A DNA stretch of 64,000 nt from Pontibacter ramchanderi (GTDB lineage: Bacteria; Bacteroidota; Bacteroidia; Cytophagales; Hymenobacteraceae), in the NCBI RefSeq assembly GCF_002846395.1, contig NZ_PJMU01000003.1, positions 186,001 to 250,000 of the forward strand. Reading direction: 5' to 3'. The translations under genes were made by a program, and so were the position numbers. Below the pieces are notes generated by a model that saw nothing but the letters and a program-made list of their open reading frames with translations, made no database searches and was not told the DNA's origin. This document shows positions 1 through 64,000 of this stretch, piece after piece. The first letter of the stretch is position 1. The number at the start of each line of letters is the position of its first letter.

Positions 1-85
1 CAGCCAGCACTTTCACGATCCCTTCCCCAATTCCTTTGGCCCCGCCTGTCACAATGATCACTTTATCTTTTAGCTCTAAATCCAT
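1..85 (-). CDS. Short-chain dehydrogenase, N-terminal fragment (cut by window edge)
   Basis: The first 28 codons of a minus-strand gene begin with the ATG at 83-85 and read MDLELKDKVIIVTGGAKGIG followed by EGIVKVLA. The TGGAKGIG stretch is the glycine-rich NAD(P)-binding motif at the start of classical short-chain dehydrogenases. The gene starts only 12 bases after the fuconolactonase-like gene stops, on the same strand, so it is probably the last or a later gene of the fucose operon. By pathway logic it could be L-fucose dehydrogenase or a second sugar-acid dehydrogenase. The family is clear, but the substrate is inference because the substrate-binding part lies outside the window. Confidence 0.8.
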   Translation of the reverse strand, partial: MDLELKDKVIIVTGGAKGIGEGIVKVLA

Positions 86-97
86 AGCAGCTTTGTT

Positions 98-925
98 TTA
101 AGTCAGGTTGTAAAATCTGGCTGCATTCCCTCCGAAGAAAGCCGCCTGCTCCGTCTCGCTGAAAGAAGCGAAGTACTCCTCCACGATGCCCAGCATGTCG
201 GCATAGCTGGCGGCCACCAGGCACACCGGCCAGTCAGAGCCAAACAGAATGCGTTTTGTTCCAAATGCTTCTACCGCAGTGTCCAGATAAGGTATAAAGT
301 CTTCTTTTTTCCAATTCCTCCAGTCTGCCTCCGTCACCATGCCCGATAGTTTGCAGTAAGTATTTTCATGAACGGCCAACGCGCTTATACCTTTTCGCCA
401 GTTACGCAATTCCTGGTTTCGGATATCCGGCTTGGCCAGGTGGTCGAGCACGAAAGGCTGGTTTGGGAAATGCGCTACAAGCTGCTCCGCATACGCCAGC
501 TGGTCCCGGTAGATCAGAAGGTCATAGGTATAGCCATACCTGGCGAGCTTTCCGATACCCCGCATAAAGTCGGGCCGTAACATCAGGGCCTTGTCCGGCT
601 GCCCCTGCAAGATATACCGGAAACCTTTCATCTTCGGGAACTGGCTGTAATAATCCAGGCGGGCATCCAGGTTTTCGTCTTGTAGCTCCACCCAGCCAAC
701 GACTCCTTTTACAAAGTCATGCGCCTGCTCCAGCAGAAACCTGTTCTCTGCTTCGGGCTGCGCCGACTGCACCAGTACACAGCCGTCAAAGCCGTGCTGC
801 CGTAACAGCGGTTCCAGATCCGATGGCATAAAATCCCTCCGGATCGATGCCATTTCATCGGTGATCCAGCTGTCACGCTCCGGGTTATACTGCCAGAAGT
901 GCTGATGGGCGTCTATTTTAACCAT
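98..925 (-). CDS. COG3618 amidohydrolase, probable L-fuconolactonase
   Basis: This 275-residue amidohydrolase (TIM-barrel, amidohydrolase-2 type) starts MVKIDAHQHFW, where the HxH metal-site motif is visible at the end of strand 1. Later marks are VLDHLAKPD near the middle and LFGSDWPV near the C-terminus, the DHxAKP and GSDWP motifs typical of COG3618 sugar lactonases. Members of this family are known to open L-fuconolactone to L-fuconate. It overlaps the upstream FAH gene by 8 bases and shares an operon with a FucP permease, which supports fuconolactone as substrate. It has no signal peptide, so it is cytoplasmic. Related lactones such as galactono- or rhamnonolactone cannot be excluded. 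Confidence 0.85.
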   Translation of the reverse strand: MVKIDAHQHFWQYNPERDSWITDEMASIRRDFMPSDLEPLLRQHGFDGCVLVQSAQPEAENRFLLEQAHDFVKGVVGWVELQDENLDARLDYYSQFPKMKGFRYILQGQPDKALMLRPDFMRGIGKLARYGYTYDLLIYRDQLAYAEQLVAHFPNQPFVLDHLAKPDIRNQELRNWRKGISALAVHENTYCKLSGMVTEADWRNWKKEDFIPYLDTAVEAFGTKRILFGSDWPVCLVAASYADMLGIVEEYFASFSETEQAAFFGGNAARFYNLT

Positions 926-1769
926 AGGCTTTTACAATCTGCTTAGACGAGCCCAAACCTTCTATCCCTAACTCCACCACATCACCTTCCTGCAGGTATA
1001 CTTGCGGGTTCATACCTAAGCCGACACCGGCGGGAGTGCCTGTCGTGATCATATCGCCGGGCAGCAGCGTCATGAACTGGCTCAGGTAAGAAACCAGGAA
1101 TGGAATTTTGAAAATCAGGTTGGCTGTGGTGCCCTCCTGCATGGTCTTACCGTTCACGGTCAGCCACAGGCGCAGGTTATCGATATCGCCTAGTTCGTCG
1201 GGCGTGGCCAGGAAAGGCCCGACCGGTGCGAAAGTATCGTTGCTCTTGCCCTTCACCCACTGTCCACCACGCTCCAGCTGAAACTCGCGCTCGCTGTAGT
1301 CGTTGTGCAGGGTATAGCCTGCCACAAAATCCAGCGCTTCCGACTCCGACACATAGCTGGCTTTTCTGCCGATCACAACGGCCAGTTCCACTTCCCAGTC
1401 CAGCTTTTTGGCGTTCTTCGGTATTACTACGTCATCGTTGGGCCCGCATAGTGCCGAAGTTGCCTTAAAGAAAACGATTGGCTCCTGTGGGATGGCAGCG
1501 TTTGTCTCCCTTGCATGGTCAGCGTAGTTGAGTCCGATGCAAATAATCTTAGACGGGCGGGCAATTGCTGAACCGAACCGCACGCCGTCCGGTACCAGCG
1601 GCAGCTTCCCCTCATTTTGCTGTACATAGGCTGCTAGTCGATCAAGGCCGTTGCGTTCAAAGAACTGCTCATTGTAATCTTCACCAAAGGCAGAAACATC
1701 GTATTCTACATCGTTCAAAATCACGCCGGCTTTCTCCTGCCCCGGCTCTCCGAATCTGAATAGTTTCAT
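918..1769 (-). CDS. FAH-family hydrolase, probable 2,4-diketo-3-deoxy-L-fuconate hydrolase
   Basis: This 283-residue fumarylacetoacetate-hydrolase-family protein has a short N-terminal domain and the conserved fold from about residue 70. GLNYADHA, DWEVELAVVIG (metal-binding acidic residues), HNDYSER, KSNDTFAPVGP and TTGTPAGVGLGM are all present. In oxidative fucose and rhamnose routes, FAH-family enzymes split the 2,4-diketo-3-deoxy sugar acid into pyruvate and lactate. Its place between a short-chain dehydrogenase and the lactonase fits that step exactly. The end overlaps the next gene by 8 bases, which suggests translational coupling. The family is certain and the substrate is inferred from context. 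Databases often label such proteins ureidoglycolate lyase, which the neighbours do not support. Confidence 0.85.
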   Translation of the reverse strand: MKLFRFGEPGQEKAGVILNDVEYDVSAFGEDYNEQFFERNGLDRLAAYVQQNEGKLPLVPDGVRFGSAIARPSKIICIGLNYADHARETNAAIPQEPIVFFKATSALCGPNDDVVIPKNAKKLDWEVELAVVIGRKASYVSESEALDFVAGYTLHNDYSEREFQLERGGQWVKGKSNDTFAPVGPFLATPDELGDIDNLRLWLTVNGKTMQEGTTANLIFKIPFLVSYLSQFMTLLPGDMITTGTPAGVGLGMNPQVYLQEGDVVELGIEGLGSSKQIVKAYG

Positions 1770-1943
1770 GGTAATTGTTTGTAAGTATTAATTTCGCTCC
1801 AGATTTGCACTCGAGCGCTACATTTTGGATTTAGAGCGTGTACCCCCTGATCGAGGTAGCTCGGTTCATTCAATTTGTTGTCTCTGTCGACTATCATGCC
1901 CCTACCATTCCCGAAGGCGGGACTCATCGTCAGAGTTGTTTCG
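1770..1943. other. Intergenic spacer in the fucose operon
   Basis: The 174 bases between the short-chain dehydrogenase and the FAH gene hold no credible ORF. The only structure I see is a small CCCG-AAGG-CGGG hairpin near 1911-1922. No clear -7 box was seen, so the genes on either side are probably still co-transcribed. Confidence 0.4.
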
Positions 1944-2708
1944 TTAGTTGTTCAATTTGATAAAGCCTCCGTCGATCGGGTAGTCGCAGCCGGTAATGAA
2001 AGCCGCTTCGTCAGAGCAAAGAAAGAGGGCGAGTGCAGCTACTTCCTCCGGTCTGGCCATTCGTCCGATAGGCTGGGTTTTGGAGAGTTTTTCAAACATC
2101 TCATCTTCCTTCCCCGGATAGTTCTTCGCAATAAAACCATCCACAAAAGGGGTATGGACGCGGGCCGGGGACACGCTGTTGCACCTGATATTATCCGAAA
2201 GATAATCTTTTGCGACAGACAAGGTCATGGCATGTATAGCGCCTTTGCTCATGGAGTAGGCAAAGCGGTCCGGTATACCTACATGGGAAACGATAGACGC
2301 CAGATTCAGGATCGTACCGCCCCCCTGCTCTCTCATCCGGCTGACAGCAGCCTGCAGGCAGTTATAAGCACCTTTCACGTTTACCTGGTAGATCCTGTCC
2401 AGGTCTGCCTCAGAAGTATTTTCCAGGTTGCCCACATGCGCTATACCTGCATTGTTGACCAGGATGTCCACTCCCCCAATGGCTTCGAACACCTTGTTTA
2501 CCTGGTCCTGCCGGCTCACATCGCAGGTATGGATGAAGACAAGACCACCAGCAGCTTCAATTTCTGCCCTAGTTTCATAGGCCGCCGCTTCGTGCAGTTC
2601 CACCACGTGCACCTCGGCACCCTGTCTTGCGAATACCAGCGCGATGGCTTTCCCAATGCCGCTTCCGCCACCGGTCACAATCGCTTTCTTTCCTGTTAGC
2701 TTAAACAT
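1944..2708 (-). CDS. Short-chain dehydrogenase, probable 2-keto-3-deoxy-L-fuconate dehydrogenase
   Basis: A 254-residue classical SDR. The cofactor motif TGGGSGIG lies at residues 12-19, NNAG near 87, the catalytic serine in LASIVS near 136, and the YxxxK pair in YSMSK near 150. The C-terminus has the usual GCDYPIDGG ending. The E in VVELHEA after strand 2 points to NAD rather than NADP. Between the dehydratase and the FAH hydrolase, the expected job is oxidation of 2-keto-3-deoxy-L-fuconate at C4. It is cytoplasmic, with no signal peptide. A 174-base gap separates it from the FAH gene and 140 bases from the dehydratase, so spacing in this part of the operon is loose. Confidence 0.8.
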   Translation of the reverse strand: MFKLTGKKAIVTGGGSGIGKAIALVFARQGAEVHVVELHEAAAYETRAEIEAAGGLVFIHTCDVSRQDQVNKVFEAIGGVDILVNNAGIAHVGNLENTSEADLDRIYQVNVKGAYNCLQAAVSRMREQGGGTILNLASIVSHVGIPDRFAYSMSKGAIHAMTLSVAKDYLSDNIRCNSVSPARVHTPFVDGFIAKNYPGKEDEMFEKLSKTQPIGRMARPEEVAALALFLCSDEAAFITGCDYPIDGGFIKLNN

Positions 2709-2718
2709 TTCGATTGTT

Positions 2719-2837
2719 GATTGTTAATTATTGATTGTTGGTTGTTTTGGGGTGAAGATGATTAGGCTGGTCATGTTAATTGCGAGGTATCAACCACAAT
2801 AGTCAAACAAACAATTGACAATCAACATTTAACAATC
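2719..2837. repeat. Imperfect AT-rich inverted repeat between dehydratase and dehydrogenase genes
   Basis: The left arm (about 2719-2749) is built from repeated GATTGTT units. The right arm (about 2805-2837) carries the complementary AACAATC units, with a spacer of about 55 bases. The arms match imperfectly over roughly 30 bases and could fold in RNA into one long AU-rich stem within the operon transcript. No ORF or transposase is associated. It may affect transcript stability or be a remnant of a small repeat family. Confidence 0.5.
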
Positions 2838-2848
2838 CACATCTTCCT

Positions 2849-4507
2849 TTAGAGCGAAACCCCGCGTTTCCAGAAGATAAAATCGTCCTGCCCCAGTTCC
2901 ATTGCCCGGGTATCGTATTCCCCGCTGGCCAGTCCGATGATATATTCCAGCATCTCCTCACCCAACTCTTCAATTGTTTTTTCCCCACTGATCACAGGCC
3001 CGGCATCCAGGTCGATCATGTCGGGCAGCCGGGTGGCCAGGCTAGTGTTACTCGAAATTTTAACCACAGGAGCAACAGGATTTCCGGTAGGCGTGCCCAG
3101 GCCTGTGGTGAACAGCTGCACTGTACAGCCCGCCCCCGCCATGGCCGTTGTGCTCTCTACATCATTGCCCGGTGTACAAAGCAGCGTCAGTCCGCTCTTA
3201 CGCACGTACTGGCCATACCCGAGCACGTCCACTACCGGCGAGGTACCTCCCTTTTTGGCGGCTCCTGCCGACTTGATGGCGTCTGTGATCAGGCCGTCGC
3301 GAATATTGCCCGGCGAGGGATTCATATCGAAGCCGGATCCTACTGCCTCTGCACGGGCAGCGTATTCCCGCATGAGCCGCACAAAACGCTCCGCGGTTTC
3401 ATCGTCTGTGCATCTGTTTATTAGTTCCTGCTCTACCCCGCATAGCTCTGGGAACTCACTCAGCACGATTCTGCCTCCCAGGGCTGCAATCAGATCTGCC
3501 GTATAGCCCACCGCCGGGTTAGCCGATATGCCCGAGAAACCGTCCGAGCCACCGCATTCCACCCCAATGACCAGTTTGTCGAGTTTGGCTGGCTGTCGTT
3601 CGCAGCGGTTGGCCTCAGCCATACCTTTAAAAGTCTGCAAAATGGCCTCCGACAGCATGGCAGACTCTGAGGCGGCTTGCTGTTGCTCTAGTACAAACAG
3701 CGGTTTGGCAAACGCTGGGTCCCGTTCCCAAATCTTTTGCTGCAGCATGTCTACCTGCGCATGCTGGCAGCCGAGGCTCAGCACCGTTACGCCAGCCACA
3801 TTCGGATTAACGCAATAGCCGGCCAGCAGTGCGCACAGGTTTTCCGCGTCCTCGCGGGTGCCGCCGCAACCACCGTCATGGGCGATAAACTTGATCCCAT
3901 CGAGGTTCGGGAAGAGGCGGCTCTGAGAGGTATAAACAGGACTCTCGGCCAGGTCGATCTCCTGCAGGTCTTTGCCCTGGCGGTAGAGGTTGGAGAGCTC
4001 CCGTACCTGCGCCTGGTATCTGTCCGGAGCGGCATAACCCAGCTCTTTCAGAAAAGCGTGCTTCAGCGTCTCGATGTTCCGGTTCTCGCAGAAAACCAGC
4101 GGCAGCACCAGCCAGTAGTTACGGGTGCCCACCTGCCCATCGGCGCGGTGGTAGCCCCTGAAGGTACGTTGCATCCACTTGCTCACATCCGGTGCCTGCC
4201 AGGTATACGACGCGCTCTTCTGCGAAAAACCTTCGGCAGCGTGTTTTAAATTTTCGGTAGTCAGTAAACTCCCCGCCGGCAAAAAACAGGTCGTTTTACC
4301 GACCAGCACGCCATACATGTATACCTCAGCACCGATGGCCAGGTCCGTTATGGTGAACTTGTGCTTGGCTGGCACGGGGTCATTTAAGGTAAGCTCCTGT
4401 CCGTCAATGAAAATACGGTTGCCCGCCTGCTGATCCTGCAGTGCCACCAGCACATTGTCTTTGGGGTGAATCCGGAGGTAGGTTTGTCTGTCTGTCGTTT
4501 TCATCAT
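2849..4507 (-). CDS. UxaA-family (altronate-type) dehydratase, probable L-fuconate dehydratase
   Basis: A 552-residue protein in which the N-terminal SAF domain (about 10-95) is fused to the large UxaA/GarD catalytic part (about 120-545). Visible family motifs are GYHRADGQVGTRNYW, HDGGCGGTREDA, LSLGCQHAQ, GVECGGSDGFSG and SPGNIRDGL. The cysteines in these motifs match those that bind iron in this family. Known members dehydrate altronate or galactarate. Here the neighbours (FucP, mutarotase, lactonase, SDR, FAH) leave exactly the sugar-acid dehydration step empty, so L-fuconate is the likely substrate. The characterised fuconate dehydratases are enolase-superfamily, so this would be a non-homologous replacement. 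Two adjacent ATGs at 4505-4507 and 4502-4504 make the first residue ambiguous by one. Confidence 0.85.
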   Translation of the reverse strand: MMKTTDRQTYLRIHPKDNVLVALQDQQAGNRIFIDGQELTLNDPVPAKHKFTITDLAIGAEVYMYGVLVGKTTCFLPAGSLLTTENLKHAAEGFSQKSASYTWQAPDVSKWMQRTFRGYHRADGQVGTRNYWLVLPLVFCENRNIETLKHAFLKELGYAAPDRYQAQVRELSNLYRQGKDLQEIDLAESPVYTSQSRLFPNLDGIKFIAHDGGCGGTREDAENLCALLAGYCVNPNVAGVTVLSLGCQHAQVDMLQQKIWERDPAFAKPLFVLEQQQAASESAMLSEAILQTFKGMAEANRCERQPAKLDKLVIGVECGGSDGFSGISANPAVGYTADLIAALGGRIVLSEFPELCGVEQELINRCTDDETAERFVRLMREYAARAEAVGSGFDMNPSPGNIRDGLITDAIKSAGAAKKGGTSPVVDVLGYGQYVRKSGLTLLCTPGNDVESTTAMAGAGCTVQLFTTGLGTPTGNPVAPVVKISSNTSLATRLPDMIDLDAGPVISGEKTIEELGEEMLEYIIGLASGEYDTRAMELGQDDFIFWKRGVSL

Positions 4508-4512
4508 CGTGC

Positions 4513-4842
4513 TTATAAAGCAAATAGCTTATTCATCGGCTGCCACTTCTCACCGGCTGCTACGCCCGGCAGTCCCTGCTGGTATTTCCACATCAGTTCT
4601 TCCCACTCCTGCACTTTGGGGTTGGCAGCGTCCATAGCTGCTTTACGCTCAAAACAGAATGTATCTTTCACTTCCATGATCATAAAAAGCCGGTTCTCCC
4701 ACCGGTATATCTCCATATGGTCTATACCCGCATACCGGATACTGGCGATGATCTCGGGCCATACACTTTTATGCCAGGCTTCGTATTCGGCGATCAGGCA
4801 TGGGTCATTTTTCAGGTCTAGCGCAAAACAGTAGCGGGGCAT
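4513..4842 (-). CDS. RhaM-type sugar mutarotase (L-fucose or L-rhamnose)
   Basis: A 109-residue L-rhamnose mutarotase-family protein (old DUF718), close to the family's usual size of about 104. It shows the RYCFALDLKNDP start, EYEAWHKSVWPEI, and a centre of YRWENRLFMIMEV, with MWKYQQ-LPG towards the end. The enzyme interconverts the anomers of a 6-deoxy-hexose so that the dehydrogenase receives the right form. It lies 5 bases before the dehydratase start and 29 bases after the FucP stop, tightly inside the operon. Because the transporter next door is FucP-like and fucosidases are encoded nearby, fucose is the more likely sugar. Confidence 0.85.
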   Translation of the reverse strand: MPRYCFALDLKNDPCLIAEYEAWHKSVWPEIIASIRYAGIDHMEIYRWENRLFMIMEVKDTFCFERKAAMDAANPKVQEWEELMWKYQQGLPGVAAGEKWQPMNKLFAL

Positions 4843-4871
4843 AAAACTGGCTTAAGGTTGAATGGGAAAAG

Positions 4872-6200
4872 CTAAAGGACACTTGTCACAGGCTGCGTTA
4901 CCAACGCATCTGCTTCTTTTTTACGAGCTGCTATTTCCGGTTTTTCTGCCACGAAGGCATACAGCGCAATTACCAGAAAACACAGGAGCGGCACATAGAA
5001 CGCCAGCCCTATATCCTGCGTCAGGTCGGAGACGTAGCCCTGAACGGAGGTCAGGATTGCGCCGCCAAGTATAGCCATGATCAGGCCCGAGCCGCCAATC
5101 TTTGTGTCTTCTCCCAAGCCCCGTATACCTAATCCGTAAATGGTGGGGAACATCAGGGACATACACCCGGATATCCCGATGAGCGCGTAGACGCCTGCCG
5201 GGCCGTTCCCGTAGATCACGACAAGGGTAAGCGCAGCGGCGGCAATTGCGGTGGCAAACAGGAGTGTCTTCGGTTGAATGAACTTCATCAGGGCTGTGAA
5301 CGCGAACCTGCTCGCCATAAAGAGCACCAGTGAGGCCATGTAGTAAGTGGAGGCATCGCTTTCGTTTAGCCTGAGCTCCAGCATGACGTAGCGGATCGTA
5401 AAGGACCATACGCCGATCTGCGCGCCCACATAAAAGAATTGGGCCACAACCGCCCAAACATAGTTAGGTGTTCTGACCAGCCTGCTGAACGTTGCAGCCA
5501 GCTCTACCTTCGAATCGGTATCAGAGGCTTTGGGCATCCTTGTAAAATAGAGCACACCCCACAGCAGCACCAGGAAAAGGGCGATGCCCACGTAAGGGCC
5601 CATTACAGCGGTCAGTTCCTCAGACTGCACAGCCGCCAGTTCGTCGGCGTTCAGGCCTGACCGTTCTTCTGCATTTAGCTGGTTGAGTTGCGACAGGATA
5701 AACACTTTGCTCAGCAGCACCCCCGATATAGAGCCGATCGGGTTAAAAGACTGGGCCAGGTTCAGGCGCCTCGTGCCGGATTCCGCTGGCCCCATGGCTA
5801 CAATGTACGGGTTGGCTGCCGTTTCCAGAATGGATAGTCCGCCAGCCAGCACATAGAGCGCTACCAGAAAATAACCGTAAGACAACGTGAGGCTGGCCGG
5901 ATAGAACAGCAACGCCCCAAGGATAAACAACCCCAGCCCTACCAGTATACCTGTCTTATAGGAATACTTTTTTATCAGTATAGCGGCAGGCAAGGCCAGG
6001 CAAAAGTAGGCCCCGTAAAAAGCCATCTGGATCCATGAGGTCTGGAAGTCAGACATGCTCATGATCCGCTTGAAAGCAGCCAGCAGGGTATCCGTCATGT
6101 TATTAGCCAGCCCCCATAAAAAAAACAGGCTTGTGACAAGGATAAAGGGTCCTAAAGTGCCCGGTGCTAAAAGAAAATTTTTTCTGGGAGCTGTATGCAT
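4872..6200 (-). CDS. fucP: L-fucose permease (MFS, FucP type)
   Basis: This 442-residue major facilitator carrier has about twelve hydrophobic segments. The start ILVTSLFFLWGLANNMTDTL and the following FQTSWIQMAFYGAYF, then ETAANPYIV and RLNLAQSFNPIGS, are hallmarks of the FucP fucose:proton symporter family. It sits in the inner membrane and would bring in fucose released in the periplasm by the two GH29 fucosidases of this window. It is the first gene of the minus-strand fucose operon and is divergent from the AraC-type regulator across 279 bases. Related FucP-like carriers can move galactose, glucose or GlcNAc, but the operon content argues for fucose. Confidence 0.9.
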   Translation of the reverse strand: MHTAPRKNFLLAPGTLGPFILVTSLFFLWGLANNMTDTLLAAFKRIMSMSDFQTSWIQMAFYGAYFCLALPAAILIKKYSYKTGILVGLGLFILGALLFYPASLTLSYGYFLVALYVLAGGLSILETAANPYIVAMGPAESGTRRLNLAQSFNPIGSISGVLLSKVFILSQLNQLNAEERSGLNADELAAVQSEELTAVMGPYVGIALFLVLLWGVLYFTRMPKASDTDSKVELAATFSRLVRTPNYVWAVVAQFFYVGAQIGVWSFTIRYVMLELRLNESDASTYYMASLVLFMASRFAFTALMKFIQPKTLLFATAIAAAALTLVVIYGNGPAGVYALIGISGCMSLMFPTIYGLGIRGLGEDTKIGGSGLIMAILGGAILTSVQGYVSDLTQDIGLAFYVPLLCFLVIALYAFVAEKPEIAARKKEADALVTQPVTSVL

Positions 6201-6479
6201 GATCTTGGTTAGTTAAACAAACACGGATGATCGTTAAAATTTGCAGGAACAGGTACTACAGGGTAGCTGCATGAAGCCGCTACACCAGTCATTAAGAAAT
6301 TCAAACCACAGTGTTGATAGAGGCAGCTACTACAAAGTAAACAAATTACGCTTCCCGGAATAGTGAAGAGATTGACCAATTAATAAACTATTTTGGCATA
6401 ATTGGACACAACTTTTGTTAAATCCCAACCAACATGACATATTAGAAGTGTCTTTGCTGTACCTGTTATCTCCAGCTCT
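6201..6479. promoter_or_regulatory. Divergent control region, fucP operon / araC-type gene
   Basis: This 279-base, AT-rich gap separates the divergent fucP and AraC-family genes and must carry promoters for both. It contains an inverted pair GTAGCTGC (6263-6270) and GCAGCTAC (6323-6330), which could be half-sites for the adjacent regulator. On the minus strand, TACTTTG and TAATTTG words near 6330-6350 resemble a Bacteroidota -7 box with one base missing. None of these is strong enough to call a start site. Confidence 0.45.
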
Positions 6480-7352
6480 ATGAAGTCACACCTTATAAAA
6501 ATTTCAACCGCGCCAACACAGTCTTTCAGCATCCGGCAGGACAAGGTACCCTTCATTAACAACAGGTGGCACTACCACCCGGAACTGGAGCTGATTCACA
6601 TCAGGCAGGGAGAAGGTTTGCAGTTTGTAGGAGACAGTATTCAGCGCTTCTGCTCGGGCGATCTGCTGCTCATCGGATCTAACCTATCACACTATTGGCG
6701 CTTTGATGATGCCTATTTCGGTGAAGACCCAAAACTAAAGGCCGATGTATGTGTCGCTCATTTCGGTGAAAACTTTTGGGGAGAGACATTCAGCAACTTA
6801 CCAGAGAATAAGCTTATCAAGGCGACACTGGAGAAAGCAAAGTTGGGTATGCAGATAACAGGCAAGACACGGCAAACGGTAGGCCGCCTGCTCGACGAAA
6901 GTCTCCAGGCAGATGGAGCCAGAAGGATCATTCTACTGCTGGAGATACTGGACCTGATTTCCAGGAGTAGCCAGACGCAAATGCTTTCCTCCATAGGCTT
7001 TAAGATGAAACTTGAAAAAGCAGAAGAAGAGCGGATTGGCAGGATATACGAGTATTCCCTGGCCAACTTCAGAAACAAGATAGAACTTCAGGAGATTGCG
7101 TCTGTTGCATACCTAAGCCATAACTCATTCTGCCGTTATTTTAAGTCAAAGACCAGAAAGACTTACTCTCAGTTTCTAATAGAAATCAGAGTTGGGCAGG
7201 CCTGCAAACTTATTATGGAAAACAGGCTCGACATGAAGCAGGTCTGTTACGAAAGCGGTTTCAACAACCTAACCAGTTTTTACAAGTGTTTTAAAAAGAT
7301 TACAGGCAAAAGTCCGCTACTCTACCAAAGGGAATTCCTGCATTCGGGGTAA
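6480..7352 (+). CDS. AraC-family transcriptional regulator
   Basis: A 290-residue regulator with an N-terminal cupin-like sensor (about 1-130; WHYHPELELIHI and GDLLLIGSNLSHYW are typical) and a C-terminal AraC DNA-binding domain (about 190-288) with two helix-turn-helix units. The first contains LQEIASVAYLSHNSFCRYFK; the second ends in ESGFNNLTSFYKCFKKITGKSP. It starts divergently from fucP, so it is the likely activator or repressor of the fucose operon, with fucose or a breakdown product as effector. That target is inferred only from position. Base composition is visibly more AT-rich than the glycosidase genes around it. Confidence 0.88.
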   Translation: MKSHLIKISTAPTQSFSIRQDKVPFINNRWHYHPELELIHIRQGEGLQFVGDSIQRFCSGDLLLIGSNLSHYWRFDDAYFGEDPKLKADVCVAHFGENFWGETFSNLPENKLIKATLEKAKLGMQITGKTRQTVGRLLDESLQADGARRIILLLEILDLISRSSQTQMLSSIGFKMKLEKAEEERIGRIYEYSLANFRNKIELQEIASVAYLSHNSFCRYFKSKTRKTYSQFLIEIRVGQACKLIMENRLDMKQVCYESGFNNLTSFYKCFKKITGKSPLLYQREFLHSG

Positions 7353-7722
7353 ACTAGGGGCGCAACTCCAAATTATATGGTCCGCGCCCTGGGTTCACGG
7401 TACCTGTACTGCTTGCATATGTTAAACATAAGCGATAGTTCCGATGATGACAACGCAAACGTTTGCTATACCTTATTCAACAAACTATGTGTGAGAAGGT
7501 ATGCCCGACAAGCATTTTTTCCTTAACTTTTGCCTATAAAATCAAGCTTACTCCCAAACGAACGTTGTTTTCAGCCATTGAGGGGCGAATTGAAGTCTGA
7601 AGTTGATCACCAGACTTTACCTGCGGTGCCAGTGCACATCCACTAAAACAGAAGATAATGCGGCTTTACACCGCCTTAATACATACTACATAATACATCT
7701 CTAAAGCACTAACCAATTTAAT
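7353..7722. promoter_or_regulatory. 370-base leader of the GH20-GH2-GH92 cluster
   Basis: No ORF is visible. The gap holds a 12-base perfect palindrome at 7455-7466 (listed separately) and a small GCGG-CCGC hairpin close to the GH20 start. TTAACTTTTGCC near 7522-7533 looks like a -7 element with wrong spacing. The length suggests a long regulated leader. I see no riboswitch fold I can name. Confidence 0.4.
7455..7466. promoter_or_regulatory. LacI/PurR-type operator palindrome
   Basis: GCAAACGTTTGC is a perfect 12-base palindrome with the central CG and the flanking AAC/GTT pattern characteristic of LacI-family operators (compare the PurR box). It lies about 257 bases before the GH20 start codon, in the only gap upstream of the plus-strand glycosidase cluster. 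No LacI-family gene is present in the window, so the cognate regulator would be encoded elsewhere. The palindrome is seen; its binding role is inference. Confidence 0.5.
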
Positions 7723-10077
7723 ATGAATCCACGCTTCAGGAAGAAGATTGCCAGTTTAGCCGTCGCCTGTGCCCTGGCAGGCTTGACAGGACCACTCGCA
7801 TTCGCACAGGGTCAGCAGAAATCCGCTCCCCAACAAACCGTTTCTATTATTCCGCAGCCAGTTAAACTGACCCAGCAAAGTGGCAGTTTCGCGCTGGGGA
7901 AGGAGACGAAGATTATTGTTGATCCCAAAAATGACGAGCTCCGTAAAATCGGGGAATACCTGGCCAAGCACCTACAGGAAACAGCCGGCCTGCAACCGAC
8001 GGTGCTCCAAAAAGCACCTGACAAAAACAGCGGCAAGCACATTTACCTGACGCTTAACACCCCCATCGACACGTTGGGCACCGAGGGTTATACCTTGGAG
8101 GTAACACCGGACAAAATCACGCTGAGCGCCAAAGCGCCCCAAGGCCTTTTCCTGGGCACGCAAACCATCCGGCAGTTGCTCCCAGCCTCGAAGGCAAACG
8201 TCCCAATTTCCATTCCGGCGCTCGAGATCGTGGACAAGCCCCGTTACCAGTGGCGCGGCATGCACCTGGACGTAGCCCGTCACTTCTTCCCCGTGGAGTT
8301 TGTAAAAGAGTACATCGACTACCTGGCCATGCACAAGATGAACACCTTCCATTGGCACCTGACCGAGGACCAGGGATGGCGCATCGAGATCAAGAAATAC
8401 CCGGAGCTGACCCAGGTGGGCGCCTACCGCGACGGCACCCTGATCGGGCACTACAGCAACCAGCCCCACCGGTTCACCAACGAGCGCTACGGCGGCTACT
8501 ACACCCAGGAGCAGATCAAAGACGTGGTGAAGTATGCCCAGGAGCGCTACATCACCGTAGTGCCGGAGATCGAGATGCCGGGCCACGCGGTGGCCGCCCT
8601 CACCACCTACCCGCACCTTTCCTGCACCGGCGGGCCGTTTGAGGTAGAGAAGAAATGGGGTGTGTTCGACGATATTTTCTGCGCCGGCAACGAAGAGACA
8701 TTCACGTTTCTGGAAAACGTGATGACCGAGGTGCTGGACCTTTTCCCAAGCAAGATCGTGCACATCGGCGGTGATGAGGCGCCAAAGACCCGCTGGAAAG
8801 AATGCCCGAAATGCCAGAAGCGCATCGCCGACGAAGGCCTGAAGGACGAACATGAGCTGCAAAGCTATTTCATCCAGCGCATGGAGAAGTTCTTAAACGC
8901 CAAGGGCCGCACGATCATTGGCTGGGACGAGATACTGGAAGGCGGTCTGGCACCGAACGCTCTCGTGATGAGCTGGAGAGGCACCGAAGGGGGAATTGCC
9001 GCCGCCAAGCAAAAGCACTATGTGGTGATGACGCCCGCCTCGCACGTATACTTCGACTATTACCAGGGCGAGCCAAGCCTGGAGCCGACTGCCATTGGAG
9101 GCCTGGTGACTATGGAAAAAGTATACTCCTTCGAGCCAACTCCGGCCGAACTGAGCGCTGATGAGAAAAAGTACATCCTGGGTGCGCAGGCCAACTTATG
9201 GACGGAGTACATCCCGAGCACCGAACACGTAGAGTACATGGTTTTCCCGCGCATCTCAGCCCTGAGCGAGGTGCTTTGGACGCCGGCCGCCAAAAAGGAC
9301 TGGGACAGCTTCCAGGCACGCATGCAGCAGCAGTACAAGCGCTACGACGCAATGGGCATCAACTATGCCCGCAGCACGTTCAACGTGAAACAACAGATAC
9401 AGGTAGATCCTGCCAAAAGCGTGGCTACCGTTCACCTGAACACAGGTGCCAAAGGCACGCAAATATTCTACACGCTGGACGGCTCCGAGCCGACCACAGC
9501 TTCACAAGCATATCAGGGCCCTGTGCAACTGACAAACTCTGCGGTGATAAAGGCTGCTTCTTTTGACGAAAAGGGGGGGCTGTTGAGCAAGGTGAGCACG
9601 AAAGAACTAGACATGCACAAAGCTTTTGCGCACACGGTGGAACTGAAGCACCCGCCCCACCGCAACTATACTGCCGCCGGTCCCACCACCCTCGTAGATG
9701 GGCAATTGGCTTCTAACAGCTTTACAAACGGGCAGTGGCTTGGCTTCCTGGGCACCGACGTGGAGGCCGTGATCGACCTAAAGGAGAAACAGCGCATCAA
9801 CCGCATCACCAGCTCCTACCTGCAAACGAAAGGCGATGGTATCTATCTGCCAAGCCAGGTGGAGTTCGCCATCTCCAAGGACGGCAAAAAGTACCAGACC
9901 GTGAAAGTGGTAAAAGAGCTGACAGATAAGCCCGGCGTGTTCAAGGAAGTGCTCACAGCGGAGGTACCTAACAAAAAGGTGCGCTTCATCAAGGTGACCG
10001 CCAAAAATCCGCTCCCCGGCACGGAGCAGGACAAACGCAAAGCCTGGTTGTTCACAGATGAGATCATTGTAAACTAA
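7723..10077 (+). CDS. GH20 beta-N-acetylhexosaminidase
   Basis: A 784-residue secreted enzyme. A signal peptide covers residues 1-29 (KIASLAVACALAGLTGPLAFAQ). The GH20b helper domain runs at about 40-165 and the GH20 barrel from about 168, with RGMHLDVARHFF, TFHWHLTEDQGWRIEI and catalytic D351-E352 in HIGGDE. After the barrel comes a chitobiase-C/fn3-like piece (YTLDGSEPT near 583) and a discoidin-like beta-sandwich (about 640-784). It would remove terminal GlcNAc or GalNAc from glycan antennae in the periplasm. It is followed by a terminator before the GH2 gene. A second GH20 of the same layout is encoded at 23019-25322. Confidence 0.93.
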   Translation: MNPRFRKKIASLAVACALAGLTGPLAFAQGQQKSAPQQTVSIIPQPVKLTQQSGSFALGKETKIIVDPKNDELRKIGEYLAKHLQETAGLQPTVLQKAPDKNSGKHIYLTLNTPIDTLGTEGYTLEVTPDKITLSAKAPQGLFLGTQTIRQLLPASKANVPISIPALEIVDKPRYQWRGMHLDVARHFFPVEFVKEYIDYLAMHKMNTFHWHLTEDQGWRIEIKKYPELTQVGAYRDGTLIGHYSNQPHRFTNERYGGYYTQEQIKDVVKYAQERYITVVPEIEMPGHAVAALTTYPHLSCTGGPFEVEKKWGVFDDIFCAGNEETFTFLENVMTEVLDLFPSKIVHIGGDEAPKTRWKECPKCQKRIADEGLKDEHELQSYFIQRMEKFLNAKGRTIIGWDEILEGGLAPNALVMSWRGTEGGIAAAKQKHYVVMTPASHVYFDYYQGEPSLEPTAIGGLVTMEKVYSFEPTPAELSADEKKYILGAQANLWTEYIPSTEHVEYMVFPRISALSEVLWTPAAKKDWDSFQARMQQQYKRYDAMGINYARSTFNVKQQIQVDPAKSVATVHLNTGAKGTQIFYTLDGSEPTTASQAYQGPVQLTNSAVIKAASFDEKGGLLSKVSTKELDMHKAFAHTVELKHPPHRNYTAAGPTTLVDGQLASNSFTNGQWLGFLGTDVEAVIDLKEKQRINRITSSYLQTKGDGIYLPSQVEFAISKDGKKYQTVKVVKELTDKPGVFKEVLTAEVPNKKVRFIKVTAKNPLPGTEQDKRKAWLFTDEIIVN

Positions 10078-10097
10078 GCTTTCCCGGCCTGCACCAG

Positions 10098-10140
10098 AAA
10101 GGCAGGCTTCATTACAAGTAAATGAAGCCTGCCTTTTTCT
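10098..10140 (+). terminator. Rho-independent terminator after GH20
   Basis: A 16-base perfect inverted repeat, AAAGGCAGGCTTCATT at 10098-10113 and its complement at 10121-10136, encloses a 7-base loop and is followed by a T-rich run. It lies 20 bases after the GH20 stop. The ATG at 10122, the first possible start of the following GH2 frame, is inside the hairpin, which argues against using it. Confidence 0.85.
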
Positions 10141-10202
10141 TTCCGCAGCAATATCCTATTTTTACACTAGCCAAAAGTGTCCAGAACCCTCACCCTGACT
10201 GC

Positions 10203-12887
10203 ATGACAACTTTTACCATCTCCCGCTTTTTAAGCTTATTTATCTGCACGCTCTTCGGCCATGCGCTCCTTGCTCAGAGCCAGTACGAGCTTAAGGCTGG
10301 GTGGATGAGTGCGCCCATCTCCCAGGTAAAGGAGAAAGGCGAAGCCATCTCCACGTCCTCCTACTCCACCGCAGCATGGGCCCCAGCCGTGGTGCCGGGC
10401 ACCGTGCTCACCACGCAGCTACACAACAAACAGATACCCGACCCCTTTTATGGGATGAACAACGAGCGTATACCTGATATCTACACCACGGGCCGCGAAT
10501 ACTATACCTATTGGTTTGCAAAGGACTTTACAGAGAGCACCCCGCAGAAAGGGGAGCAGGTATGGCTGCACCTTCGCGGCGTCAACTACAGCAGCGACGT
10601 ATACCTCAACGGACGAAAGCTGAACGAAAAGACCCACCATGGGATGTTCCTGCGCCAGACCTACAACATTACCCCCTACCTGGCTAAAGACGGCAACAAC
10701 CGCCTGGCCGTGTTGGTATACCCACCCGACCCGGTGGGAAAGCCTAACGGCGGGCAGGGTGGCGACGGCACCATCGCTCGGAACGTGACCCACCAGTATG
10801 TGGCCGGCTGGGACTGGATACAGCCGATTCGCGATCGCAACACCGGCATCTGGGATAAGGTGATCATTGAGAAGACAAAGCAGGTAAACCTGAAAAACCC
10901 GCACGTCATTACCCTGGTGCCCGGCAAGCGCAAGCCCAATGGGCCACAGCAACCCGCCACCGTGAAGGTAACGGCGGAACTGGAGAACCCAACATCCGAA
11001 AAAATCCGTGGTGTGCTGCGCTATACCCTGGATGGAAAGACCGTCTCCAAGAAAGTAAGCCTGCCGGCCAATAGCACACAAAAAGTTGCACTGGACGACC
11101 TGGTGCTCCAAAACCCGAAACTGTGGTGGCCGAACATGTACGGCCCGCAGCACCTCTACCCACTCCATTTACAATTCCTAGTAAACGGCAAAACCGTGTC
11201 GGACGAGGAAACGGTGCAAGTGGGGGTGCGTGAGATCCAAACCGTGTGGAACGAGCGCACCCGCAGCATGCAGGTGAACGTGAACGGGCAGCCCATCTTT
11301 ATCAAGGGCGGCAACTGGATCATTTCGGATGCCATGCTCCGCTTCTCAGATGCCCGCTACGACGCCGAGGTGCGTTACCACCGCGACATGAACCTGAACC
11401 TGATCCGCATCTGGGGCGGCGCCCTGGTGGAGCGCCCCGAGTTTTACGAGGCCTGCGACCGGTATGGCCTGCTCGTGATACAGGACTTCTGGATGACAGG
11501 CGACGCCAATGGCCGCTGGGTGGACCCCCTGAAAGCAGACGACCAGTGGACCCGCCGCAAATACCCGGACGACCACGGCCTGTTTCTACGCTCTGCCGCA
11601 GACCAGGTGAAGATGATCCGGAACTACCCCTCGCTGGCCATGTGGTGCGGCGGCAACGAGATCACACCGCCCGCCGGTATCCTCACCGCCCTGCAGGACT
11701 CCATCCTGCCCGAACTGGACGGCACACGCTGGTTCATCCCCTACTCCAATGCCGACAGCATGTCGTTCAACACCATCGGCGGCAACGGCGACGGGCCTTA
11801 TACCATCCAGCCCATCAGCCAGTTCTGGGCCTACCGCACCTGGCCGTTCAACTCCGAGGTGGGCTCGGTAGGCGTGGGCGACCTGGAATCGCTGGAGCGC
11901 TTTATACCCAAAGAGAACCTGGTGGCACCGCAGTACCTGGGCAAAGACCACAAACCGTCTGAAAAAGTGGATTCCGTTTGGACCTACCATACCTATACCG
12001 GCGTGGGCTACGAGCAACATATCCTGCCCTACGGCGCCCCTACCGATATTAGGGACTTCACCCGCAAGGCGCAACTCGTGAACTACGACCAGTACCGGGC
12101 GCTGATGGAGGGCTTCAGTTCCCACATGTGGGACTGGTACACGGGCACCATCATCTGGAAGACCCAGAACCCCTGGACCTCCATGCGCGGCCAGATGTAC
12201 GACTATTACCTCGACCCGAATGCTGCCCTCTTCGGTTTGCGTAATGGTGGTGAGCCGCTCCATGTCATGTTCGACCCGGTGGACAGCATGGTGATGGCCG
12301 TGAATAACGGCTTTGAGATGAAGCGCGACCTGATGCTGGTCGCTACCGCCTACGACATGGCCGGCAAGAGCACCTCACTGGGACAGCTGATCGTGGAGAT
12401 CAACCCGTCCACAGCAAAAAAATACTTCCCGCTAAAAGGTAACCTCAGGCGCCTCGGAAATGAAAAAGGCGTTTTCCTGTCGCTCCGTTTACTCGACCTG
12501 GACCAGAACGTAATCAGCAACAACTTTTACTGGCTGCCAAACGCAGCAGGCAACTACACCGGCCTGAACGAGCTGGCGAAAGCAAAAGTACATGTGACCG
12601 CCAAACAGATAGAGAAAGGGAAAATGGAGGTAACGCTCAGTAACCCAGCTACCAACACGGTTGCTTTCTTCAACCGCGTTTCGCTGATAGACCCGCAAAC
12701 CAACGAGCGTATACTGCCCGCATTCTACAGCGACAACTATATCTCGGTTCCCCCGGGAGAGCAGCAGCGCATTACAGTGGAATACACTCCAGTGGAAGGC
12801 GCGGCATCACCCGCTATCACAGTGGAAGGCTGGAACGTGGAGAAACTAACCCTGCCTGTAACGACAACTGGCTCAGCCGGCCGTTGA
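10203..12887 (+). CDS. GH2 beta-mannosidase-type enzyme (endo-beta-mannosidase / exo-glucosaminidase clade)
   Basis: An 894-residue secreted GH2 protein. I chose the ATG at 10203 because it gives a normal signal peptide (MTTFTISRFLSLFICTLFGH, cleaved after LLAQ), whereas the earlier ATG at 10122 lies in a terminator stem. Order: jelly-roll sugar-binding domain, Ig-like domain, barrel, Ig-like tail. Marks are GWDWIQPIRDRNTGIW, GGNWIISDAMLRF, NLIRIWGGALVERPEFYEACD, acid/base E486 in WCGGNE and nucleophile E552 in NSEVG. This clade contains plant-type mannosylglycoprotein endo-beta-mannosidases and bacterial exo-beta-glucosaminidases. Next to GH92 and GH20, cleavage of the core Man-beta-1,4-GlcNAc bond is the best guess. 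Confidence 0.85.
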   Translation: MTTFTISRFLSLFICTLFGHALLAQSQYELKAGWMSAPISQVKEKGEAISTSSYSTAAWAPAVVPGTVLTTQLHNKQIPDPFYGMNNERIPDIYTTGREYYTYWFAKDFTESTPQKGEQVWLHLRGVNYSSDVYLNGRKLNEKTHHGMFLRQTYNITPYLAKDGNNRLAVLVYPPDPVGKPNGGQGGDGTIARNVTHQYVAGWDWIQPIRDRNTGIWDKVIIEKTKQVNLKNPHVITLVPGKRKPNGPQQPATVKVTAELENPTSEKIRGVLRYTLDGKTVSKKVSLPANSTQKVALDDLVLQNPKLWWPNMYGPQHLYPLHLQFLVNGKTVSDEETVQVGVREIQTVWNERTRSMQVNVNGQPIFIKGGNWIISDAMLRFSDARYDAEVRYHRDMNLNLIRIWGGALVERPEFYEACDRYGLLVIQDFWMTGDANGRWVDPLKADDQWTRRKYPDDHGLFLRSAADQVKMIRNYPSLAMWCGGNEITPPAGILTALQDSILPELDGTRWFIPYSNADSMSFNTIGGNGDGPYTIQPISQFWAYRTWPFNSEVGSVGVGDLESLERFIPKENLVAPQYLGKDHKPSEKVDSVWTYHTYTGVGYEQHILPYGAPTDIRDFTRKAQLVNYDQYRALMEGFSSHMWDWYTGTIIWKTQNPWTSMRGQMYDYYLDPNAALFGLRNGGEPLHVMFDPVDSMVMAVNNGFEMKRDLMLVATAYDMAGKSTSLGQLIVEINPSTAKKYFPLKGNLRRLGNEKGVFLSLRLLDLDQNVISNNFYWLPNAAGNYTGLNELAKAKVHVTAKQIEKGKMEVTLSNPATNTVAFFNRVSLIDPQTNERILPAFYSDNYISVPPGEQQRITVEYTPVEGAASPAITVEGWNVEKLTLPVTTTGSAGR

Positions 12888-12915
12888 TACGCTAGCGACA
12901 GAGCAACTGAAATGC

Positions 12916-12954
12916 TATACCTGAACGACTTTATACCTTGACAACCCTATACCT
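12916..12954. repeat. Three TATACCT words at 16-base spacing before GH92
   Basis: TATACCT occurs at 12916, 12932 and 12948, each exactly 16 bases apart, in the 79-base gap between the GH2 stop and the GH92 start. The word is over-represented throughout the window, so the regular spacing may be chance or may mark a binding array. Confidence 0.45.
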
Positions 12955-12966
12955 AAAACGAACCCG

Positions 12967-15267
12967 ATGCACCTGAAAGCTTTCTCCAGATTAAAAGCCG
13001 CTTTCGTTGTGCTGGCCTGCATCTTTGCAGCCTGCACAGCCACCCACCAGCAGGACAATCCCTCCTCCACCGCCTCACTGACCAAGTACGTAGATCCCTA
13101 CATCGGCAGCAGCTATCACGGCCATGTGTTCGTGGGGGCCAACGTGCCGTTTGGGGCGGTGCAGCTGGGCCCTACCAACATCACGCAGGGCTGGGACTGG
13201 TGCTCGGGCTACCACTACTCTGACTCCACCATTGTGGGCTTTGCGCACACACACCTTAGCGGCACGGGCATCGGCGACCTGGGCGACATAGCGGTGATGC
13301 CCGTGACGGGCCAGGTGCAGCTTGTGAAAGGCAATGTAAAGCAGCCGAACAGCGGCTACTATTCGCTATTATCGCATGACGAGGAGACGGTGCGCCCAGG
13401 CTACTACGCAGTCAGGCTAAAGCGCTATGATATTGCCGCCGAACTCACCACCACTCAGCGTGTGGGCTTTCACCAGTATACCTTTCCGGCATCAGAGGAG
13501 GCGGGCATCATCATCGACCTGAAGGAGGGCATCGGCTGGGATTCGCCCACCGAAACGTTCATTGAGCAGATCAACGACAGCACACTGGCAGGGTACCGTT
13601 TTTCCAAGGGTTGGGCAAACGACCAGCGCGTCTATTTCACCGCCGTCTTCTCCAAGCCAATCGGCAAGTTCGAGAGTTATCAGGTATACGACACGGCTGC
13701 CACCTCGCCGACGCCAGCCGCTAAAGGCAATCGCATCAAAGGGATAGCGCGCTTTAAAACCCAGCAGGGCGAGAAGGTAAAACTGAAGGTAGGTCTCTCG
13801 CCAGTGAGCACAGAGAACGCCCTAGCAAACATACAGGCCGAGCTGCCCCACTGGAACTTCGACAGGGTGGTGTCCGAGGCCGATGCCGCCTGGAACAAAG
13901 AACTGCAAAAGGTGCGCATCGAGGCCCTGGATTCGGCGCAGCTCCGCACCTTCTACACTGCGCTGTACCATACCCTGATTGCCCCGTCCATCTTCAACGA
14001 CCACAACGGCGACTACCGCGGCACCGACAAAAAAGTATACCGTAACGCTGATTTCACCAACCTGACCACTTTTTCGCTCTGGGACACCTACCGGGCCGCC
14101 CACCCGCTCTACACCATCCTGCAGGCAGACCGCGTAAATGACATGATCAACTCCATGCTGGCCATTTACCAGCAGCAGGGCAAGCTACCCGTTTGGCACC
14201 TGATGGGCAACGAAACCAACACCATGGTGGGCTACAGCAGCGTGCAGGTGGTGGCCGACGCCATCCTGAAAGGTTTTGACGGGTTTGACCACGCCCTTGC
14301 TTACGAGGCCATGAAAGCCACCGCCATGGGTGACGAGTTCGGGCTTACCTGGGTCAAGAAACAGGGCTTTATACCTGCCGACGAGGAGGTAGAGAGCGTA
14401 GCCAAGGGCCTGGAATACGCTATCGCCGACTGGAGCATCGCGCAGGTGGCCAAAAAGATGGGCAAACAGGAGGACTATGCCTACTTCAGTAAGCGCGGTA
14501 GGTACTACGCTAACTATTTCGACCCGCAAACCCACTTTATGCGCGGCAGAATTTCACAAAATGAATGGCGCACCCCGTTTGACCCGTTCCGATCTGAGCA
14601 CCGCAAAGATGACTACTCAGAGGGCAACGCCTGGCAGTATACCTGGCTGGTACCGCAGGACGTGGAGGGGTTAATCAATTTACTGGGTGGCGAAGAGGCT
14701 TTTGCGCAGAAACTGGACTCCCTCTTCACAGTGGAGGGCGATATGGGCGAAGAGGCCTCCAGCGACATTACAGGCCTGATAGGCCAGTATGCCCACGGCA
14801 ACGAACCGAGTCACCATATCACCTACCTATACCCCTACGTGGGCCAGCCCTGGAAAACAGCCGAAAAGGTGCGCTTCATCGTTAGGAACATGTACTCTGA
14901 TAAACCAGACGGATTGATCGGCAACGAGGACGTGGGCCAGATGTCTGCCTGGTACATTTTCTCCACGCTTGGCTTTTACCCGCAGAACCCCGTGAACGGT
15001 GCCTATGTGTTCGGTAGCCCCGCCGTTAAGCAGGCGACGCTCACCCTGCCGAACGGAAAGGTGCTGGAGCTAGAGGCCCTTAACAACAGCCCGGAGAACA
15101 AGTATATCCAGCGGGTAACACTGAATGGCAAGCCCTATACTAAAACGTATGTCCTACACAAAGACCTGATACAGGGCGGCAAGCTGGTGTTTGAGATGGG
15201 ACGCCAGCCGAGCCCTACCTGGGGTGTCGCTAAAGAAGACTGGCCCCGCTCAACACCTGGTGAGTAA
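12967..15267 (+). CDS. GH92 alpha-mannosidase (exo, lipoprotein)
   Basis: A 766-residue GH92 enzyme. The signal ends in VVLACIFAAC, so cysteine 21 or so is a lipidation site and the protein is membrane-anchored. The hallmark start YVDPYIGSSYHGHVFVGANV is followed by PFGAVQLGP and WCSGYHYSD, then FAHTHLSGTG. The barrel carries WDTYRAAHPL, GNETNTMVGY and SSDITGLIGQYAHGNEPSHH, and the end has GNEDVGQMSAWY. GH92 enzymes are calcium-dependent exo-alpha-mannosidases acting on high-mannose and core N-glycan branches. It is the last plus-strand gene of the cluster and converges on the GHL10-like gene. Linkage (1,2, 1,3 or 1,6) cannot be read from the sequence. Confidence 0.93.
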   Translation: MHLKAFSRLKAAFVVLACIFAACTATHQQDNPSSTASLTKYVDPYIGSSYHGHVFVGANVPFGAVQLGPTNITQGWDWCSGYHYSDSTIVGFAHTHLSGTGIGDLGDIAVMPVTGQVQLVKGNVKQPNSGYYSLLSHDEETVRPGYYAVRLKRYDIAAELTTTQRVGFHQYTFPASEEAGIIIDLKEGIGWDSPTETFIEQINDSTLAGYRFSKGWANDQRVYFTAVFSKPIGKFESYQVYDTAATSPTPAAKGNRIKGIARFKTQQGEKVKLKVGLSPVSTENALANIQAELPHWNFDRVVSEADAAWNKELQKVRIEALDSAQLRTFYTALYHTLIAPSIFNDHNGDYRGTDKKVYRNADFTNLTTFSLWDTYRAAHPLYTILQADRVNDMINSMLAIYQQQGKLPVWHLMGNETNTMVGYSSVQVVADAILKGFDGFDHALAYEAMKATAMGDEFGLTWVKKQGFIPADEEVESVAKGLEYAIADWSIAQVAKKMGKQEDYAYFSKRGRYYANYFDPQTHFMRGRISQNEWRTPFDPFRSEHRKDDYSEGNAWQYTWLVPQDVEGLINLLGGEEAFAQKLDSLFTVEGDMGEEASSDITGLIGQYAHGNEPSHHITYLYPYVGQPWKTAEKVRFIVRNMYSDKPDGLIGNEDVGQMSAWYIFSTLGFYPQNPVNGAYVFGSPAVKQATLTLPNGKVLELEALNNSPENKYIQRVTLNGKPYTKTYVLHKDLIQGGKLVFEMGRQPSPTWGVAKEDWPRSTPGE

Positions 15268-15284
15268 GGTATAAGCCCCAAAAT

Positions 15285-15328
15285 AAACAAAAGCCCTGCC
15301 CCGGATTGCCTGGACAGGGCTTTTGTTT
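15285..15328. terminator. Bidirectional terminator between convergent GH92 and GHL10-like genes
   Basis: AAACAAAAGCCCTG at 15285-15298 pairs perfectly with 15315-15328. A T-rich run (TTTTGTTTTA) follows on the plus strand and the complementary A-rich run serves the minus strand. It lies 17 bases after the GH92 stop and 27 bases from the convergent stop, so it can end both transcripts. Confidence 0.85.
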
Positions 15329-15355
15329 TAATCACTTTAGTTTATTTAACTGGCG

Positions 15356-16447
15356 CTATCCTCTCGCCGAGGCCCGCTCCAGGGCCTGTAGCACCTGCTC
15401 GTTCACATCCCCGAAGATAGAGATACCTGCCGCGCCGTTCTGAAGTGCATACTCCATGCCCTGCTGCAGCTCTTGGTTGTCCTTAAAATCAGGCAGGTAT
15501 AGCCCAGCGTAGAGCGGGAATTTCCCATTCAAGAAGTGCAGTCCCTCTGCCACGGCGTCCCCGATCCAGCGGACGTCCTCTTTGTAGAATCCGTGGTAAA
15601 TCATGGGATATACGGCATTCAGGTTCCAGTTAGTCCAATCCTGGCGCACGATGCGGCGGGCCACCTCGGGCGTCGGGAAAACGGCGGCGGTAATGGGTTT
15701 CTTTTTCTCTTTGGCCACTTCGGCAAGGTGGTTCACAATGGCATTGACTGCGTTGTAGCGGAACAGTCGCCACGAAAGGCTGGCCTCCGGGTACTCCAGT
15801 TCCTCAACAGCCTGCCCACGCCAGGCTTTAAATTTAGCGCGGCATACCTCGCAGTAACAATAATCATATTCCGGCAACTCTTTTGTTTGCTCGATTTTAT
15901 ACGTGTCCCAAAGGTTTACAGGAAGAATCACGTCGCAGAAACGCACGTAGTCCAGGTGGATGCCGTCGATGTAGTCTTTGCTGAGAATGTTGCGCACGTC
16001 CTCGGCCAGGTATTGCTTTACCTCTTCGCGGGAAGGGCATAGCCAGCGGTAGTAGTTGACATAGGGCGGCTTGTCGGCACAGGACTCACCCTTGCGGTTG
16101 CGGGCATACCAGTCGGAGTGCTTTTGCAGGAGCTCTTTCTCACCCCTGTTCATGGTCCACATCCAACGGTGCGCCTCCAGTTTGCTGGCTTTGGCTGCCC
16201 GAAAGTGCTTCTCGCTGTCGGCCTCGAAAAAGATGCCCCGGATACCTGCCTTGTAAAAACGGGCATACTGCTGTTGCAGGTCAGACACCTTGTCTGCTTT
16301 GTTGGGCCTTACCCATACCCAGTGGCGGAGTTCTTTTTTTGCTGCCGTCCCAGTTGCTGCCACAACCCCAAAGGCAGGTGCCGCAGGTATACTGGCCGCC
16401 AGACCGGCCACTACCCCAGCTTTCAGAAAGCTTCTTCTCGATTTCAT
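15356..16447 (-). CDS. GHL10/DUF187-like TIM-barrel protein with Tat signal
   Basis: A 363-residue protein. A twin-arginine signal (KSRRSFLKAG, then a hydrophobic run to about residue 30) predicts export in folded form. The rest looks like a glycoside-hydrolase-like (GHL10 family) barrel: VWVRPNKADK, GIRGIFFEADSEKHF, IDGIHLDYVRFCD (the DYVR motif typical of GHL10) and YCYCEVCRAKF, then NAVYPMIYHGFYKED. No catalytic pair can be assigned with confidence. Its start overlaps the stop of the CBM9 lipoprotein gene by 4 bases, so the two are translationally coupled and may form a pair. The substrate is unknown; the neighbours suggest a glycan or glycopeptide. Confidence 0.75.
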   Translation of the reverse strand: MKSRRSFLKAGVVAGLAASIPAAPAFGVVAATGTAAKKELRHWVWVRPNKADKVSDLQQQYARFYKAGIRGIFFEADSEKHFRAAKASKLEAHRWMWTMNRGEKELLQKHSDWYARNRKGESCADKPPYVNYYRWLCPSREEVKQYLAEDVRNILSKDYIDGIHLDYVRFCDVILPVNLWDTYKIEQTKELPEYDYCYCEVCRAKFKAWRGQAVEELEYPEASLSWRLFRYNAVNAIVNHLAEVAKEKKKPITAAVFPTPEVARRIVRQDWTNWNLNAVYPMIYHGFYKEDVRWIGDAVAEGLHFLNGKFPLYAGLYLPDFKDNQELQQGMEYALQNGAAGISIFGDVNEQVLQALERASARG

Positions 16448-17613
16448 AGGAGACCCTTTATCTTGTGTACAAATCCGTTTTCATTGATACCCCATACCTG
16501 ACCGTCGGTACCCTGTATGGCCGCCATGAATTGCAGCGTGCCCGCCTCCAGCATCATCCGATTTTCCTGCCCCTCTACCTGCACGACAGAGCTCTCCAGG
16601 CCCAGCTCTTTGAGTGATTGGCTATACCTGCCATGCTTGCCAAAGTATTCTTTTTGACGGTAATACACCAGCCACAGGTACTGCTTCTGCCGCTCGGCAT
16701 GGGGCAGGCTAAAAGCAACGGGACTATTCCCAGCAGCTTTTCGTGTGAAGTACAAATAGCCCCACCGCTCTGGCAGGTGCATGTTGACCACTCCCTGCGG
16801 CGACCATACCCAGTTATGCTCTGGCAGTGGTTTCCCGTCTTCGGCTTTGCGCTTAACATACCTGCCATCCTCGACGTCCACATCCCATTGCACCCTTGAG
16901 AAGTTGATGCGCCACAAGGTTCCTTCTTGCGGCACTTTCGTGTGGTTGCCTATGGTCACGGAGCGGAAGGGAATGGCCATTTCCACGGTCCAACCCTCGT
17001 CTGTATCGGTGGTGTTGTTCAGCGTACCCTGTACCTGCACTGCCGACTTCAGCCCATGCATGTCCCAGGCTATCAGGGCGCCATTGTTGTTGCGGTAAGG
17101 CTTGGACATGAACAAATCAAAAATCGTGTTCAACGCATTCACCTCCACCTCAAAGTACTGGTGCGTGTCATTGTCAGGGTCGATGAACACCTCAAAATCG
17201 TTGTCGTGGAAAACCACCTCGTCGTGTTCGGTCAGGGTGGCCCACACATGCGGGTCTTTCAATTCCGCGGCAATGTATAGGTAGGTATTGTCCCAGGCCA
17301 TTTTCACGCGGGTAAGGTAAGACGGCGCTGGTTTTGTGTCGCCCTCTATATCGGTAAAGAGGTCTGTCCAGACGGCCTGTTGCCATACCTCATCATCCAG
17401 GTGCCCATCTATGGCTGGAGCCGTGTCCGTGAAATGGGCAACGTAGTGTCTGGGCTCAGTGAACAGGTGCTCCAGGCCTTCGAAAGGTGATACGGATGAT
17501 AGGGGCTGGCTTATGTAATGGCTGCCCTGCTCCTGCTCAATAGATGAACGTGCCATCTGCGCGCAACCCGCTCCGATAAAGGCCAGAAAAAGCACTATGC
17601 AATATTTTATCAT
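16444..17613 (-). CDS. CBM9-like carbohydrate-binding lipoprotein
   Basis: A 389-residue lipoprotein whose signal peptide ends in FIGAGC, so cysteine 17 is the lipid anchor. From about residue 55 to 280 it resembles the family-9 carbohydrate-binding fold (DOMON-like): TAPAIDGHLDDEVWQQAVW, VKMAWDNTYLYIAAEL, DNDFEVFIDPDNDTHQYFE and GWTVEMAIPF. The last 100 residues do not resemble anything I can name. Such proteins occur beside glycoside hydrolases as surface binding modules. It overlaps the GHL10-like gene by 4 bases. A 161-base gap separates it from the GH29 gene upstream, so it may have its own promoter. Confidence 0.78.
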   Translation of the reverse strand: MIKYCIVLFLAFIGAGCAQMARSSIEQEQGSHYISQPLSSVSPFEGLEHLFTEPRHYVAHFTDTAPAIDGHLDDEVWQQAVWTDLFTDIEGDTKPAPSYLTRVKMAWDNTYLYIAAELKDPHVWATLTEHDEVVFHDNDFEVFIDPDNDTHQYFEVEVNALNTIFDLFMSKPYRNNNGALIAWDMHGLKSAVQVQGTLNNTTDTDEGWTVEMAIPFRSVTIGNHTKVPQEGTLWRINFSRVQWDVDVEDGRYVKRKAEDGKPLPEHNWVWSPQGVVNMHLPERWGYLYFTRKAAGNSPVAFSLPHAERQKQYLWLVYYRQKEYFGKHGRYSQSLKELGLESSVVQVEGQENRMMLEAGTLQFMAAIQGTDGQVWGINENGFVHKIKGLL

Positions 17614-17774
17614 GTCATTGGTTATACAGCCTGTTTTCAGTATACCTACCGAAAAGCGTTGCCATCTTTAAACTCACCTCTCCGTTTTTCCTCCTTTATA
17701 AGGGTAATGCGGAATGATGCGAAGCCGCTTTGGCTCACAAAAAAAATCAGAAGGTAGTTGAGCTTTCCGTACAT

Positions 17775-19631
17775 TCAATTACTCTCGATGGGCTTTATCT
17801 CCTCCCGGTAGAGCTCCACAGGCCTATCCAACAGTATGGCGATCACGGTCAGGTCATCGTCCAGCAGCTCGTGCGGCACATCGATGTAGGCAATGCCAGG
17901 GATGTCGCTCCAGTACTGCTTGTTGAAAATCTCGTGCCCCAGTAAGGTGCCGTTGCCCACCACCCTAATGCGCTGCAGTTTATTTTTAAGCCCCTTGATG
18001 GCGATAGGCCCTGTGGGTTTGCCTTCCACGAACAGGTATAGCGTCTGCCTGTCCGCTGACAAGGAAGTGGCCCCTTCGTAATGCCCGGCAGGCAGTCCTG
18101 GGGAGGCTTTGTACAGCGTCTCAGCATGTTTGCGCACCCAGCGCTCTACTCCCGCATCGGCCAGCTTCAACTGCTTCACATCCGTGCCGTCTGCCTGTAG
18201 TGAGGTATTCTGGAAAGGATTGTGCCCCGCCTGCAGGTTGTCGGCCAGTTGGCTAATGGTGCGGTTTCGCTGTACATTATCCAACTTACCTGTTTGCTGC
18301 AGTGTCGTCAGCTCCACTTTCGTTTGTTCTGGTAATGTTAATTTCAACGGTTCTTCAAAGAACAGGGCCAGCACTGTCAGCTGTGCATCATAGGCTTGGG
18401 CAGGCACCTGCATGTAGGTGGTGTTTCCCTGCTTTTCATAGCTGGCAACTGCATTGGTCCCCACTACTTTCACCTCTTTCACTGGCGTGGCGAGCCCCTT
18501 CACCCGCACCGATTCCGCTCCCTGATGCTCAACGAACAGGTATAGCGTTTTGCGATCTTTGGATAGGGTGGAGTTACCATGGTAGTGCCCCTCAGGTATA
18601 CCCGCCACCGTCCCGTAAATAGCGTCTGCATGTTTGCCCGTCCAGCGGCCCAGTTCCTTCAGAATCGCCACCTGTTCCTCGGGTATAGTGCCGTCTGGCT
18701 TGGGCCCGATGTCGAGTAACAGGTTGCCGCCGTTGCTAATGCAGTCGGCAAAGGTGCGTATAATCTGGTTGGGGCTCTTGTAGTGACGGTCGTGCGGGGA
18801 GTAGCCCCAAGAGTCGTTCATGGTGAGGCAAAGCTCCCAGTAGGGGTCCTGCGGCCGTACCACAGGCACACCCTGCTCTGGGGTGGCATAGTCGCCGTAG
18901 TGGTTCAGGCGGGAGTTCAGAATCACATTCTGGTTATACCCCAGCAGCATGTCCCGCACCTTAGCCGACTCCCATTCCTCGGCACTGTGCTCCCAGTCGC
19001 CATCGAACCAGTACAGGTCGGGGTTGTAGGTTTTGGAGAGTTCGCGCAGCTGCCCCTGGTAGTAGTGGAGGAACTTCTTCCAGCGGCGCGGCTCCTGGGC
19101 CAGCGTATAGCGTTTTTTGGTCCGCGTGAACACATCGTAATCGGCATGGCTCCAATCAGGCAGCGAGTAGTAGAAGCCCGTCTTCAGGTTCTCTTTCCGC
19201 AGCGCCTCCACAAAGGGTGTGAGCACATCCCGTTTGGCAGGCGTGTGTTTTTGGGTATTGATGCCGCCCATTTTGCTGTCCCAGAGCGCCACCCCATCAT
19301 GGTGCTTGGTGGTGATGACGGCATACCGTGCGCCCGATTCCTTTATCAGCTTCGCCCATGCCGCCGGTTGGTAGTTGGCCGCCGTGAACCCATCGAGCTG
19401 TTTCATGTAGTCCTCGTGGCTGATGTAGTTATTGAAAAAGGACCAGGACTCGGGAATGCCGTTGACGGCATAGATGCCCCAGTGGATGAAGATGCCCAGC
19501 TTAGCGTCGCCAAACCATTGCATTTTATCAGCCTCCTGCGCTGGGTTTGCCTTTTTTGACTGGGCAAAGCAAAAATTACCGCTCAGGGCAAAGAGAACAA
19601 GCAGCCATAGTCTGCACTTCGTTACCATCAT
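17775..19631 (-). CDS. GH29 alpha-L-fucosidase with duplicated C-terminal module
   Basis: A 618-residue secreted fucosidase with a signal peptide at residues 1-24. The catalytic barrel (about 33-328) shows MQWFGDAKLGIFIHWGIYAV, TTKHHDGVALW and YWFDGDW, with D210 the probable nucleophile. The C-terminal half holds two copies of one module: residues about 329-431 (RWTGKHADAIYG, GHYHGNSTLS, KTLYLFVE) and about 497-608 (RWVRKHAETLYK, GHYEGATSLS, QTLYLFVE). Typical GH29 proteins have one such beta domain. The enzyme would release alpha-fucose, probably from the N-glycan core or antennae, to feed the fucose operon. Two overlapping ATGs at 19631 and 19628 are possible starts. Confidence 0.9.
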   Translation of the reverse strand: MMVTKCRLWLLVLFALSGNFCFAQSKKANPAQEADKMQWFGDAKLGIFIHWGIYAVNGIPESWSFFNNYISHEDYMKQLDGFTAANYQPAAWAKLIKESGARYAVITTKHHDGVALWDSKMGGINTQKHTPAKRDVLTPFVEALRKENLKTGFYYSLPDWSHADYDVFTRTKKRYTLAQEPRRWKKFLHYYQGQLRELSKTYNPDLYWFDGDWEHSAEEWESAKVRDMLLGYNQNVILNSRLNHYGDYATPEQGVPVVRPQDPYWELCLTMNDSWGYSPHDRHYKSPNQIIRTFADCISNGGNLLLDIGPKPDGTIPEEQVAILKELGRWTGKHADAIYGTVAGIPEGHYHGNSTLSKDRKTLYLFVEHQGAESVRVKGLATPVKEVKVVGTNAVASYEKQGNTTYMQVPAQAYDAQLTVLALFFEEPLKLTLPEQTKVELTTLQQTGKLDNVQRNRTISQLADNLQAGHNPFQNTSLQADGTDVKQLKLADAGVERWVRKHAETLYKASPGLPAGHYEGATSLSADRQTLYLFVEGKPTGPIAIKGLKNKLQRIRVVGNGTLLGHEIFNKQYWSDIPGIAYIDVPHELLDDDLTVIAILLDRPVELYREEIKPIESN

Positions 19632-19674
19632 AATTAGTGTCTACTTTAAGCCTTTTTGATTTAATACACGGCGG

Positions 19675-20439
19675 CTATTCCTCAAATGCTGTGCGCATGG
19701 CACGCACCTGCACTACGTCGGCCACCAGTTGCTCAAACTCCGAAAGGACGCTGTTGCTGGACATGGGCGGGTAGTCTTTGCGGAAAACCATGCCGCTTTC
19801 CACAGCCGTTCGCACCGAGGCATGCACCTCGCTTACCCCTGTTCTGGCCACCAGCTCCCGCACGTTTGCAGGACTCACACCGCCCCCGGGCATAACGCTC
19901 AGCCTACCTGCTGCGCGCCTGTTTAGCTCTTTTATCAGATTAGCCCCCTGCAATGCGGACTCCTGCTGCCCAGACGTAAGCAGACGCTGTACTTTTAGCT
20001 GCAGCAAGTCATCCAAAGCCTTATAAGGGTCTGCCACCAGATCGAAGGCTCGGTGAAAGGTAACGTTCATCGCACCAGCCGCTTCCATCAGTTCCTGCGT
20101 AAGGGCCAGATCAATATTCCCCTCTTTTGTCAGGGCACCGATGACCACGCCATCGACGCCCAGGTCCCGGCAGACCTGTATATCGTGCTTCATGACGGCG
20201 CATTCGGCTGCCGTGTAGAGAAAGTCACCGCGGCGGGGTCGGATAAGGACGTGCAACCCGATGCGGATGCTGTTGCGCACCACCGCGATCATACCCGCAC
20301 TCGGTGTGGTGCCGCCACCCGCCAGGTAGTCGCACAGCTCCACCCGCTGCGCCCCACCCGTCTCAGCAGCCAGGGCCGAGGCGACAGAGTCCACGCATAT
20401 TTCCAGTGTCAGGGGTGTTTTAGAACTTGCTCTTTCCAT
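19675..20439 (-). CDS. cutC: CutC-family TIM-barrel protein
   Basis: A 254-residue CutC-family barrel: LEICVDSVASALAAETGGA, RVELCDYLAGGGTTPS, VLIRPRRGDFLY, DGVVIGALTKEG, TFHRAFDLVADP, LLTSGQ, VMPGGGVSPANV and EVHASVR are all classical for the family. CutC was named for copper homeostasis, but its biochemical role is disputed and no metal site is obvious here. The gene overlaps the aspartylglucosaminidase gene by 20 bases and is 43 bases before a GH29 gene, which suggests a role in handling a glycan breakdown product rather than copper. It has no signal peptide and is cytoplasmic. The family call is secure; the function is not known. Confidence 0.9.
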   Translation of the reverse strand: MERASSKTPLTLEICVDSVASALAAETGGAQRVELCDYLAGGGTTPSAGMIAVVRNSIRIGLHVLIRPRRGDFLYTAAECAVMKHDIQVCRDLGVDGVVIGALTKEGNIDLALTQELMEAAGAMNVTFHRAFDLVADPYKALDDLLQLKVQRLLTSGQQESALQGANLIKELNRRAAGRLSVMPGGGVSPANVRELVARTGVSEVHASVRTAVESGMVFRKDYPPMSSNSVLSEFEQLVADVVQVRAMRTAFEE

Positions 20440-21397
20440 CCAGTAGTTTCACACCAGCATGATCCTGCACGGCGTAGTTAAATCCCTTGTGAATGCAGTA
20501 GCCGCCATATTCGCCTTTTTTGTTCAGGGCGATAAAGCCAACCTGTAGGTCTTTCACGTCTTTGTGCTTGGCGATGATGCGCTCTACTGCCAGGCGGCAG
20601 GCTTTCTCGGGAGAGTTGCCCTGCCGCATCAGCTCCACCACCAGGTGGCTGCCCACCATGCGGATAACTGCCTCACCCAGACCAGTAGCCGTAGCAGCCC
20701 CCACTTCATTGTCCACAAACAGGCCCGCCCCGATGATAGGGGAATCGCCTACGCGACCATACATTTTGTAGGCGGCGCCGCTGGTGGTGCAGGCACCTGC
20801 CAGGTCGCCGTTGGCATCGAGGGCCAGCATGCCGATGGTATCATGGTTCTCGATGTTGATGACAGGCTTGTACTTTGACTCCCGCAGCCAGTTTTTCCAG
20901 TCTTTCTCGGAGGCAGGCGTGAGCAGGTTCTCTTTCGGAAAGCCCTTTTCGAGCGCAAACTGCAGAGCGCCCTCTCCAACCAGCATCACGTGCGGAGTAT
21001 CTTCCATCACTTTGCGGGCCACAGAAATCGGGTGCTTGATGTGTTGTAAAAACGCCACGGCGCCGCAGTTGCTGTCCTTATCCATAATGCAGGCATCCAG
21101 CGTTACGTGGCCCTCCCGGTCAGGGTAGCCGCCGTAGCCCACGGTGCGCACCTCGGGGTCTGCCTCTGGCACGCGCACACCTGCCTCTACGGCATCCAGT
21201 GCGCTTCCTTTTTGGGATAGTATCTCCCAGGCAGCCGCATTGGCAGGTATGCCATGGTTCCAGGTGGAAATCACCACAGGCTTGTTTGTTTTGGCTACTC
21301 CCAGCGTACCAGCAAAGGCGCGCTCAAAAGGAAATCCGCCGCCCAGAATAGTCGCTCCCAGGGCGGATAGTTTTATGAATTTTCGTCTGCTATTCAT
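20420..21397 (-). CDS. N4-(beta-N-acetylglucosaminyl)-L-asparaginase (aspartylglucosaminidase)
   Basis: A 325-residue Ntn-hydrolase with a twin-arginine signal (NSRRKFIKLSALGAT). Autoproteolysis is expected before T187 in HDTIGM, which becomes the nucleophile of the beta chain. The substrate-binding RVGDSPIIGAGLFVD (R215, D218) and GLGEAVIR follow. The enzyme hydrolyses the GlcNAc-Asn bond left when N-glycans are trimmed to the core, and needs a free asparagine amino and carboxyl group. It therefore acts on the last stub after protein digestion, whereas the PNGase at 35608-37545 acts on intact glycopeptide. It is coupled to cutC by a 20-base overlap and follows the GH125 gene by 82 bases. Confidence 0.9.
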   Translation of the reverse strand: MNSRRKFIKLSALGATILGGGFPFERAFAGTLGVAKTNKPVVISTWNHGIPANAAAWEILSQKGSALDAVEAGVRVPEADPEVRTVGYGGYPDREGHVTLDACIMDKDSNCGAVAFLQHIKHPISVARKVMEDTPHVMLVGEGALQFALEKGFPKENLLTPASEKDWKNWLRESKYKPVINIENHDTIGMLALDANGDLAGACTTSGAAYKMYGRVGDSPIIGAGLFVDNEVGAATATGLGEAVIRMVGSHLVVELMRQGNSPEKACRLAVERIIAKHKDVKDLQVGFIALNKKGEYGGYCIHKGFNYAVQDHAGVKLLDGKSKF

Positions 21398-21479
21398 CTT
21401 CTATAGTTCTGTTATCGAAAGGTATGTGGCTGCTGTACCCCATAACCAGGTATGGCAGCCTAAGGCATGTGCTTTCCTG

Positions 21480-22916
21480 TTATGCTCTGGCTTTGAGTAT
21501 ATGTGGTCGTTCGGCATGCAGCTTCAGAATCAACTCACCGAACAACGTATTGGCCCAGGCAAACCACTCCCTGGTAAACTTAGTCGGGTCGTCTTTGTGG
21601 AACGTTTCGTGCATAAAGCCTGTGCCCGCGTGGGTGTTCTTCAGGATCTGCAGGCAGTTCTTTATCTCTTCATCAGACTGGCTGGTCATGGCCTGCATGA
21701 TGATGCTCATCGGCCAGATCATCTCGGGCCCCACATGCGGACCGCCAATGCCCTGCCCTGCCTTGCCCTTGAAGAACCAGGGGTTGTTCTCGCTCAGTAC
21801 AAACCTGCGGGTGTTCAGGTATACGGGGTCGTCAGCGGGGCAGCAACCCAGGTAGGGCAATGAGATCAGGCTTGGTATGTTGGCATCGTCCATAAACAGT
21901 TTGTTGCCGAAACCGTCCACCTCGAAGGGGTATACCTTGCCAAAGTTCAGGTGCTCGGCCACGGCATATTGCTGCAGGGCTTTCTCCACTTCGTTGGCCA
22001 GGGCGGTACACTCGCTGGCGAACGCGCTGTTCTTTTTTATCTGCTGGCTCATTTCAGCCAGTTGTCGCAGCGAGGTAACGGCAAAGAAGTTGGAGGGCAC
22101 CAGAAACAGGTAGATGGTGGCATCGTCGGAGGGGCGAAACGTGGAACAGATCAGACCGACGGGGTTTATCGGAAAGCCGTACCCAGCGCCCGCCACGGTA
22201 TCTGTCTGCTTCGGTGTTTCGCGCTGAAAGGTATAAGGCCCCTTTCCCTCCTTGCGTTGCTGCTCCTTAAAGGTCTTCACGACCAGTCGCATGGCTTTGT
22301 CCCAGTCGGCATCGAAAGGAGCGGTATCCCCAGTGGTTTTCCAGTAGTGGTAGCCCAGCCTGATCGGGTAGCAAAGCGAGTCTATTTCCCATTTTCGCTC
22401 ATGCACGCCGGGCTGCATATCCGTCAGGTCTGTGGCCCATTCCCCTTTTCGGTTCGGGTCGTCATAAAAGGCGTTGGCATACGGGTCTTGGAGGATATAG
22501 CTGGTCTGTCGGTTCACGACGCCAGCCACCAGATGCTGGAGGGCCTTGTCCTTTTTCATCAGGGGCAGGTAAGGCCATACCTGGGCCGAGCTGTCGCGCA
22601 GCCACATGGCATCGATGTCGCCCGTGATGACATAGGTATCGGGGCGGCCGTTTTTCTCACGGTAGGTTACGGTGGTGTCGAGCGTACTGGGGAGACAGTT
22701 CTCGAACATCCAGGCCAGTTCGGGGTCGGCTATGTCTTTTTTCACGTCCCTGATAACCTTTTCAACCGCCTTGCTCGTGAAGTTGCGCTGGGCGCTGGCG
22801 GGGCGCTGGCTCACAAATTTGTCCCGCTGGGTGAACGACATGAACGAAAAGCCTGTAGCGGCGATGCCAGCCGTAGCGAGGGCGCTTGTCTTTACAAAAT
22901 CTCTTCTTGTAGGCAT
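21480..22916 (-). CDS. GH125 exo-alpha-1,6-mannosidase
   Basis: A 478-residue GH125 protein with a Tat-like signal (PTRRDFVKTSALATAG). The family signature DTYVITGDIDAMWLRDSSAQ is followed by VWPYLPL, the QTSYILQDPYANAF motif, WEIDSLCYPIRLGYHYW and GAGYGFPINPVGLICSTFRP, then GGPHVGPEMIWPM near the end. GH125 enzymes are metal-independent inverting alpha-1,6-mannosidases and act after GH92 on the trimannosyl core. Its length matches the family. It lies between GH20 and the aspartylglucosaminidase with gaps of about 100 and 82 bases. Confidence in the family is high. Confidence 0.93.
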   Translation of the reverse strand: MPTRRDFVKTSALATAGIAATGFSFMSFTQRDKFVSQRPASAQRNFTSKAVEKVIRDVKKDIADPELAWMFENCLPSTLDTTVTYREKNGRPDTYVITGDIDAMWLRDSSAQVWPYLPLMKKDKALQHLVAGVVNRQTSYILQDPYANAFYDDPNRKGEWATDLTDMQPGVHERKWEIDSLCYPIRLGYHYWKTTGDTAPFDADWDKAMRLVVKTFKEQQRKEGKGPYTFQRETPKQTDTVAGAGYGFPINPVGLICSTFRPSDDATIYLFLVPSNFFAVTSLRQLAEMSQQIKKNSAFASECTALANEVEKALQQYAVAEHLNFGKVYPFEVDGFGNKLFMDDANIPSLISLPYLGCCPADDPVYLNTRRFVLSENNPWFFKGKAGQGIGGPHVGPEMIWPMSIIMQAMTSQSDEEIKNCLQILKNTHAGTGFMHETFHKDDPTKFTREWFAWANTLFGELILKLHAERPHILKARA

Positions 22917-23018
22917 AAGGATGGAACTGCTTTTAGTCAGGATATTTGTTTTGGTGTATCGCTATTAAAGATAGTGATTTCAGTATTCATTTATGGGTTC
23001 AAAGTAACGTCCATGGCG

Positions 23019-25322
23019 CTATCGCACGATTATTTCATCGGCGAATAGCCAGGCCGCCTCTCCCGCTCCGTTATGGCCCTCCGGCATGGCGGTGAGGTGA
23101 TAAGCCGTTACCCGCACATACTTTGCTTTTTGCCTTGGAAACTCTGCCTTGAAATCGTAAATGGTGGCCTGCTGCACGTTCGGCGAGACTGGGTTTTTCA
23201 CGGTCTTCACCTCTTTGAAATTGACACCGTCGGCCGACACCTCAAACTTCACCGCGGTCGGCAAAAAGATCCAGTCGCGGTAGTGCTGCAGGCAGCCCAG
23301 GGCGATGCTGGAGATGTTTTTTGCCGCTCCCAGGTCTATGGTGGCCACCAGGTCTTTTCGGCTGAAGCCGTGCCAGTATTTGCCCACAGCCTGCCTGCCG
23401 CGCACGCCGTCTGTCAGCGAGTTGGGGCCATCGGCATTGTAGTGCTTGCTCACAGGGTTTTCGTAGTGCACATCCCGCCCGATGGCCTGGTGCATGCTAA
23501 ACGACTGCTCTGCCGGTTTCAGCCCCATCACCTTGCCCTCCACCACGGTCACTGCCTTCAGCACCACCGACGAGTCGATTGGAATGGCTTGCGTATACCT
23601 GCTGCTTTGCGTGGTGGGGGCTGAGCCGTCCAGGGTATAGTATATGTCCCCGTTCATGGCTTCGGTAAAAAGACTCACGGTGAGCTTACCCCCCGCTGAA
23701 CTTGGTTTGATATCCACCGTGAAATTGCCTTTGGAGTAGTTCAATCCTTTTTGGTCAAAAGCCCTGAACTGGGGTTGCAGGCGTCTGTTGAAACTTCCCC
23801 AGTCACGGCTCCCCGGTGGCGACCAGACTACCTCGGCCAGGGCCAGCATGCGGGGCAGCACCATGTACTGTAAGTGCGATGGTGTGGTGATGTACTCCGC
23901 CCACACATTGGCCTGCGCACCCAGCACGTGCTTTGCCTCGGCTGCCGTAAGTTCCTTAGGTATAGGCTCATAGTCGTACACTTTCTTCAGCGTGTTGAAT
24001 CCCCCGATGGCCAGTGGCTCTCCTTCCGGGCCAGCCTGGTACTGGTCGAAATACACGGGGTTGCCAGGCGTCATGATGACGTCGTGCCCCATCTTGGCCG
24101 CCTCTACCCCTCCGCTCTCGCCGCGCCAGCTCATCACGGTGGCCTGCGGGGCCAGTCCTCCTTCCAATATCTCATCCCACCCAATGATGCGGCGCTTCTT
24201 TGTGAGCAGGTAGTTTTCCATGCGCTTGATGAAGTAGCTCTGCAACTCCTCCACGTCCGCAAGCCCTTCGGCGGCCATGCGTTGCTGACATTTCGGGCAC
24301 TTCTTCCACCCTGATTTGTCTACCTCATCGCCGCCGATGTGCACATACTGCGAAGGGAACAGCTGCACCACCTCGTCCAGCACATCCTCCAGAAACGTAT
24401 ACACCGCTTCGTTGCCCGGGCAGTAGTTGGAGGCCATGTTGGTATAGTCGCCGCCCGTGAGTGGGAGCTGTGACTTTCCTTCGCAACTCAGGTGTGGGTA
24501 AGCGGCAATGGCAGAAGCCACGTGACCTGGCATCTCAATTTCCGGCACCACGGTTACGTTGCGCTGTGCGGCATAGGCCACTATTTCTTTCACCTGCTCC
24601 TGGGTATAGTAGCCTCCGTAGGTGGGTTCATCTCCTGGCCTGGCCTGCGGTCTTGCATCCCAGGGTTTGTCGGTGTGGTCCACACGCCAGGCGCCCACCT
24701 CGGTCAGTTTCGGGTATTTCTTGATTTCAATGCGCCAGCCCTGGTCGTCTACCAAGTGCCAGTGCAGGGTGTTCAGTTTATAGGCTGCCATCAGGTCGAT
24801 GTACTGCTTCACGACCGCTGGTGAGAAGAAGTGACGGCTCACATCCAGGTGCATACCGCGCCAGGCAAAACGGGGGTAGTCCGTTACGGTCATAGCGGGC
24901 ACTTGCAGCGCCGCGTTGGTACGCACGGCTGGCAGTGTTTGCAGCACTGTCTGTATGCCGTATACAATGCCTGCTTTAGTATTGGCCTTTATGCTTATCC
25001 TGGCAGGTGTCACCTCTAGGGTATACCCTTCTGGCCCTAAACCTTCTATGCGCTCAAGGGTCAGGCTGATTGTTTTGCCTTTACCCTTTCGGATGGGAAG
25101 TTCGTGGCCGGATAGCTCGCTGATGCGTGCCGCCAGAAACGCAGCGGCGGGCTTCAACTCCTTTTTTTCATTTTCCAGATATATAACAGTCTCCCTGTCA
25201 ATCACGAAGCTGCCGTCGTGGTGAGCTATGCGCACAGGTTGCGGTATGATGCCTGCAGGCTCCTGCGCCAGTGCCAGCAGGGGAATCAAAAATGCGAGTA
25301 GAAGGGGAATCCGCTTTATCAT
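23019..25322 (-). CDS. GH20 beta-N-acetylhexosaminidase (second)
   Basis: A 767-residue enzyme with a signal peptide (LLLAFLIPLLALAQ), a GH20b domain, and a barrel starting at RGMHLDVSRHFFS. TLHWHLVDDQGWRIEI and catalytic D332-E333 in HIGGDE follow. The C-terminus repeats the layout of the first GH20: YTLDGSAPTTQSSRY (chitobiase-C/fn3-like) and a discoidin-like end. It carries a C-x-x-C pair right after the catalytic motif (KKCPKCQQRM), as does the first copy. The two paralogues lie in separate transcription units and may differ in linkage preference. It removes terminal GlcNAc or GalNAc residues. Confidence 0.93.
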   Translation of the reverse strand: MIKRIPLLLAFLIPLLALAQEPAGIIPQPVRIAHHDGSFVIDRETVIYLENEKKELKPAAAFLAARISELSGHELPIRKGKGKTISLTLERIEGLGPEGYTLEVTPARISIKANTKAGIVYGIQTVLQTLPAVRTNAALQVPAMTVTDYPRFAWRGMHLDVSRHFFSPAVVKQYIDLMAAYKLNTLHWHLVDDQGWRIEIKKYPKLTEVGAWRVDHTDKPWDARPQARPGDEPTYGGYYTQEQVKEIVAYAAQRNVTVVPEIEMPGHVASAIAAYPHLSCEGKSQLPLTGGDYTNMASNYCPGNEAVYTFLEDVLDEVVQLFPSQYVHIGGDEVDKSGWKKCPKCQQRMAAEGLADVEELQSYFIKRMENYLLTKKRRIIGWDEILEGGLAPQATVMSWRGESGGVEAAKMGHDVIMTPGNPVYFDQYQAGPEGEPLAIGGFNTLKKVYDYEPIPKELTAAEAKHVLGAQANVWAEYITTPSHLQYMVLPRMLALAEVVWSPPGSRDWGSFNRRLQPQFRAFDQKGLNYSKGNFTVDIKPSSAGGKLTVSLFTEAMNGDIYYTLDGSAPTTQSSRYTQAIPIDSSVVLKAVTVVEGKVMGLKPAEQSFSMHQAIGRDVHYENPVSKHYNADGPNSLTDGVRGRQAVGKYWHGFSRKDLVATIDLGAAKNISSIALGCLQHYRDWIFLPTAVKFEVSADGVNFKEVKTVKNPVSPNVQQATIYDFKAEFPRQKAKYVRVTAYHLTAMPEGHNGAGEAAWLFADEIIVR

Positions 25323-25449
25323 GTCTGTTCAATCTTTCCCAATCAGGGTTTAGGGTTATGTGTCATCAGAAGGCTATACCTGCCAAAGCAGGCAGTGTCG
25401 GTGCTTCGGTATACCTAAATGGTAATTTGTGTTATCCTTGCCTTTCAGC

Positions 25450-27003
25450 TTACTCCTGTTTGTTGGCTGAATAGTTTGCCCCAGAAAGGGCGTTCTTGTA
25501 CAGTCCAATTTCCGAAATGGTCGGGTTCAACCGCGATGACGCAATGCGCAGCCTTACTTTACTGGCCGTTACAGGCTCAAAACGTAGCAGTCGTTTGTAG
25601 CCGACGGTGGTACCCTCGGTTGCCTTTTGCCACTGCCCTTCCTTCCAGTACTCAAACGTGAACTTTTCAATGCGCTGTCCCACGCTGATGTTTTCCTGTA
25701 GCATCAGCACGTCGAAGGTCTGCTCTCCTTTGAGCCGCAGTTCAATAATGGCGGTGGTATCTTTTGCGGATTTGGTCGTAAAGTGCGTATCGTACTTGCC
25801 GTCGAGCAGGGCGTGCTTGTTCCTACCCGCCGCTTTCACTTTGGCTCCGTTCGCAAAGTTCCTCGCAAAAGTGTCTTGGCGCAACTTGGCCCAACCCTGT
25901 AGTGCTTTCACATCGCTTTCATGGATCAGCCCCCGGGTGTCGGGTGGAATGTTGAGCAGGAGCACGCCGTTGCGGCCCACCGAGCTGTAATAGATGTCCA
26001 GCAGCTTCTCGGGCGACTTCACTTTATCGTCTTCGCCCGGGTGGTAGAACCAGCCCGGACGAATGGACACGTCTGTTTCGGCGGGGTACCATACAAGTCC
26101 CTTGGCGTTGCGGATCTTTTCACGGCTGCCCAAAACTTCCCCGCGCATGTCGCCCTGCGGCTTAAAGGCAACGGCTTGCTGCGAATTGGCCGCCACAGCT
26201 TCCTGTTCCAGGTTATCGGCAGGCACAACACTCCACTCAGTTTCGCGTCCGTAGCCCGTCTCGGTGCCCACCCAGCGCACATCGGGTCCCATAATGGCAA
26301 TCGTGGCCGTGGGCTGCAGCTTGCGGATGTGCCTGTACCAGCGGTCGAAATCGTATACCTGCTTTTTTCCGTTTGGTCCCTCACCGTTGGCACCGTCGAA
26401 CCACACTTCATCTATCTGGCCGTAGTTTGTCAACAGTTCCGTCAGCTGCGCCACAAAGAGGTCGTTATAGGCGTCGGTGCCGTACACGGGTGAGTTCATG
26501 TCCCAGGGCGACAGGTATACGCCTACCCCAAGCCCATACTCCTGGCAGGCCTCCACGACTTCCCGCATCACATCGCCTTGCCCGTTCTTCCAGGGGCTGT
26601 TCTTTACCGAATGCTCCGTGGTGGCAGTGGGCCAAAGACAGAAGCCATCGTGATGCTTGGCTGTCAGGATCACCTGCTTGATGCCCGCTTCCTTGGCCAC
26701 GCGCACCCATTGGCGGGCATCGAGCTGGGAAGGATTGAAAATTTTAGGATCTTCCTTTCCCGTGCCCCACTCCCGGTTGGTAAAGGTATTGACGCCGATG
26801 TGGAAGAAAGCGGTGAGTTCCAGCTGCTGCCAGCGCAGCTGCCGGGGTGTTGGCACCACGTTCGCAGCTTTGCGGATGATGTCGGACTCGGTGTCATTCG
26901 GGCGGATGATATAGAAGTTTTGTTTATCGTCTGTTCCCTGTGCCAGCACCTGGGGTGAAGTGACCAAAAGGATGCACAACATGCCAGCCACCAGACATTT
27001 CAT
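25450..27003 (-). CDS. GH29 alpha-L-fucosidase (second), with discoidin-like tail
   Basis: A 517-residue fucosidase. The ATG at 27003 gives a clean signal peptide (MKCLVAGMLCILLVTSPQVL), while the longer reading from 27048 adds 15 residues that overlap a tandem repeat. The barrel shows RQLRWQQLELTAFFHIGVNT, ILTAKHHDGFCLWPT and EVWFDGANG, with D203 the probable nucleophile. The residues around the active site differ from the first GH29, so it may belong to the other GH29 subfamily (narrow versus broad linkage). The tail (from about residue 390) looks like a discoidin-type binding domain. It is secreted to the periplasm or surface. Confidence 0.9.
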   Translation of the reverse strand: MKCLVAGMLCILLVTSPQVLAQGTDDKQNFYIIRPNDTESDIIRKAANVVPTPRQLRWQQLELTAFFHIGVNTFTNREWGTGKEDPKIFNPSQLDARQWVRVAKEAGIKQVILTAKHHDGFCLWPTATTEHSVKNSPWKNGQGDVMREVVEACQEYGLGVGVYLSPWDMNSPVYGTDAYNDLFVAQLTELLTNYGQIDEVWFDGANGEGPNGKKQVYDFDRWYRHIRKLQPTATIAIMGPDVRWVGTETGYGRETEWSVVPADNLEQEAVAANSQQAVAFKPQGDMRGEVLGSREKIRNAKGLVWYPAETDVSIRPGWFYHPGEDDKVKSPEKLLDIYYSSVGRNGVLLLNIPPDTRGLIHESDVKALQGWAKLRQDTFARNFANGAKVKAAGRNKHALLDGKYDTHFTTKSAKDTTAIIELRLKGEQTFDVLMLQENISVGQRIEKFTFEYWKEGQWQKATEGTTVGYKRLLRFEPVTASKVRLRIASSRLNPTISEIGLYKNALSGANYSANKQE

Positions 27004-27046
27004 GCCACCACAAAGGCAAGTTGAATATGGGTATTGTATTCTCAGC

Positions 27047-27078
27047 ATCAGTTTATCGTAAAATCAGTTTATCGTAAA
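27047..27078. repeat. Tandem 16-base direct repeat upstream of GH29
   Basis: ATCAGTTTATCGTAAA occurs twice in direct succession with no mismatch, 44 bases upstream of the GH29 start. It could be a doubled operator or a replication slip. I found no third copy in the window. Confidence 0.6.
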
Positions 27079-27231
27079 AGCTGCATTTACTCATTGCATA
27101 TATCCATGTGACCATGCCAGTCGTCAGTGTGTCGCCCTTTTCAATTGACAGGCCCGCTTGAGAAAACCGTGGTAGCAAACCCTGTCTATGCTCCAATGCG
27201 AAAGGCGCATGCTCCGTAAGCACCATGCATG

Positions 27232-28770
27232 TCAGGAGTTCCCACTGCCTTTCTCCAGTAGCTGCCTGGCTTCGTCATCCTCGTACTTTTTAATCATTTC
27301 GCGCAATTGGCTTCTGAGTTTGGCGGTAATTTTCTCATAGCCCTTTTGCCCGTACAAATTATTCATCTCCTGCGGGTCTTTCTCGAGATCATACAGTTCC
27401 CACGACTCCACTCTTTTGTAGAAACGAATCAGCTTGTAGCGTTCCGTCCTGATGCCGAAGTGAGGTGATACAGCGTGCTCGCCGTTCTCATAGTAGTGGT
27501 AGTACATGGCTTCGCGGCCCTTGGCCCTAGGCTGTTGCAGGTATTTCAGAAAAGACTCGCCCTGCATCTCGTTCGGGATGCGCACGCCGGCTGCATGGAG
27601 CATGGTAGGGGCTATGTCGAGGTTCATCACAAACTGCCCCAACTGTGAGCCTGGCTTGACCACAGCGGGCCAGCGCACCACCATGGGCGTGCGGAACGAC
27701 TCCTCGTACATGAAGCGCTTATCAAACCAGCCGTGCTCCCCCATGTAAAAGCCTTGGTCGGAAAGGTACAGCACAAGGGTATTTTCGGCGAGCCCGTGCT
27801 GGTCTAAGTAGTCCAGCATACGGCCGATGCTGCGGTCCATGGAGGCAGCTGTGGCCAGGTAGTCACGCATGTAGCGCTGAAACTTCCACTCCACCAATGC
27901 CTTGCCCTGCAGGTTTTGGGCCATCAGGTCTTCATAGATAGGCTTGTAATAGGCCTTAAACCTGGCTCGCTGAGCTTCGGTCATGCGGGTGATGTTACCG
28001 TCGCTGATCTTGTCGTAATCGGGGAACATCTTCAGGTCATATCCCATGATCATGGTTTTGTCTATGGTCATGTCCTGCACAGTGGCGGCCTCGCGGTTTT
28101 TGTAATGATCGTAGAAGTTGGCGGGCAGCGGAAAGGTCTTGCCATCGAAGATCCCCATGTCATTGAGGTCGGGCATCCAGGTACGATGCGTCGCCTTGTG
28201 GCCGATCACGAGAGCAAAGGGTTTAGTCTTGTCACGGCTGTCCAGCCATTCCTCTGCCACATCCTGTGTCAGACTTGACACATACCCCTCGATGCGCTCG
28301 CGGCTGCCGTCCATGTTAATAAAGTCCGGGTTAAAGTAGTGGCCCTGCCCCGGTAGTATTTTCCAGTAGTCAAAGCCCTGCGGTTCAGTTTCCAGATGCC
28401 ATTTGCCCACCCAAGCTGTTTGGTAGCCGTTGTGGCCCAGTTCTTTCACAAAGGTGTTCTGGCTCCCGTCGAAGCTGGAGTTTTCGTTGTCCTTGAAACC
28501 GTTTTTGTGGCTGTACTTACCCGTCAGGATCACGGCACGGCTTGGCCCGCAGATCGAGTTGGTAACATAGGCCTTGTTCATGATCGCCCCTTCCCGGGCG
28601 ATGCGATCTATGCTGGGCGTCTGCATCAGATTGCCGCCATAGGCACTGATGGCTTGGTAGGCATGGTCATCAGACACAATGATGACAATGTTGGGCCGCT
28701 TGGCGGGTTGCTGTGCGTAAGTAGAGAATCCGTACCCTAATACCGTGATCAGGCATAAAAAAGTCTTCAT
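27232..28770 (-). CDS. Type I (formylglycine) sulfatase
   Basis: A 512-residue sulfatase. The ATG at 28770 gives a normal signal peptide (KTFLCLITVLGYGFSTYAQ); the longer form from 28791 is less likely. The start PNIVIIVSDDHAYQAISAYG carries metal-site aspartates. C74 in CGPSR, followed by TGKYSHKNGF, is the site converted to formylglycine, so an anaerobic or aerobic maturase must be encoded elsewhere. HGWFDKRFMYEES is also typical. The ISAYGG and TNSICGPSR wording resembles GlcNAc-6-sulfatases (S1_11), but the subfamily is only a guess from memory. It would remove sulfate from GlcNAc or GalNAc so that GH20 can act. Confidence 0.9.
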   Translation of the reverse strand: MKTFLCLITVLGYGFSTYAQQPAKRPNIVIIVSDDHAYQAISAYGGNLMQTPSIDRIAREGAIMNKAYVTNSICGPSRAVILTGKYSHKNGFKDNENSSFDGSQNTFVKELGHNGYQTAWVGKWHLETEPQGFDYWKILPGQGHYFNPDFINMDGSRERIEGYVSSLTQDVAEEWLDSRDKTKPFALVIGHKATHRTWMPDLNDMGIFDGKTFPLPANFYDHYKNREAATVQDMTIDKTMIMGYDLKMFPDYDKISDGNITRMTEAQRARFKAYYKPIYEDLMAQNLQGKALVEWKFQRYMRDYLATAASMDRSIGRMLDYLDQHGLAENTLVLYLSDQGFYMGEHGWFDKRFMYEESFRTPMVVRWPAVVKPGSQLGQFVMNLDIAPTMLHAAGVRIPNEMQGESFLKYLQQPRAKGREAMYYHYYENGEHAVSPHFGIRTERYKLIRFYKRVESWELYDLEKDPQEMNNLYGQKGYEKITAKLRSQLREMIKKYEDDEARQLLEKGSGNS

Positions 28771-28814
28771 TATAGCATGTCGCTGTATCATGTAGCCTGG
28801 AATTAAAGGGTAAA

Positions 28815-28846
28815 GGGCTGCTCAACCCGTAACGGGATGGCAGCCC
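28815..28846 (-). promoter_or_regulatory. Stable hairpin after the first SusCD pair
   Basis: GGGCTGC (28815-28821) pairs with 28840-28846, with an inner CCCG/CGGG stem. It is located 155 bases after the susD stop and before the sulfatase start. On the minus strand it is followed only by TTTACCCTTT, so it is a weak terminator or an RNA-processing and stability element that lets susCD be made in excess over the enzymes downstream. Confidence 0.55.
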
Positions 28847-29000
28847 CTCTCACCTAATTAAACTCTAATCTATCACCACTTATACTAATCTTATCAATAA
28901 TACACTGCACATGCAGTTGCTGAGATTCACTTGCCCTTCGGGCCCAAAGCCTGATGGGCACCATAGGCAGTAGGATCAGCTTAAAGCAAACAGGCAGTAA

Positions 29001-30905
29001 TTACCGCTTCTGTGCCCACCACAACGGTGTGGTTACGGCATCTTCACCTCCCAGGAAGCCTACAGCCTGTTTGTAACCGGCAGGGTTTGCATTTTGGAGC
29101 CCCGATGGGTACCTGAGGCGCTGCGGGAAGAACTCCACTTTACTGTCCATGTAGTTGGAAGCCGTTAGAGATGGCAGGTTAGGAAGTGGGTTCTCCACGG
29201 CAGGGGTCTCGAAGAATGGAAGCCCTAGCCTTCTGTGATCATTCCAGGCCTCCAGCGGTAACCACGGAAACTGTGCAAGATACTTCTGTGTGATGATCTT
29301 GGTCAGGTGATCATTTTTAACAGTCCCGTTCTTATACAGGTGATTGTCCGGATATTTTACAGTAGCCACACCGGTTGCGCCTGTATACCCGTTCTCAAAC
29401 TGCATCGAATAGGTAGCAGGAGGTTCTGCCGTGTGGTTCCAGCTGGCAGAGGTGCCGTTCCGGTTATATTCCTGCGACACCAAGTAACCACGGAGGGGTA
29501 GATTCCAATACTCGAAGCTTTTGGTAACTCCAGCTTCATACGCTTCTTGTGCACTTACAGGAGTGCTCCAACCACGCACAGCTCCTTCGGCCAATAAAAA
29601 GTAGGTTTCCCAGGGACCGAAGAAAACACGCTGGCTCTGGCTTGTCCTGAACTGATGAGACATACGCGGAATAGTACCTACATAGGTATAGAGCCTGTTC
29701 TTTGCACCTTTAGCGCCCCAAGACCCGTTCGTCGTCGAATTCCAGGTATAGGCAGCGTCAATTTCCTTCACCACACCACCATTATCGTCAATAAGCGTAC
29801 GCTTGGTGTTTCTGGCATCCGTTGTCCAGGACGGGTAATGGCTGAAGTTAGGGTTTGAGAAATCTCCTGGTATCACGAATGCTTTGTAGGCACGAGGGTC
29901 TACTGCATGCGGCAGGCCATTGAACCAGTAGCCAGCGGTTGGGTTGTTCGTTTTGGTGGCAAAGTGCTCCTCAAACTTTTGTCCCATCCAGTTGGCAGGC
30001 TTAATATAGGGATGATAGGTGCTACCAAGCTGTGCCTGTGATTCTACCCCACCCAGGTTAAAGTAGGTGTTGAAAAGCGTTTGAGACAAGAACTGTGCGT
30101 TCCACTCTCTGCTCATAACTCCTGATAAAGCATCCCAACCTGGTCTCTCCTGTACTTTAAACGTCTCGTTCGTGTTAAGCAGCAGCGCACCCGTGGCAGC
30201 TGCGGCTTCAAACTCAGAACGGGCCTTGGCCGGGTCCACTTCAGAAAGCCTCATCGCCAGGCGCAGGCGCAGCGAGTTGGCATACTTCTTCCACTTGATA
30301 AAATCATAGGCATAGGCTGGATCAAGCGCGCGCAGCCGGTCAGTTGTTGCTACCGACTCATCCAGTTTGGCACTGGCATCCTTGAGCTCCTCAAGTAAAA
30401 AATAGTAAACAGACTGCACATCCGAAAACTCCGGGTTTTGTCCCTGAAATGCGTTGATCGGAATTGGGCCGAAGTTGTCGGACATCTCGCTCATCAGATA
30501 AGCTCTCCAGATACGGGCCACCTGCAGCAGGTTTCCGGTGTAGGGCTGTGTATTGCCCGAACTGATGTGACCTTCGGCAATCTCAATGGCGGTGTTGGCA
30601 GCATTGAGCCAGCTAGCCACCTGATTGTAGTAGGCTCCCGTCCAGCCATCGTTGTAGCCACCGGCAGATAAGGTGCCCCCTTCCTGATAGTGCGCGGCAA
30701 CTTTCCAGTATAGTATAAAGGATCGTTCCGCCACGTCGGGGTTCATTTGTGCACTGATGATGGAGTTGTTTATAAAATACTCCACCTGCACCTGATCGGC
30801 ACTGGCCGCAACAGGGTTTACGTTAATTTCATCAAAGTCGTCGCAGGCAGTCAGCATCAAACCGGCCCCTACTAGTGCCCATGATTTTTTCAGTATATTT
30901 CTCAT
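29001..30905 (-). CDS. SusD/RagB-type outer-membrane lipoprotein (SusD-like_2)
   Basis: A 634-residue lipoprotein. The signal ends in GLMLTAC and C21 is the lipid anchor. The body has the helical SusD fold: YFINNSIISAQMNPD, IWRAYLMSEMSDNFGPIP, a region of TPR-like helices (WKKYANSLRLRLAMRLSEVD) and the C-terminal EAWNDHRRLGLPFF and RLRYP box. The wording fits the SusD-like_2 group. It binds glycan at the cell surface and forms the lid of the SusC transporter encoded immediately upstream (20-base gap). The ligand cannot be read from the sequence; a complex or high-mannose N-glycan is likely from the neighbours. Confidence 0.92.
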   Translation of the reverse strand: MRNILKKSWALVGAGLMLTACDDFDEINVNPVAASADQVQVEYFINNSIISAQMNPDVAERSFILYWKVAAHYQEGGTLSAGGYNDGWTGAYYNQVASWLNAANTAIEIAEGHISSGNTQPYTGNLLQVARIWRAYLMSEMSDNFGPIPINAFQGQNPEFSDVQSVYYFLLEELKDASAKLDESVATTDRLRALDPAYAYDFIKWKKYANSLRLRLAMRLSEVDPAKARSEFEAAAATGALLLNTNETFKVQERPGWDALSGVMSREWNAQFLSQTLFNTYFNLGGVESQAQLGSTYHPYIKPANWMGQKFEEHFATKTNNPTAGYWFNGLPHAVDPRAYKAFVIPGDFSNPNFSHYPSWTTDARNTKRTLIDDNGGVVKEIDAAYTWNSTTNGSWGAKGAKNRLYTYVGTIPRMSHQFRTSQSQRVFFGPWETYFLLAEGAVRGWSTPVSAQEAYEAGVTKSFEYWNLPLRGYLVSQEYNRNGTSASWNHTAEPPATYSMQFENGYTGATGVATVKYPDNHLYKNGTVKNDHLTKIITQKYLAQFPWLPLEAWNDHRRLGLPFFETPAVENPLPNLPSLTASNYMDSKVEFFPQRLRYPSGLQNANPAGYKQAVGFLGGEDAVTTPLWWAQKR

Positions 30906-30925
30906 CTTGATAGTACGTTAATTGA

Positions 30926-33900
30926 TTAGAAGCCAAGCGTGAGGTTAAACAGGACAGAGCGGGTAGTTGGCATGCTGCCATTCTCAAAACCTGTCGCGTT
31001 AGTGCCCGTGGCAAACACTGACTCAGGGTCCAGGCCATCCATGTGGCTGGAGATCAGCCATACGTTAGTAGCCGTTACCCCAACGCTTGCCCGTTGCAAA
31101 GGCAGTCTGGACAAGAGCCCACTTGGGAGCGCGTAGCTGAGCTGCACGTTGCGCAGGCGCACATTGGTTGCATCGTAAATATTTGCTTCGGTTATACCCA
31201 GGTTGCCGACGCCAGCCACGGCATTCCAATAGTTCTGCGGAGTGACAGCGGTAGTGTTAACAGTATAGGCACCTGTGTTGGGGTCCTGTATCACACCCTC
31301 CACCACAAAGCTCTCGCGGCCTCCATTGCGCAATGTGGCAGCACCCGTACCGTTGCGCTGCATGCTCACGTGCGTGCCAGAGAAAATCTCTCCTCCGATG
31401 CGGGCATCTACCTGGAACGTCAGGCCAAGTCCTTTGTAACGCAGGGAGTTGATCACGCCCACCAAAGCATCAGCCTGTTGGTTCCCCAGTCGCACACCTT
31501 GCTCTCCCACAGCGGGCAGGCCGGCACTGGTCAGCAGCAACTGACCGTGGTATGGGCTCTCCGGGTCATCCACCCTTTTGAAGGTGCTGCCGTAAATCTC
31601 GCCATACTCGCCGCCTACTACGGCCCACACCCGCACGTCATCAAAGCCACCCAGCGGATAAACTTCAATGTCCTCGTACAGGTCTTCTACCGTGTTGCGG
31701 TTTCTTGAGAAATTACCAGTGATGTTCCAGTTGAAGCCGGCAGGGTTACGGATAAGCTCCGCATTTACCATTACCTCTACCCCTTTGTTCTGGATATCAC
31801 CCGCATTGATTTTTCGGAAACTGTAACCGCTCAAAGGGTCCATTGGCAGGTTGATGAGCTGGCGAGTGGCGTTGGACTTGTACCAGGCCACATCAACACC
31901 AATCCGGTTGTTAAAGAAGCGGGCCTCCAGACCTGCCTCGTAGGCTTTCACCAGTTCACTTCTCAGATTCGGGTTATACAGGATAGGGTTCCTGCCGGCA
32001 GTAGGATTGCCGATCGGATCTTTGCCCACCCAATAAGTATTGTAAAGTTCGTATGGCCCGAGGCTGTTACCTACCTCTGCATAGGAGGCTCTCAGCTTGC
32101 CAAAGCTCAGCCAAGAGGGGGCTGTACCGCCAATGGTTTCCAGCATGTCGGTAAAGACATAAGAGGCGCTCAGGGAAGGATAGAAGTAAGAGCGATTTTC
32201 CTTGCTTAGTGTGGAAGACCAGTCGTTACGGAAGGTGGCGTCCAGAAACAGGTAGCCGTCCCAGTTAAACTGCACTGATCCATATACTGAATTGATTTTG
32301 TGCTCGCGCAAGTCCTGGCCCACGCTTGGGTTGGAACGCCCGTTATTTAAAGAGAACAGGTTGGGCACTTCCAGTTCGCCCGCGCTGCCACTGATCGAAC
32401 TGAATTTCTGGGACATCAGGTTACCACCCAGTGTCACCATGCCCCCTAGCCTGCCGATCACATTGTCGCGCTGCGCTGTAAGGAGTGTACTGTAGTTGGT
32501 CTCCATGAAGTTCTGCTTGTTCAGGCTATACCTACCGGAGGGTGTCTGCGGACTGCCTCCGTAGAGTTTGTTCTCGGCAGTCGTATAGTGCATATCCCCG
32601 CCACCCTTAATCTCAGCACTCATCCAATCAGTGAAATCATACTTAACCGAGCCGTTCAGGATAAAGCGATCCCTTACATCCTGGTTCAGGTTATACCTGC
32701 CGTTCCAGTACGGGTTCATCTGGCTGCTGGATCCATACCAAATCATCTTGCCTTCCTCGTCTACTGCCTGCTCAAAGTCGCGCACATCGATGGAGCGAGG
32801 CAGCCCGAACAACGTTCCAAAGGAGTTATTGGGATTGTTGCCGCCAATAGGCCTGTTTCTGGCATCCGACTTGGTGTATTGCACCTTGGTGTCGGTGGTC
32901 CAGCGGTCGGTCTTGCCAAAATGGCTGACGGCTCTGGCCATCAGGTTGGTTCGGGAAAGCTCTACTCCGGGAGAAATTCCCTCGTTATCAAACCGGTTGA
33001 AGGAGGTGTAAACGGAAGTTTTATTATACTGCTGCTGGAAAGACACATTCTGGCTGGAGTAAAGCCCTTTCCCGAAAAAATTATCGATGTTATCGTAAAT
33101 ACGAAGCGGCGCGCTTTCGCCTCTCCAGTTCTTCTCTGGCTGGCCTTCGGCTCGCGGCCCCCAACTCAGCCCCGACTGTTCATTGTAGCTTCCTTCAGTC
33201 CCTTGCCCAAAAACGTTCTGCAGCTGGGGATAGGTAAATATCTCATCGTAACCAACTGTGGAAGAGATGGTGATTCCGAGGCCCTCTTGTGGCCTTCCGG
33301 ATTTTGTAGTGATCAGTATGACGCCATTGCCAGCTCTTGACCCATAAAGTGCCGCCGCAGAAGGCCCCTTCAGTACAGATATACTTTCGATATCCTCTGC
33401 ATTGATATCAGCCAGGCCGTTGCCCATGTCCAGGCCCGGGTTCCAATAGTCGTTATTGTTTCTGCCTGTGAAGTTATCGATCGGGATGCCGTCTACTACG
33501 ATAAGCGGCTGGTTGTCGCCCACCAGGGAGTTATTGCCACGGAGCACGATCTTGGAAGAACCAGCAGGGCCATTGCTGGATCGGGTGATCTGCAAGCCGG
33601 CCACCTTACCCGTCAGGGCGTTAGCCAGGTTAGCCTCTCGCGACTCCACCAGGCGCTCTCCTCCCACTTCCTGCACAGCATAACCGAGCGACTTCTTTTC
33701 ACGCTCAATGCCCAGGGCGGTCACCACTACTTCGCTCAGTTGGCTGCTGCTGGTACCCAGTGTCACAGCCACAGTGCTGGCAGTTCCCACCCGCACCTCT
33801 TTTGTGTCATATCCAATGGATTTCACCACCAGCACCGCTCCTTCATCCACAGAAAGGCTGAAAGAACCGTCGTCTCCTGTTGTAGCCCCAATCGTAGTGC

Positions 33901-34051
33901 CCTTCACCTGTACGGATGCGAAAGGTACGGGAGCCCCCTGTTCATCCTTTACTGTACCGGTGATTGTTCGCTTCTGCTGAGCAAATGCCAGTCCCGTAAA
34001 AAGGCACAGCACCAAACAGAGCAGAAACTGCTTTGTAAAGACTTTTCTCAT
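30926..34051 (-). CDS. SusC/RagA-type TonB-dependent transporter
   Basis: A 1041-residue outer-membrane transporter. A signal peptide (1-25) is followed by a carboxypeptidase-regulatory-like domain (TITGTVKDEQGAPVPFASVQ), then the plug with LSEVVVTALGIEREKKSLGYA and LVGDNQPLIVVDGIPID. ESISVLKGPSAAALYGSR and GNGVILITTKSG are the family's standard signature. The 22-strand barrel ends in the aromatic VLFNLTLGF. With the SusD partner it imports oligosaccharides into the periplasm. It is 70 bases downstream of the ROK regulator gene on the same strand, and heads the Region 3 operon. Confidence 0.94.
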   Translation of the reverse strand: MRKVFTKQFLLCLVLCLFTGLAFAQQKRTITGTVKDEQGAPVPFASVQVKGTTIGATTGDDGSFSLSVDEGAVLVVKSIGYDTKEVRVGTASTVAVTLGTSSSQLSEVVVTALGIEREKKSLGYAVQEVGGERLVESREANLANALTGKVAGLQITRSSNGPAGSSKIVLRGNNSLVGDNQPLIVVDGIPIDNFTGRNNNDYWNPGLDMGNGLADINAEDIESISVLKGPSAAALYGSRAGNGVILITTKSGRPQEGLGITISSTVGYDEIFTYPQLQNVFGQGTEGSYNEQSGLSWGPRAEGQPEKNWRGESAPLRIYDNIDNFFGKGLYSSQNVSFQQQYNKTSVYTSFNRFDNEGISPGVELSRTNLMARAVSHFGKTDRWTTDTKVQYTKSDARNRPIGGNNPNNSFGTLFGLPRSIDVRDFEQAVDEEGKMIWYGSSSQMNPYWNGRYNLNQDVRDRFILNGSVKYDFTDWMSAEIKGGGDMHYTTAENKLYGGSPQTPSGRYSLNKQNFMETNYSTLLTAQRDNVIGRLGGMVTLGGNLMSQKFSSISGSAGELEVPNLFSLNNGRSNPSVGQDLREHKINSVYGSVQFNWDGYLFLDATFRNDWSSTLSKENRSYFYPSLSASYVFTDMLETIGGTAPSWLSFGKLRASYAEVGNSLGPYELYNTYWVGKDPIGNPTAGRNPILYNPNLRSELVKAYEAGLEARFFNNRIGVDVAWYKSNATRQLINLPMDPLSGYSFRKINAGDIQNKGVEVMVNAELIRNPAGFNWNITGNFSRNRNTVEDLYEDIEVYPLGGFDDVRVWAVVGGEYGEIYGSTFKRVDDPESPYHGQLLLTSAGLPAVGEQGVRLGNQQADALVGVINSLRYKGLGLTFQVDARIGGEIFSGTHVSMQRNGTGAATLRNGGRESFVVEGVIQDPNTGAYTVNTTAVTPQNYWNAVAGVGNLGITEANIYDATNVRLRNVQLSYALPSGLLSRLPLQRASVGVTATNVWLISSHMDGLDPESVFATGTNATGFENGSMPTTRSVLFNLTLGF

Positions 34052-34121
34052 AAATAACAGTTTTGAATGTGTGAATTAAATTTTATCCCTTAATTTTTTC
34101 AGGATACTTACCCAGCTGCTA

Positions 34122-35339
34122 CTACACAATCTGTGCGGGTCCGGCCAGTTGATGTGTTGACAGGCTCAGCGTATCGCAATGCTCCATCACCAGGGCGGCA
34201 GCCCCTATGATTTCGGCCTGGAAACCAAGCGAGGATATTTTTATTTCTGTGTCTTCTGCGATTTTAGGGATACAATGCTCGTTGATGGCCTGCTGGATAG
34301 GCGCCATCCAAAGCTTACCGGCCAGCGAGCCTCTGCCACTCAGGACGATAAGCTCAGGATTGAGCAGGTGTATGAGCGTAGCAACCCCTCTGCCAATATT
34401 ATAGGCAGTCTCTGAGAACAGCTCGACTGCAAAGCGGTCGCCGTGAAGGGCCGCCTCCATAATGGCATTGGCAGTGGCCTCTACATCGTCGAGCGTAAGT
34501 CCTTGTAGCTGTGATGCCCTGCCCTCCCGCAGTCCCCTGACTGCCTTCTCTGCCACTACCACCAGCGATGTCTCTGTTTCGAGGCATCCACTTTTGCCGC
34601 AGCTGCACAACTTACCGTTCATGAAAATAGGGATGTGGCTGAGCTCGCCTGCAAAACCATTATGCCCTCTAAAAAGGCTACCATTCAGCACCATCCCCAA
34701 GCCAATGCCCCAGCCTATGTTGAGCACCATCACGTTCTGTCTGTCTCTGGCCGCACCCAACTTCTGCTCTGCCAGCGCCACCAGGCTGGCGTCATTGTCG
34801 ATCAGAACGGGTATCTTCACAATGGATTCCAGGTAGCTGACAATACTCCCCTGCGGTGCTTTAAGGAATGAGTGGTTCACGCCCTTAATTACATCTATAA
34901 ATCCAGGCATGCCGATACCAATGCCTATGATCTTATCGCTCGAGACCCCTGTCTTTTGAATGAAATCAGAAATGTGATCTGCCAGTTGAGTCAGCGCGTC
35001 AGGATTGTTGGCCAAAGGCAATTCAACGCGTTTCACCTCCCCGATGTAATTATGGTGCATGTCCAGCAGTGCGATGCGTGTGATCAGCTGATCCATCGCC
35101 ACGGACACAGTATACATCAGATCAGCCTTGAGGGTGTATACCTGCGGGCGGCGCCCGCCTGTGGAGCTGGCATACCCTTTCTCTATCACCACTTCTTCGC
35201 TGATCAGTTCATTTAGTACACGTGTCGTATGGGGCACACTTTTATGAGTTAGGCCACTTAACTCGGCGCATGACAGTTCGCCTGCAAAGTATAGCTGCTT
35301 TACAATGTTCCTTTTATAGGCAAACTGCTTATCAAACAT
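34122..35339 (-). CDS. ROK-family (NagC-like) transcriptional regulator
   Basis: A 405-residue protein with a winged helix-turn-helix at residues 1-70 (YAGELSCAELSGLTHKSVP is HTH-like, ending in the typical STGGRRPQ) and a ROK domain at 75-395. Sugar-binding residues are present: IGIGIGMPG, DNDASLVALAE, E232 and H235 in FAGELSH. The zinc motif C245-x-C247-G-x-x-G-C252 is also there. The ATP-binding DxGxT motif is degenerate (VAMDQLITRIAL), so it is probably a sugar-sensing repressor without kinase activity. It sits before susC on the same strand and probably controls Region 3 in response to GlcNAc or a related sugar, which is inference. Confidence 0.88.
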   Translation of the reverse strand: MFDKQFAYKRNIVKQLYFAGELSCAELSGLTHKSVPHTTRVLNELISEEVVIEKGYASSTGGRRPQVYTLKADLMYTVSVAMDQLITRIALLDMHHNYIGEVKRVELPLANNPDALTQLADHISDFIQKTGVSSDKIIGIGIGMPGFIDVIKGVNHSFLKAPQGSIVSYLESIVKIPVLIDNDASLVALAEQKLGAARDRQNVMVLNIGWGIGLGMVLNGSLFRGHNGFAGELSHIPIFMNGKLCSCGKSGCLETETSLVVVAEKAVRGLREGRASQLQGLTLDDVEATANAIMEAALHGDRFAVELFSETAYNIGRGVATLIHLLNPELIVLSGRGSLAGKLWMAPIQQAINEHCIPKIAEDTEIKISSLGFQAEIIGAAALVMEHCDTLSLSTHQLAGPAQIV

Positions 35340-35536
35340 CCAATATAAGTTATAAACTTTCCTTGTACATGTTACGAATATGTTAACAAGTTAGTCATAC
35401 TTTTTAAAAATAAAAATAACTTTTTAAAAAATTTAATAAGTATTTCTATTTACTTGGTTCCCGGTTTCCATGTTAGTACAGGATGCTACTTGATACTGCC
35501 CGATGACGTGAGTGCTTCTCACCTTGCAGATTAGTT
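35340..35536 (-). promoter_or_regulatory. AT-rich promoter region of the ROK-susCD operon
   Basis: About 200 bases ahead of the ROK gene are strongly AT-rich (A/T runs at about 35400-35450). An inverted pair CTTGT and ACAAG surrounds TACGAATATGTTAAC near 35360-35390 and may be an autoregulatory site. No exact -7 box was found, so the start of transcription is not assigned. Confidence 0.4.
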
Positions 35537-35588
35537 TAAAACAAAAGCCACTCCCTGCCAGGATTGCTCCAATAACAGACAGTGGCTT
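35537..35588 (-). terminator. Terminator after the PNGase gene (end of Region 4 operon)
   Basis: AAGCCACT at 35545-35552 pairs with AGTGGCTT at 35581-35588. On the minus strand the stem is followed by TTTGTTTTAAA. It lies 20 bases after the PNGase stop. Confidence 0.75.
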
Positions 35589-35607
35589 ATTTGCCCAAAA
35601 GCAATGC

Positions 35608-37545
35608 TTACTCTTTTAGTCGGATGCGCTTTTTGAACTTTTCCTCCCCGCCAACAAACACTACTAAGTAGAAGCGCCCTTTCGGGTGATGGCTCAGGTC
35701 GTAGGTAAAAACACCCTCCTTCAACTCTGCATATTGCTGCTCCAACACTACTTCCCCACCCGGTTCGGTCACTATTTGCACCAGCACGTCGTGCGGATGG
35801 TTAGCGTAATAATCGAAGGTGGTGGTGTCGTTGGTGCGGGTAGGGTACAGGCCGAAGGAAAGTGCATCTGTGGTAGGAGTTGCCGGTGTGCCTACCTCGA
35901 AAGCATAACGCACCGAGGAACCGAAGTCTGACTCGAAATCCTGCAGCATGGCGCCATTGCCGTCCAGCAAACGGAGCTTGCCCCTGCCACCGCGCGGATT
36001 GGCCCAAAACTCCAGGCCGTTGCCTCCGCTGTCCTGAAACAAGAATTCATAATTCCCTTGCCGGAGCTGCAGGGTATCCCGGTACAGGGTATTGGCTTTC
36101 AGAGTCCCCACCACTCTTTCTTGTACAATTTCACCAGCGCCATTCTTAAGTGTGTAGAAATTTTGATCTGGCTGATTATTGGTCATCAGGTATACCACCA
36201 TTGTTGCCCCATGCTTCGGCACCCCCTCAAAGGTGCTGGTCATTTTATTGTCTGCCGGATACTTGTCTTTCTTACCGTTTGGCTTAAGCAGCTCCACCTC
36301 AAACATGTTCCGCCCGGGTGCTTGGTCTATCACGCCGGGTAGGGAGATAGTGGTGGAGGCGGCGGGTGCTAGGTTGCCCGCCCAAGTATAGCTGCGCTGC
36401 CCAAACCCTTTGGTGCCGTAGCGGATATCCAGGCGGGTGAGCGGAGCCGCCCCCATGTTGCGCACCACTACCTGCGGCTGCACATTGGCGGGGTTCTGAC
36501 GTCGGTGCGCGTCTTTCAGCGTCGGGCGCACGATATCCGAAATGGCCGCATCCTGCTTGGCAGCTGGTTTTTTGTACTGAATGACATAGGCGGTGATGTA
36601 GGCTTCGGCACTGGGGGCAGAGGAGGTATAGTCCTCCATGTTGATGTCCACGGTGTGCCGGGCTCCCGCCCGCACGGGCAGGTCAAACAGGTCGGGTTGC
36701 ATCAGGTCGCCGGGACACCAGTCGGCCCGGTCGTAGACCCAGGTACCCGCCTGCGGGTAGAGCGGGTTGTCTCCGCATTTCTTCCAGATGTCACGTTTGT
36801 CGATCAGTTTCTGATCAAAGTATATCTCCCGGTACTTACTGCAGAACTCGGCGCAGTTGTCGGGCTTGTCCATGCCGTGGCCGGTCTGCACAACCCGCAA
36901 ACGGGCGAAAGCGGCGTTTTTATCTGCCGTGAAAGCGGTAGGTTTCAGTGCGTTCTCAATCGGGTTGGCAGGGTCGCCGTACCGGTAGGCCCCGTCATAA
37001 ATCTTGTGAATGGAGATCGGTTCCCAGGCGGGTTTGCCCTTCACTATCTCAAAATCGAGCGTGATGGTCCAACCCCTGTCATTGTTGGGTTCCCAGCCGG
37101 TATGGTTGTACTCTATTTCCACGCTGTCGCGCAGGAGCAGACTGAAATCGGTGACATCCACTTCCCAGTCGAAAGCCCAGTCTTTGCTGAAGGCCCCTCC
37201 ATAGGGTGTGAGCATCCGCCCGATCTCAATGTCCTGCGACTCGCCCTTTACCCCTCCCGTGCGGCGGATGGTGATGTGGTCTTTGTAGTCCCAGTCGGCG
37301 CAGCGCATCGTATCGGGACACCCCATGCGCAATTTAAGCTTGATGCTCCGGATGCCTTCTTTGGGGGAAGGAAATACACCCCATGCTTTGTAAAAGTTAA
37401 CGCCCTGGCTCGGGTCGGTCACAACAGTCAGGCGCTTGTGCGTGACCACATGCAGAGTGTCGGAGGCATAGGTCTGAAATGAAAAAAGCAAGAGAATAGC
37501 AGTGAGGGTGTAATACCATACCTTGCTGTTGGTCTTGGAGCTCAT
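35608..37545 (-). CDS. PNGase F-like peptide-N-glycosidase with probable T9SS tail
   Basis: A 645-residue secreted amidase that would release whole N-glycans from asparagine. Signal peptide at about residues 1-27. The N-terminal half matches the PNGase F double jelly-roll: GVNFYKAWGVFPSPKEGIRS, then MRCADWDYKD (D86 in the C-x-D-W-D motif, matching the essential Asp60 of PNGase F), and QTGHGMDKPDNCAEFC (E233 matching Glu206). The family prototype has about 314 residues; this protein adds Ig-like domains. The last about 85 residues (LYPTRTNDTTTFDYY, then LSHHPKGRFYLVVFVGGEE and KFKKRIRLKE) look like a type IX secretion sorting domain, so it is probably released to, or held at, the surface. It is the last gene of the Region 4 cluster. 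Confidence 0.88.
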   Translation of the reverse strand: MSSKTNSKVWYYTLTAILLLFSFQTYASDTLHVVTHKRLTVVTDPSQGVNFYKAWGVFPSPKEGIRSIKLKLRMGCPDTMRCADWDYKDHITIRRTGGVKGESQDIEIGRMLTPYGGAFSKDWAFDWEVDVTDFSLLLRDSVEIEYNHTGWEPNNDRGWTITLDFEIVKGKPAWEPISIHKIYDGAYRYGDPANPIENALKPTAFTADKNAAFARLRVVQTGHGMDKPDNCAEFCSKYREIYFDQKLIDKRDIWKKCGDNPLYPQAGTWVYDRADWCPGDLMQPDLFDLPVRAGARHTVDINMEDYTSSAPSAEAYITAYVIQYKKPAAKQDAAISDIVRPTLKDAHRRQNPANVQPQVVVRNMGAAPLTRLDIRYGTKGFGQRSYTWAGNLAPAASTTISLPGVIDQAPGRNMFEVELLKPNGKKDKYPADNKMTSTFEGVPKHGATMVVYLMTNNQPDQNFYTLKNGAGEIVQERVVGTLKANTLYRDTLQLRQGNYEFLFQDSGGNGLEFWANPRGGRGKLRLLDGNGAMLQDFESDFGSSVRYAFEVGTPATPTTDALSFGLYPTRTNDTTTFDYYANHPHDVLVQIVTEPGGEVVLEQQYAELKEGVFTYDLSHHPKGRFYLVVFVGGEEKFKKRIRLKE

Positions 37546-37581
37546 GTATTTCCGTAGTTATTGATGGTGTAAACAAAGAGG

Positions 37582-37620
37582 GCCCGACAACCACCAGAAG
37601 CGAGTTGCCGGGCTTTTTTT
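37582..37620. terminator. Hairpin between GH2 and PNGase genes
   Basis: GCCCGACAAC at 37582-37591 pairs with GTTGCCGGGC at 37604-37613 with one mismatch (a G-U wobble on the minus-strand RNA). T7 follows on the plus strand, while the minus strand has only a weak CTCTTTG. It may partly terminate the beta-galactosidase transcript before PNGase or give PNGase its own 5' boundary. Confidence 0.5.
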
Positions 37621-37659
37621 GACTAGTTTGCTATACCTATTCGAGCGGTATGGGTCATT

Positions 37660-42049
<4,390 letters not shown>

Positions 42050-42098
42050 GGTCTCGTGTTTGATGTTGTCAAGTTTCTGGTGCGAGTGGCTGGTTTCC

Positions 42099-43802
42099 TT
42101 AATTTTCCTGCAATCGCTGCAGGGCGGCCTTTGCCTGCGCCACTGAGGCAGCGGCCGGCTTTGTTTTCAGTTCGCTTATCTCGAAGGCACTCAGGAGACT
42201 GTCCAACTCCTGCAGCTTGTTGTGCTGACCACGCCGGGCAAACTCCTCGCGTAGCAGCCTTATCTTCTCAAAGTCCTGCACTCCCTCAATCAGTTTTTCG
42301 AAACGGATGGATGTCATTGGCCCTGGGTATACCTGGTAAGTGTCGCCCGCCGGCCATGTCCTGAACCGACTGTCCTGCATTGGTTTTTCGACCCAGCTGT
42401 TGTAGGCCCAGCGCAGATAGCCGGTAAAGCCCTGCGCTGCCGCATACCACCCCAGCCAGGTATGCTCTGCCGGGGGAGAAAAGGTAAATCCGTTCGGATA
42501 AGCCTCCTCGCAGCTGGTATAGAAGGTGCTGGGCATACCGATGGCCTTGCGGCGCTCCAGCACCCGCTGTTCGAACTTCCATTTCGAAGCGATGCTGTAA
42601 TCGAATATGTCCGGCTCTATTTCGGGGTGATAGATACCGGCCAGTGTTATTTTCCAGTCAGGGTTGGTTTCTTTTAACAGGCTGATTACGGCCTGCATAT
42701 CGGCCAGCGGACGCTCATCCATGGCGATGGAGGTGATGGAAAACCAGCCCTTTGCCTTCAGGTGCCGTGCAAAATCGCGGAGGAAGGCGCCCCAGAACGC
42801 ATTGTAGGCAGGCGTGCCGGCCTTTCCCGTATAAACGGTGTCCCGGCCGGTAGCCTCGTCAAAGTACGGGAAGGCCATCTTCCAGGGGACCATGGTGTAG
42901 CAGTTGATCCGCTCCCTGATCCCGCAGGACATCACGAAGGACACGTACTCGTCGAAACGACTGTAATCATAGGTCCAGGAGCCGCCCTTGCGCTTGCGCC
43001 ACCCTATCAGGCTCGGAAAATCGTCGTAGGTTTGGTGGTTCCAGGGCTCGTCTATGATGCTGGTCGTTATCGCCTTCTGGCCCGCCCCCGCAAGCATGGT
43101 ATAATAGGGTCGCATGGCGTCGTAGTGCGCCCTGCTCCAAAGCGGCACCCCGTGCACGCGGGCTATAGCGGCTGGGTGCTGCCACAGGTCCAGGTCAAAA
43201 GCCCACTCAGCGGGCGGCGGCAGGCGCCTGTCCTGCACCGTCAGCGAGATCGGCATTTTGTAGGCCTTCCCGGCCTGTACGGTTATGGTGCCCGTATATT
43301 TGCCGGCGGCCAGGTTGCCAGGTACGGCTATGCTCAACCACACGGGCTGCACTGTGTTCTGCTCCAGCACCGACCATGCGGCCGTATCGATGGCGTCTGC
43401 CACACAGGAGGAGTCAAAGTCGGTGGGTTTACGGTGACCGCAACCCTGGCCAAATGCATCGGTCATCACGTAACGCACAAAGCCAGCTGTGATGTTGGCG
43501 GCCGGCAGGCGATTGCCCTTGGGCCCCTTCAATTCCGACACACTCACACGCAACTGCGGTATTTCCCTTTTGGCCCAGACCAGCAACTGGGTATGCACTT
43601 TCTCCCCCTTCCAGGCTGTTGCCTCCCAACTTTTCTGCATCGCCACCGGTACCTGGTTCTGTGCGTAGCGGGTATCGCTGGGAGCAAAGCTCACGTTCAC
43701 CGGTTCTTTCAGGCTTTCCCAAGCCACCTGTTGCTGTGCAAAAAGGGGCAGTAAAAGCAAGAGCTGAAAGAGCAAGGCTAAGGTAAAGGGTAATGCTTTC
43801 AT
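42099..43802 (-). CDS. DUF4091 / GH123-like protein
   Basis: A 567-residue protein with a signal peptide (residues 1-22). The N-terminal part is a beta-rich domain; the middle is a TIM-barrel-like region with WAFDLDLWQHPAAIARV, TTSIIDEPWNHQTYDD and a D362-E363 pair in SIAMDERP; and the end matches DUF4091 (GYLRWAYNSWVEKP, SIRFEKLIEGVQDFEKIRLL). GH123 beta-N-acetylgalactosaminidases use a neighbouring D-E pair with substrate assistance, so D362-E363 is a candidate active site. DUF4091 proteins are mostly uncharacterised. Between sialidase and alpha-galactosidase it may remove GalNAc from LacdiNAc, GalNAc-type or mucin glycans. Activity is inference. Confidence 0.75.
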   Translation of the reverse strand: MKALPFTLALLFQLLLLLPLFAQQQVAWESLKEPVNVSFAPSDTRYAQNQVPVAMQKSWEATAWKGEKVHTQLLVWAKREIPQLRVSVSELKGPKGNRLPAANITAGFVRYVMTDAFGQGCGHRKPTDFDSSCVADAIDTAAWSVLEQNTVQPVWLSIAVPGNLAAGKYTGTITVQAGKAYKMPISLTVQDRRLPPPAEWAFDLDLWQHPAAIARVHGVPLWSRAHYDAMRPYYTMLAGAGQKAITTSIIDEPWNHQTYDDFPSLIGWRKRKGGSWTYDYSRFDEYVSFVMSCGIRERINCYTMVPWKMAFPYFDEATGRDTVYTGKAGTPAYNAFWGAFLRDFARHLKAKGWFSITSIAMDERPLADMQAVISLLKETNPDWKITLAGIYHPEIEPDIFDYSIASKWKFEQRVLERRKAIGMPSTFYTSCEEAYPNGFTFSPPAEHTWLGWYAAAQGFTGYLRWAYNSWVEKPMQDSRFRTWPAGDTYQVYPGPMTSIRFEKLIEGVQDFEKIRLLREEFARRGQHNKLQELDSLLSAFEISELKTKPAAASVAQAKAALQRLQEN

Positions 43803-44016
43803 CCGTAAGGCTTAACTGGCTGGCAAACCATTGCTCCCTTTTCTAACTGGAACAGCGGCCATTCGATCGCACACGCTTGGCAGTACGGCGAGCGGCAACA
43901 GGTGAAGTGCTGCAAAGGGCACCTACCAGCTCCCACTCGCCGGACAATAGTGTGAATCTACAAAATGTCTTCGTAAACGCAAATCACACACTTGATTTAC
44001 TACTATATAAGACCTT
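43803..44016. other. Spacer between sialidase and DUF4091 genes
   Basis: These 214 bases have no convincing ORF and no strong hairpin or -7 box. It is the longest gap in the Region 4 operon, so an internal promoter is possible but not seen. Confidence 0.4.
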
Positions 44017-45180
44017 TCATTTCCACTTCAGGGTAGTAAAGACGATACGCCGGTAGCCATTCTTCTCGTAGAGCACCCCCACTTCCTTTTTTCCTACCTG
44101 CACCAGGTCTGAGTAAGCAGCATAGTCCTTTTCATCGTCCGGACTTTTGGCAATCACGTGCTGCACAGGCCAGGTCTTGCCTTCGTCGTAGCTGATGCGC
44201 AGGGTCAGGTTGTCGCGGCGCTTTGGGTCGGCTGCGTTGCAGAAAGCCAGTATGGTTTTACCTTTCTTTTTGCCAAGGGCCAGAATACTGCCCTGGTTCA
44301 CCGGGTCGGGCAATTGCGCATCGAAATAGGTCGTATCCCAGGTGGCACCCCCGTCGCTGCTGATGCTCACTATGCGGGAACGCACATCGCCCTGTTGGTT
44401 GCGAATGTTCATCATCAGCCGGTTGTTTGTGATCTCCACCGCCATGGCTTCGTTCCCACCGGATTCAGGCACCGTCGCGCTGATCTTGAATGTCTTGCCG
44501 TGGTCGTCGGTATAGAAACCGTGGGCAAAATAGTCTTCCGCATTGTTTTTGGGCTTTCCCTCCGAATGATTGGCTGCCACATAAATGCGGCCTTTATATT
44601 TCCCGTCTTTAAGCTGGATGGCATGGCCCGGCGTGTTGGCATAGGCGCGCCAGTCCTCTGTAAAGGTATAGGCGGGATTGGCTGCTGGCATTTGAGGGCG
44701 GTGCACCTGCGCCGTAATATTCACGGGCGCCGACCAGGTTTGGCCGTTGTCAATGGAGGTGATATACCATACCTCGCGCCAGCCCTTCGCGCTGCGCACC
44801 TCATGCTCGTGCGCATTGCCGGTGTTATAGAACAGGAACAGACGGCCATTCGGATAAGCCGGGTCGGTCAGGTCCATCACGGGGGCGGCGTTGCCTGCCT
44901 GCAGTGTGTCATAGTCCACTACCGTCTGCAGTCCAGACCAGGTCTTGCCCTTGTCCCTGCTGCGCTTCATGACAATATTCACGTCCCCGAAGTCGGCGGC
45001 TCCGTGCACCCGCCCTTCTGCAAAGGCCAATATGTCGCCATTGGGCAGGTCGAGGATGGCAGGTATACGGTAGGATTTATGTCCTTCTTCACCGGAGACA
45101 AACACGGGGATATCCTTAGATTGTGCTGGCGCCAGCAGTGGCGCAAGCATCAGAAAACAGGCAAAAGCGAATCGTAACAT
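44017..45180 (-). CDS. GH33 exo-alpha-sialidase
   Basis: A 387-residue neuraminidase. The ATG at 45180 gives a clean signal peptide (MLRFAFACFLMLAPLLAPAQ); the 79-residue extension upstream is Ser/Thr-rich noise overlapping the neighbouring gene. The YRIP motif carries the arginine (R38) that binds the carboxylate, followed by FAEGRVHG. Five Asp-boxes are present: SRDKGKTWS, SIDNGQTWS, TDDHGKTF, SSDGGATWD and SYDEGKTW. It removes terminal sialic acid, and the product would go to the NanM-type mutarotase, transporter and NanA coded just upstream. Linkage preference cannot be read. Confidence 0.95.
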   Translation of the reverse strand: MLRFAFACFLMLAPLLAPAQSKDIPVFVSGEEGHKSYRIPAILDLPNGDILAFAEGRVHGAADFGDVNIVMKRSRDKGKTWSGLQTVVDYDTLQAGNAAPVMDLTDPAYPNGRLFLFYNTGNAHEHEVRSAKGWREVWYITSIDNGQTWSAPVNITAQVHRPQMPAANPAYTFTEDWRAYANTPGHAIQLKDGKYKGRIYVAANHSEGKPKNNAEDYFAHGFYTDDHGKTFKISATVPESGGNEAMAVEITNNRLMMNIRNQQGDVRSRIVSISSDGGATWDTTYFDAQLPDPVNQGSILALGKKKGKTILAFCNAADPKRRDNLTLRISYDEGKTWPVQHVIAKSPDDEKDYAAYSDLVQVGKKEVGVLYEKNGYRRIVFTTLKWK

Positions 45181-45223
45181 AGAAATTGATTTGTGTAAAA
45201 TGTAGCTATAATGGGTAGGGCTA

Positions 45224-46405
45224 TCAGATCTGGTTTTGCAGCAGCTGCCAGCAGTACCACTCCTGACGCGGCAAGTGAAACGGCCCTTTAAATAAGTTAC
45301 CTTTGATGGAAGATGACTGGCGCCCGTCGCGGTGCAGGTAGCCAAACCACTCTCCATGCTCCTTGTCGTGAAAGTGGCTGTAGGCGTAGTCGTGCACCTG
45401 CTTGTGCCAGTCGGCATACTTCTGTTCTCCGGTCAGGGTATAGGCCAGCAGCGTGGCGATAATGGTTTCGTTCTGTGGCCACCAGAACTTCATGTCGTGC
45501 CAGTATTCCTGCACCGGTTTGCCGTACACGTCGCGGAAGTACAGGATACCGCCATGGGTTTTGTCCCAGCCCCGTTCCCACATGTAGTCGAGCATGCGGC
45601 AACCCAGACCAATCAGGTGCGGGTCGTTGTGGCGGTGCTTTGCCTCATGCAGGATAAACCAGGCTCCTTCGATGGCATGGCCGGGGTTCAGTGTTCTTCC
45701 GTCAAAGTGGTCGATGATGCTGCCATCGGGGGCGACCTGCTCCATCACACAGCGAATGTCGTCTTTCACAAAGTCACGCTCTATTTCGGCAATCCACCTG
45801 GTGATCCACTCATCGCAATGCGGATCGCCGATGGTGTCGCGCAGTTGCTGCGCCGTGTTCAGCATGATCATGGGTATGCCTATTCCTTTGGCGGGCCGTG
45901 TGTCCGTATATTTGGCAGGCAGTATACCTGGCGTGGTGGCGTACTCGATGCACTGGCCAAAAAGCCTGCGGGCCTCCCCGGCCACCTCTTCGTCGCCACT
46001 GGCCTTGGCATAGGCAGCAAAGGCAATCACGGCAAAGGTTTCGGAGAAGAAATAGCGGCGTTTGCGAATGGGCTTGCCCTCGCGCGTCACGTGGAAAAAC
46101 ATGCGCCCGTCCGTGTCAAAGCAATGTTGCCGCAGGAAGTCCACCCCTTTCCGGGCACCCTCCAGCCACTCCGGCCGCTGCTCGACTGTGTTGTAGAGGG
46201 TGGCCAGCAGCCAGGCAGCACGGCCCTGTATCCAAACGGCTTTGTCATCGTCGAGCAGGCTGCCGTCTGCGTCGCGCATCAGCAGGTAGCCGCCGTGCTC
46301 CTCGTCAATGGAGCGCGGAAACCAAAACGGCACGGTGTCCTCCAACAGCTGCCGCCTGTAGAAGTCTTTGTAGTAGTCCAGTGTGAATGTGTAGTCTGAA
46401 GTCAT
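45224..46405 (-). CDS. AGE-family epimerase, probable N-acetylglucosamine 2-epimerase
   Basis: A 393-residue (alpha/alpha)6-barrel protein of the N-acylglucosamine 2-epimerase family, with usual length. Markers are AVWIQGRAAWLLATLYN, ATTPGILP, NPGHAIEGAW with H243, WWPQNE and the KGPFHLPRQEW end with H377; the two histidines match the catalytic pair of the family. In Bacteroidota sialic acid pathways, this enzyme converts ManNAc from NanA to GlcNAc without ATP-dependent phosphorylation (the NanA-AGE route), instead of the NanK-NanE route. It has no signal peptide. It is 14 bases after the sialate esterase stop, thus tightly inside the sialic acid operon. Confidence 0.9.
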   Translation of the reverse strand: MTSDYTFTLDYYKDFYRRQLLEDTVPFWFPRSIDEEHGGYLLMRDADGSLLDDDKAVWIQGRAAWLLATLYNTVEQRPEWLEGARKGVDFLRQHCFDTDGRMFFHVTREGKPIRKRRYFFSETFAVIAFAAYAKASGDEEVAGEARRLFGQCIEYATTPGILPAKYTDTRPAKGIGIPMIMLNTAQQLRDTIGDPHCDEWITRWIAEIERDFVKDDIRCVMEQVAPDGSIIDHFDGRTLNPGHAIEGAWFILHEAKHRHNDPHLIGLGCRMLDYMWERGWDKTHGGILYFRDVYGKPVQEYWHDMKFWWPQNETIIATLLAYTLTGEQKYADWHKQVHDYAYSHFHDKEHGEWFGYLHRDGRQSSSIKGNLFKGPFHLPRQEWYCWQLLQNQI

Positions 46406-46419
46406 ATAAATAGATAATC

Positions 46420-48507
46420 TTATTCGCTTCGGGTTGTGAAACTAGTGAAGGTGGAGGCAGGGAAACCAGCTTTGTTGACAAGATTGGCTCTGGTAAAGGG
46501 CTCCCAGGCGTAGCGTACATACTTCGGTGCGGGCACCTTCTCTGCTGACACCCATACCTGGCTGCCACGGATCTCGGCACTCGCCTTATGAAACACCATG
46601 TCACTGCCCGCCACCTCAAAACCGCGCAACACTGTACCGTCGCTGGCACGCAGGCCCTTCGCGTGCTCAAACGAGCATACCGCCTGCTGACCGACAAACC
46701 TGGCCTTGTCGAAGAGTGGCCCGCTATAGGGCACGCGTTGCCTGTACGTGTTGGCCAACGCCCAGGCAGCCAGCCGATTCCCCACCTGCCGCTTCTGAGT
46801 CGGGTGCACGTCAAGCGAATCACCCAGATCGCTGGTTACGGCCATACCGGTGTTTTTCAGTTGCGAAAGCAGCCTGCGCTGACTGTCACGGAAGTGCTGC
46901 CAGCCCGGACGGTCGATACTGGAGAGCTGGGCATAGTAGAAGGGAATATCACCCCCCCACTTTTCGCGCCAGCCGCGAACCAACGTCCTGAACAATTCCT
47001 CGTGCAACTCTGTGTTATGCGCATTGCTCTCGCCCTGGTACCAGATCACGCCTTTGATGGGAAATAGCGTGAGCGCCGCTATACCTGCCTCGAAGTTGTA
47101 GGCAGGCTCATAGGGGTGCCGCTGCTTCGCATTGGCAGTTCCCTGGGTGTTCACACCCGCCCGCTCCCTGGCCCAGCCCATCACAAAGTCGGAGCTGCGC
47201 CAGTTGTGCAGCATGTCCACCAATTGGGGGTGGTGCTCCAGGGTATGGCGGTCAATCCACGACTCCGTAGTGGAACCTCCCACAGCCACCTGTATCAGCC
47301 CGACAGGCACCTTTAGCCGTTCGCGCAGTTGCTTGCCGAAATGGAAAGCCACCGCAGAATACTCTCCGGCCGCGGTGGAGTCGCAGCGCTGCCAGGTGCC
47401 CGAGAAGTACGCCAGCTGGTTTACTTTGCGAAGCGTGGTGGAGTCCCAGACAAAGTTGCCTGTTTCGGCAAGCGGTTTCATGTGCAGCAGGCGAATGTCA
47501 GCTGTCTGTTGCGCCTGCCGCATCTCTCGGCGTCCTTCCTGCGATGCCTTCAGCGGAAAGGCCATGTTGGACTGCCCCGAACAAAGCCACACCTCTCCTA
47601 CCAGTATGTCCTGCACGAGTATCTTTTTATCCGTCGTGCTAACCTCCATCTGGAAAGGACCTCCTGCCTTCTGAGGCGACAGCTCAACCCTCCAGCGTCC
47701 ATCTGCTCCGGTTGTGGCTTTTCTTGTCTCATTGCCGAATCTCACCACCACTTCCTGGCCGGCATCGGCTATGCCATACACGGGCAGCACCAGCCGCTGT
47801 TGCAGCACCATATGGTCTGTAAACACGGGTGCCAGCTGTAGTCCGCCATACCTGCCCGTCAGGTGCGCTGCTACTGTTGCTGCTATCAAGGCCGCCCCCT
47901 CGGCTGTGGGGTGCAAGTTGTCCGGGAACAGGTCGGGGCGCCTGTGCAGGGGCGTGTGCAGGTCGATCAGTTCCACCCCTCTGCTCTGGGCAATCAGGGG
48001 GATGCGCTCCTGTATCTGCCAGAACCAGTCGCGGGTGCCGGATTTGAAACGGGGATGGCCCGAAAAGATGGGCGTGAGCCGGGAAATGACAATGCGCACC
48101 CTGGGGTTTGCGGCACGCAGCGTGTCGATCAGGTGATAATAATCGGCGGCGAACTCATCGCGGTAGTTCGGCCAGTTGCGTGGATCGGTGTCGTTAAGAC
48201 CCAGATGGATGACGGCGATATCGGGCCTGAAGGTGATGGCGTCGCGGTACTGCTGTGTTTGCGTGTACGGCCGGTGCCCCTTGCGCAGCAGCGTGGCCCC
48301 GCTCAGCCCGAAATTTGCCACTTCATACCCTGCTCCTAAATGCTGCTGAAGCTGCACCGGGTACGCCTCCTGTTCCCTGTTTTGCAAGCCATAGCCATAG
48401 GTCACGGAGTTCCCGATGCAGGCCACTTTCAACTTTGTTGAGCTTTGAGTGGCATAACCAGGTATAGCGCACATACAAAGCAGGTAAAACAGAATATAGC
48501 GAATCAT
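46420..48507 (-). CDS. Two-domain sialate O-acetylesterase (SGNH + SASA)
   Basis: A 695-residue secreted esterase with two catalytic modules. A signal peptide (1-19) is followed by an SGNH/GDSL hydrolase (about 25-220): S34 in CIGNSVTYG, N105 in HLGLNDTDP, and D196/H199 in FPDNLHPT. Then comes a linker of Ig-like type (about 225-300) and a SASA domain (about 300-695) with S313 in CSGQSN, YQGESN, and DVHPTQK carrying the catalytic histidine. Such two-module sialate esterases are known in oral and gut Bacteroidota, where they remove acetyl groups from C4, C7, C8 or C9 of sialic acid so that the sialidase and lyase can act. Confidence 0.9.
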   Translation of the reverse strand: MIRYILFYLLCMCAIPGYATQSSTKLKVACIGNSVTYGYGLQNREQEAYPVQLQQHLGAGYEVANFGLSGATLLRKGHRPYTQTQQYRDAITFRPDIAVIHLGLNDTDPRNWPNYRDEFAADYYHLIDTLRAANPRVRIVISRLTPIFSGHPRFKSGTRDWFWQIQERIPLIAQSRGVELIDLHTPLHRRPDLFPDNLHPTAEGAALIAATVAAHLTGRYGGLQLAPVFTDHMVLQQRLVLPVYGIADAGQEVVVRFGNETRKATTGADGRWRVELSPQKAGGPFQMEVSTTDKKILVQDILVGEVWLCSGQSNMAFPLKASQEGRREMRQAQQTADIRLLHMKPLAETGNFVWDSTTLRKVNQLAYFSGTWQRCDSTAAGEYSAVAFHFGKQLRERLKVPVGLIQVAVGGSTTESWIDRHTLEHHPQLVDMLHNWRSSDFVMGWARERAGVNTQGTANAKQRHPYEPAYNFEAGIAALTLFPIKGVIWYQGESNAHNTELHEELFRTLVRGWREKWGGDIPFYYAQLSSIDRPGWQHFRDSQRRLLSQLKNTGMAVTSDLGDSLDVHPTQKRQVGNRLAAWALANTYRQRVPYSGPLFDKARFVGQQAVCSFEHAKGLRASDGTVLRGFEVAGSDMVFHKASAEIRGSQVWVSAEKVPAPKYVRYAWEPFTRANLVNKAGFPASTFTSFTTRSE

Positions 48508-48646
48508 GACAGCGTAAGTAAACTATACCTTTGCCCGCATTTATATCCTAGCAAGGGTATAGCAGTTGTTTATCGGATCATCTCCTGCACGTTGCAAATG
48601 TTTATTTTATTGCTGGATGCCATCGTTTGACGAGCAAGCTCAAAAA

Positions 48647-51343
48647 CTAATGTGTCTTTTCCAGGGTTTTGCGATTCCTCCATGCCGCAGCAGGTACCTC
48701 CTCCCCGTGCATCGTTAGCCCATCCGTGTTTTTGTCCTGCCCCCCGAACAGTAGGCTGAATACATAGCCAAACACTACACAAGATACCAGCCCGGTGAAT
48801 GCATACAGCAACAGGTTGATCTGGGTATACTGGCTGATGTAAAACTGTACCAACCCGCTCAGCAGCAAGCCCGTAATTGCCCCCCGGGCATTGGCGCGTT
48901 TCGTGAAGATACCGAGCACAAACAAGCCTCCCAGTCCGCCTGTAAACAAGCCAAGGATCATATTGAACTGATCCCAGAGTGAAGAGATGCCCCACTGCGC
49001 CATGACCAGCGCCAGGGAGGTACCGAGTATTCCGATCGTCAGCGTTAGCGCCTTTGCTGCCGTCAGGTAATTCTTCTCCGATTTACGAGGATAGAACCTT
49101 CTGTAGAAATCTGTGATCAAAGCGGTAGTTACGGAGTTCATGCTGCTGCTCAGTGTAGACATGGCCGCGGCAAAAACAGCAGCAATCAGCAAACCTGTAA
49201 TGCCGGCGGGTAACTCCCGCACGATATACCATGGGAAAATCGCATCCTGGCTTTGCAGCTGATAGTTCACTTTCTCGGGGTGCTCCTTGAAAAACAAATA
49301 GAGCAAGGTACCAATCGAAAAGAAGATCAAGGCTGAGGGCAGCGCCATCCAGGCGCCCAGTCGCATGCTCCGCTTAGCGGCAGCTTCATCGCGGGTAGTG
49401 ATATAGCGTTGCACCACCGATTGATCGGTGCCGTAAGAGATTACATTGATGGCCAGCCCGCCCAGCAGTACTACCCAAAGCGTCGGTTCGTTGAAGGTGA
49501 AGGTCGTGTTAAGGATATCCAGTTTATCGTTGTCCTGGATCGTTTGCCAGATAGTGGCCGCATCGCCTTCCAGTTGCAGCGGGATCATGACCAGGCAAAG
49601 CAGCGCCCCTCCCAGCAGGATGACCACTTGCGCTACGTCCGTCCAGATCACGGCCTCAATACCCCCCTTCATGGTATAAAAGATCGTGATCGCACCCATC
49701 AGCAAAATGCAGAAGTTTACGTTAATACCCGTTACCAATGTCAGCGCCAGACTTGGCAGCAACAGCACAATGGCCAGTCTGCCCATCTGCAGCATAATGT
49801 ACAGGAGTGAGGCCATCGCACGTGCCGTGTAATTAAAGCGCTGCTCGAGGTACTCATATGCCGAGGTTATCTGTAACCTTCGGTAGAAAGGTATAAAATA
49901 GGTTGTGATGACAGGGATTACCAGGATAATGGTGATCTGCAGGATGAAGTAGTTCCAGTTGGTGGCGTAAGTTTTGGCAGGAATCGACATGAAAGTAATG
50001 GCGCTAAGCTGCGTACCATAAATACTCAGACCTGCCGCCCAGGCCGGAATGCGCTGCCCGCCACGGAAATAGTCATCGGTGGTATCCTGGTGTCTGGAAG
50101 TCCAGAGCCCGATACCGACCATCAGCAGCAGGTATAACACTACCACCACATAATCCAGCCAGCCAAAATACTGCTGTGGGACCAGGCTTCCTTTCAGAAT
50201 ATCAGGCGTGCGCACACCTGGTCTGATCTCACCCGATGGAATCAACACGTCGTTGTCCCACCTGGCGGCAAACGTAGTAACCGGCGCGTAAGGGAGCTGG
50301 TCGGTTTTAGTCCAGGTGTCGGTAACGGTATTGTAGAGGTATACATCCCTGCTAAAACCATCGTGCACGGTCTGCAGTTTGAGCCTGCTTGCCTGCAACT
50401 GCTGTTTTTCGGCTTCATCTGTTGCTTTGGCGATTGCCGCATTCAACTGCTCGATCTGTGTGAAAATATTCCCTTTGTCCCCCCCGAATACCAGAATGTA
50501 ATTGGCCCCGGTAGCCAGGCCGGTTGCGGCAGAAAGCGTAGTCTCATTTCCTCTTCCGTCTGAAATGGTGCTGAGCCGCTTCCACTCGTTCTTTTTAGGA
50601 TCAAAGCTAAACGTAGTGCCATGCAGCTCGCTGACGCCGGTCGGGGATTGGGTCCTGCCTCCTATCAGGTATAGCACCGGATACTCACCATTGGACTGCA
50701 CCACTGCTACCGCATGCGACAGCGCCGTTGGCAGGTCCGGCAGTTTCTCCCAGCCTTTGGCTGGGGCTGATATGTCCAGCCGGTAAAATGCGTTAGAGGT
50801 CCTCCCTGTTGTTTCGCCACCGGCAACGTATACCTGGCTCCCCATCAAGGTGGCGGCAGCGTTGGTAAGCGGCAGCGGCAGGTCAGGCATTGGCGTCACG
50901 GTTACTTCTTTGCTCCCGGGGCTCCACTGCAGCAACTGCACGGTATTCTGGATGCCCTGCTCGTTTTCTCCCCCGATGCTCAGTATACCTTGACTGGTAG
51001 CCACACTGGCACTATAGCCTAAAGGCTCGGGCAGTTTGAAAGACTGAGAATGCCAGACATAATCTCCTTTCTCATTTTTGAGTAAAACGAAGATATCCTG
51101 CCAATACTTCTTTTTGCCTCCCTCCCAAGGCAGGGCCTCCGGAAAGTTTGCACCACCAGCCACCAACAGCGCATTGTTGTGCACGCCTCCTGCCGCTCCA
51201 GCGAGTCCGGCCTGTATAGGCTGCTCCGGCGCTGCAGGGATAGGTGCGATAAATGACCAGTGCATGCTTTCAAGCGATTTCTGTTGCGCCCTAGCCACAG
51301 AAGCGCAACAGAAGAAAAGAAGTATGACAAGGATATGCTTCAT
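48647..51343 (-). CDS. Kelch mutarotase - sodium/solute symporter fusion (NanM-SSS)
   Basis: An 898-residue protein with two halves. After a signal peptide (1-19), residues about 25-375 form a Kelch-type beta-propeller (blades with YVAGGETTG, YLIGGRT, VFGGDKGN and LLVAGGANFPEALPWEGG) like the NanM sialic acid mutarotases. Residues about 390-885 are a sodium:solute symporter of the SSS family, with about 13 hydrophobic segments; FGWLDYVVVVLYLLLMVGIG starts the membrane part, and YGTDQSVVQRYITTRDE is an SSS signature. The propeller would sit in the periplasm, convert sialic acid anomers and hand them to the transporter. It is 9 bases from the nanA stop and is the only likely sialic acid importer seen. 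The fusion is continuous in one frame, without a frameshift. Confidence 0.88.
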   Translation of the reverse strand: MKHILVILLFFCCASVARAQQKSLESMHWSFIAPIPAAPEQPIQAGLAGAAGGVHNNALLVAGGANFPEALPWEGGKKKYWQDIFVLLKNEKGDYVWHSQSFKLPEPLGYSASVATSQGILSIGGENEQGIQNTVQLLQWSPGSKEVTVTPMPDLPLPLTNAAATLMGSQVYVAGGETTGRTSNAFYRLDISAPAKGWEKLPDLPTALSHAVAVVQSNGEYPVLYLIGGRTQSPTGVSELHGTTFSFDPKKNEWKRLSTISDGRGNETTLSAATGLATGANYILVFGGDKGNIFTQIEQLNAAIAKATDEAEKQQLQASRLKLQTVHDGFSRDVYLYNTVTDTWTKTDQLPYAPVTTFAARWDNDVLIPSGEIRPGVRTPDILKGSLVPQQYFGWLDYVVVVLYLLLMVGIGLWTSRHQDTTDDYFRGGQRIPAWAAGLSIYGTQLSAITFMSIPAKTYATNWNYFILQITIILVIPVITTYFIPFYRRLQITSAYEYLEQRFNYTARAMASLLYIMLQMGRLAIVLLLPSLALTLVTGINVNFCILLMGAITIFYTMKGGIEAVIWTDVAQVVILLGGALLCLVMIPLQLEGDAATIWQTIQDNDKLDILNTTFTFNEPTLWVVLLGGLAINVISYGTDQSVVQRYITTRDEAAAKRSMRLGAWMALPSALIFFSIGTLLYLFFKEHPEKVNYQLQSQDAIFPWYIVRELPAGITGLLIAAVFAAAMSTLSSSMNSVTTALITDFYRRFYPRKSEKNYLTAAKALTLTIGILGTSLALVMAQWGISSLWDQFNMILGLFTGGLGGLFVLGIFTKRANARGAITGLLLSGLVQFYISQYTQINLLLYAFTGLVSCVVFGYVFSLLFGGQDKNTDGLTMHGEEVPAAAWRNRKTLEKTH

Positions 51344-51352
51344 AGGTCAGTG

Positions 51353-52294
51353 TTATGCAGGTTTTAAAACCGTGGAGCGTGAACAATACGCATCAAATCC
51401 CAAGGCTGCCACATCGGCGGCAAAAGCTTTAAATTGGTCAGTACTCATGTTGCGTACTGGTAACCGGAACTCGCCACAGTCCAGCCCGACCAGTTTCATG
51501 TAGGCTTTGCCTGTCGCGATGCCGCCATACTTACCCAGTAGCCGGATCATATCGATCGACTGCTTCTGCAACTGACGGGCTTTAACCATGTCACCCTGGT
51601 CATAGGCCTCGATGAGCGCCGAATACAGAGGGGCAGCGTAATTGTAGGTACTGCCTACACCGCCTTTCGCCCCAAGCACGAGCGCCGACAGCAGGTTTTC
51701 ATCCCGACCCCAAAGCATATCGTATTTCCCGTCTTCAAATTGCAGACACTCCAGGAAATCCATAAAGTCTTCATGCGTATACTTGATTCCGGCAAAGTTC
51801 GGGATGTGTCCATTCACCTCCGCCAGCAAGTCAATCATTTGAAAATTGACGCCAGTGAGCACCGGAATGTGATAATAATAAAAGGGCATATCGGGCACGG
51901 CGGCGGCTACCGCACTGCAGCAAGCCGCCAGCAACTGCACATTGGCTGGTTTGAAATAGGAGGGTGCCGTAAAGGACACTGCATACAGGCCTAAGCGCTG
52001 GGCGTGCTGCGCCAGGTCGATGGCATCCTGCAGGCAGGTGCCACCTACTAAGGTAATGATTTTAAAATTATCATCTCCCGCTGCGGCTGCCGCCCATGCA
52101 GCCGCAACTTCCTTCTTTTCAGCCAGCGTAAGCGATACCCCCTCGCCGGTTGAACCGCATATAAAGGCACCGATGTTCCCATTTGCTTTCAGCAGGTTGT
52201 AGTAAGCGGGAATCTGTTCTGTGTTTAAGCGGCCATCCGGATGCATCGGTGTAAAAGGAGCTGCTATGAGCCCGTGCAGGTGTGTTATGTTCAT
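51353..52294 (-). CDS. nanA: N-acetylneuraminate lyase
   Basis: A 313-residue class I aldolase of the DapA/NanA family. GSTGEG (residues 47-52) binds the carboxylate; Y141 in FYYYHIP is the proton-transfer tyrosine, and K171 in FAGIKYTHED forms the Schiff base. The sequence is NanA-like rather than DapA-like (the YYYHIP and GIKYT motifs, with the operon content). It splits Neu5Ac into ManNAc and pyruvate in the cytoplasm; AGE converts the ManNAc to GlcNAc. It lies 107 bases after the susD stop, past a strong hairpin. Confidence 0.93.
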   Translation of the reverse strand: MNITHLHGLIAAPFTPMHPDGRLNTEQIPAYYNLLKANGNIGAFICGSTGEGVSLTLAEKKEVAAAWAAAAAGDDNFKIITLVGGTCLQDAIDLAQHAQRLGLYAVSFTAPSYFKPANVQLLAACCSAVAAAVPDMPFYYYHIPVLTGVNFQMIDLLAEVNGHIPNFAGIKYTHEDFMDFLECLQFEDGKYDMLWGRDENLLSALVLGAKGGVGSTYNYAAPLYSALIEAYDQGDMVKARQLQKQSIDMIRLLGKYGGIATGKAYMKLVGLDCGEFRLPVRNMSTDQFKAFAADVAALGFDAYCSRSTVLKPA

Positions 52295-52336
52295 TCAGGT
52301 ATTTTTATTCGAATCTGTTTTTACTTTTTTATTTAA

Positions 52337-52383
52337 TTCCCCGCTGTCCCGGGGAGGAACTTTCCTGCCGGGACAGCGGGGAA
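52337..52383 (-). promoter_or_regulatory. 16-base perfect hairpin after the second SusCD pair
   Basis: TTCCCCGCTGTCCCGG (52337-52352) pairs perfectly with 52368-52383 over a 15-base loop which can also fold (AGGA/TCCT). It lies 19 bases after the susD stop. On the minus strand it is followed by an A-rich run, not a T-run, so a standard terminator is unlikely. An mRNA 3'-end stabiliser or processing signal, which keeps susCD mRNA high relative to nanA and later genes, fits better. Confidence 0.65.
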
Positions 52384-52401
52384 ACATGAATAAACTAGGG
52401 T

Positions 52402-53925
52402 TTAGTAACCCGGCGTCTGCGTAAGCTTAGGATCTGAGTTGAGCATGCCCACAGAGATTGGCAACAAGAACTTGTACTCTTGTCCGGGTGCCAGGTATAC
52501 CGGGTCCACATAACGAAAAACCCACTCATTGCCTGCACGCCGTAGCGACCACCAGCGCTTGCCTTCGCCAATAAACTCCCTCAGGTCCTCCTCCAGAACA
52601 GCCTGCATGTTTTCCTGCTGACTGCCGCTGATGAATGGCGTATAGTTCTCTCCATAGGCCCGCTGACGGATTTTGTTTATCTCTTCGGAAGGATCTATCC
52701 CCAGTTTTGCCTTAGACTCTGCTAACAATAGCAGCACGTCAGCATAGCGGTAAATAGGGAAGTCCGTGTCGTACAGCTGCATGCCTGCATCCACTCTGCC
52801 GATAAATTTAGTTAAAAGAACACCGGCAATCGGGTAAGAAGGGGGGTTATTTCGGTGCATTATCCGGAAAGTAGTAGCCATTCGCTTGTCATTCGGGTCG
52901 TTCAGCTTCTGGATCATCTCCTCTGAAAGCCCTACTCTGCTGGCACCCCCTACAAAGGGATAAACCTGTGAGACCATTTTAGGATCGGTGAACGGGTCGA
53001 ATACCAACGTACTGGCCTGCGTTGTGTTCACCATAAAGCTGCCGTACACACCAGCAGTGGCTTCGTTCTTTTCGTAGCTCAGGGCAAAGATGATCTCCTG
53101 GTTGTTGGCCTCCATAGCCGGGTTGAAGATATCGGCGTAGTTCGCCCGGAGACCAAGCCCTGCAATTGAAGTGACTTCTTCCAGTGCCTGCTGTGCAGTG
53201 GCCAGGTCAGCGCCGCCGCCGCCCATGTTCGTTCCAGACCAGATGTATACATCCCCTTTCAAGGTCAAAGTGGCTGCCCTGTTCCAGTAAATGCGTCGAC
53301 TCGTCATGCTGTTGTTCCCATTGAACAAGGCAAGCGACTGCTCAATATCGGATTTTATCTGCTCCATTATCGCTTCTGGTGTTGCCCGCTCCTTATACAG
53401 GTCGGTAAGCCCCTTCACTTCCGTCACAGGCTCAGTGGTCAATGGCACGCCTCCCCAGGTCTTGAGCATGGTATAATACACATAGGCGCGCATCCCGTAC
53501 ATTTCGGCCAGGGCGCGGTCACGCTGCTCTGCAGGCACAAGCGTCATTGGAAAAAGCTTAATAACGGTGTTAACCTTATCGAGCAGACCATAGAATCCAG
53601 CCCAGTTGGCTGCCGGTACAATATTCGCGCTGATGTTATGGGTATAATAGTTTCTCAGGCCACCATCCTCTGATTCTGTAAACAGGCCATCCGCCCATAT
53701 CTCTGAGCGCATTTCCCCAAGTTGAAACAGGGTGCCATGGTAGTTTCTGAATGAGCCGTACACGCCATAGTACAAGGTCATGGCAGCATTCGGATCTTTC
53801 AGGATAAGGTCTCTGTTGAGCGCCGTCTGAGGCTGCACTTCTTCTAATTTATCTGTACAGCTTGTCGTGCACAGGACCAGTGAAAGCCCCAGTACATACT
53901 TTATTTTCGTAAAATAACTTTTCAT
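52402..53925 (-). CDS. SusD/RagB-type outer-membrane lipoprotein (second)
   Basis: A 507-residue lipoprotein. The ATG at 53925 gives the normal signal peptide ending LVLCTTSC; the longer reading from 53961 would overlap the susC stop. The SusD fold is shown by RALAEMYGMRAYVYYTMLK, YWNRAATLTLKGDVYIWSGTN, FALSYEKNEATAGV, YRYADVLLLLAESKAKLG and the C-terminal RRAGNEWVFRYVDPVYLAPG and LLPISVGMLNSDPKLTQTPG. It is 23 bases after susC and is the lid of that transporter. Its ligand is probably a sialylated or complex N-glycan, inferred from the genes that follow. Confidence 0.93.
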   Translation of the reverse strand: MKSYFTKIKYVLGLSLVLCTTSCTDKLEEVQPQTALNRDLILKDPNAAMTLYYGVYGSFRNYHGTLFQLGEMRSEIWADGLFTESEDGGLRNYYTHNISANIVPAANWAGFYGLLDKVNTVIKLFPMTLVPAEQRDRALAEMYGMRAYVYYTMLKTWGGVPLTTEPVTEVKGLTDLYKERATPEAIMEQIKSDIEQSLALFNGNNSMTSRRIYWNRAATLTLKGDVYIWSGTNMGGGGADLATAQQALEEVTSIAGLGLRANYADIFNPAMEANNQEIIFALSYEKNEATAGVYGSFMVNTTQASTLVFDPFTDPKMVSQVYPFVGGASRVGLSEEMIQKLNDPNDKRMATTFRIMHRNNPPSYPIAGVLLTKFIGRVDAGMQLYDTDFPIYRYADVLLLLAESKAKLGIDPSEEINKIRQRAYGENYTPFISGSQQENMQAVLEEDLREFIGEGKRWWSLRRAGNEWVFRYVDPVYLAPGQEYKFLLPISVGMLNSDPKLTQTPGY

Positions 53926-53947
53926 ATCTGTTAAGTTAAGAAGTCTA

Positions 53948-56900
53948 CTATAGTGACACATTCAGGCCTGTTGTAACAGTGCGTGGAAGCGGGAACCTGC
54001 CCACATCATTCCCTCCTACTTCAGGGAAAGTACCGCTGTAACCTGTGAAATACATCAGGTTGGTCCCCGTCACATGCAGTCTGAGTCCTTGAATTCTATC
54101 TTTGAGGACATTCTGTAAAAATGATTGGGGTACCTGAAAGCTCAGGGTAATCTCTCTCACTGCCAGGTAATCACCTTTTTCATAGAAATTAGCAAATGAG
54201 GTGGTACCACCGCCTGCGTCCTGGAAGTAGTTTCTTCCGTAGTTAGCCCAGTAGTAGCGTGGCAGCGTACCATTCGGGTTGTCCGGGTGCCAGGTGTTCT
54301 TCACATCCACCGGGCCGTTCTGCGAGCCCTGTACCTGTGACAAACCTCTGAGCTTGGCCTGGTTCAGGATCATAAAGCCAAGTGCGTAGTCGAACTGGGC
54401 ATACAGGTTAAAGCCTTTCCAGCCGAAGTTGGTAGCGAAGCCGCCTTGTACTGTTGGGATCGTTCTTCCAACATACACTCGATCACGGAAGTCAATGGTA
54501 TCATTGCCGTCCACATCACGCCAGCGGGCGTCGCCCAGGAGCTTTACTTTTTTATCGCGGTAAGGCAGGTATGAATTATGCAAATTGGCGTCTTTATCCA
54601 GATCACCCTGCGTCAGGTAGATGCCGTCATAGATGGGCGCCCAGATTTCATCAAGCCCTACCCGTTTGCCTTCCTGAAGACCTCCCACATGAACTAACTG
54701 ACCGGTTGCCGGGTCCCATACCTGCATGGTACCTTGCCTGTTGAGTTCCTGCCCGTTGTCCGGAAGCTTTTTGACGTAATTCTTCACATGATAGAAGTTA
54801 CCGCTCACGTCCCAGCTAAAGCCTCCGGGCTGGCTTGGGCGCAATACATTTGCCCGCAATTCCAATTCAACCCCTCTGTTCTGCAACTGCCCCAGGTTCG
54901 TGGTAAAGCTGCCATAGCCAGTCCAGGTGGGTATTGTAAGCGAAGTGATCTTGTCGTAGATATCGCGCACAAAGTAATCGCCGATCAAGGTGATCCTGTT
55001 GTCGAACAAGCCCAGGTCAAGGCCAACGTTCAGGGAGGAAGCCCGCTCCCATTTAAGGGCCGTGTTCAGCAGAAAGTTAGGGGCAAAGCCTGCGTTCCCG
55101 CCATATATGCCGGTACTGCTGTAAGTGGCCGCAGTGGCAAAATCACCGAGTGGCTCGATGCTGCCGTTCTGGCCCCAGCTGATGCGCGGCTTCAGGGTAG
55201 TGACATAGGAGCTGATAAAAGAATTAGAGAAAAAGGTCTCATTATGCACATTCCAGCCAGCCGATATACCTGGGAACAGGCCGTAGCGGTTGTCAGCCAG
55301 GCGCGAGGTACCGTCGTAACGCATGTTCACGTTCAACAGGTAGCGTGAGTCATAGTCATAGGTAAAACGGCCTATGCCAGACACCAGCCGGTGCCAGGAA
55401 GAGAAGGCGGAGTAGGGTATACCCACAGCCTCGGTTGAGGCGGAAAGGTAAGGGATAAAATCCGTTGGCGCATTGCGGCCGGCGCCCCAGTAGCCTGTGC
55501 CCTGCGACTCGAAATACTCTCCACCACCCATCAGGCTGATCGTATGCTTTCCAAAGTTGTTGTCGTATACCAGGAAGCCATTGTATGAATGCTGATTAGC
55601 CTGCGGAAGCGAGAAAGAAGCATTTCTGGTGGAGATAAACGCACCTCCTGTGCCATTCTGGTAAGCTTTTGTAAAGCTTTCGGAAGCAGTATAGCGCATG
55701 AATCCTGAGGCGGAGCCTTTGAACCGAAGCGTAGGCAGAATGGTGTATTCCAGATTCAAGCCACCAGAGAAGCGCTGTTCCCTCGTCTCGTTCATAAACT
55801 TATCCTGCAGGTATAGCGGGTTACCCAGCGTACCGCCGTCTACACCAGGGAGTATCTCACCTGTTTCGTCATGCGTCAGGCGAACGGTAGGGGCAATGGC
55901 TCCAAAGCGCTGAATCAGGCCGCCGGTCAAGCCACCTCCCGCATCAGCTGTCAGGTAGGATGGCGTGTTTTTGTCGTTGTAGGCTGCCAGGTTCAGGTTC
56001 ACCTTCAGGTTTTCATTTACATGCAGTCCCCCGTTGAAGTTCAGGTTATACCTTCTTAAGGAAGAGCCAACCACCATCCCCACATCTTTTACTGTACCCA
56101 CTCCCAATGAGAAGGTACCCTTGTCATTTCCTCCTGAAAAGTTAATATAATGCTCCTGTAAGGTGCTTTGCTGCAGAATCAGGTCTTCCAACTCCCTCTG
56201 TGACATCGAGCGGTACAGGATACTGTCCATTTTGCTTGGATCAAAGGGGTTCTTGTCAACCAGCAGGTTCCACTGCGGGTCATTGAGCAGCGCCCTGTTA
56301 CCGCTGTTTACCAGTTGCGTGGAGTATTTGCCATTAGGCGAGGCCCAGGCGGAGTTTAGCCCCCAACCCCATGCACCAGTCAGTTGATTCCGTGTGTTGT
56401 TGGCCTCTGCCATATTATTATCTTTCATAGCTGCCTCATACCTGCTGCCCAGGCCTCTTCTGTTCCAGATAATGTAGTCCTCTGCACTCATGTATTCCAG
56501 CGGATTCCGGCGTACATTGTTCTGCGCCGTCTTTACACTGTAGGTAACCTGCGACCGACCTTTTTTCCCTTTCCTGGTCGTGACCAGCACCACGCCATTG
56601 GCAGCACGCGCGCCATAGATGGCAGTAGAGGCCGCATCTTTCAGCACGTTGATTGATTCTATATCCTCTGCGTTGATGCCATAGAGCGAAGGCAGGATAA
56701 CACCGTCTACTATTACCAGCGGAGAACCGCTTCCGTTAAAGCTGGTTCCGCCGCGAAACGATATAGCAGGAGTAGAGCCCGGCTGGCCCGTTGTCTGCTG
56801 CACACGCAGTCCGGCCACTGTACCTTGCAGCGCTGTAGCCACATTAGTGCGGGGAGCGGACTGCAGCACCTTTTCGTCAACCGTGGACACAGCCCCTGTA

Positions 56901-57265
56901 AGGGTTTGCCTGCTCTGCTCCCCATAGCCGACTACCACTACTTCATCCAGTTTGGCGTAGGCAGGCACCAATTGTATCAGCAGTTCTTGGGCAGCGTTGG
57001 CTACTGCGACTTCTTGTGTCTCATACCCCAGGTACCTTACCACAAGTACATCGCCTACGGCAGCCTTCAGGCTAAACTTACCTTCTACATCCGTCTGTAC
57101 GCCCTGGTTAGTGCCTTTTACATTTATACTGACTCCTATCAGCCCCTGCCTGTCTTCTGCTGAGACAACACGGCCTCGTGTAGTAGTGGATTGCGCCAGC
57201 ATCTCATGGCCAAGCAGCAAGCTTAGCCACAGAAAGGCAAATCTGAGTAAATGTTTTAATTTCAT
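53948..57265 (-). CDS. SusC/RagA-type TonB-dependent transporter (second)
   Basis: A 1105-residue outer-membrane transporter and first gene of the 11-gene Region 4 cluster. Signal peptide (1-24), regulatory-like domain (RGRVVSAEDRQGLIGVSI), plug with LDEVVVVGYGEQSRQTLTGA, LVIVDGVILP, ESINVLKDAASTAIYGARA and NGVVLVTTRKGKKG, then the beta-barrel ending RTVTTGLNVSL. It partners the SusD just downstream. It diverges from the GntR-family gene across 187 AT-rich bases. Confidence 0.94.
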   Translation of the reverse strand: MKLKHLLRFAFLWLSLLLGHEMLAQSTTTRGRVVSAEDRQGLIGVSINVKGTNQGVQTDVEGKFSLKAAVGDVLVVRYLGYETQEVAVANAAQELLIQLVPAYAKLDEVVVVGYGEQSRQTLTGAVSTVDEKVLQSAPRTNVATALQGTVAGLRVQQTTGQPGSTPAISFRGGTSFNGSGSPLVIVDGVILPSLYGINAEDIESINVLKDAASTAIYGARAANGVVLVTTRKGKKGRSQVTYSVKTAQNNVRRNPLEYMSAEDYIIWNRRGLGSRYEAAMKDNNMAEANNTRNQLTGAWGWGLNSAWASPNGKYSTQLVNSGNRALLNDPQWNLLVDKNPFDPSKMDSILYRSMSQRELEDLILQQSTLQEHYINFSGGNDKGTFSLGVGTVKDVGMVVGSSLRRYNLNFNGGLHVNENLKVNLNLAAYNDKNTPSYLTADAGGGLTGGLIQRFGAIAPTVRLTHDETGEILPGVDGGTLGNPLYLQDKFMNETREQRFSGGLNLEYTILPTLRFKGSASGFMRYTASESFTKAYQNGTGGAFISTRNASFSLPQANQHSYNGFLVYDNNFGKHTISLMGGGEYFESQGTGYWGAGRNAPTDFIPYLSASTEAVGIPYSAFSSWHRLVSGIGRFTYDYDSRYLLNVNMRYDGTSRLADNRYGLFPGISAGWNVHNETFFSNSFISSYVTTLKPRISWGQNGSIEPLGDFATAATYSSTGIYGGNAGFAPNFLLNTALKWERASSLNVGLDLGLFDNRITLIGDYFVRDIYDKITSLTIPTWTGYGSFTTNLGQLQNRGVELELRANVLRPSQPGGFSWDVSGNFYHVKNYVKKLPDNGQELNRQGTMQVWDPATGQLVHVGGLQEGKRVGLDEIWAPIYDGIYLTQGDLDKDANLHNSYLPYRDKKVKLLGDARWRDVDGNDTIDFRDRVYVGRTIPTVQGGFATNFGWKGFNLYAQFDYALGFMILNQAKLRGLSQVQGSQNGPVDVKNTWHPDNPNGTLPRYYWANYGRNYFQDAGGGTTSFANFYEKGDYLAVREITLSFQVPQSFLQNVLKDRIQGLRLHVTGTNLMYFTGYSGTFPEVGGNDVGRFPLPRTVTTGLNVSL

Positions 57266-57452
57266 ATAGTGAGATTTTAGGTTGTATTAAGTATGACATA
57301 TTAAAACTATTTAGTTAAATTTTAATTTCCTAATCTTTTCTTAACAATTAGGCAACAGAAACTTAACACATCCATTTTGAGGAAACCAAATATTAGTTAG
57401 ATTTGTATAGTGCTGGCTTTGCAGGCACCGTTTTTAAGTCAGACATAATAGA
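57266..57452. promoter_or_regulatory. Divergent control region, susC operon / gntR-type gene
   Basis: This 187-base AT-rich gap separates the divergent susC and GntR genes. CCTAAT and ATTAGG form an inverted pair of 12-base spacing near 57330-57353, a candidate operator. The only promoter I can place with confidence is that of the gntR gene, listed separately; the susC promoter is not clear. Confidence 0.45.
57376..57405 (+). promoter_or_regulatory. Bacteroidota promoter of the GntR gene
   Basis: TTTG at 57376-57379 and TAGATTTG at 57398-57405 are separated by 18 bases, matching the TTTG / TAnnTTTG consensus of the primary Bacteroidota sigma factor. The ATG follows 48 bases later. Confidence 0.75.
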
Positions 57453-58154
57453 ATGGAAAATCTTTTTGACAAGATTAAGACAATAGACACCAGCTCACTT
57501 GTAGACAAGGTGGAGATGAGGTTGATCGAATTACTGATTCAGCAAAATTTCAAAGTGGGTGATGCAATACCAAAGGAAGTCGAGTTGGCAAACAGCTTGG
57601 GAGTTAGTCGCACCGTAATCAGAGAAGCTCTGCTGCGTTTGCGTATGGTCGGGCTCATTGAATCCAAGCGCCACAGAGGTGCTGTGATCACCAACCCGGA
57701 CCTACTGGCAATGCTGGAGAAGCGGATGATTCCGCAAGTGCTGGATAATGCCACTCTGCGCGAGGTTTTTGAACTGCGTCTGGTGCTGGAGATCGGCATG
57801 GCCGATTTCATCATGGAACGAGTGACCAAGGAGGATATCGAAGAGTTAAAAGAAATCGTGTCCAACGAACCAGATCTCTCGGACACCATGCACTTCCAGA
57901 TTCAGCATGAAATTAATTTTCATGGCAAACTCTATGATATTACCGGCAACACAACACTTAAGAAGTTTCAGAAAATGCTCCTGCCAGTATTTGATTACGC
58001 GCACAGCAGCGGTATCCTGAAAAAGGAAGTCGCTGTGAAGAAATTTGTTTCCCATAAAGGGCTGGTGGACATCATCGAGCACGGCTCGGCAGAGATGCTG
58101 CGTAATGGCATGCGCAATCACCTCGACAACCACTTCGCAAGGATTCTACTCTAG
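57453..58154 (+). CDS. GntR-family (FadR/FCD type) regulator
   Basis: A 233-residue regulator with an N-terminal GntR winged helix-turn-helix (GDAIPKEVELANSLGVSRTV, REALLRLRMVGLIESKRHRG, residues about 10-80) and a C-terminal FCD ligand-binding domain (about 90-225; FELRLVLEIGMADFIMERV, FHGKLYDITGN, HKGLVDIIEHG). The FCD family includes the sialic acid regulator NanR, and the gene is divergent from the susCD-nanA-sialidase operon, so repression relieved by sialic acid or ManNAc is likely. That effector is inference. Nothing is downstream in the operon. Confidence 0.9.
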   Translation: MENLFDKIKTIDTSSLVDKVEMRLIELLIQQNFKVGDAIPKEVELANSLGVSRTVIREALLRLRMVGLIESKRHRGAVITNPDLLAMLEKRMIPQVLDNATLREVFELRLVLEIGMADFIMERVTKEDIEELKEIVSNEPDLSDTMHFQIQHEINFHGKLYDITGNTTLKKFQKMLLPVFDYAHSSGILKKEVAVKKFVSHKGLVDIIEHGSAEMLRNGMRNHLDNHFARILL

Positions 58155-58492
58155 CAGACGCCCTTTGCCCGTACTAGCAAAAGCCCATGGCATGTGCGTT
58201 TCCAGACCTTTGGTATTACAAGGATCCGGAACCACAGGCCCAAGTTCCTGATTTGATGTGATGCCCTGGGAGGCTGTGAGCGTTACCTGCCAAGGGCTGT
58301 CTGGCTGGAACATGCTGTCAAGAGCCCGCCCCGGTGCGGGCAAAAATGATTGGAAGGGTTTTCTGTAAAAACAGTCCCAGGGGCCTCCAGACCAGAGGAG
58401 CACTTATAGTTAAAGAAGTCAATGGGAAGGCTTGTCTACCTCTGTTTTGATCAAAAACAGGCAAAAGATCTGAGCATAAATTGTGTGCAAAT
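58155..58492. other. Gene-free stretch between GntR gene and tRNA-Arg
   Basis: About 340 bases with no credible gene. A small minus-strand reading frame at 58146-58403 has no recognisable domain and I do not accept it. A GCCCGC/GCGGGC hairpin near 58325-58343 lacks a T-run in either direction. Near 58439-58461 there is an imperfect palindrome around CTGTTTTGATCAAAAACAG. The stretch may contain the 3' end of the gntR transcript. Confidence 0.4.
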
Positions 58493-58529
58493 AAAAAAAG
58501 CACTTACAAGTTTTACCTTGTAAGTGCTT
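58493..58529 (-). terminator. Terminator after the tRNA-Arg gene
   Basis: AAGCACTTACAAG at 58498-58510 pairs perfectly with 58517-58529; on the minus strand the stem is followed by TTTTTTTATTT. It lies about 10 bases after the tRNA end. Confidence 0.85.
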
Positions 58530-58539
58530 GATGCTGAAG

Positions 58540-58613
58540 TGATCCCGTTTGGATTCGAACCAAAGACCTACTGCTTAGAAGGCAGTTGCTCTATCCAGCT
58601 GAGCTACGAGACC
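58540..58613 (-). tRNA. tRNA-Arg (anticodon TCT)
   Basis: A 74-base cloverleaf. The acceptor GGTCTCG pairs with CGGGATC allowing G-U pairs, the anticodon arm is ACTGC-CTTCTAA-GCAGT, and the T arm has GGTTCGAATCC. The TCT anticodon reads AGA/AGG arginine codons. The CCA end is not encoded. Confidence 0.93.
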
Positions 58614-58650
58614 AGCGTCCTTAGGAGAGCGGATGCTCTACCCTTAAACA

Positions 58651-58680
58651 AAAAATTTCGGAATTGCTTCCGAAATTTTT
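58651..58680 (-). terminator. Terminator between tRNA-Pro and tRNA-Arg
   Basis: AAAAATTTCGGAA at 58651-58663 pairs perfectly with 58668-58680 over a TTGC loop. The AAAAA/TTTTT ends let it terminate on either strand. It follows the tRNA-Pro gene by 3 bases. Confidence 0.75.
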
Positions 58681-58683
58681 AAG

Positions 58684-58757
58684 TCGGGGTGGCAGGATTC
58701 GAACCTACGACCTCCACATCCCAAATGTGGCGCGATACCGGGCTACGCTACACCCCG
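58684..58757 (-). tRNA. tRNA-Pro (anticodon TGG)
   Basis: A 74-base cloverleaf with acceptor CGGGGTG/CACCCCG, anticodon arm CCACA-TTTGGGA-TGTGG and T arm GTAGGTTCGAATCCTGC. The CGGGG start is typical for tRNA-Pro. CCA is not encoded. Confidence 0.94.
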
Positions 58758-58813
58758 AACTGTGCTTTCAACTCCGGTCAGCGATTGTGTCACTGTTATT
58801 GTTGAACGCGGTG

Positions 58814-58844
58814 CAAAAGTAAGCGAAGAATTTAAATTGTCAAA
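58814..58844 (-). promoter_or_regulatory. Strong promoter of tRNA-Pro
   Basis: On the minus strand TTTG and TACTTTTG are separated by exactly 19 bases, the textbook Bacteroidota -33/-7 promoter. Transcription would start near 58807, about 50 bases before the tRNA. Confidence 0.85.
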
Positions 58845-58870
58845 ACTTTTTCAATTTATTTTTCCGCTTG

Positions 58871-58957
58871 CGGAGGAGGGGGGATTCGAACCCCCGGTAC
58901 CGTTTCCAGTACGGCAGTTTAGCAAACTGCTGGTTTAAGCCACTCACCCACCCCTCC
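58871..58957 (-). tRNA. tRNA-Ser (anticodon GCT)
   Basis: An 87-base class II tRNA with a long variable arm (CGTACTGGAAACGGTACC). Acceptor GGAGGGG/CTCCTCC, anticodon arm GCAGT-TTGCTAA-ACTGC, T arm GGGGGTTCGAATCCCCC. It reads AGC/AGT serine codons. Confidence 0.94.
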
Positions 58958-58982
58958 GGGTCTCTCCCTGCTGAAGAGATTG

Positions 58983-59013
58983 CAAACATACTACATTAAA
59001 TTTGCCCACACAA
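58983..59013 (-). promoter_or_regulatory. Probable promoter of tRNA-Ser
   Basis: On the minus strand TTG, 20 bases, then TATGTTTG matches the Bacteroidota -33/-7 pattern. The -7 box ends about 25 bases before the tRNA. Confidence 0.65.
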
Positions 59014-59276
59014 TACTACCTGCCAAAATTTTAGCAGGCAAACCTGTCTTAAGTGATCCTAAGCTGCCTTCTCAAAAACTAACTCCTTGATTCTATTCAG
59101 CTTTGTGAAGCGATATTTTTTTAAAAAAAATTACGCGGCCAGCCTCTTTTGCGCGTTGAAATTATCCATACCTCCCCAACTCTACCTGAATCTGCTTATA
59201 GCCGTGCGTAAAAGCCCGGCACATTGGCTATCCTTTCTTATATTTGTCATCGGGCCATTGCCCGAATCTGCATCAC
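59014..59276. promoter_or_regulatory. Spacer and promoter of the VWA-TPR operon
   Basis: A 263-base gap without a gene. TATATTTG at 59239-59246 is a good plus-strand -7 box, 30 bases ahead of the start codon; the -33 box is weak. A near-palindrome CTGCCAAAATTTTAGCAG lies at about 59021-59038. The TTG at 59244 is within the -7 box, so it cannot be a real start. Confidence 0.5.
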
Positions 59277-60248
59277 ATGACCTGGTACCAAACGCTAACC
59301 TTACTCGAGATTTTGTTCGGCATCCTCTTTTTGGGGCTGTATATCGGCTATCTCTGGCGTGTGCGCCGTGTGTCCGCTTTTTTTGGGCAGCGGCCCCACG
59401 GCGTTTGGTTTAAGTTTATGCTGCGGCATGCCTATGTGGTGTTGCTTATTATAGCTATTCTCGGCCCCTCTTTCGGCGCCATGAAAAAGGAGATCAAAAC
59501 CATTGGCAAAGACATTTACATTGCTGTAGACCTCTCGGCCTCCATGGACGCCAACGATGTGCAGCCGTCCCGATTGGAACGGGCCAAGCGAGATATCATC
59601 AGGCTGATCAGCCGCTTTAATTCTGACCGTATCGGCCTGATCGTTTTTGATTCGGAGGCCTACCTGCAAAGCCCCCTCACTTACGACCAGCAGGCGCTCA
59701 CACTCTATACCCAAACGTTGCGCACCGGCCTGCTACCGCACGGAGGCACCAGCTTTATACCTGTACTGGAACTTGTCTCACAGAAATTCGGGCAGGCGGC
59801 CTCGCCGGAAGCCAGCGAACAAAAGGCACGCATCCTGGTGCTGATAAGTGACGGTGAAGATTACGGAGGACGCACCTCGGACTGGGCAGATCGGCTACGC
59901 GAACAAAACATACGGGTATTTGCGCTGGGCATCGGCACCACAGACGGCGCTCAGATACCGGTGGGCGCCACCTTTAAGAAAGACCAGCAGGGCAACCCTG
60001 TTGTTACGCGGCTACACCCCGAGGGGCTGGAGCAGCTGGCAGATGCCACAGAGGGCGAGTACTTCGAGGTAAATGGTCGCATCAGTGAAGTGAGCCGTCT
60101 AATCAATGCCATCAATAACATAGAGGGTGAGCTGCGCGAAAGCAAGACCATTGACGTAACCGCCAACAAGTACATTTATCCCCTGGCGGTGGCACTGGCT
60201 CTTATCCTGCTGGACATACTCATCACCGTGAAACTGATCCGACTATGA
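59277..60248 (+). CDS. VWA-domain membrane protein (BatA/BatB type)
   Basis: A 323-residue protein, taken from the ATG at 59277. Two membrane segments (about 8-26 and 51-66) come first, a von Willebrand A domain follows (about 78-265), and a last segment ends the protein (about 300-320). The MIDAS site is intact: D85, S87 and S89 in AVDLSASM, a threonine in GGTSF, and aspartate in SDGEDYGG. This matches the BatA/BatB proteins of the Bacteroidota aerotolerance operon, known in Bacteroides. It overlaps the TPR gene by 4 bases (ATGA), so they are translated together. The usual MoxR ATPase and the DUF58 gene are not in the window. Confidence 0.85.
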   Translation: MTWYQTLTLLEILFGILFLGLYIGYLWRVRRVSAFFGQRPHGVWFKFMLRHAYVVLLIIAILGPSFGAMKKEIKTIGKDIYIAVDLSASMDANDVQPSRLERAKRDIIRLISRFNSDRIGLIVFDSEAYLQSPLTYDQQALTLYTQTLRTGLLPHGGTSFIPVLELVSQKFGQAASPEASEQKARILVLISDGEDYGGRTSDWADRLREQNIRVFALGIGTTDGAQIPVGATFKKDQQGNPVVTRLHPEGLEQLADATEGEYFEVNGRISEVSRLINAINNIEGELRESKTIDVTANKYIYPLAVALALILLDILITVKLIRL

Positions 60249-61213
60249 AAGCACTGGCAGCGATTATTTTGTTTATCGGATTTCTGTCGGGCGGTCTGCG
60301 GTCCATCTCCCTCTTAAATGAGCATGCAAACCTGGCGGCGGCAGCCTACAAACGCGGAGATTTTATCGAGGCGGTGGCCTCGTACGAGTACCTCATCGAT
60401 GACCTGAACGTGCAGGACGATCAGGTGCGGCTGAACCTGGGGCATGCCTACTTCCGGTTAGGCGAAATGCAGAAGGCACAACAACAGTATACCTTGCTGG
60501 CCGACCATGCTACCCGCCACATCAAGGCCGTTTCGCTTCTGCAACTTGGAGCCATTTCTGCCCAAAGCAAAAAATACAAACAGGCACTCTCCTACTTTCG
60601 CCAGACGCTGATTGTGGAGCCTGGAAATCAGGCTGCCAGGTATAACTACGAGCTGATCAAAAAGCTATTGGAAGAACGCCCGGATTTGGCCAAGGCAGCC
60701 GAGGAGGAAGACCAACTTCCTGCTGACCAGCCGGCAGCGCAGCAGCAGTCCAGCCAACAGCAACAGGAGCCAAACGAAGAAGAACAGGTAGAGCAGCCGC
60801 GCAAAAACCCCGACAGCGAGGGGGACCAGGAGGCCGAGGTAGAAAAACCTGAACAAGACGACCAGGGCCAGCAACAGGAACAAGGCGGCGCTGGTGAAGA
60901 GAAAAACGGGAAAGAGAACGGTAAACAGTCAGAGAAACAAGAGATCAGCGGCCAGGAACCGGGCGACACGCAGGGCATGAACCCCGATAGCAGCTTCGAC
61001 CCCAAAAGACCGGAGCGCAGTCGCAGTTCTGAACCACTCTCCGATGCGGAGCAGCGGGCACAAACCCGTAACAGCCGGCTACAGCAGCACAACATCAACC
61101 CCGAAAAGGCACGCCTGATGCTGGAAGCCATGCGCAGCGCAGAGCAGCAGTACATTCAGCAGTTGCCCAAGAAAGCAACCCGAAAGCCCGACCCTACCAA
61201 GCCCGACTGGTAA
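60245..61213 (+). CDS. TPR protein with acidic, glutamine-rich tail (BatC type)
   Basis: A 322-residue protein with a signal or membrane helix (1-20), then about three TPR repeats (residues about 28-140, with ANLAAAAYKRGDFIEAVASY, VRLNLGHAYFRLGEMQKAQQ and KKYKQALSYFRQTL). The tail (about 150-260) is Q-, E-, D- and P-rich with no fold, followed by a helical C-terminus. This layout is that of BatC. It starts inside the VWA stop codon. The tail's low complexity makes it likely to be disordered. Confidence 0.78.
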   Translation: MKALAAIILFIGFLSGGLRSISLLNEHANLAAAAYKRGDFIEAVASYEYLIDDLNVQDDQVRLNLGHAYFRLGEMQKAQQQYTLLADHATRHIKAVSLLQLGAISAQSKKYKQALSYFRQTLIVEPGNQAARYNYELIKKLLEERPDLAKAAEEEDQLPADQPAAQQQSSQQQQEPNEEEQVEQPRKNPDSEGDQEAEVEKPEQDDQGQQQEQGGAGEEKNGKENGKQSEKQEISGQEPGDTQGMNPDSSFDPKRPERSRSSEPLSDAEQRAQTRNSRLQQHNINPEKARLMLEAMRSAEQQYIQQLPKKATRKPDPTKPDW

Positions 61214-61230
61214 ATTGATTAGGAATTTTA

Positions 61231-61244
61231 AAACCGATTGGTTT
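61231..61244. promoter_or_regulatory. TetR operator upstream of tetR-type gene
   Basis: AAACCGATTGGTTT is an imperfect palindrome (AAACC-GATT-GGTTT), 22 bases before the TetR start. A TATTTTG word right after it resembles the -7 box, so the regulator would block its own promoter. Confidence 0.7.
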
Positions 61245-61266
61245 ATTTTGCGTATCCCCTAACAAC

Positions 61267-61872
61267 ATGGACGCTACCTTATCCAAAGCAGAACGCACGC
61301 GAAAGCTCATCATTGAGCGCTCGGCACCACTCTTCAACCAGAAGGGCTATGCCGGCACCTCCATGCAGGATATTATGGCTGCATCCGGTTTGACAAAGGG
61401 AGGCATTTACGGGCACTTCGAGAGCAAAGAGGAGATCGCGCTGGCTGCTTTTGAGCACGCTGCCGGCATCATCACAGGTATGATCGCGGAGCGCGTTGCA
61501 AGCAAAGAAAGTGCTACGGACAAGCTAAAAGCCATTCTGCAGTTTTATAAAACATACCTGTTCTCACCGCCTGTGCAGGGCGGATGCCCAGTTCTGAACA
61601 CAGCAGTAGAGGCTGATGACACCAATCCGTTGCTTAGGGCCAGTGTCGTAAAAGTACTCAACCGGCTCCATAAAGCCGTTGCCAACATCGTGCTGCAAGG
61701 TATAGCCAAAGGTGAGTTTAAGCCTGAAACCGATACACAACGCTTCTCTATTCTGTTTGTGAGCATGATAGAAGGAGGTATTATGCTTTCTAAAGCCTAT
61801 GGCGATCACAAATACCTGAACACGGTCATTTCCCAGCTAGAGCAGATGCTGGAGCAGGAACTAAAAATCTGA
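61267..61872 (+). CDS. TetR-family transcriptional regulator
   Basis: A 201-residue repressor. The N-terminal TetR helix-turn-helix (about 10-60) is plain: RKLIIERSAPLFNQKGYAGT, SMQDIMAASGLTKGGIYGHF and ESKEEI. The remainder is the helical ligand-binding domain with GGCPVLNTAVEADDTNP (a TetR_C group seen near fatty-acid or quinone sensors). A matching operator is found before this gene and before the thioesterase, so it probably represses both. The effector is unknown. Confidence 0.9.
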   Translation: MDATLSKAERTRKLIIERSAPLFNQKGYAGTSMQDIMAASGLTKGGIYGHFESKEEIALAAFEHAAGIITGMIAERVASKESATDKLKAILQFYKTYLFSPPVQGGCPVLNTAVEADDTNPLLRASVVKVLNRLHKAVANIVLQGIAKGEFKPETDTQRFSILFVSMIEGGIMLSKAYGDHKYLNTVISQLEQMLEQELKI

Positions 61873-61891
61873 TATTTTTTTACCTTAAAAT

Positions 61892-61905
61892 AAACCAATC
61901 GGTCT
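61892..61905. promoter_or_regulatory. Second TetR operator, upstream of the thioesterase
   Basis: AAACCAATCGGTCT equals the reverse complement of the first operator at 13 of 14 positions. It lies 21 bases before the thioesterase start. Confidence 0.7.
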
Positions 61906-61925
61906 TTTTTTAAACAAATAAACCT

Positions 61926-62432
61926 ATGACTAAAACATTCAGCAAAATCCTGGAGAGCAAGGCTCTGATTCGTTTCGAGGACTGCGATCCCTTCGGCCAC
62001 CTGAACAATGGCCGCTACATTGACTATTACCTGAACGCCAGAGAGGACCAACTGCGCGACAACTATGGGTTAGACATTTACGCCATGGGCAAGACCACGG
62101 GGAAGGCATGGGTGGTGGCCTCTAACCAGATCGCTTATCTGCGTGAAGTGAAGTTCATGGAAACAGTCACGATCAAGACCTGCCTGCGCTGGTATAGCGG
62201 CTCCGACCTGCTCATGGAGGGCCAAATGGTTGACCCCGAAACAGGCGCGATCATCTCCGTTATCTGGACACGATTTGCCTACATTGACATCCGTAAAGGG
62301 CAGAAGGCAGAGCATAGCGAGGAGCTCACGGAACTGTTTGGCAAGGTAGCTATATTTGGAGAGGGGAGACCTGCGGAGTATTTTGAAGACCGTGTGAAAG
62401 AGCTGCGGATGGCCGCGGTGGTAGTGTCTTAA
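61926..62432 (+). CDS. Hotdog-fold acyl-CoA thioesterase
   Basis: A 168-residue 4-hydroxybenzoyl-CoA-thioesterase-type protein. IRFEDCDPFGHLNNGRYIDY is the family's catalytic signature; the aspartate and the GHLNN histidine are visible. It hydrolyses a fatty or aromatic acyl-CoA. It is 53 bases after the TetR gene and probably repressed by it through the two operators. Substrate is unknown. Confidence 0.85.
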   Translation: MTKTFSKILESKALIRFEDCDPFGHLNNGRYIDYYLNAREDQLRDNYGLDIYAMGKTTGKAWVVASNQIAYLREVKFMETVTIKTCLRWYSGSDLLMEGQMVDPETGAIISVIWTRFAYIDIRKGQKAEHSEELTELFGKVAIFGEGRPAEYFEDRVKELRMAAVVVS

Positions 62433-62601
62433 AACCAGGTATACCGCCCTGGCAAAAAGATGCATCAACAATAATTCCGGACCATGCCACAACATAGTTC
62501 AGGAATAGGAGTATAAGGAATTCATAGCACAAAATATAACTATGAAAACGGGCAGCTATCACTAGCTGCCTTTGTTTTTTTATACCTGCTATCGTCGCGG
62601 C
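62433..62601. other. Convergent spacer between thioesterase and VOC genes
   Basis: No gene is visible in these 169 bases. GGCAGCTA-TCACT-AGCTGCC followed by TTTGTTTTTT at about 62551-62581 looks like a terminator for the plus-strand thioesterase. Confidence 0.6.
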
Positions 62602-62991
62602 TTAAAGCTTAGTTTTGGGCGTGTGGGCTACCTCCAAAACAAAGCCATTCGGGTCCCGAAAATCAACGGTATAGTAACTCGCATCATAGCGCGGCATCTC
62701 CTGCGGCCCGCGAATAATGTCAGCGTTTTGCCGACGCAGCCACTCCCCTACCTGGTCAACCACCTCTCTGCTTGTGGCATGGAAACAGATGTGCCGCACA
62801 CCCAAACTGTCGCAGAAAGCAACCGGCATTTGCTTGAAGTATATTTCATGCTGCCCACAGCTAAAAGAGGTATCGTTGAGCGCGTGCCAGCCGATCAACG
62901 GAAAAAGTTCGCGGTAAAACGCAGTGGATTCCGCCAGGTCTTTCACCCAGAATTCGATGTGGTTAATGCCGGGAGCGTAAGGATATTTCAT
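62602..62991 (-). CDS. VOC-family (glyoxalase-like) protein
   Basis: A 129-residue single vicinal-oxygen-chelate domain pair: GINHIEFWVKDLAESTAFYR, VRHICFHA and FRDPNGFVLEVAH. The His/His/Glu metal residues are in place. Proteins like this act as dioxygenases, lyases or resistance proteins; the substrate cannot be told. The start is 1 base from the SRPBCC stop, so the two genes are co-transcribed. Confidence 0.85.
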   Translation of the reverse strand: MKYPYAPGINHIEFWVKDLAESTAFYRELFPLIGWHALNDTSFSCGQHEIYFKQMPVAFCDSLGVRHICFHATSREVVDQVGEWLRRQNADIIRGPQEMPRYDASYYTVDFRDPNGFVLEVAHTPKTKL

Positions 62992-62992
62992 C

Positions 62993-63430
62993 TTAGGCTT
63001 TTTCCAAAATCTCCTTCAATTTTTTCAGATCTTTGTTGTTGGCTTTCCGCATCATGGTTGCCATAAAAGGCGCGAACAACTTAGAAAAACCCGACGGCCG
63101 CCCGGCATTGCGCAAGGTCATGTGCGTCCTGTTAACGCCATCGGCTTGCCAGGTATAGGTGGTTTCCATCGGGAAAGGTCCTTCGGCAGTATGCATCACC
63201 ATTTCCTGACCCGGTATGTAGGATACAATTTTGTAGGTATAGGCCAGCTTTCTTCCCAGAAAATAAGCCACAAAAGCAACTTGAGACCCCACTGTTAATG
63301 GTTTCGGTGTCTTCCATTCCACTGACCTGATGTTGTCGTACCACACCGGTGCCTTGTCCGGATCAGCCGCGTAGTCTGACACCACATCAAGCGGCTTTTC
63401 TATCGTAATCTCAGTCAGGACATCGACCAT
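62993..63430 (-). CDS. SRPBCC-family protein
   Basis: A 145-residue protein (ATG at 63430, since the longer form from 63499 overlaps the next gene). ITIEKPLDVVSDYAADPDKA and MTLRNAGRPSGFSKLFAP are typical of START/polyketide-cyclase-like folds that bind a hydrophobic ligand. Length fits. The function is unknown. Confidence 0.8.
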   Translation of the reverse strand: MVDVLTEITIEKPLDVVSDYAADPDKAPVWYDNIRSVEWKTPKPLTVGSQVAFVAYFLGRKLAYTYKIVSYIPGQEMVMHTAEGPFPMETTYTWQADGVNRTHMTLRNAGRPSGFSKLFAPFMATMMRKANNKDLKKLKEILEKA

Positions 63431-63455
63431 AGAGGAAGATTTACAGCCAATCCAT

Positions 63456-63797
63456 TTAGGCTTTTCTGACAAACTCGGACTTAAGTCCCATCGAGCCAAA
63501 GCCGTCTATTTTGCAGTCAATGTTATGATCTCCTTCAGTAAGGCGAATGTTCTTCACTTTTGTTCCTGCTTTTACAGGCTTCGGAGCGCCTTTCACAGGC
63601 AAGTCTTTTATCACCACAACCGTGTCGCCATCCTGCAGCACGTTACCATTTGCATCCACTACTTTCAGCCCCGCTTCTTCTTCCACTTCACTTGGGTTCC
63701 ACTCGTTGCCGCACTCCGGGCAGGCGTAAAGCTCCTCGCCCATTGCGTAGCCGTAAGGTGAATTGCATTTCGGGCACTGTTTCATTTCTTCTGACAT
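63456..63797 (-). CDS. yjdM: YjdM/PhnA zinc-ribbon protein
   Basis: A 113-residue protein. The ATG at 63797 was chosen because the zinc ribbon then starts right after it ([20 protein letters not shown], then [11 protein letters not shown]), two CPxC pairs. The C-terminal part, [20 protein letters not shown] and [20 protein letters not shown], matches the PhnA/YjdM family. Despite the old name, it has no proven role in phosphonate use. It is 25 bases before the SRPBCC gene. Confidence 0.9.
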
Positions 63798-63944
63798 AAA
63801 TAAATACTCTAAATGTGATGTGCGTATACCCGTGCCATGGCACTGCTTATACCTGCGCACTGGCTCCGCACCTACGTTCTGAATGCCGCCAATATACTAA
63901 CATTCCGGCACTCTTGGCCTGCTCTTTCTTCTTCTTAAGTTTAA

Positions 63945-63971
63945 TTGGCTGAGCAGCATTGCGTATACTTG
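63945..63971 (+). promoter_or_regulatory. Probable promoter of the gene at the right edge
   Basis: TTG at 63945-63947 and TATACTTG at 63964-63971 (one mismatch to TAnnTTTG) are 16 bases apart, shorter than the preferred 18-19. An ATG follows at 63987. Confidence 0.5.
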
Positions 63972-63986
63972 CACAAAAAACAAAGC

Positions 63987-64000
63987 ATGTCCATAACGCC
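63987..64000 (+). CDS. Start of a gene cut by the window end
   Basis: ATGTCCATAACGCC begins a plus-strand reading frame (MSITP) 15 bases after a promoter-like sequence. Four to five codons are too few to identify it. Confidence 0.35.

Follow-up and report, generated by a model that had tools for sequence, protein, structure and literature searches.

Gene context links CutC to glycosylasparaginase and suggests a part in N-glycan core catabolism

The window, by which we mean the whole 64,000-nucleotide stretch of Pontibacter ramchanderi DNA that was analysed (contig NZ_PJMU01000003.1, positions 186,001 to 250,000), carries a cutC gene on the minus strand inside a long run of glycan-degradation genes. 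Its features, in window coordinates, are as follows.

7723..15267, plus strand: GH20, GH2 (Ig_GlcNase/mannosidase type) and GH92 genes, convergent with the operon (ORF and domain match)
15356..17613, minus strand: CBM9-domain protein and GHL10 protein, overlapping by 4 nucleotides, end of the operon (ORF and domain match)
17775..19631, minus strand: GH29 alpha-L-fucosidase family protein, 43 nucleotides after the cutC stop (ORF and Pfam)
19675..20439, minus strand: cutC, 254 amino acids, PF03932, with its ATG at 20439 and a stop that ends at 19675 (ORF and DNA reading, Pfam)
20420..20439, minus strand: overlap of the AGA 3' end with the cutC 5' end, 20 nucleotides, in a different frame (direct DNA reading)
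20420..21397, minus strand: protein of the glycosylasparaginase or aspartylglucosaminidase type (AGA), 325 amino acids, PF01112 (ORF reading, Pfam, structure-sequence matches)
21480..22916, minus strand: GH125 mannosidase family protein, 82 nucleotides upstream of AGA (Pfam)
23019..25322, minus strand: GH20 beta-hexosaminidase family protein (Pfam)
25450..27048, minus strand: second GH29-type protein, with an F5/8 domain (domain match)
27232..28791, minus strand: sulfatase with an SGSH-type C-terminus (domain match)
29001..30905, minus strand: SusD-like lipoprotein (domain match)
30926..34051, minus strand: SusC-like TonB-dependent receptor, plug domain (domain match)
34122..35339, minus strand: ROK family protein, kinase or regulator (domain match)
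35608..37545, minus strand: PNGase-F-like protein, N-glycanase_C PF09113 (domain match)
37660..57265, minus strand: rest of the glycan locus, from a LacZ-type GH2 to a second SusD/SusC (domain match)

The minus-strand operon runs in the order SusC-like receptor, SusD-like lipoprotein, sulfatase, GH29-type protein, GH20, GH125, AGA, cutC, GH29, CBM9 protein and GHL10 protein, with Pfam E-values of 1.3e-71 for CutC (PF03932), 1.2e-71 for Asparaginase_2 (PF01112), 1.1e-89 for Alpha_L_fucos, 4.6e-177 for GH125 and 1.9e-128 for GH20. Between 37660 and 57265 on the same strand lie the LacZ-type GH2, an alpha-galactosidase, a GH123, a sialidase-like BNR protein, a GlcNAc 2-epimerase, a GDSL/sialate esterase, a NanM-like domain fused to an SSF transporter, a DHDPS/NanA-type lyase and the second SusD/SusC pair. 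A SusC/SusD pair with co-directional glycan enzymes, the criterion applied here for an N-glycan polysaccharide utilization locus, is present in the window. Assigned by family only, the sialidase-like, LacZ-type GH2, GH20, GH92, GH125, GH29, PNGase-F-like and AGA proteins span the antenna, the mannose arms, the core and the GlcNAc-Asn bond, and by family the locus appears to be a set for whole complex N-glycans, from sialic acid through the sugar-asparagine bond. An earlier note on this DNA had placed cutC inside a glycan operon, overlapping AGA by 20 bases and soon followed by GH29. All three observations hold: the shared bases are 20420-20439, GH29 starts 43 nucleotides past the cutC stop, and the surroundings comprise two SusC/D pairs, PNGase-F-like protein, sialidase, GH92, GH125, GH20, GH2, GH29 and a sialic-acid cassette. 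Judging from the overlap, AGA and cutC would be co-translated.

By its sequence matches the window AGA is of the glycosylasparaginase rather than the isoaspartyl-peptidase type: it matches glycosylasparaginase structures at an E-value of about 1e-135, compared with 1.5e-41 for the best isoaspartyl peptidase. The match to 1p4k and 1ayy, which we take to be the glycosylasparaginase of Flavobacterium/Elizabethkingia, extends over the mature length (E 1.2e-135). An autoproteolysis site is predicted before residue 187, where the ORF reads HDTIG and from which the PDB beta chain 1ayy_B aligns, and the threonine that would form the beta-chain N-terminus is present. The N-terminus has the form RR-x-F-hydrophobic and is predicted to be a twin-arginine-type export signal. 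Of the 59 AGAs encoded in the loci studied, 55 carry a simple pattern of this type. The remaining four have a lipoprotein-like start (L104), no signal (the Histophilus protein, L186), a truncated sequence (L181) or a doubtful frame (L062). Inspection of the window CutC sequence revealed neither an export signal nor a signal-like N-terminal extension.

CutC itself is a member of its family, scoring 240.7 bits against PF03932 with a curated cut-off of 23.3, although by the same kind of comparison it falls outside the NCBIfam equivalog NF008603 (PRK11572, 'copper homeostasis protein CutC'), with 243.8 bits against a cut-off of 311. The nearest named relative is the cutC of Pontibacter mucosus, at 77% identity, and among solved structures the best match is human CUTC (3iwp, 232 bits), followed by a Shigella protein (170 bits). 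The predicted model (pLDDT 94.1) reproduces the (beta/alpha)8 fold of the solved CutC structures, superposing on human CUTC 3iwp_D with a Z-score of 38.0 and an rmsd of 1.4 over 243 residues. Residues E13, R32, E34, R67, R69, H129, D133 and H206 are conserved in 155 to 158 of 158 CutC sequences, and in the predicted model they lie in the barrel strands or a few residues past them. TIM-barrel active sites are built in or just after the barrel strands. Outside the family, the nearest folds are TIM barrels that bind phosphate-sugars or cofactors, namely MfnB (Z 21.3) and the hexulose-phosphate synthase HPS-PHI (Z 20.6), with DERA and PdxJ also found, in lists from which the absence of a family does not exclude that family. 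These neighbouring folds suggest that CutC may act on a phosphorylated small substrate. A Schiff-base aldolase was considered and rejected: DERA is among the nearest folds, yet there is no lysine among the invariant residues.

How widespread is the pairing of cutC with AGA? A sample of 247 genomes from the window's phylum contained CutC in 76, and 78 cutC loci were examined, the window included and two genomes having two copies, with surroundings of up to 20 kb (less in L051, L062, L065, L073 and L078). The CutC of one genome, G037, is split by stop codons, and its two rows were counted as one locus, L078. AGA lies within four genes of cutC in 38 of the 78 loci, a count that is approximate because gene sets came from a greedy ORF picker; in 28 it directly precedes cutC on the same strand, in five it is divergent, and in 36 it lies within 1 kb. 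By our own estimate, a single AGA in a 4-Mb genome would lie by chance within 1 kb of cutC with a probability of about 0.001, and on these gene positions the pairing is not due to chance. A separate scan of named CutC loci, from which 80 were kept, gave AGA within four genes in 20, or 21 counting L164, whose cutC was dropped by the gene picker and whose AGA was identified separately. In one locus (L095) the order is PNGase-F-like, AGA, CutC, GH92, GH29, GH29; a ROK kinase-family gene joins the pair in Chitinophaga (L130), and a glucokinase gene does so in Stenotrophomonas (L166) and in G491 (L228).

The earlier note had also taken the overlap to indicate related products, and this, for the overlap alone, could not be sustained. 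Among 45 same-strand AGA-CutC junctions, which range from -167 to +146, with the extreme lengths unreliable because ORFs were called from the first start, the length of -20 is found solely in three Pontibacter-type loci, the window, L108 and L109. Recurrent non-glycan neighbours of cutC (RNase Y, transglutaminase, FabH, metallophosphatase and others) have no evident common theme, and synteny was set aside as an explanation. No CutC-AGA fusion was noticed in the loci surveyed, long open-frame values being taken as frame lengths and not as fusions.

The association extends beyond adjacency. A search of the 247 genomes with the window AGA tells proteins of the glycosylasparaginase type apart from those of the isoaspartyl-peptidase type, the former being defined in the phylum draw by a best E-value exponent of -54 or lower (the next genome has 5e-48). 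The glycosylasparaginase type is present in 75 of 76 genomes with CutC versus 46 of 171 without it (Fisher p 1e-29, kinship ignored, as in all the counts given here), and in the window's own class in 50 of 51 versus none of 10. Of the 38 CutC genomes that lack an AGA within four genes, 37 have a copy elsewhere, although in one of them (G029) 'elsewhere' is about 10 kb from cutC, just beyond the stretch read. As a control for general N-glycan use, GH92 is found in 51 of 76 CutC genomes versus 40 of 171 others, and in the window's class in 38 of 51 versus 5 of 10. Comparison of the two sets of counts indicates that CutC is tied more closely to the enzyme that acts on the GlcNAc-Asn bond than to mannose trimming. 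Counting against the association, 46 genomes of the phylum draw carry glycosylasparaginase without CutC.

A different picture emerged from 50 CutC genomes taken from the 80 named loci and picked mostly for having no adjacent AGA. With the type cut-off set at E < 1e-52, the glycosylasparaginase type occurs in 11 of them (12 with a split match in G259), 15 have weaker matches only, and 23 have no match to the window AGA query, including 14 Bacteroidales and four Betaproteobacteria (Deefgea, Chitinibacter, Iodobacter and Chitiniphilus). These 23 rule out a universal coupling of CutC to glycosylasparaginase, and the many genomes of this kind imply that in many bacteria CutC has a wider role or its substrate has other sources. 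The cutC gene of E. coli K-12 is flanked by torY and yecM, and the 12 kb shown contain no glycan gene; a PF01112 protein match is present in E. coli, which served as the search control.

Two families of Gammaproteobacteria were sampled separately, because a draw across the whole class contained CutC above the cut-off in just 4 of 185 genomes. In 119 genomes of the Xanthomonadaceae, the family of Stenotrophomonas tumulicola (G282), with the AGA type taken at 356 bits or more (the next score is 143), CutC and glycosylasparaginase occur in the identical 41 genomes and are adjacent in 39; since the genes adjoin and move together, the 41 are not independent events. GH20 is present in all 41 and in 14 of the remaining 78. 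Of 101 genomes sampled from the Pasteurellaceae, the family of Histophilus, 34 have CutC above the cut-off (G632, below it, was not counted). The Histophilus PF01112 protein has matches in nine genomes, all of which have CutC, and in seven the gene is within 2.5 kb of cutC; with this query no match was obtained in the other 25 of the 34 CutC genomes. Six of the nine genomes were read, and in these the PF01112 protein has no evident export signal. In Histophilus (L186) and G609 (L221) the PF01112 gene accompanies a PTS EIIC and an M17 aminopeptidase and is divergent from cutC, and in G631 (L224) it accompanies PTS EIIC, EIIB and EIIA and M17, with cutC on a different contig. In G665, G615 and G660 (L219, L220 and L222) it stands with ABC-transporter parts, M17 and a fucosidase-like hydrolase, and cutC is convergent at the end. 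The PF01112 proteins of these last three loci are a more distant type, 34-38% identical to the Histophilus protein, and that of L222 matches glycosylasparaginase structures only moderately better than it does those of isoaspartyl peptidase (1e-32 versus 2e-25). The link between cutC and glycan genes for which the earlier note proposed a survey is therefore real for N-glycan core genes, chiefly glycosylasparaginase, in the window's phylum, the Xanthomonadaceae and part of the Pasteurellaceae, but the 50 named genomes show that it is not universal.

What might CutC do beside glycosylasparaginase? The family occurs from bacteria to humans and, to our knowledge, has no agreed function. On balance, the gene context makes it probable that the window CutC is a cytosolic enzyme in catabolism of the N-glycan core (GlcNAc-Asn) and is not primarily concerned with copper. 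For the exact reaction we can offer only a tentative candidate, the hydrolysis of a glycosylamine, which we regard as possible without expecting it to be the right one. Glycosylasparaginase releases Asp and 1-amino-GlcNAc, and PNGases likewise release glycosylamines. PNGase and glycosylasparaginase would each release the glycosylamine 1-amino-GlcNAc from asparagine; the amine, or its 6-phosphate after kinase- or PTS-linked uptake, would reach the cytosol; and CutC would hydrolyse it to GlcNAc or GlcNAc-6-phosphate and ammonia. Because the AGA of the window has an export signal and CutC has none, the product must cross the inner membrane, and it would presumably be imported before CutC acts. 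The suggestion in the earlier note that CutC processes a sugar or amino-sugar product of N-glycan breakdown is thus favoured by the linkage to N-glycan core genes, but a simple hand-over of product from AGA to CutC is not supported, given the export signal on AGA alone. A cytosolic hydrolase of the amine or its 6-phosphate would fit the neighbours of cutC, the cellular compartments of the two proteins in the Histophilus family and the fact that CutC is dispensable to some genomes. The broadest extrapolation, that the whole CutC family, human CUTC included, consists of glycosylamine or glycosylamine-6-phosphate hydrolases that clear the 1-amino sugars formed by glycosylasparaginase and PNGase, and that the copper label arose as an artefact of a small RNA encoded nearby in E. 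coli, is speculative and we consider it improbable.

The alternative that survives best is that CutC is a general isomerase, epimerase or lyase of sugars or sugar phosphates in hexosamine metabolism, encoded beside many GlcNAc-releasing enzymes of which glycosylasparaginase is merely the commonest. Within four genes of cutC, GH20 is found in 12 of the 80 named loci, and GH20, GH2 and GH92 in 6, 6 and 4 of the 78 phylum loci; the Bacteroidales that have CutC without a glycosylasparaginase match, and the resemblance of the fold to the phosphate-sugar barrels, would also agree with such an enzyme. However, GH92 and GH20 track CutC less closely than glycosylasparaginase does, and GlcNAc catabolism is widespread among genomes that lack CutC. 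We judge this alternative unlikely, while giving it real weight.

Far less likely is that CutC is a copper-homeostasis protein that is expressed with glycan genes by chance. We know of no copper enzyme among the families of the operon. The window protein has both C15 and C36, whose equivalents are presumably the proposed copper cysteines of the human site. C36 is kept in 155 of the 158 CutC sequences, but cysteine occupies column 15 in only 117 and is absent from it in 41, whereas the acidic and basic residues are near invariant; some cysteine within two positions of 15 is present in 135 of the 158, so it is not clear that the copper site has been lost. Beyond the family name, the copper reading draws on work in three organisms. 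In E. coli, overexpressed cutC is reported to be among the top genes for copper benefit, an effect ascribed in that report to the sigma-E response, with the work on MicL cited; the MicL small RNA is described as arising from the cutC region, and in E. coli K-12 the annotated micL gene overlaps the cutC 3' end. According to a review, RNAi of C. elegans cutc-1 and depletion of human CUTC in HepG2 cells increase copper sensitivity, while human CUTC has a weak affinity for Cu(I) and is probably not a chaperone; the same review retains a role in copper homeostasis. The earlier note called the copper role of CutC disputed. In E. coli the overexpression effect is attributed to the sigma-E response; a copper link is still reported in worms and human cells.

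Similarly unlikely, finally, is that AGA and cutC travel together in an old operon with no functional link: adjacency is indeed clustered in clades on a quick tree of the 158 CutC sequences, requiring at least 13 changes versus 46.3 in shuffles, yet by the same tree it has been gained or lost repeatedly, with at least five changes forced by supported branches, the arrangements vary (co-directional, divergent and convergent), and the co-occurrence holds in 37 of 38 genomes with no AGA within four genes.

The close association of CutC, seen in more than one lineage, with the enzyme that releases the final sugar from asparagine replaces a vague label with a short list of candidate ligands, and the same list could be applied to human CUTC. 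Several CutC structures have been solved.

How does the window compare with known systems? The CutC family (PF03932; human CUTC 3iwp, Shigella CutC 1twd and 1x7i) shares with the window protein the whole domain, the fold and the near-invariant residues, but the family is filed under copper homeostasis, whereas the window CutC sits in an N-glycan locus beside glycosylasparaginase. A related locus already described is the nix N-glycan cluster of Xanthomonas. There, cutC (XAC3091) is listed with one cluster of N-glycan genes (PMC6718126), and asparaginase XAC3092, the next tag number, is tied to N-glycan breakdown (PMC5700972); unlike in the proposal made here, cutC is labelled there as copper resistance, and no sugar role for it was found in these accounts. 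Among the matches listed in openly licensed literature, judged by titles and the starts of abstracts, none puts forward a sugar function for CutC. For Xanthomonas, then, part of the neighbourhood has already been published; the sugar reading, the co-occurrence in three lineages and the candidate substrate did not turn up in the searches made. The alf-2 pathway of Lactobacillus casei has a transporter, GH29 fucosidase, peptidase, glycosylasparaginase and sugar kinase, with 1-amino-GlcNAc as intermediate (PMC6960285), and the gene sets of the three Pasteurellaceae loci with ABC-transporter parts (L219, L220 and L222) are reminiscent of this route for fucosyl-GlcNAc-Asn. It differs from the window in that cutC is unmentioned in the main text of that paper and in that its glycosylasparaginase is cytosolic, whereas the window AGA has an export signal. 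The evidence against a pathway role for CutC also includes these observations: in the window AGA is predicted to be exported and CutC is not, and in L. casei the conversion of the glycosylasparaginase product 1-amino-GlcNAc to GlcNAc is called nonenzymatic (PMC6960285). It is to this step of N-glycan catabolism, treated as spontaneous in the L. casei pathway, that the tie between CutC and glycosylasparaginase would point.

Besides cutC and the glycosylasparaginase gene (AGA), the window carries the following features:

35608-37545, minus strand: PNGase-F-like protein with an N-glycanase_C domain match, in the same glycan locus as cutC
44017-52294, minus strand: sialic-acid cassette, assigned by family, inside the glycan locus of cutC and AGA
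15356-17613, minus strand: GHL10 protein and CBM9 protein, at the operon end

N-glycanase_C is the only domain that scores in the PNGase-F-like protein, and the same domain is present at a second Bacteroidota locus (L095), in the gene immediately upstream of AGA-CutC. By family, the sialic-acid cassette comprises a sialidase-like BNR protein, a GlcNAc 2-epimerase, a GDSL/sialate esterase, an SSF transporter carrying a NanM-like domain, and a DHDPS/NanA-type lyase. At the operon end, the CBM9 and GHL10 genes overlap by 4 nt, and the GHL10 protein has a start of the twin-arginine type.

Among the genomes drawn from the phylum, two in-frame stops interrupt cutC in one (locus L078, genome G037), which retains a glycosylasparaginase elsewhere. 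Two others have two cutC copies each, G138 (L063 and L092) and G150 (L061 and L089), and in each AGA adjoins one copy and not the other; these pairs offer an opportunity for studying functional divergence.

In the Pasteurellaceae, the Histophilus locus L186 and loci L221 and L224 of its family encode a PTS EIIC together with an M17 aminopeptidase and a glycosylasparaginase-like protein that lacks a signal; L224 additionally shows EIIB and EIIA of the lactose/cellobiose type. The set is possibly a GlcNAc-Asn PTS. The operon of L219, L220 and L222, from the same family, combines ABC-transporter parts with an M17 aminopeptidase, a signal-less PF01112 protein and a GHL6/fucosidase-like hydrolase, and looks like an uncharacterised fucosyl-GlcNAc-Asn route.
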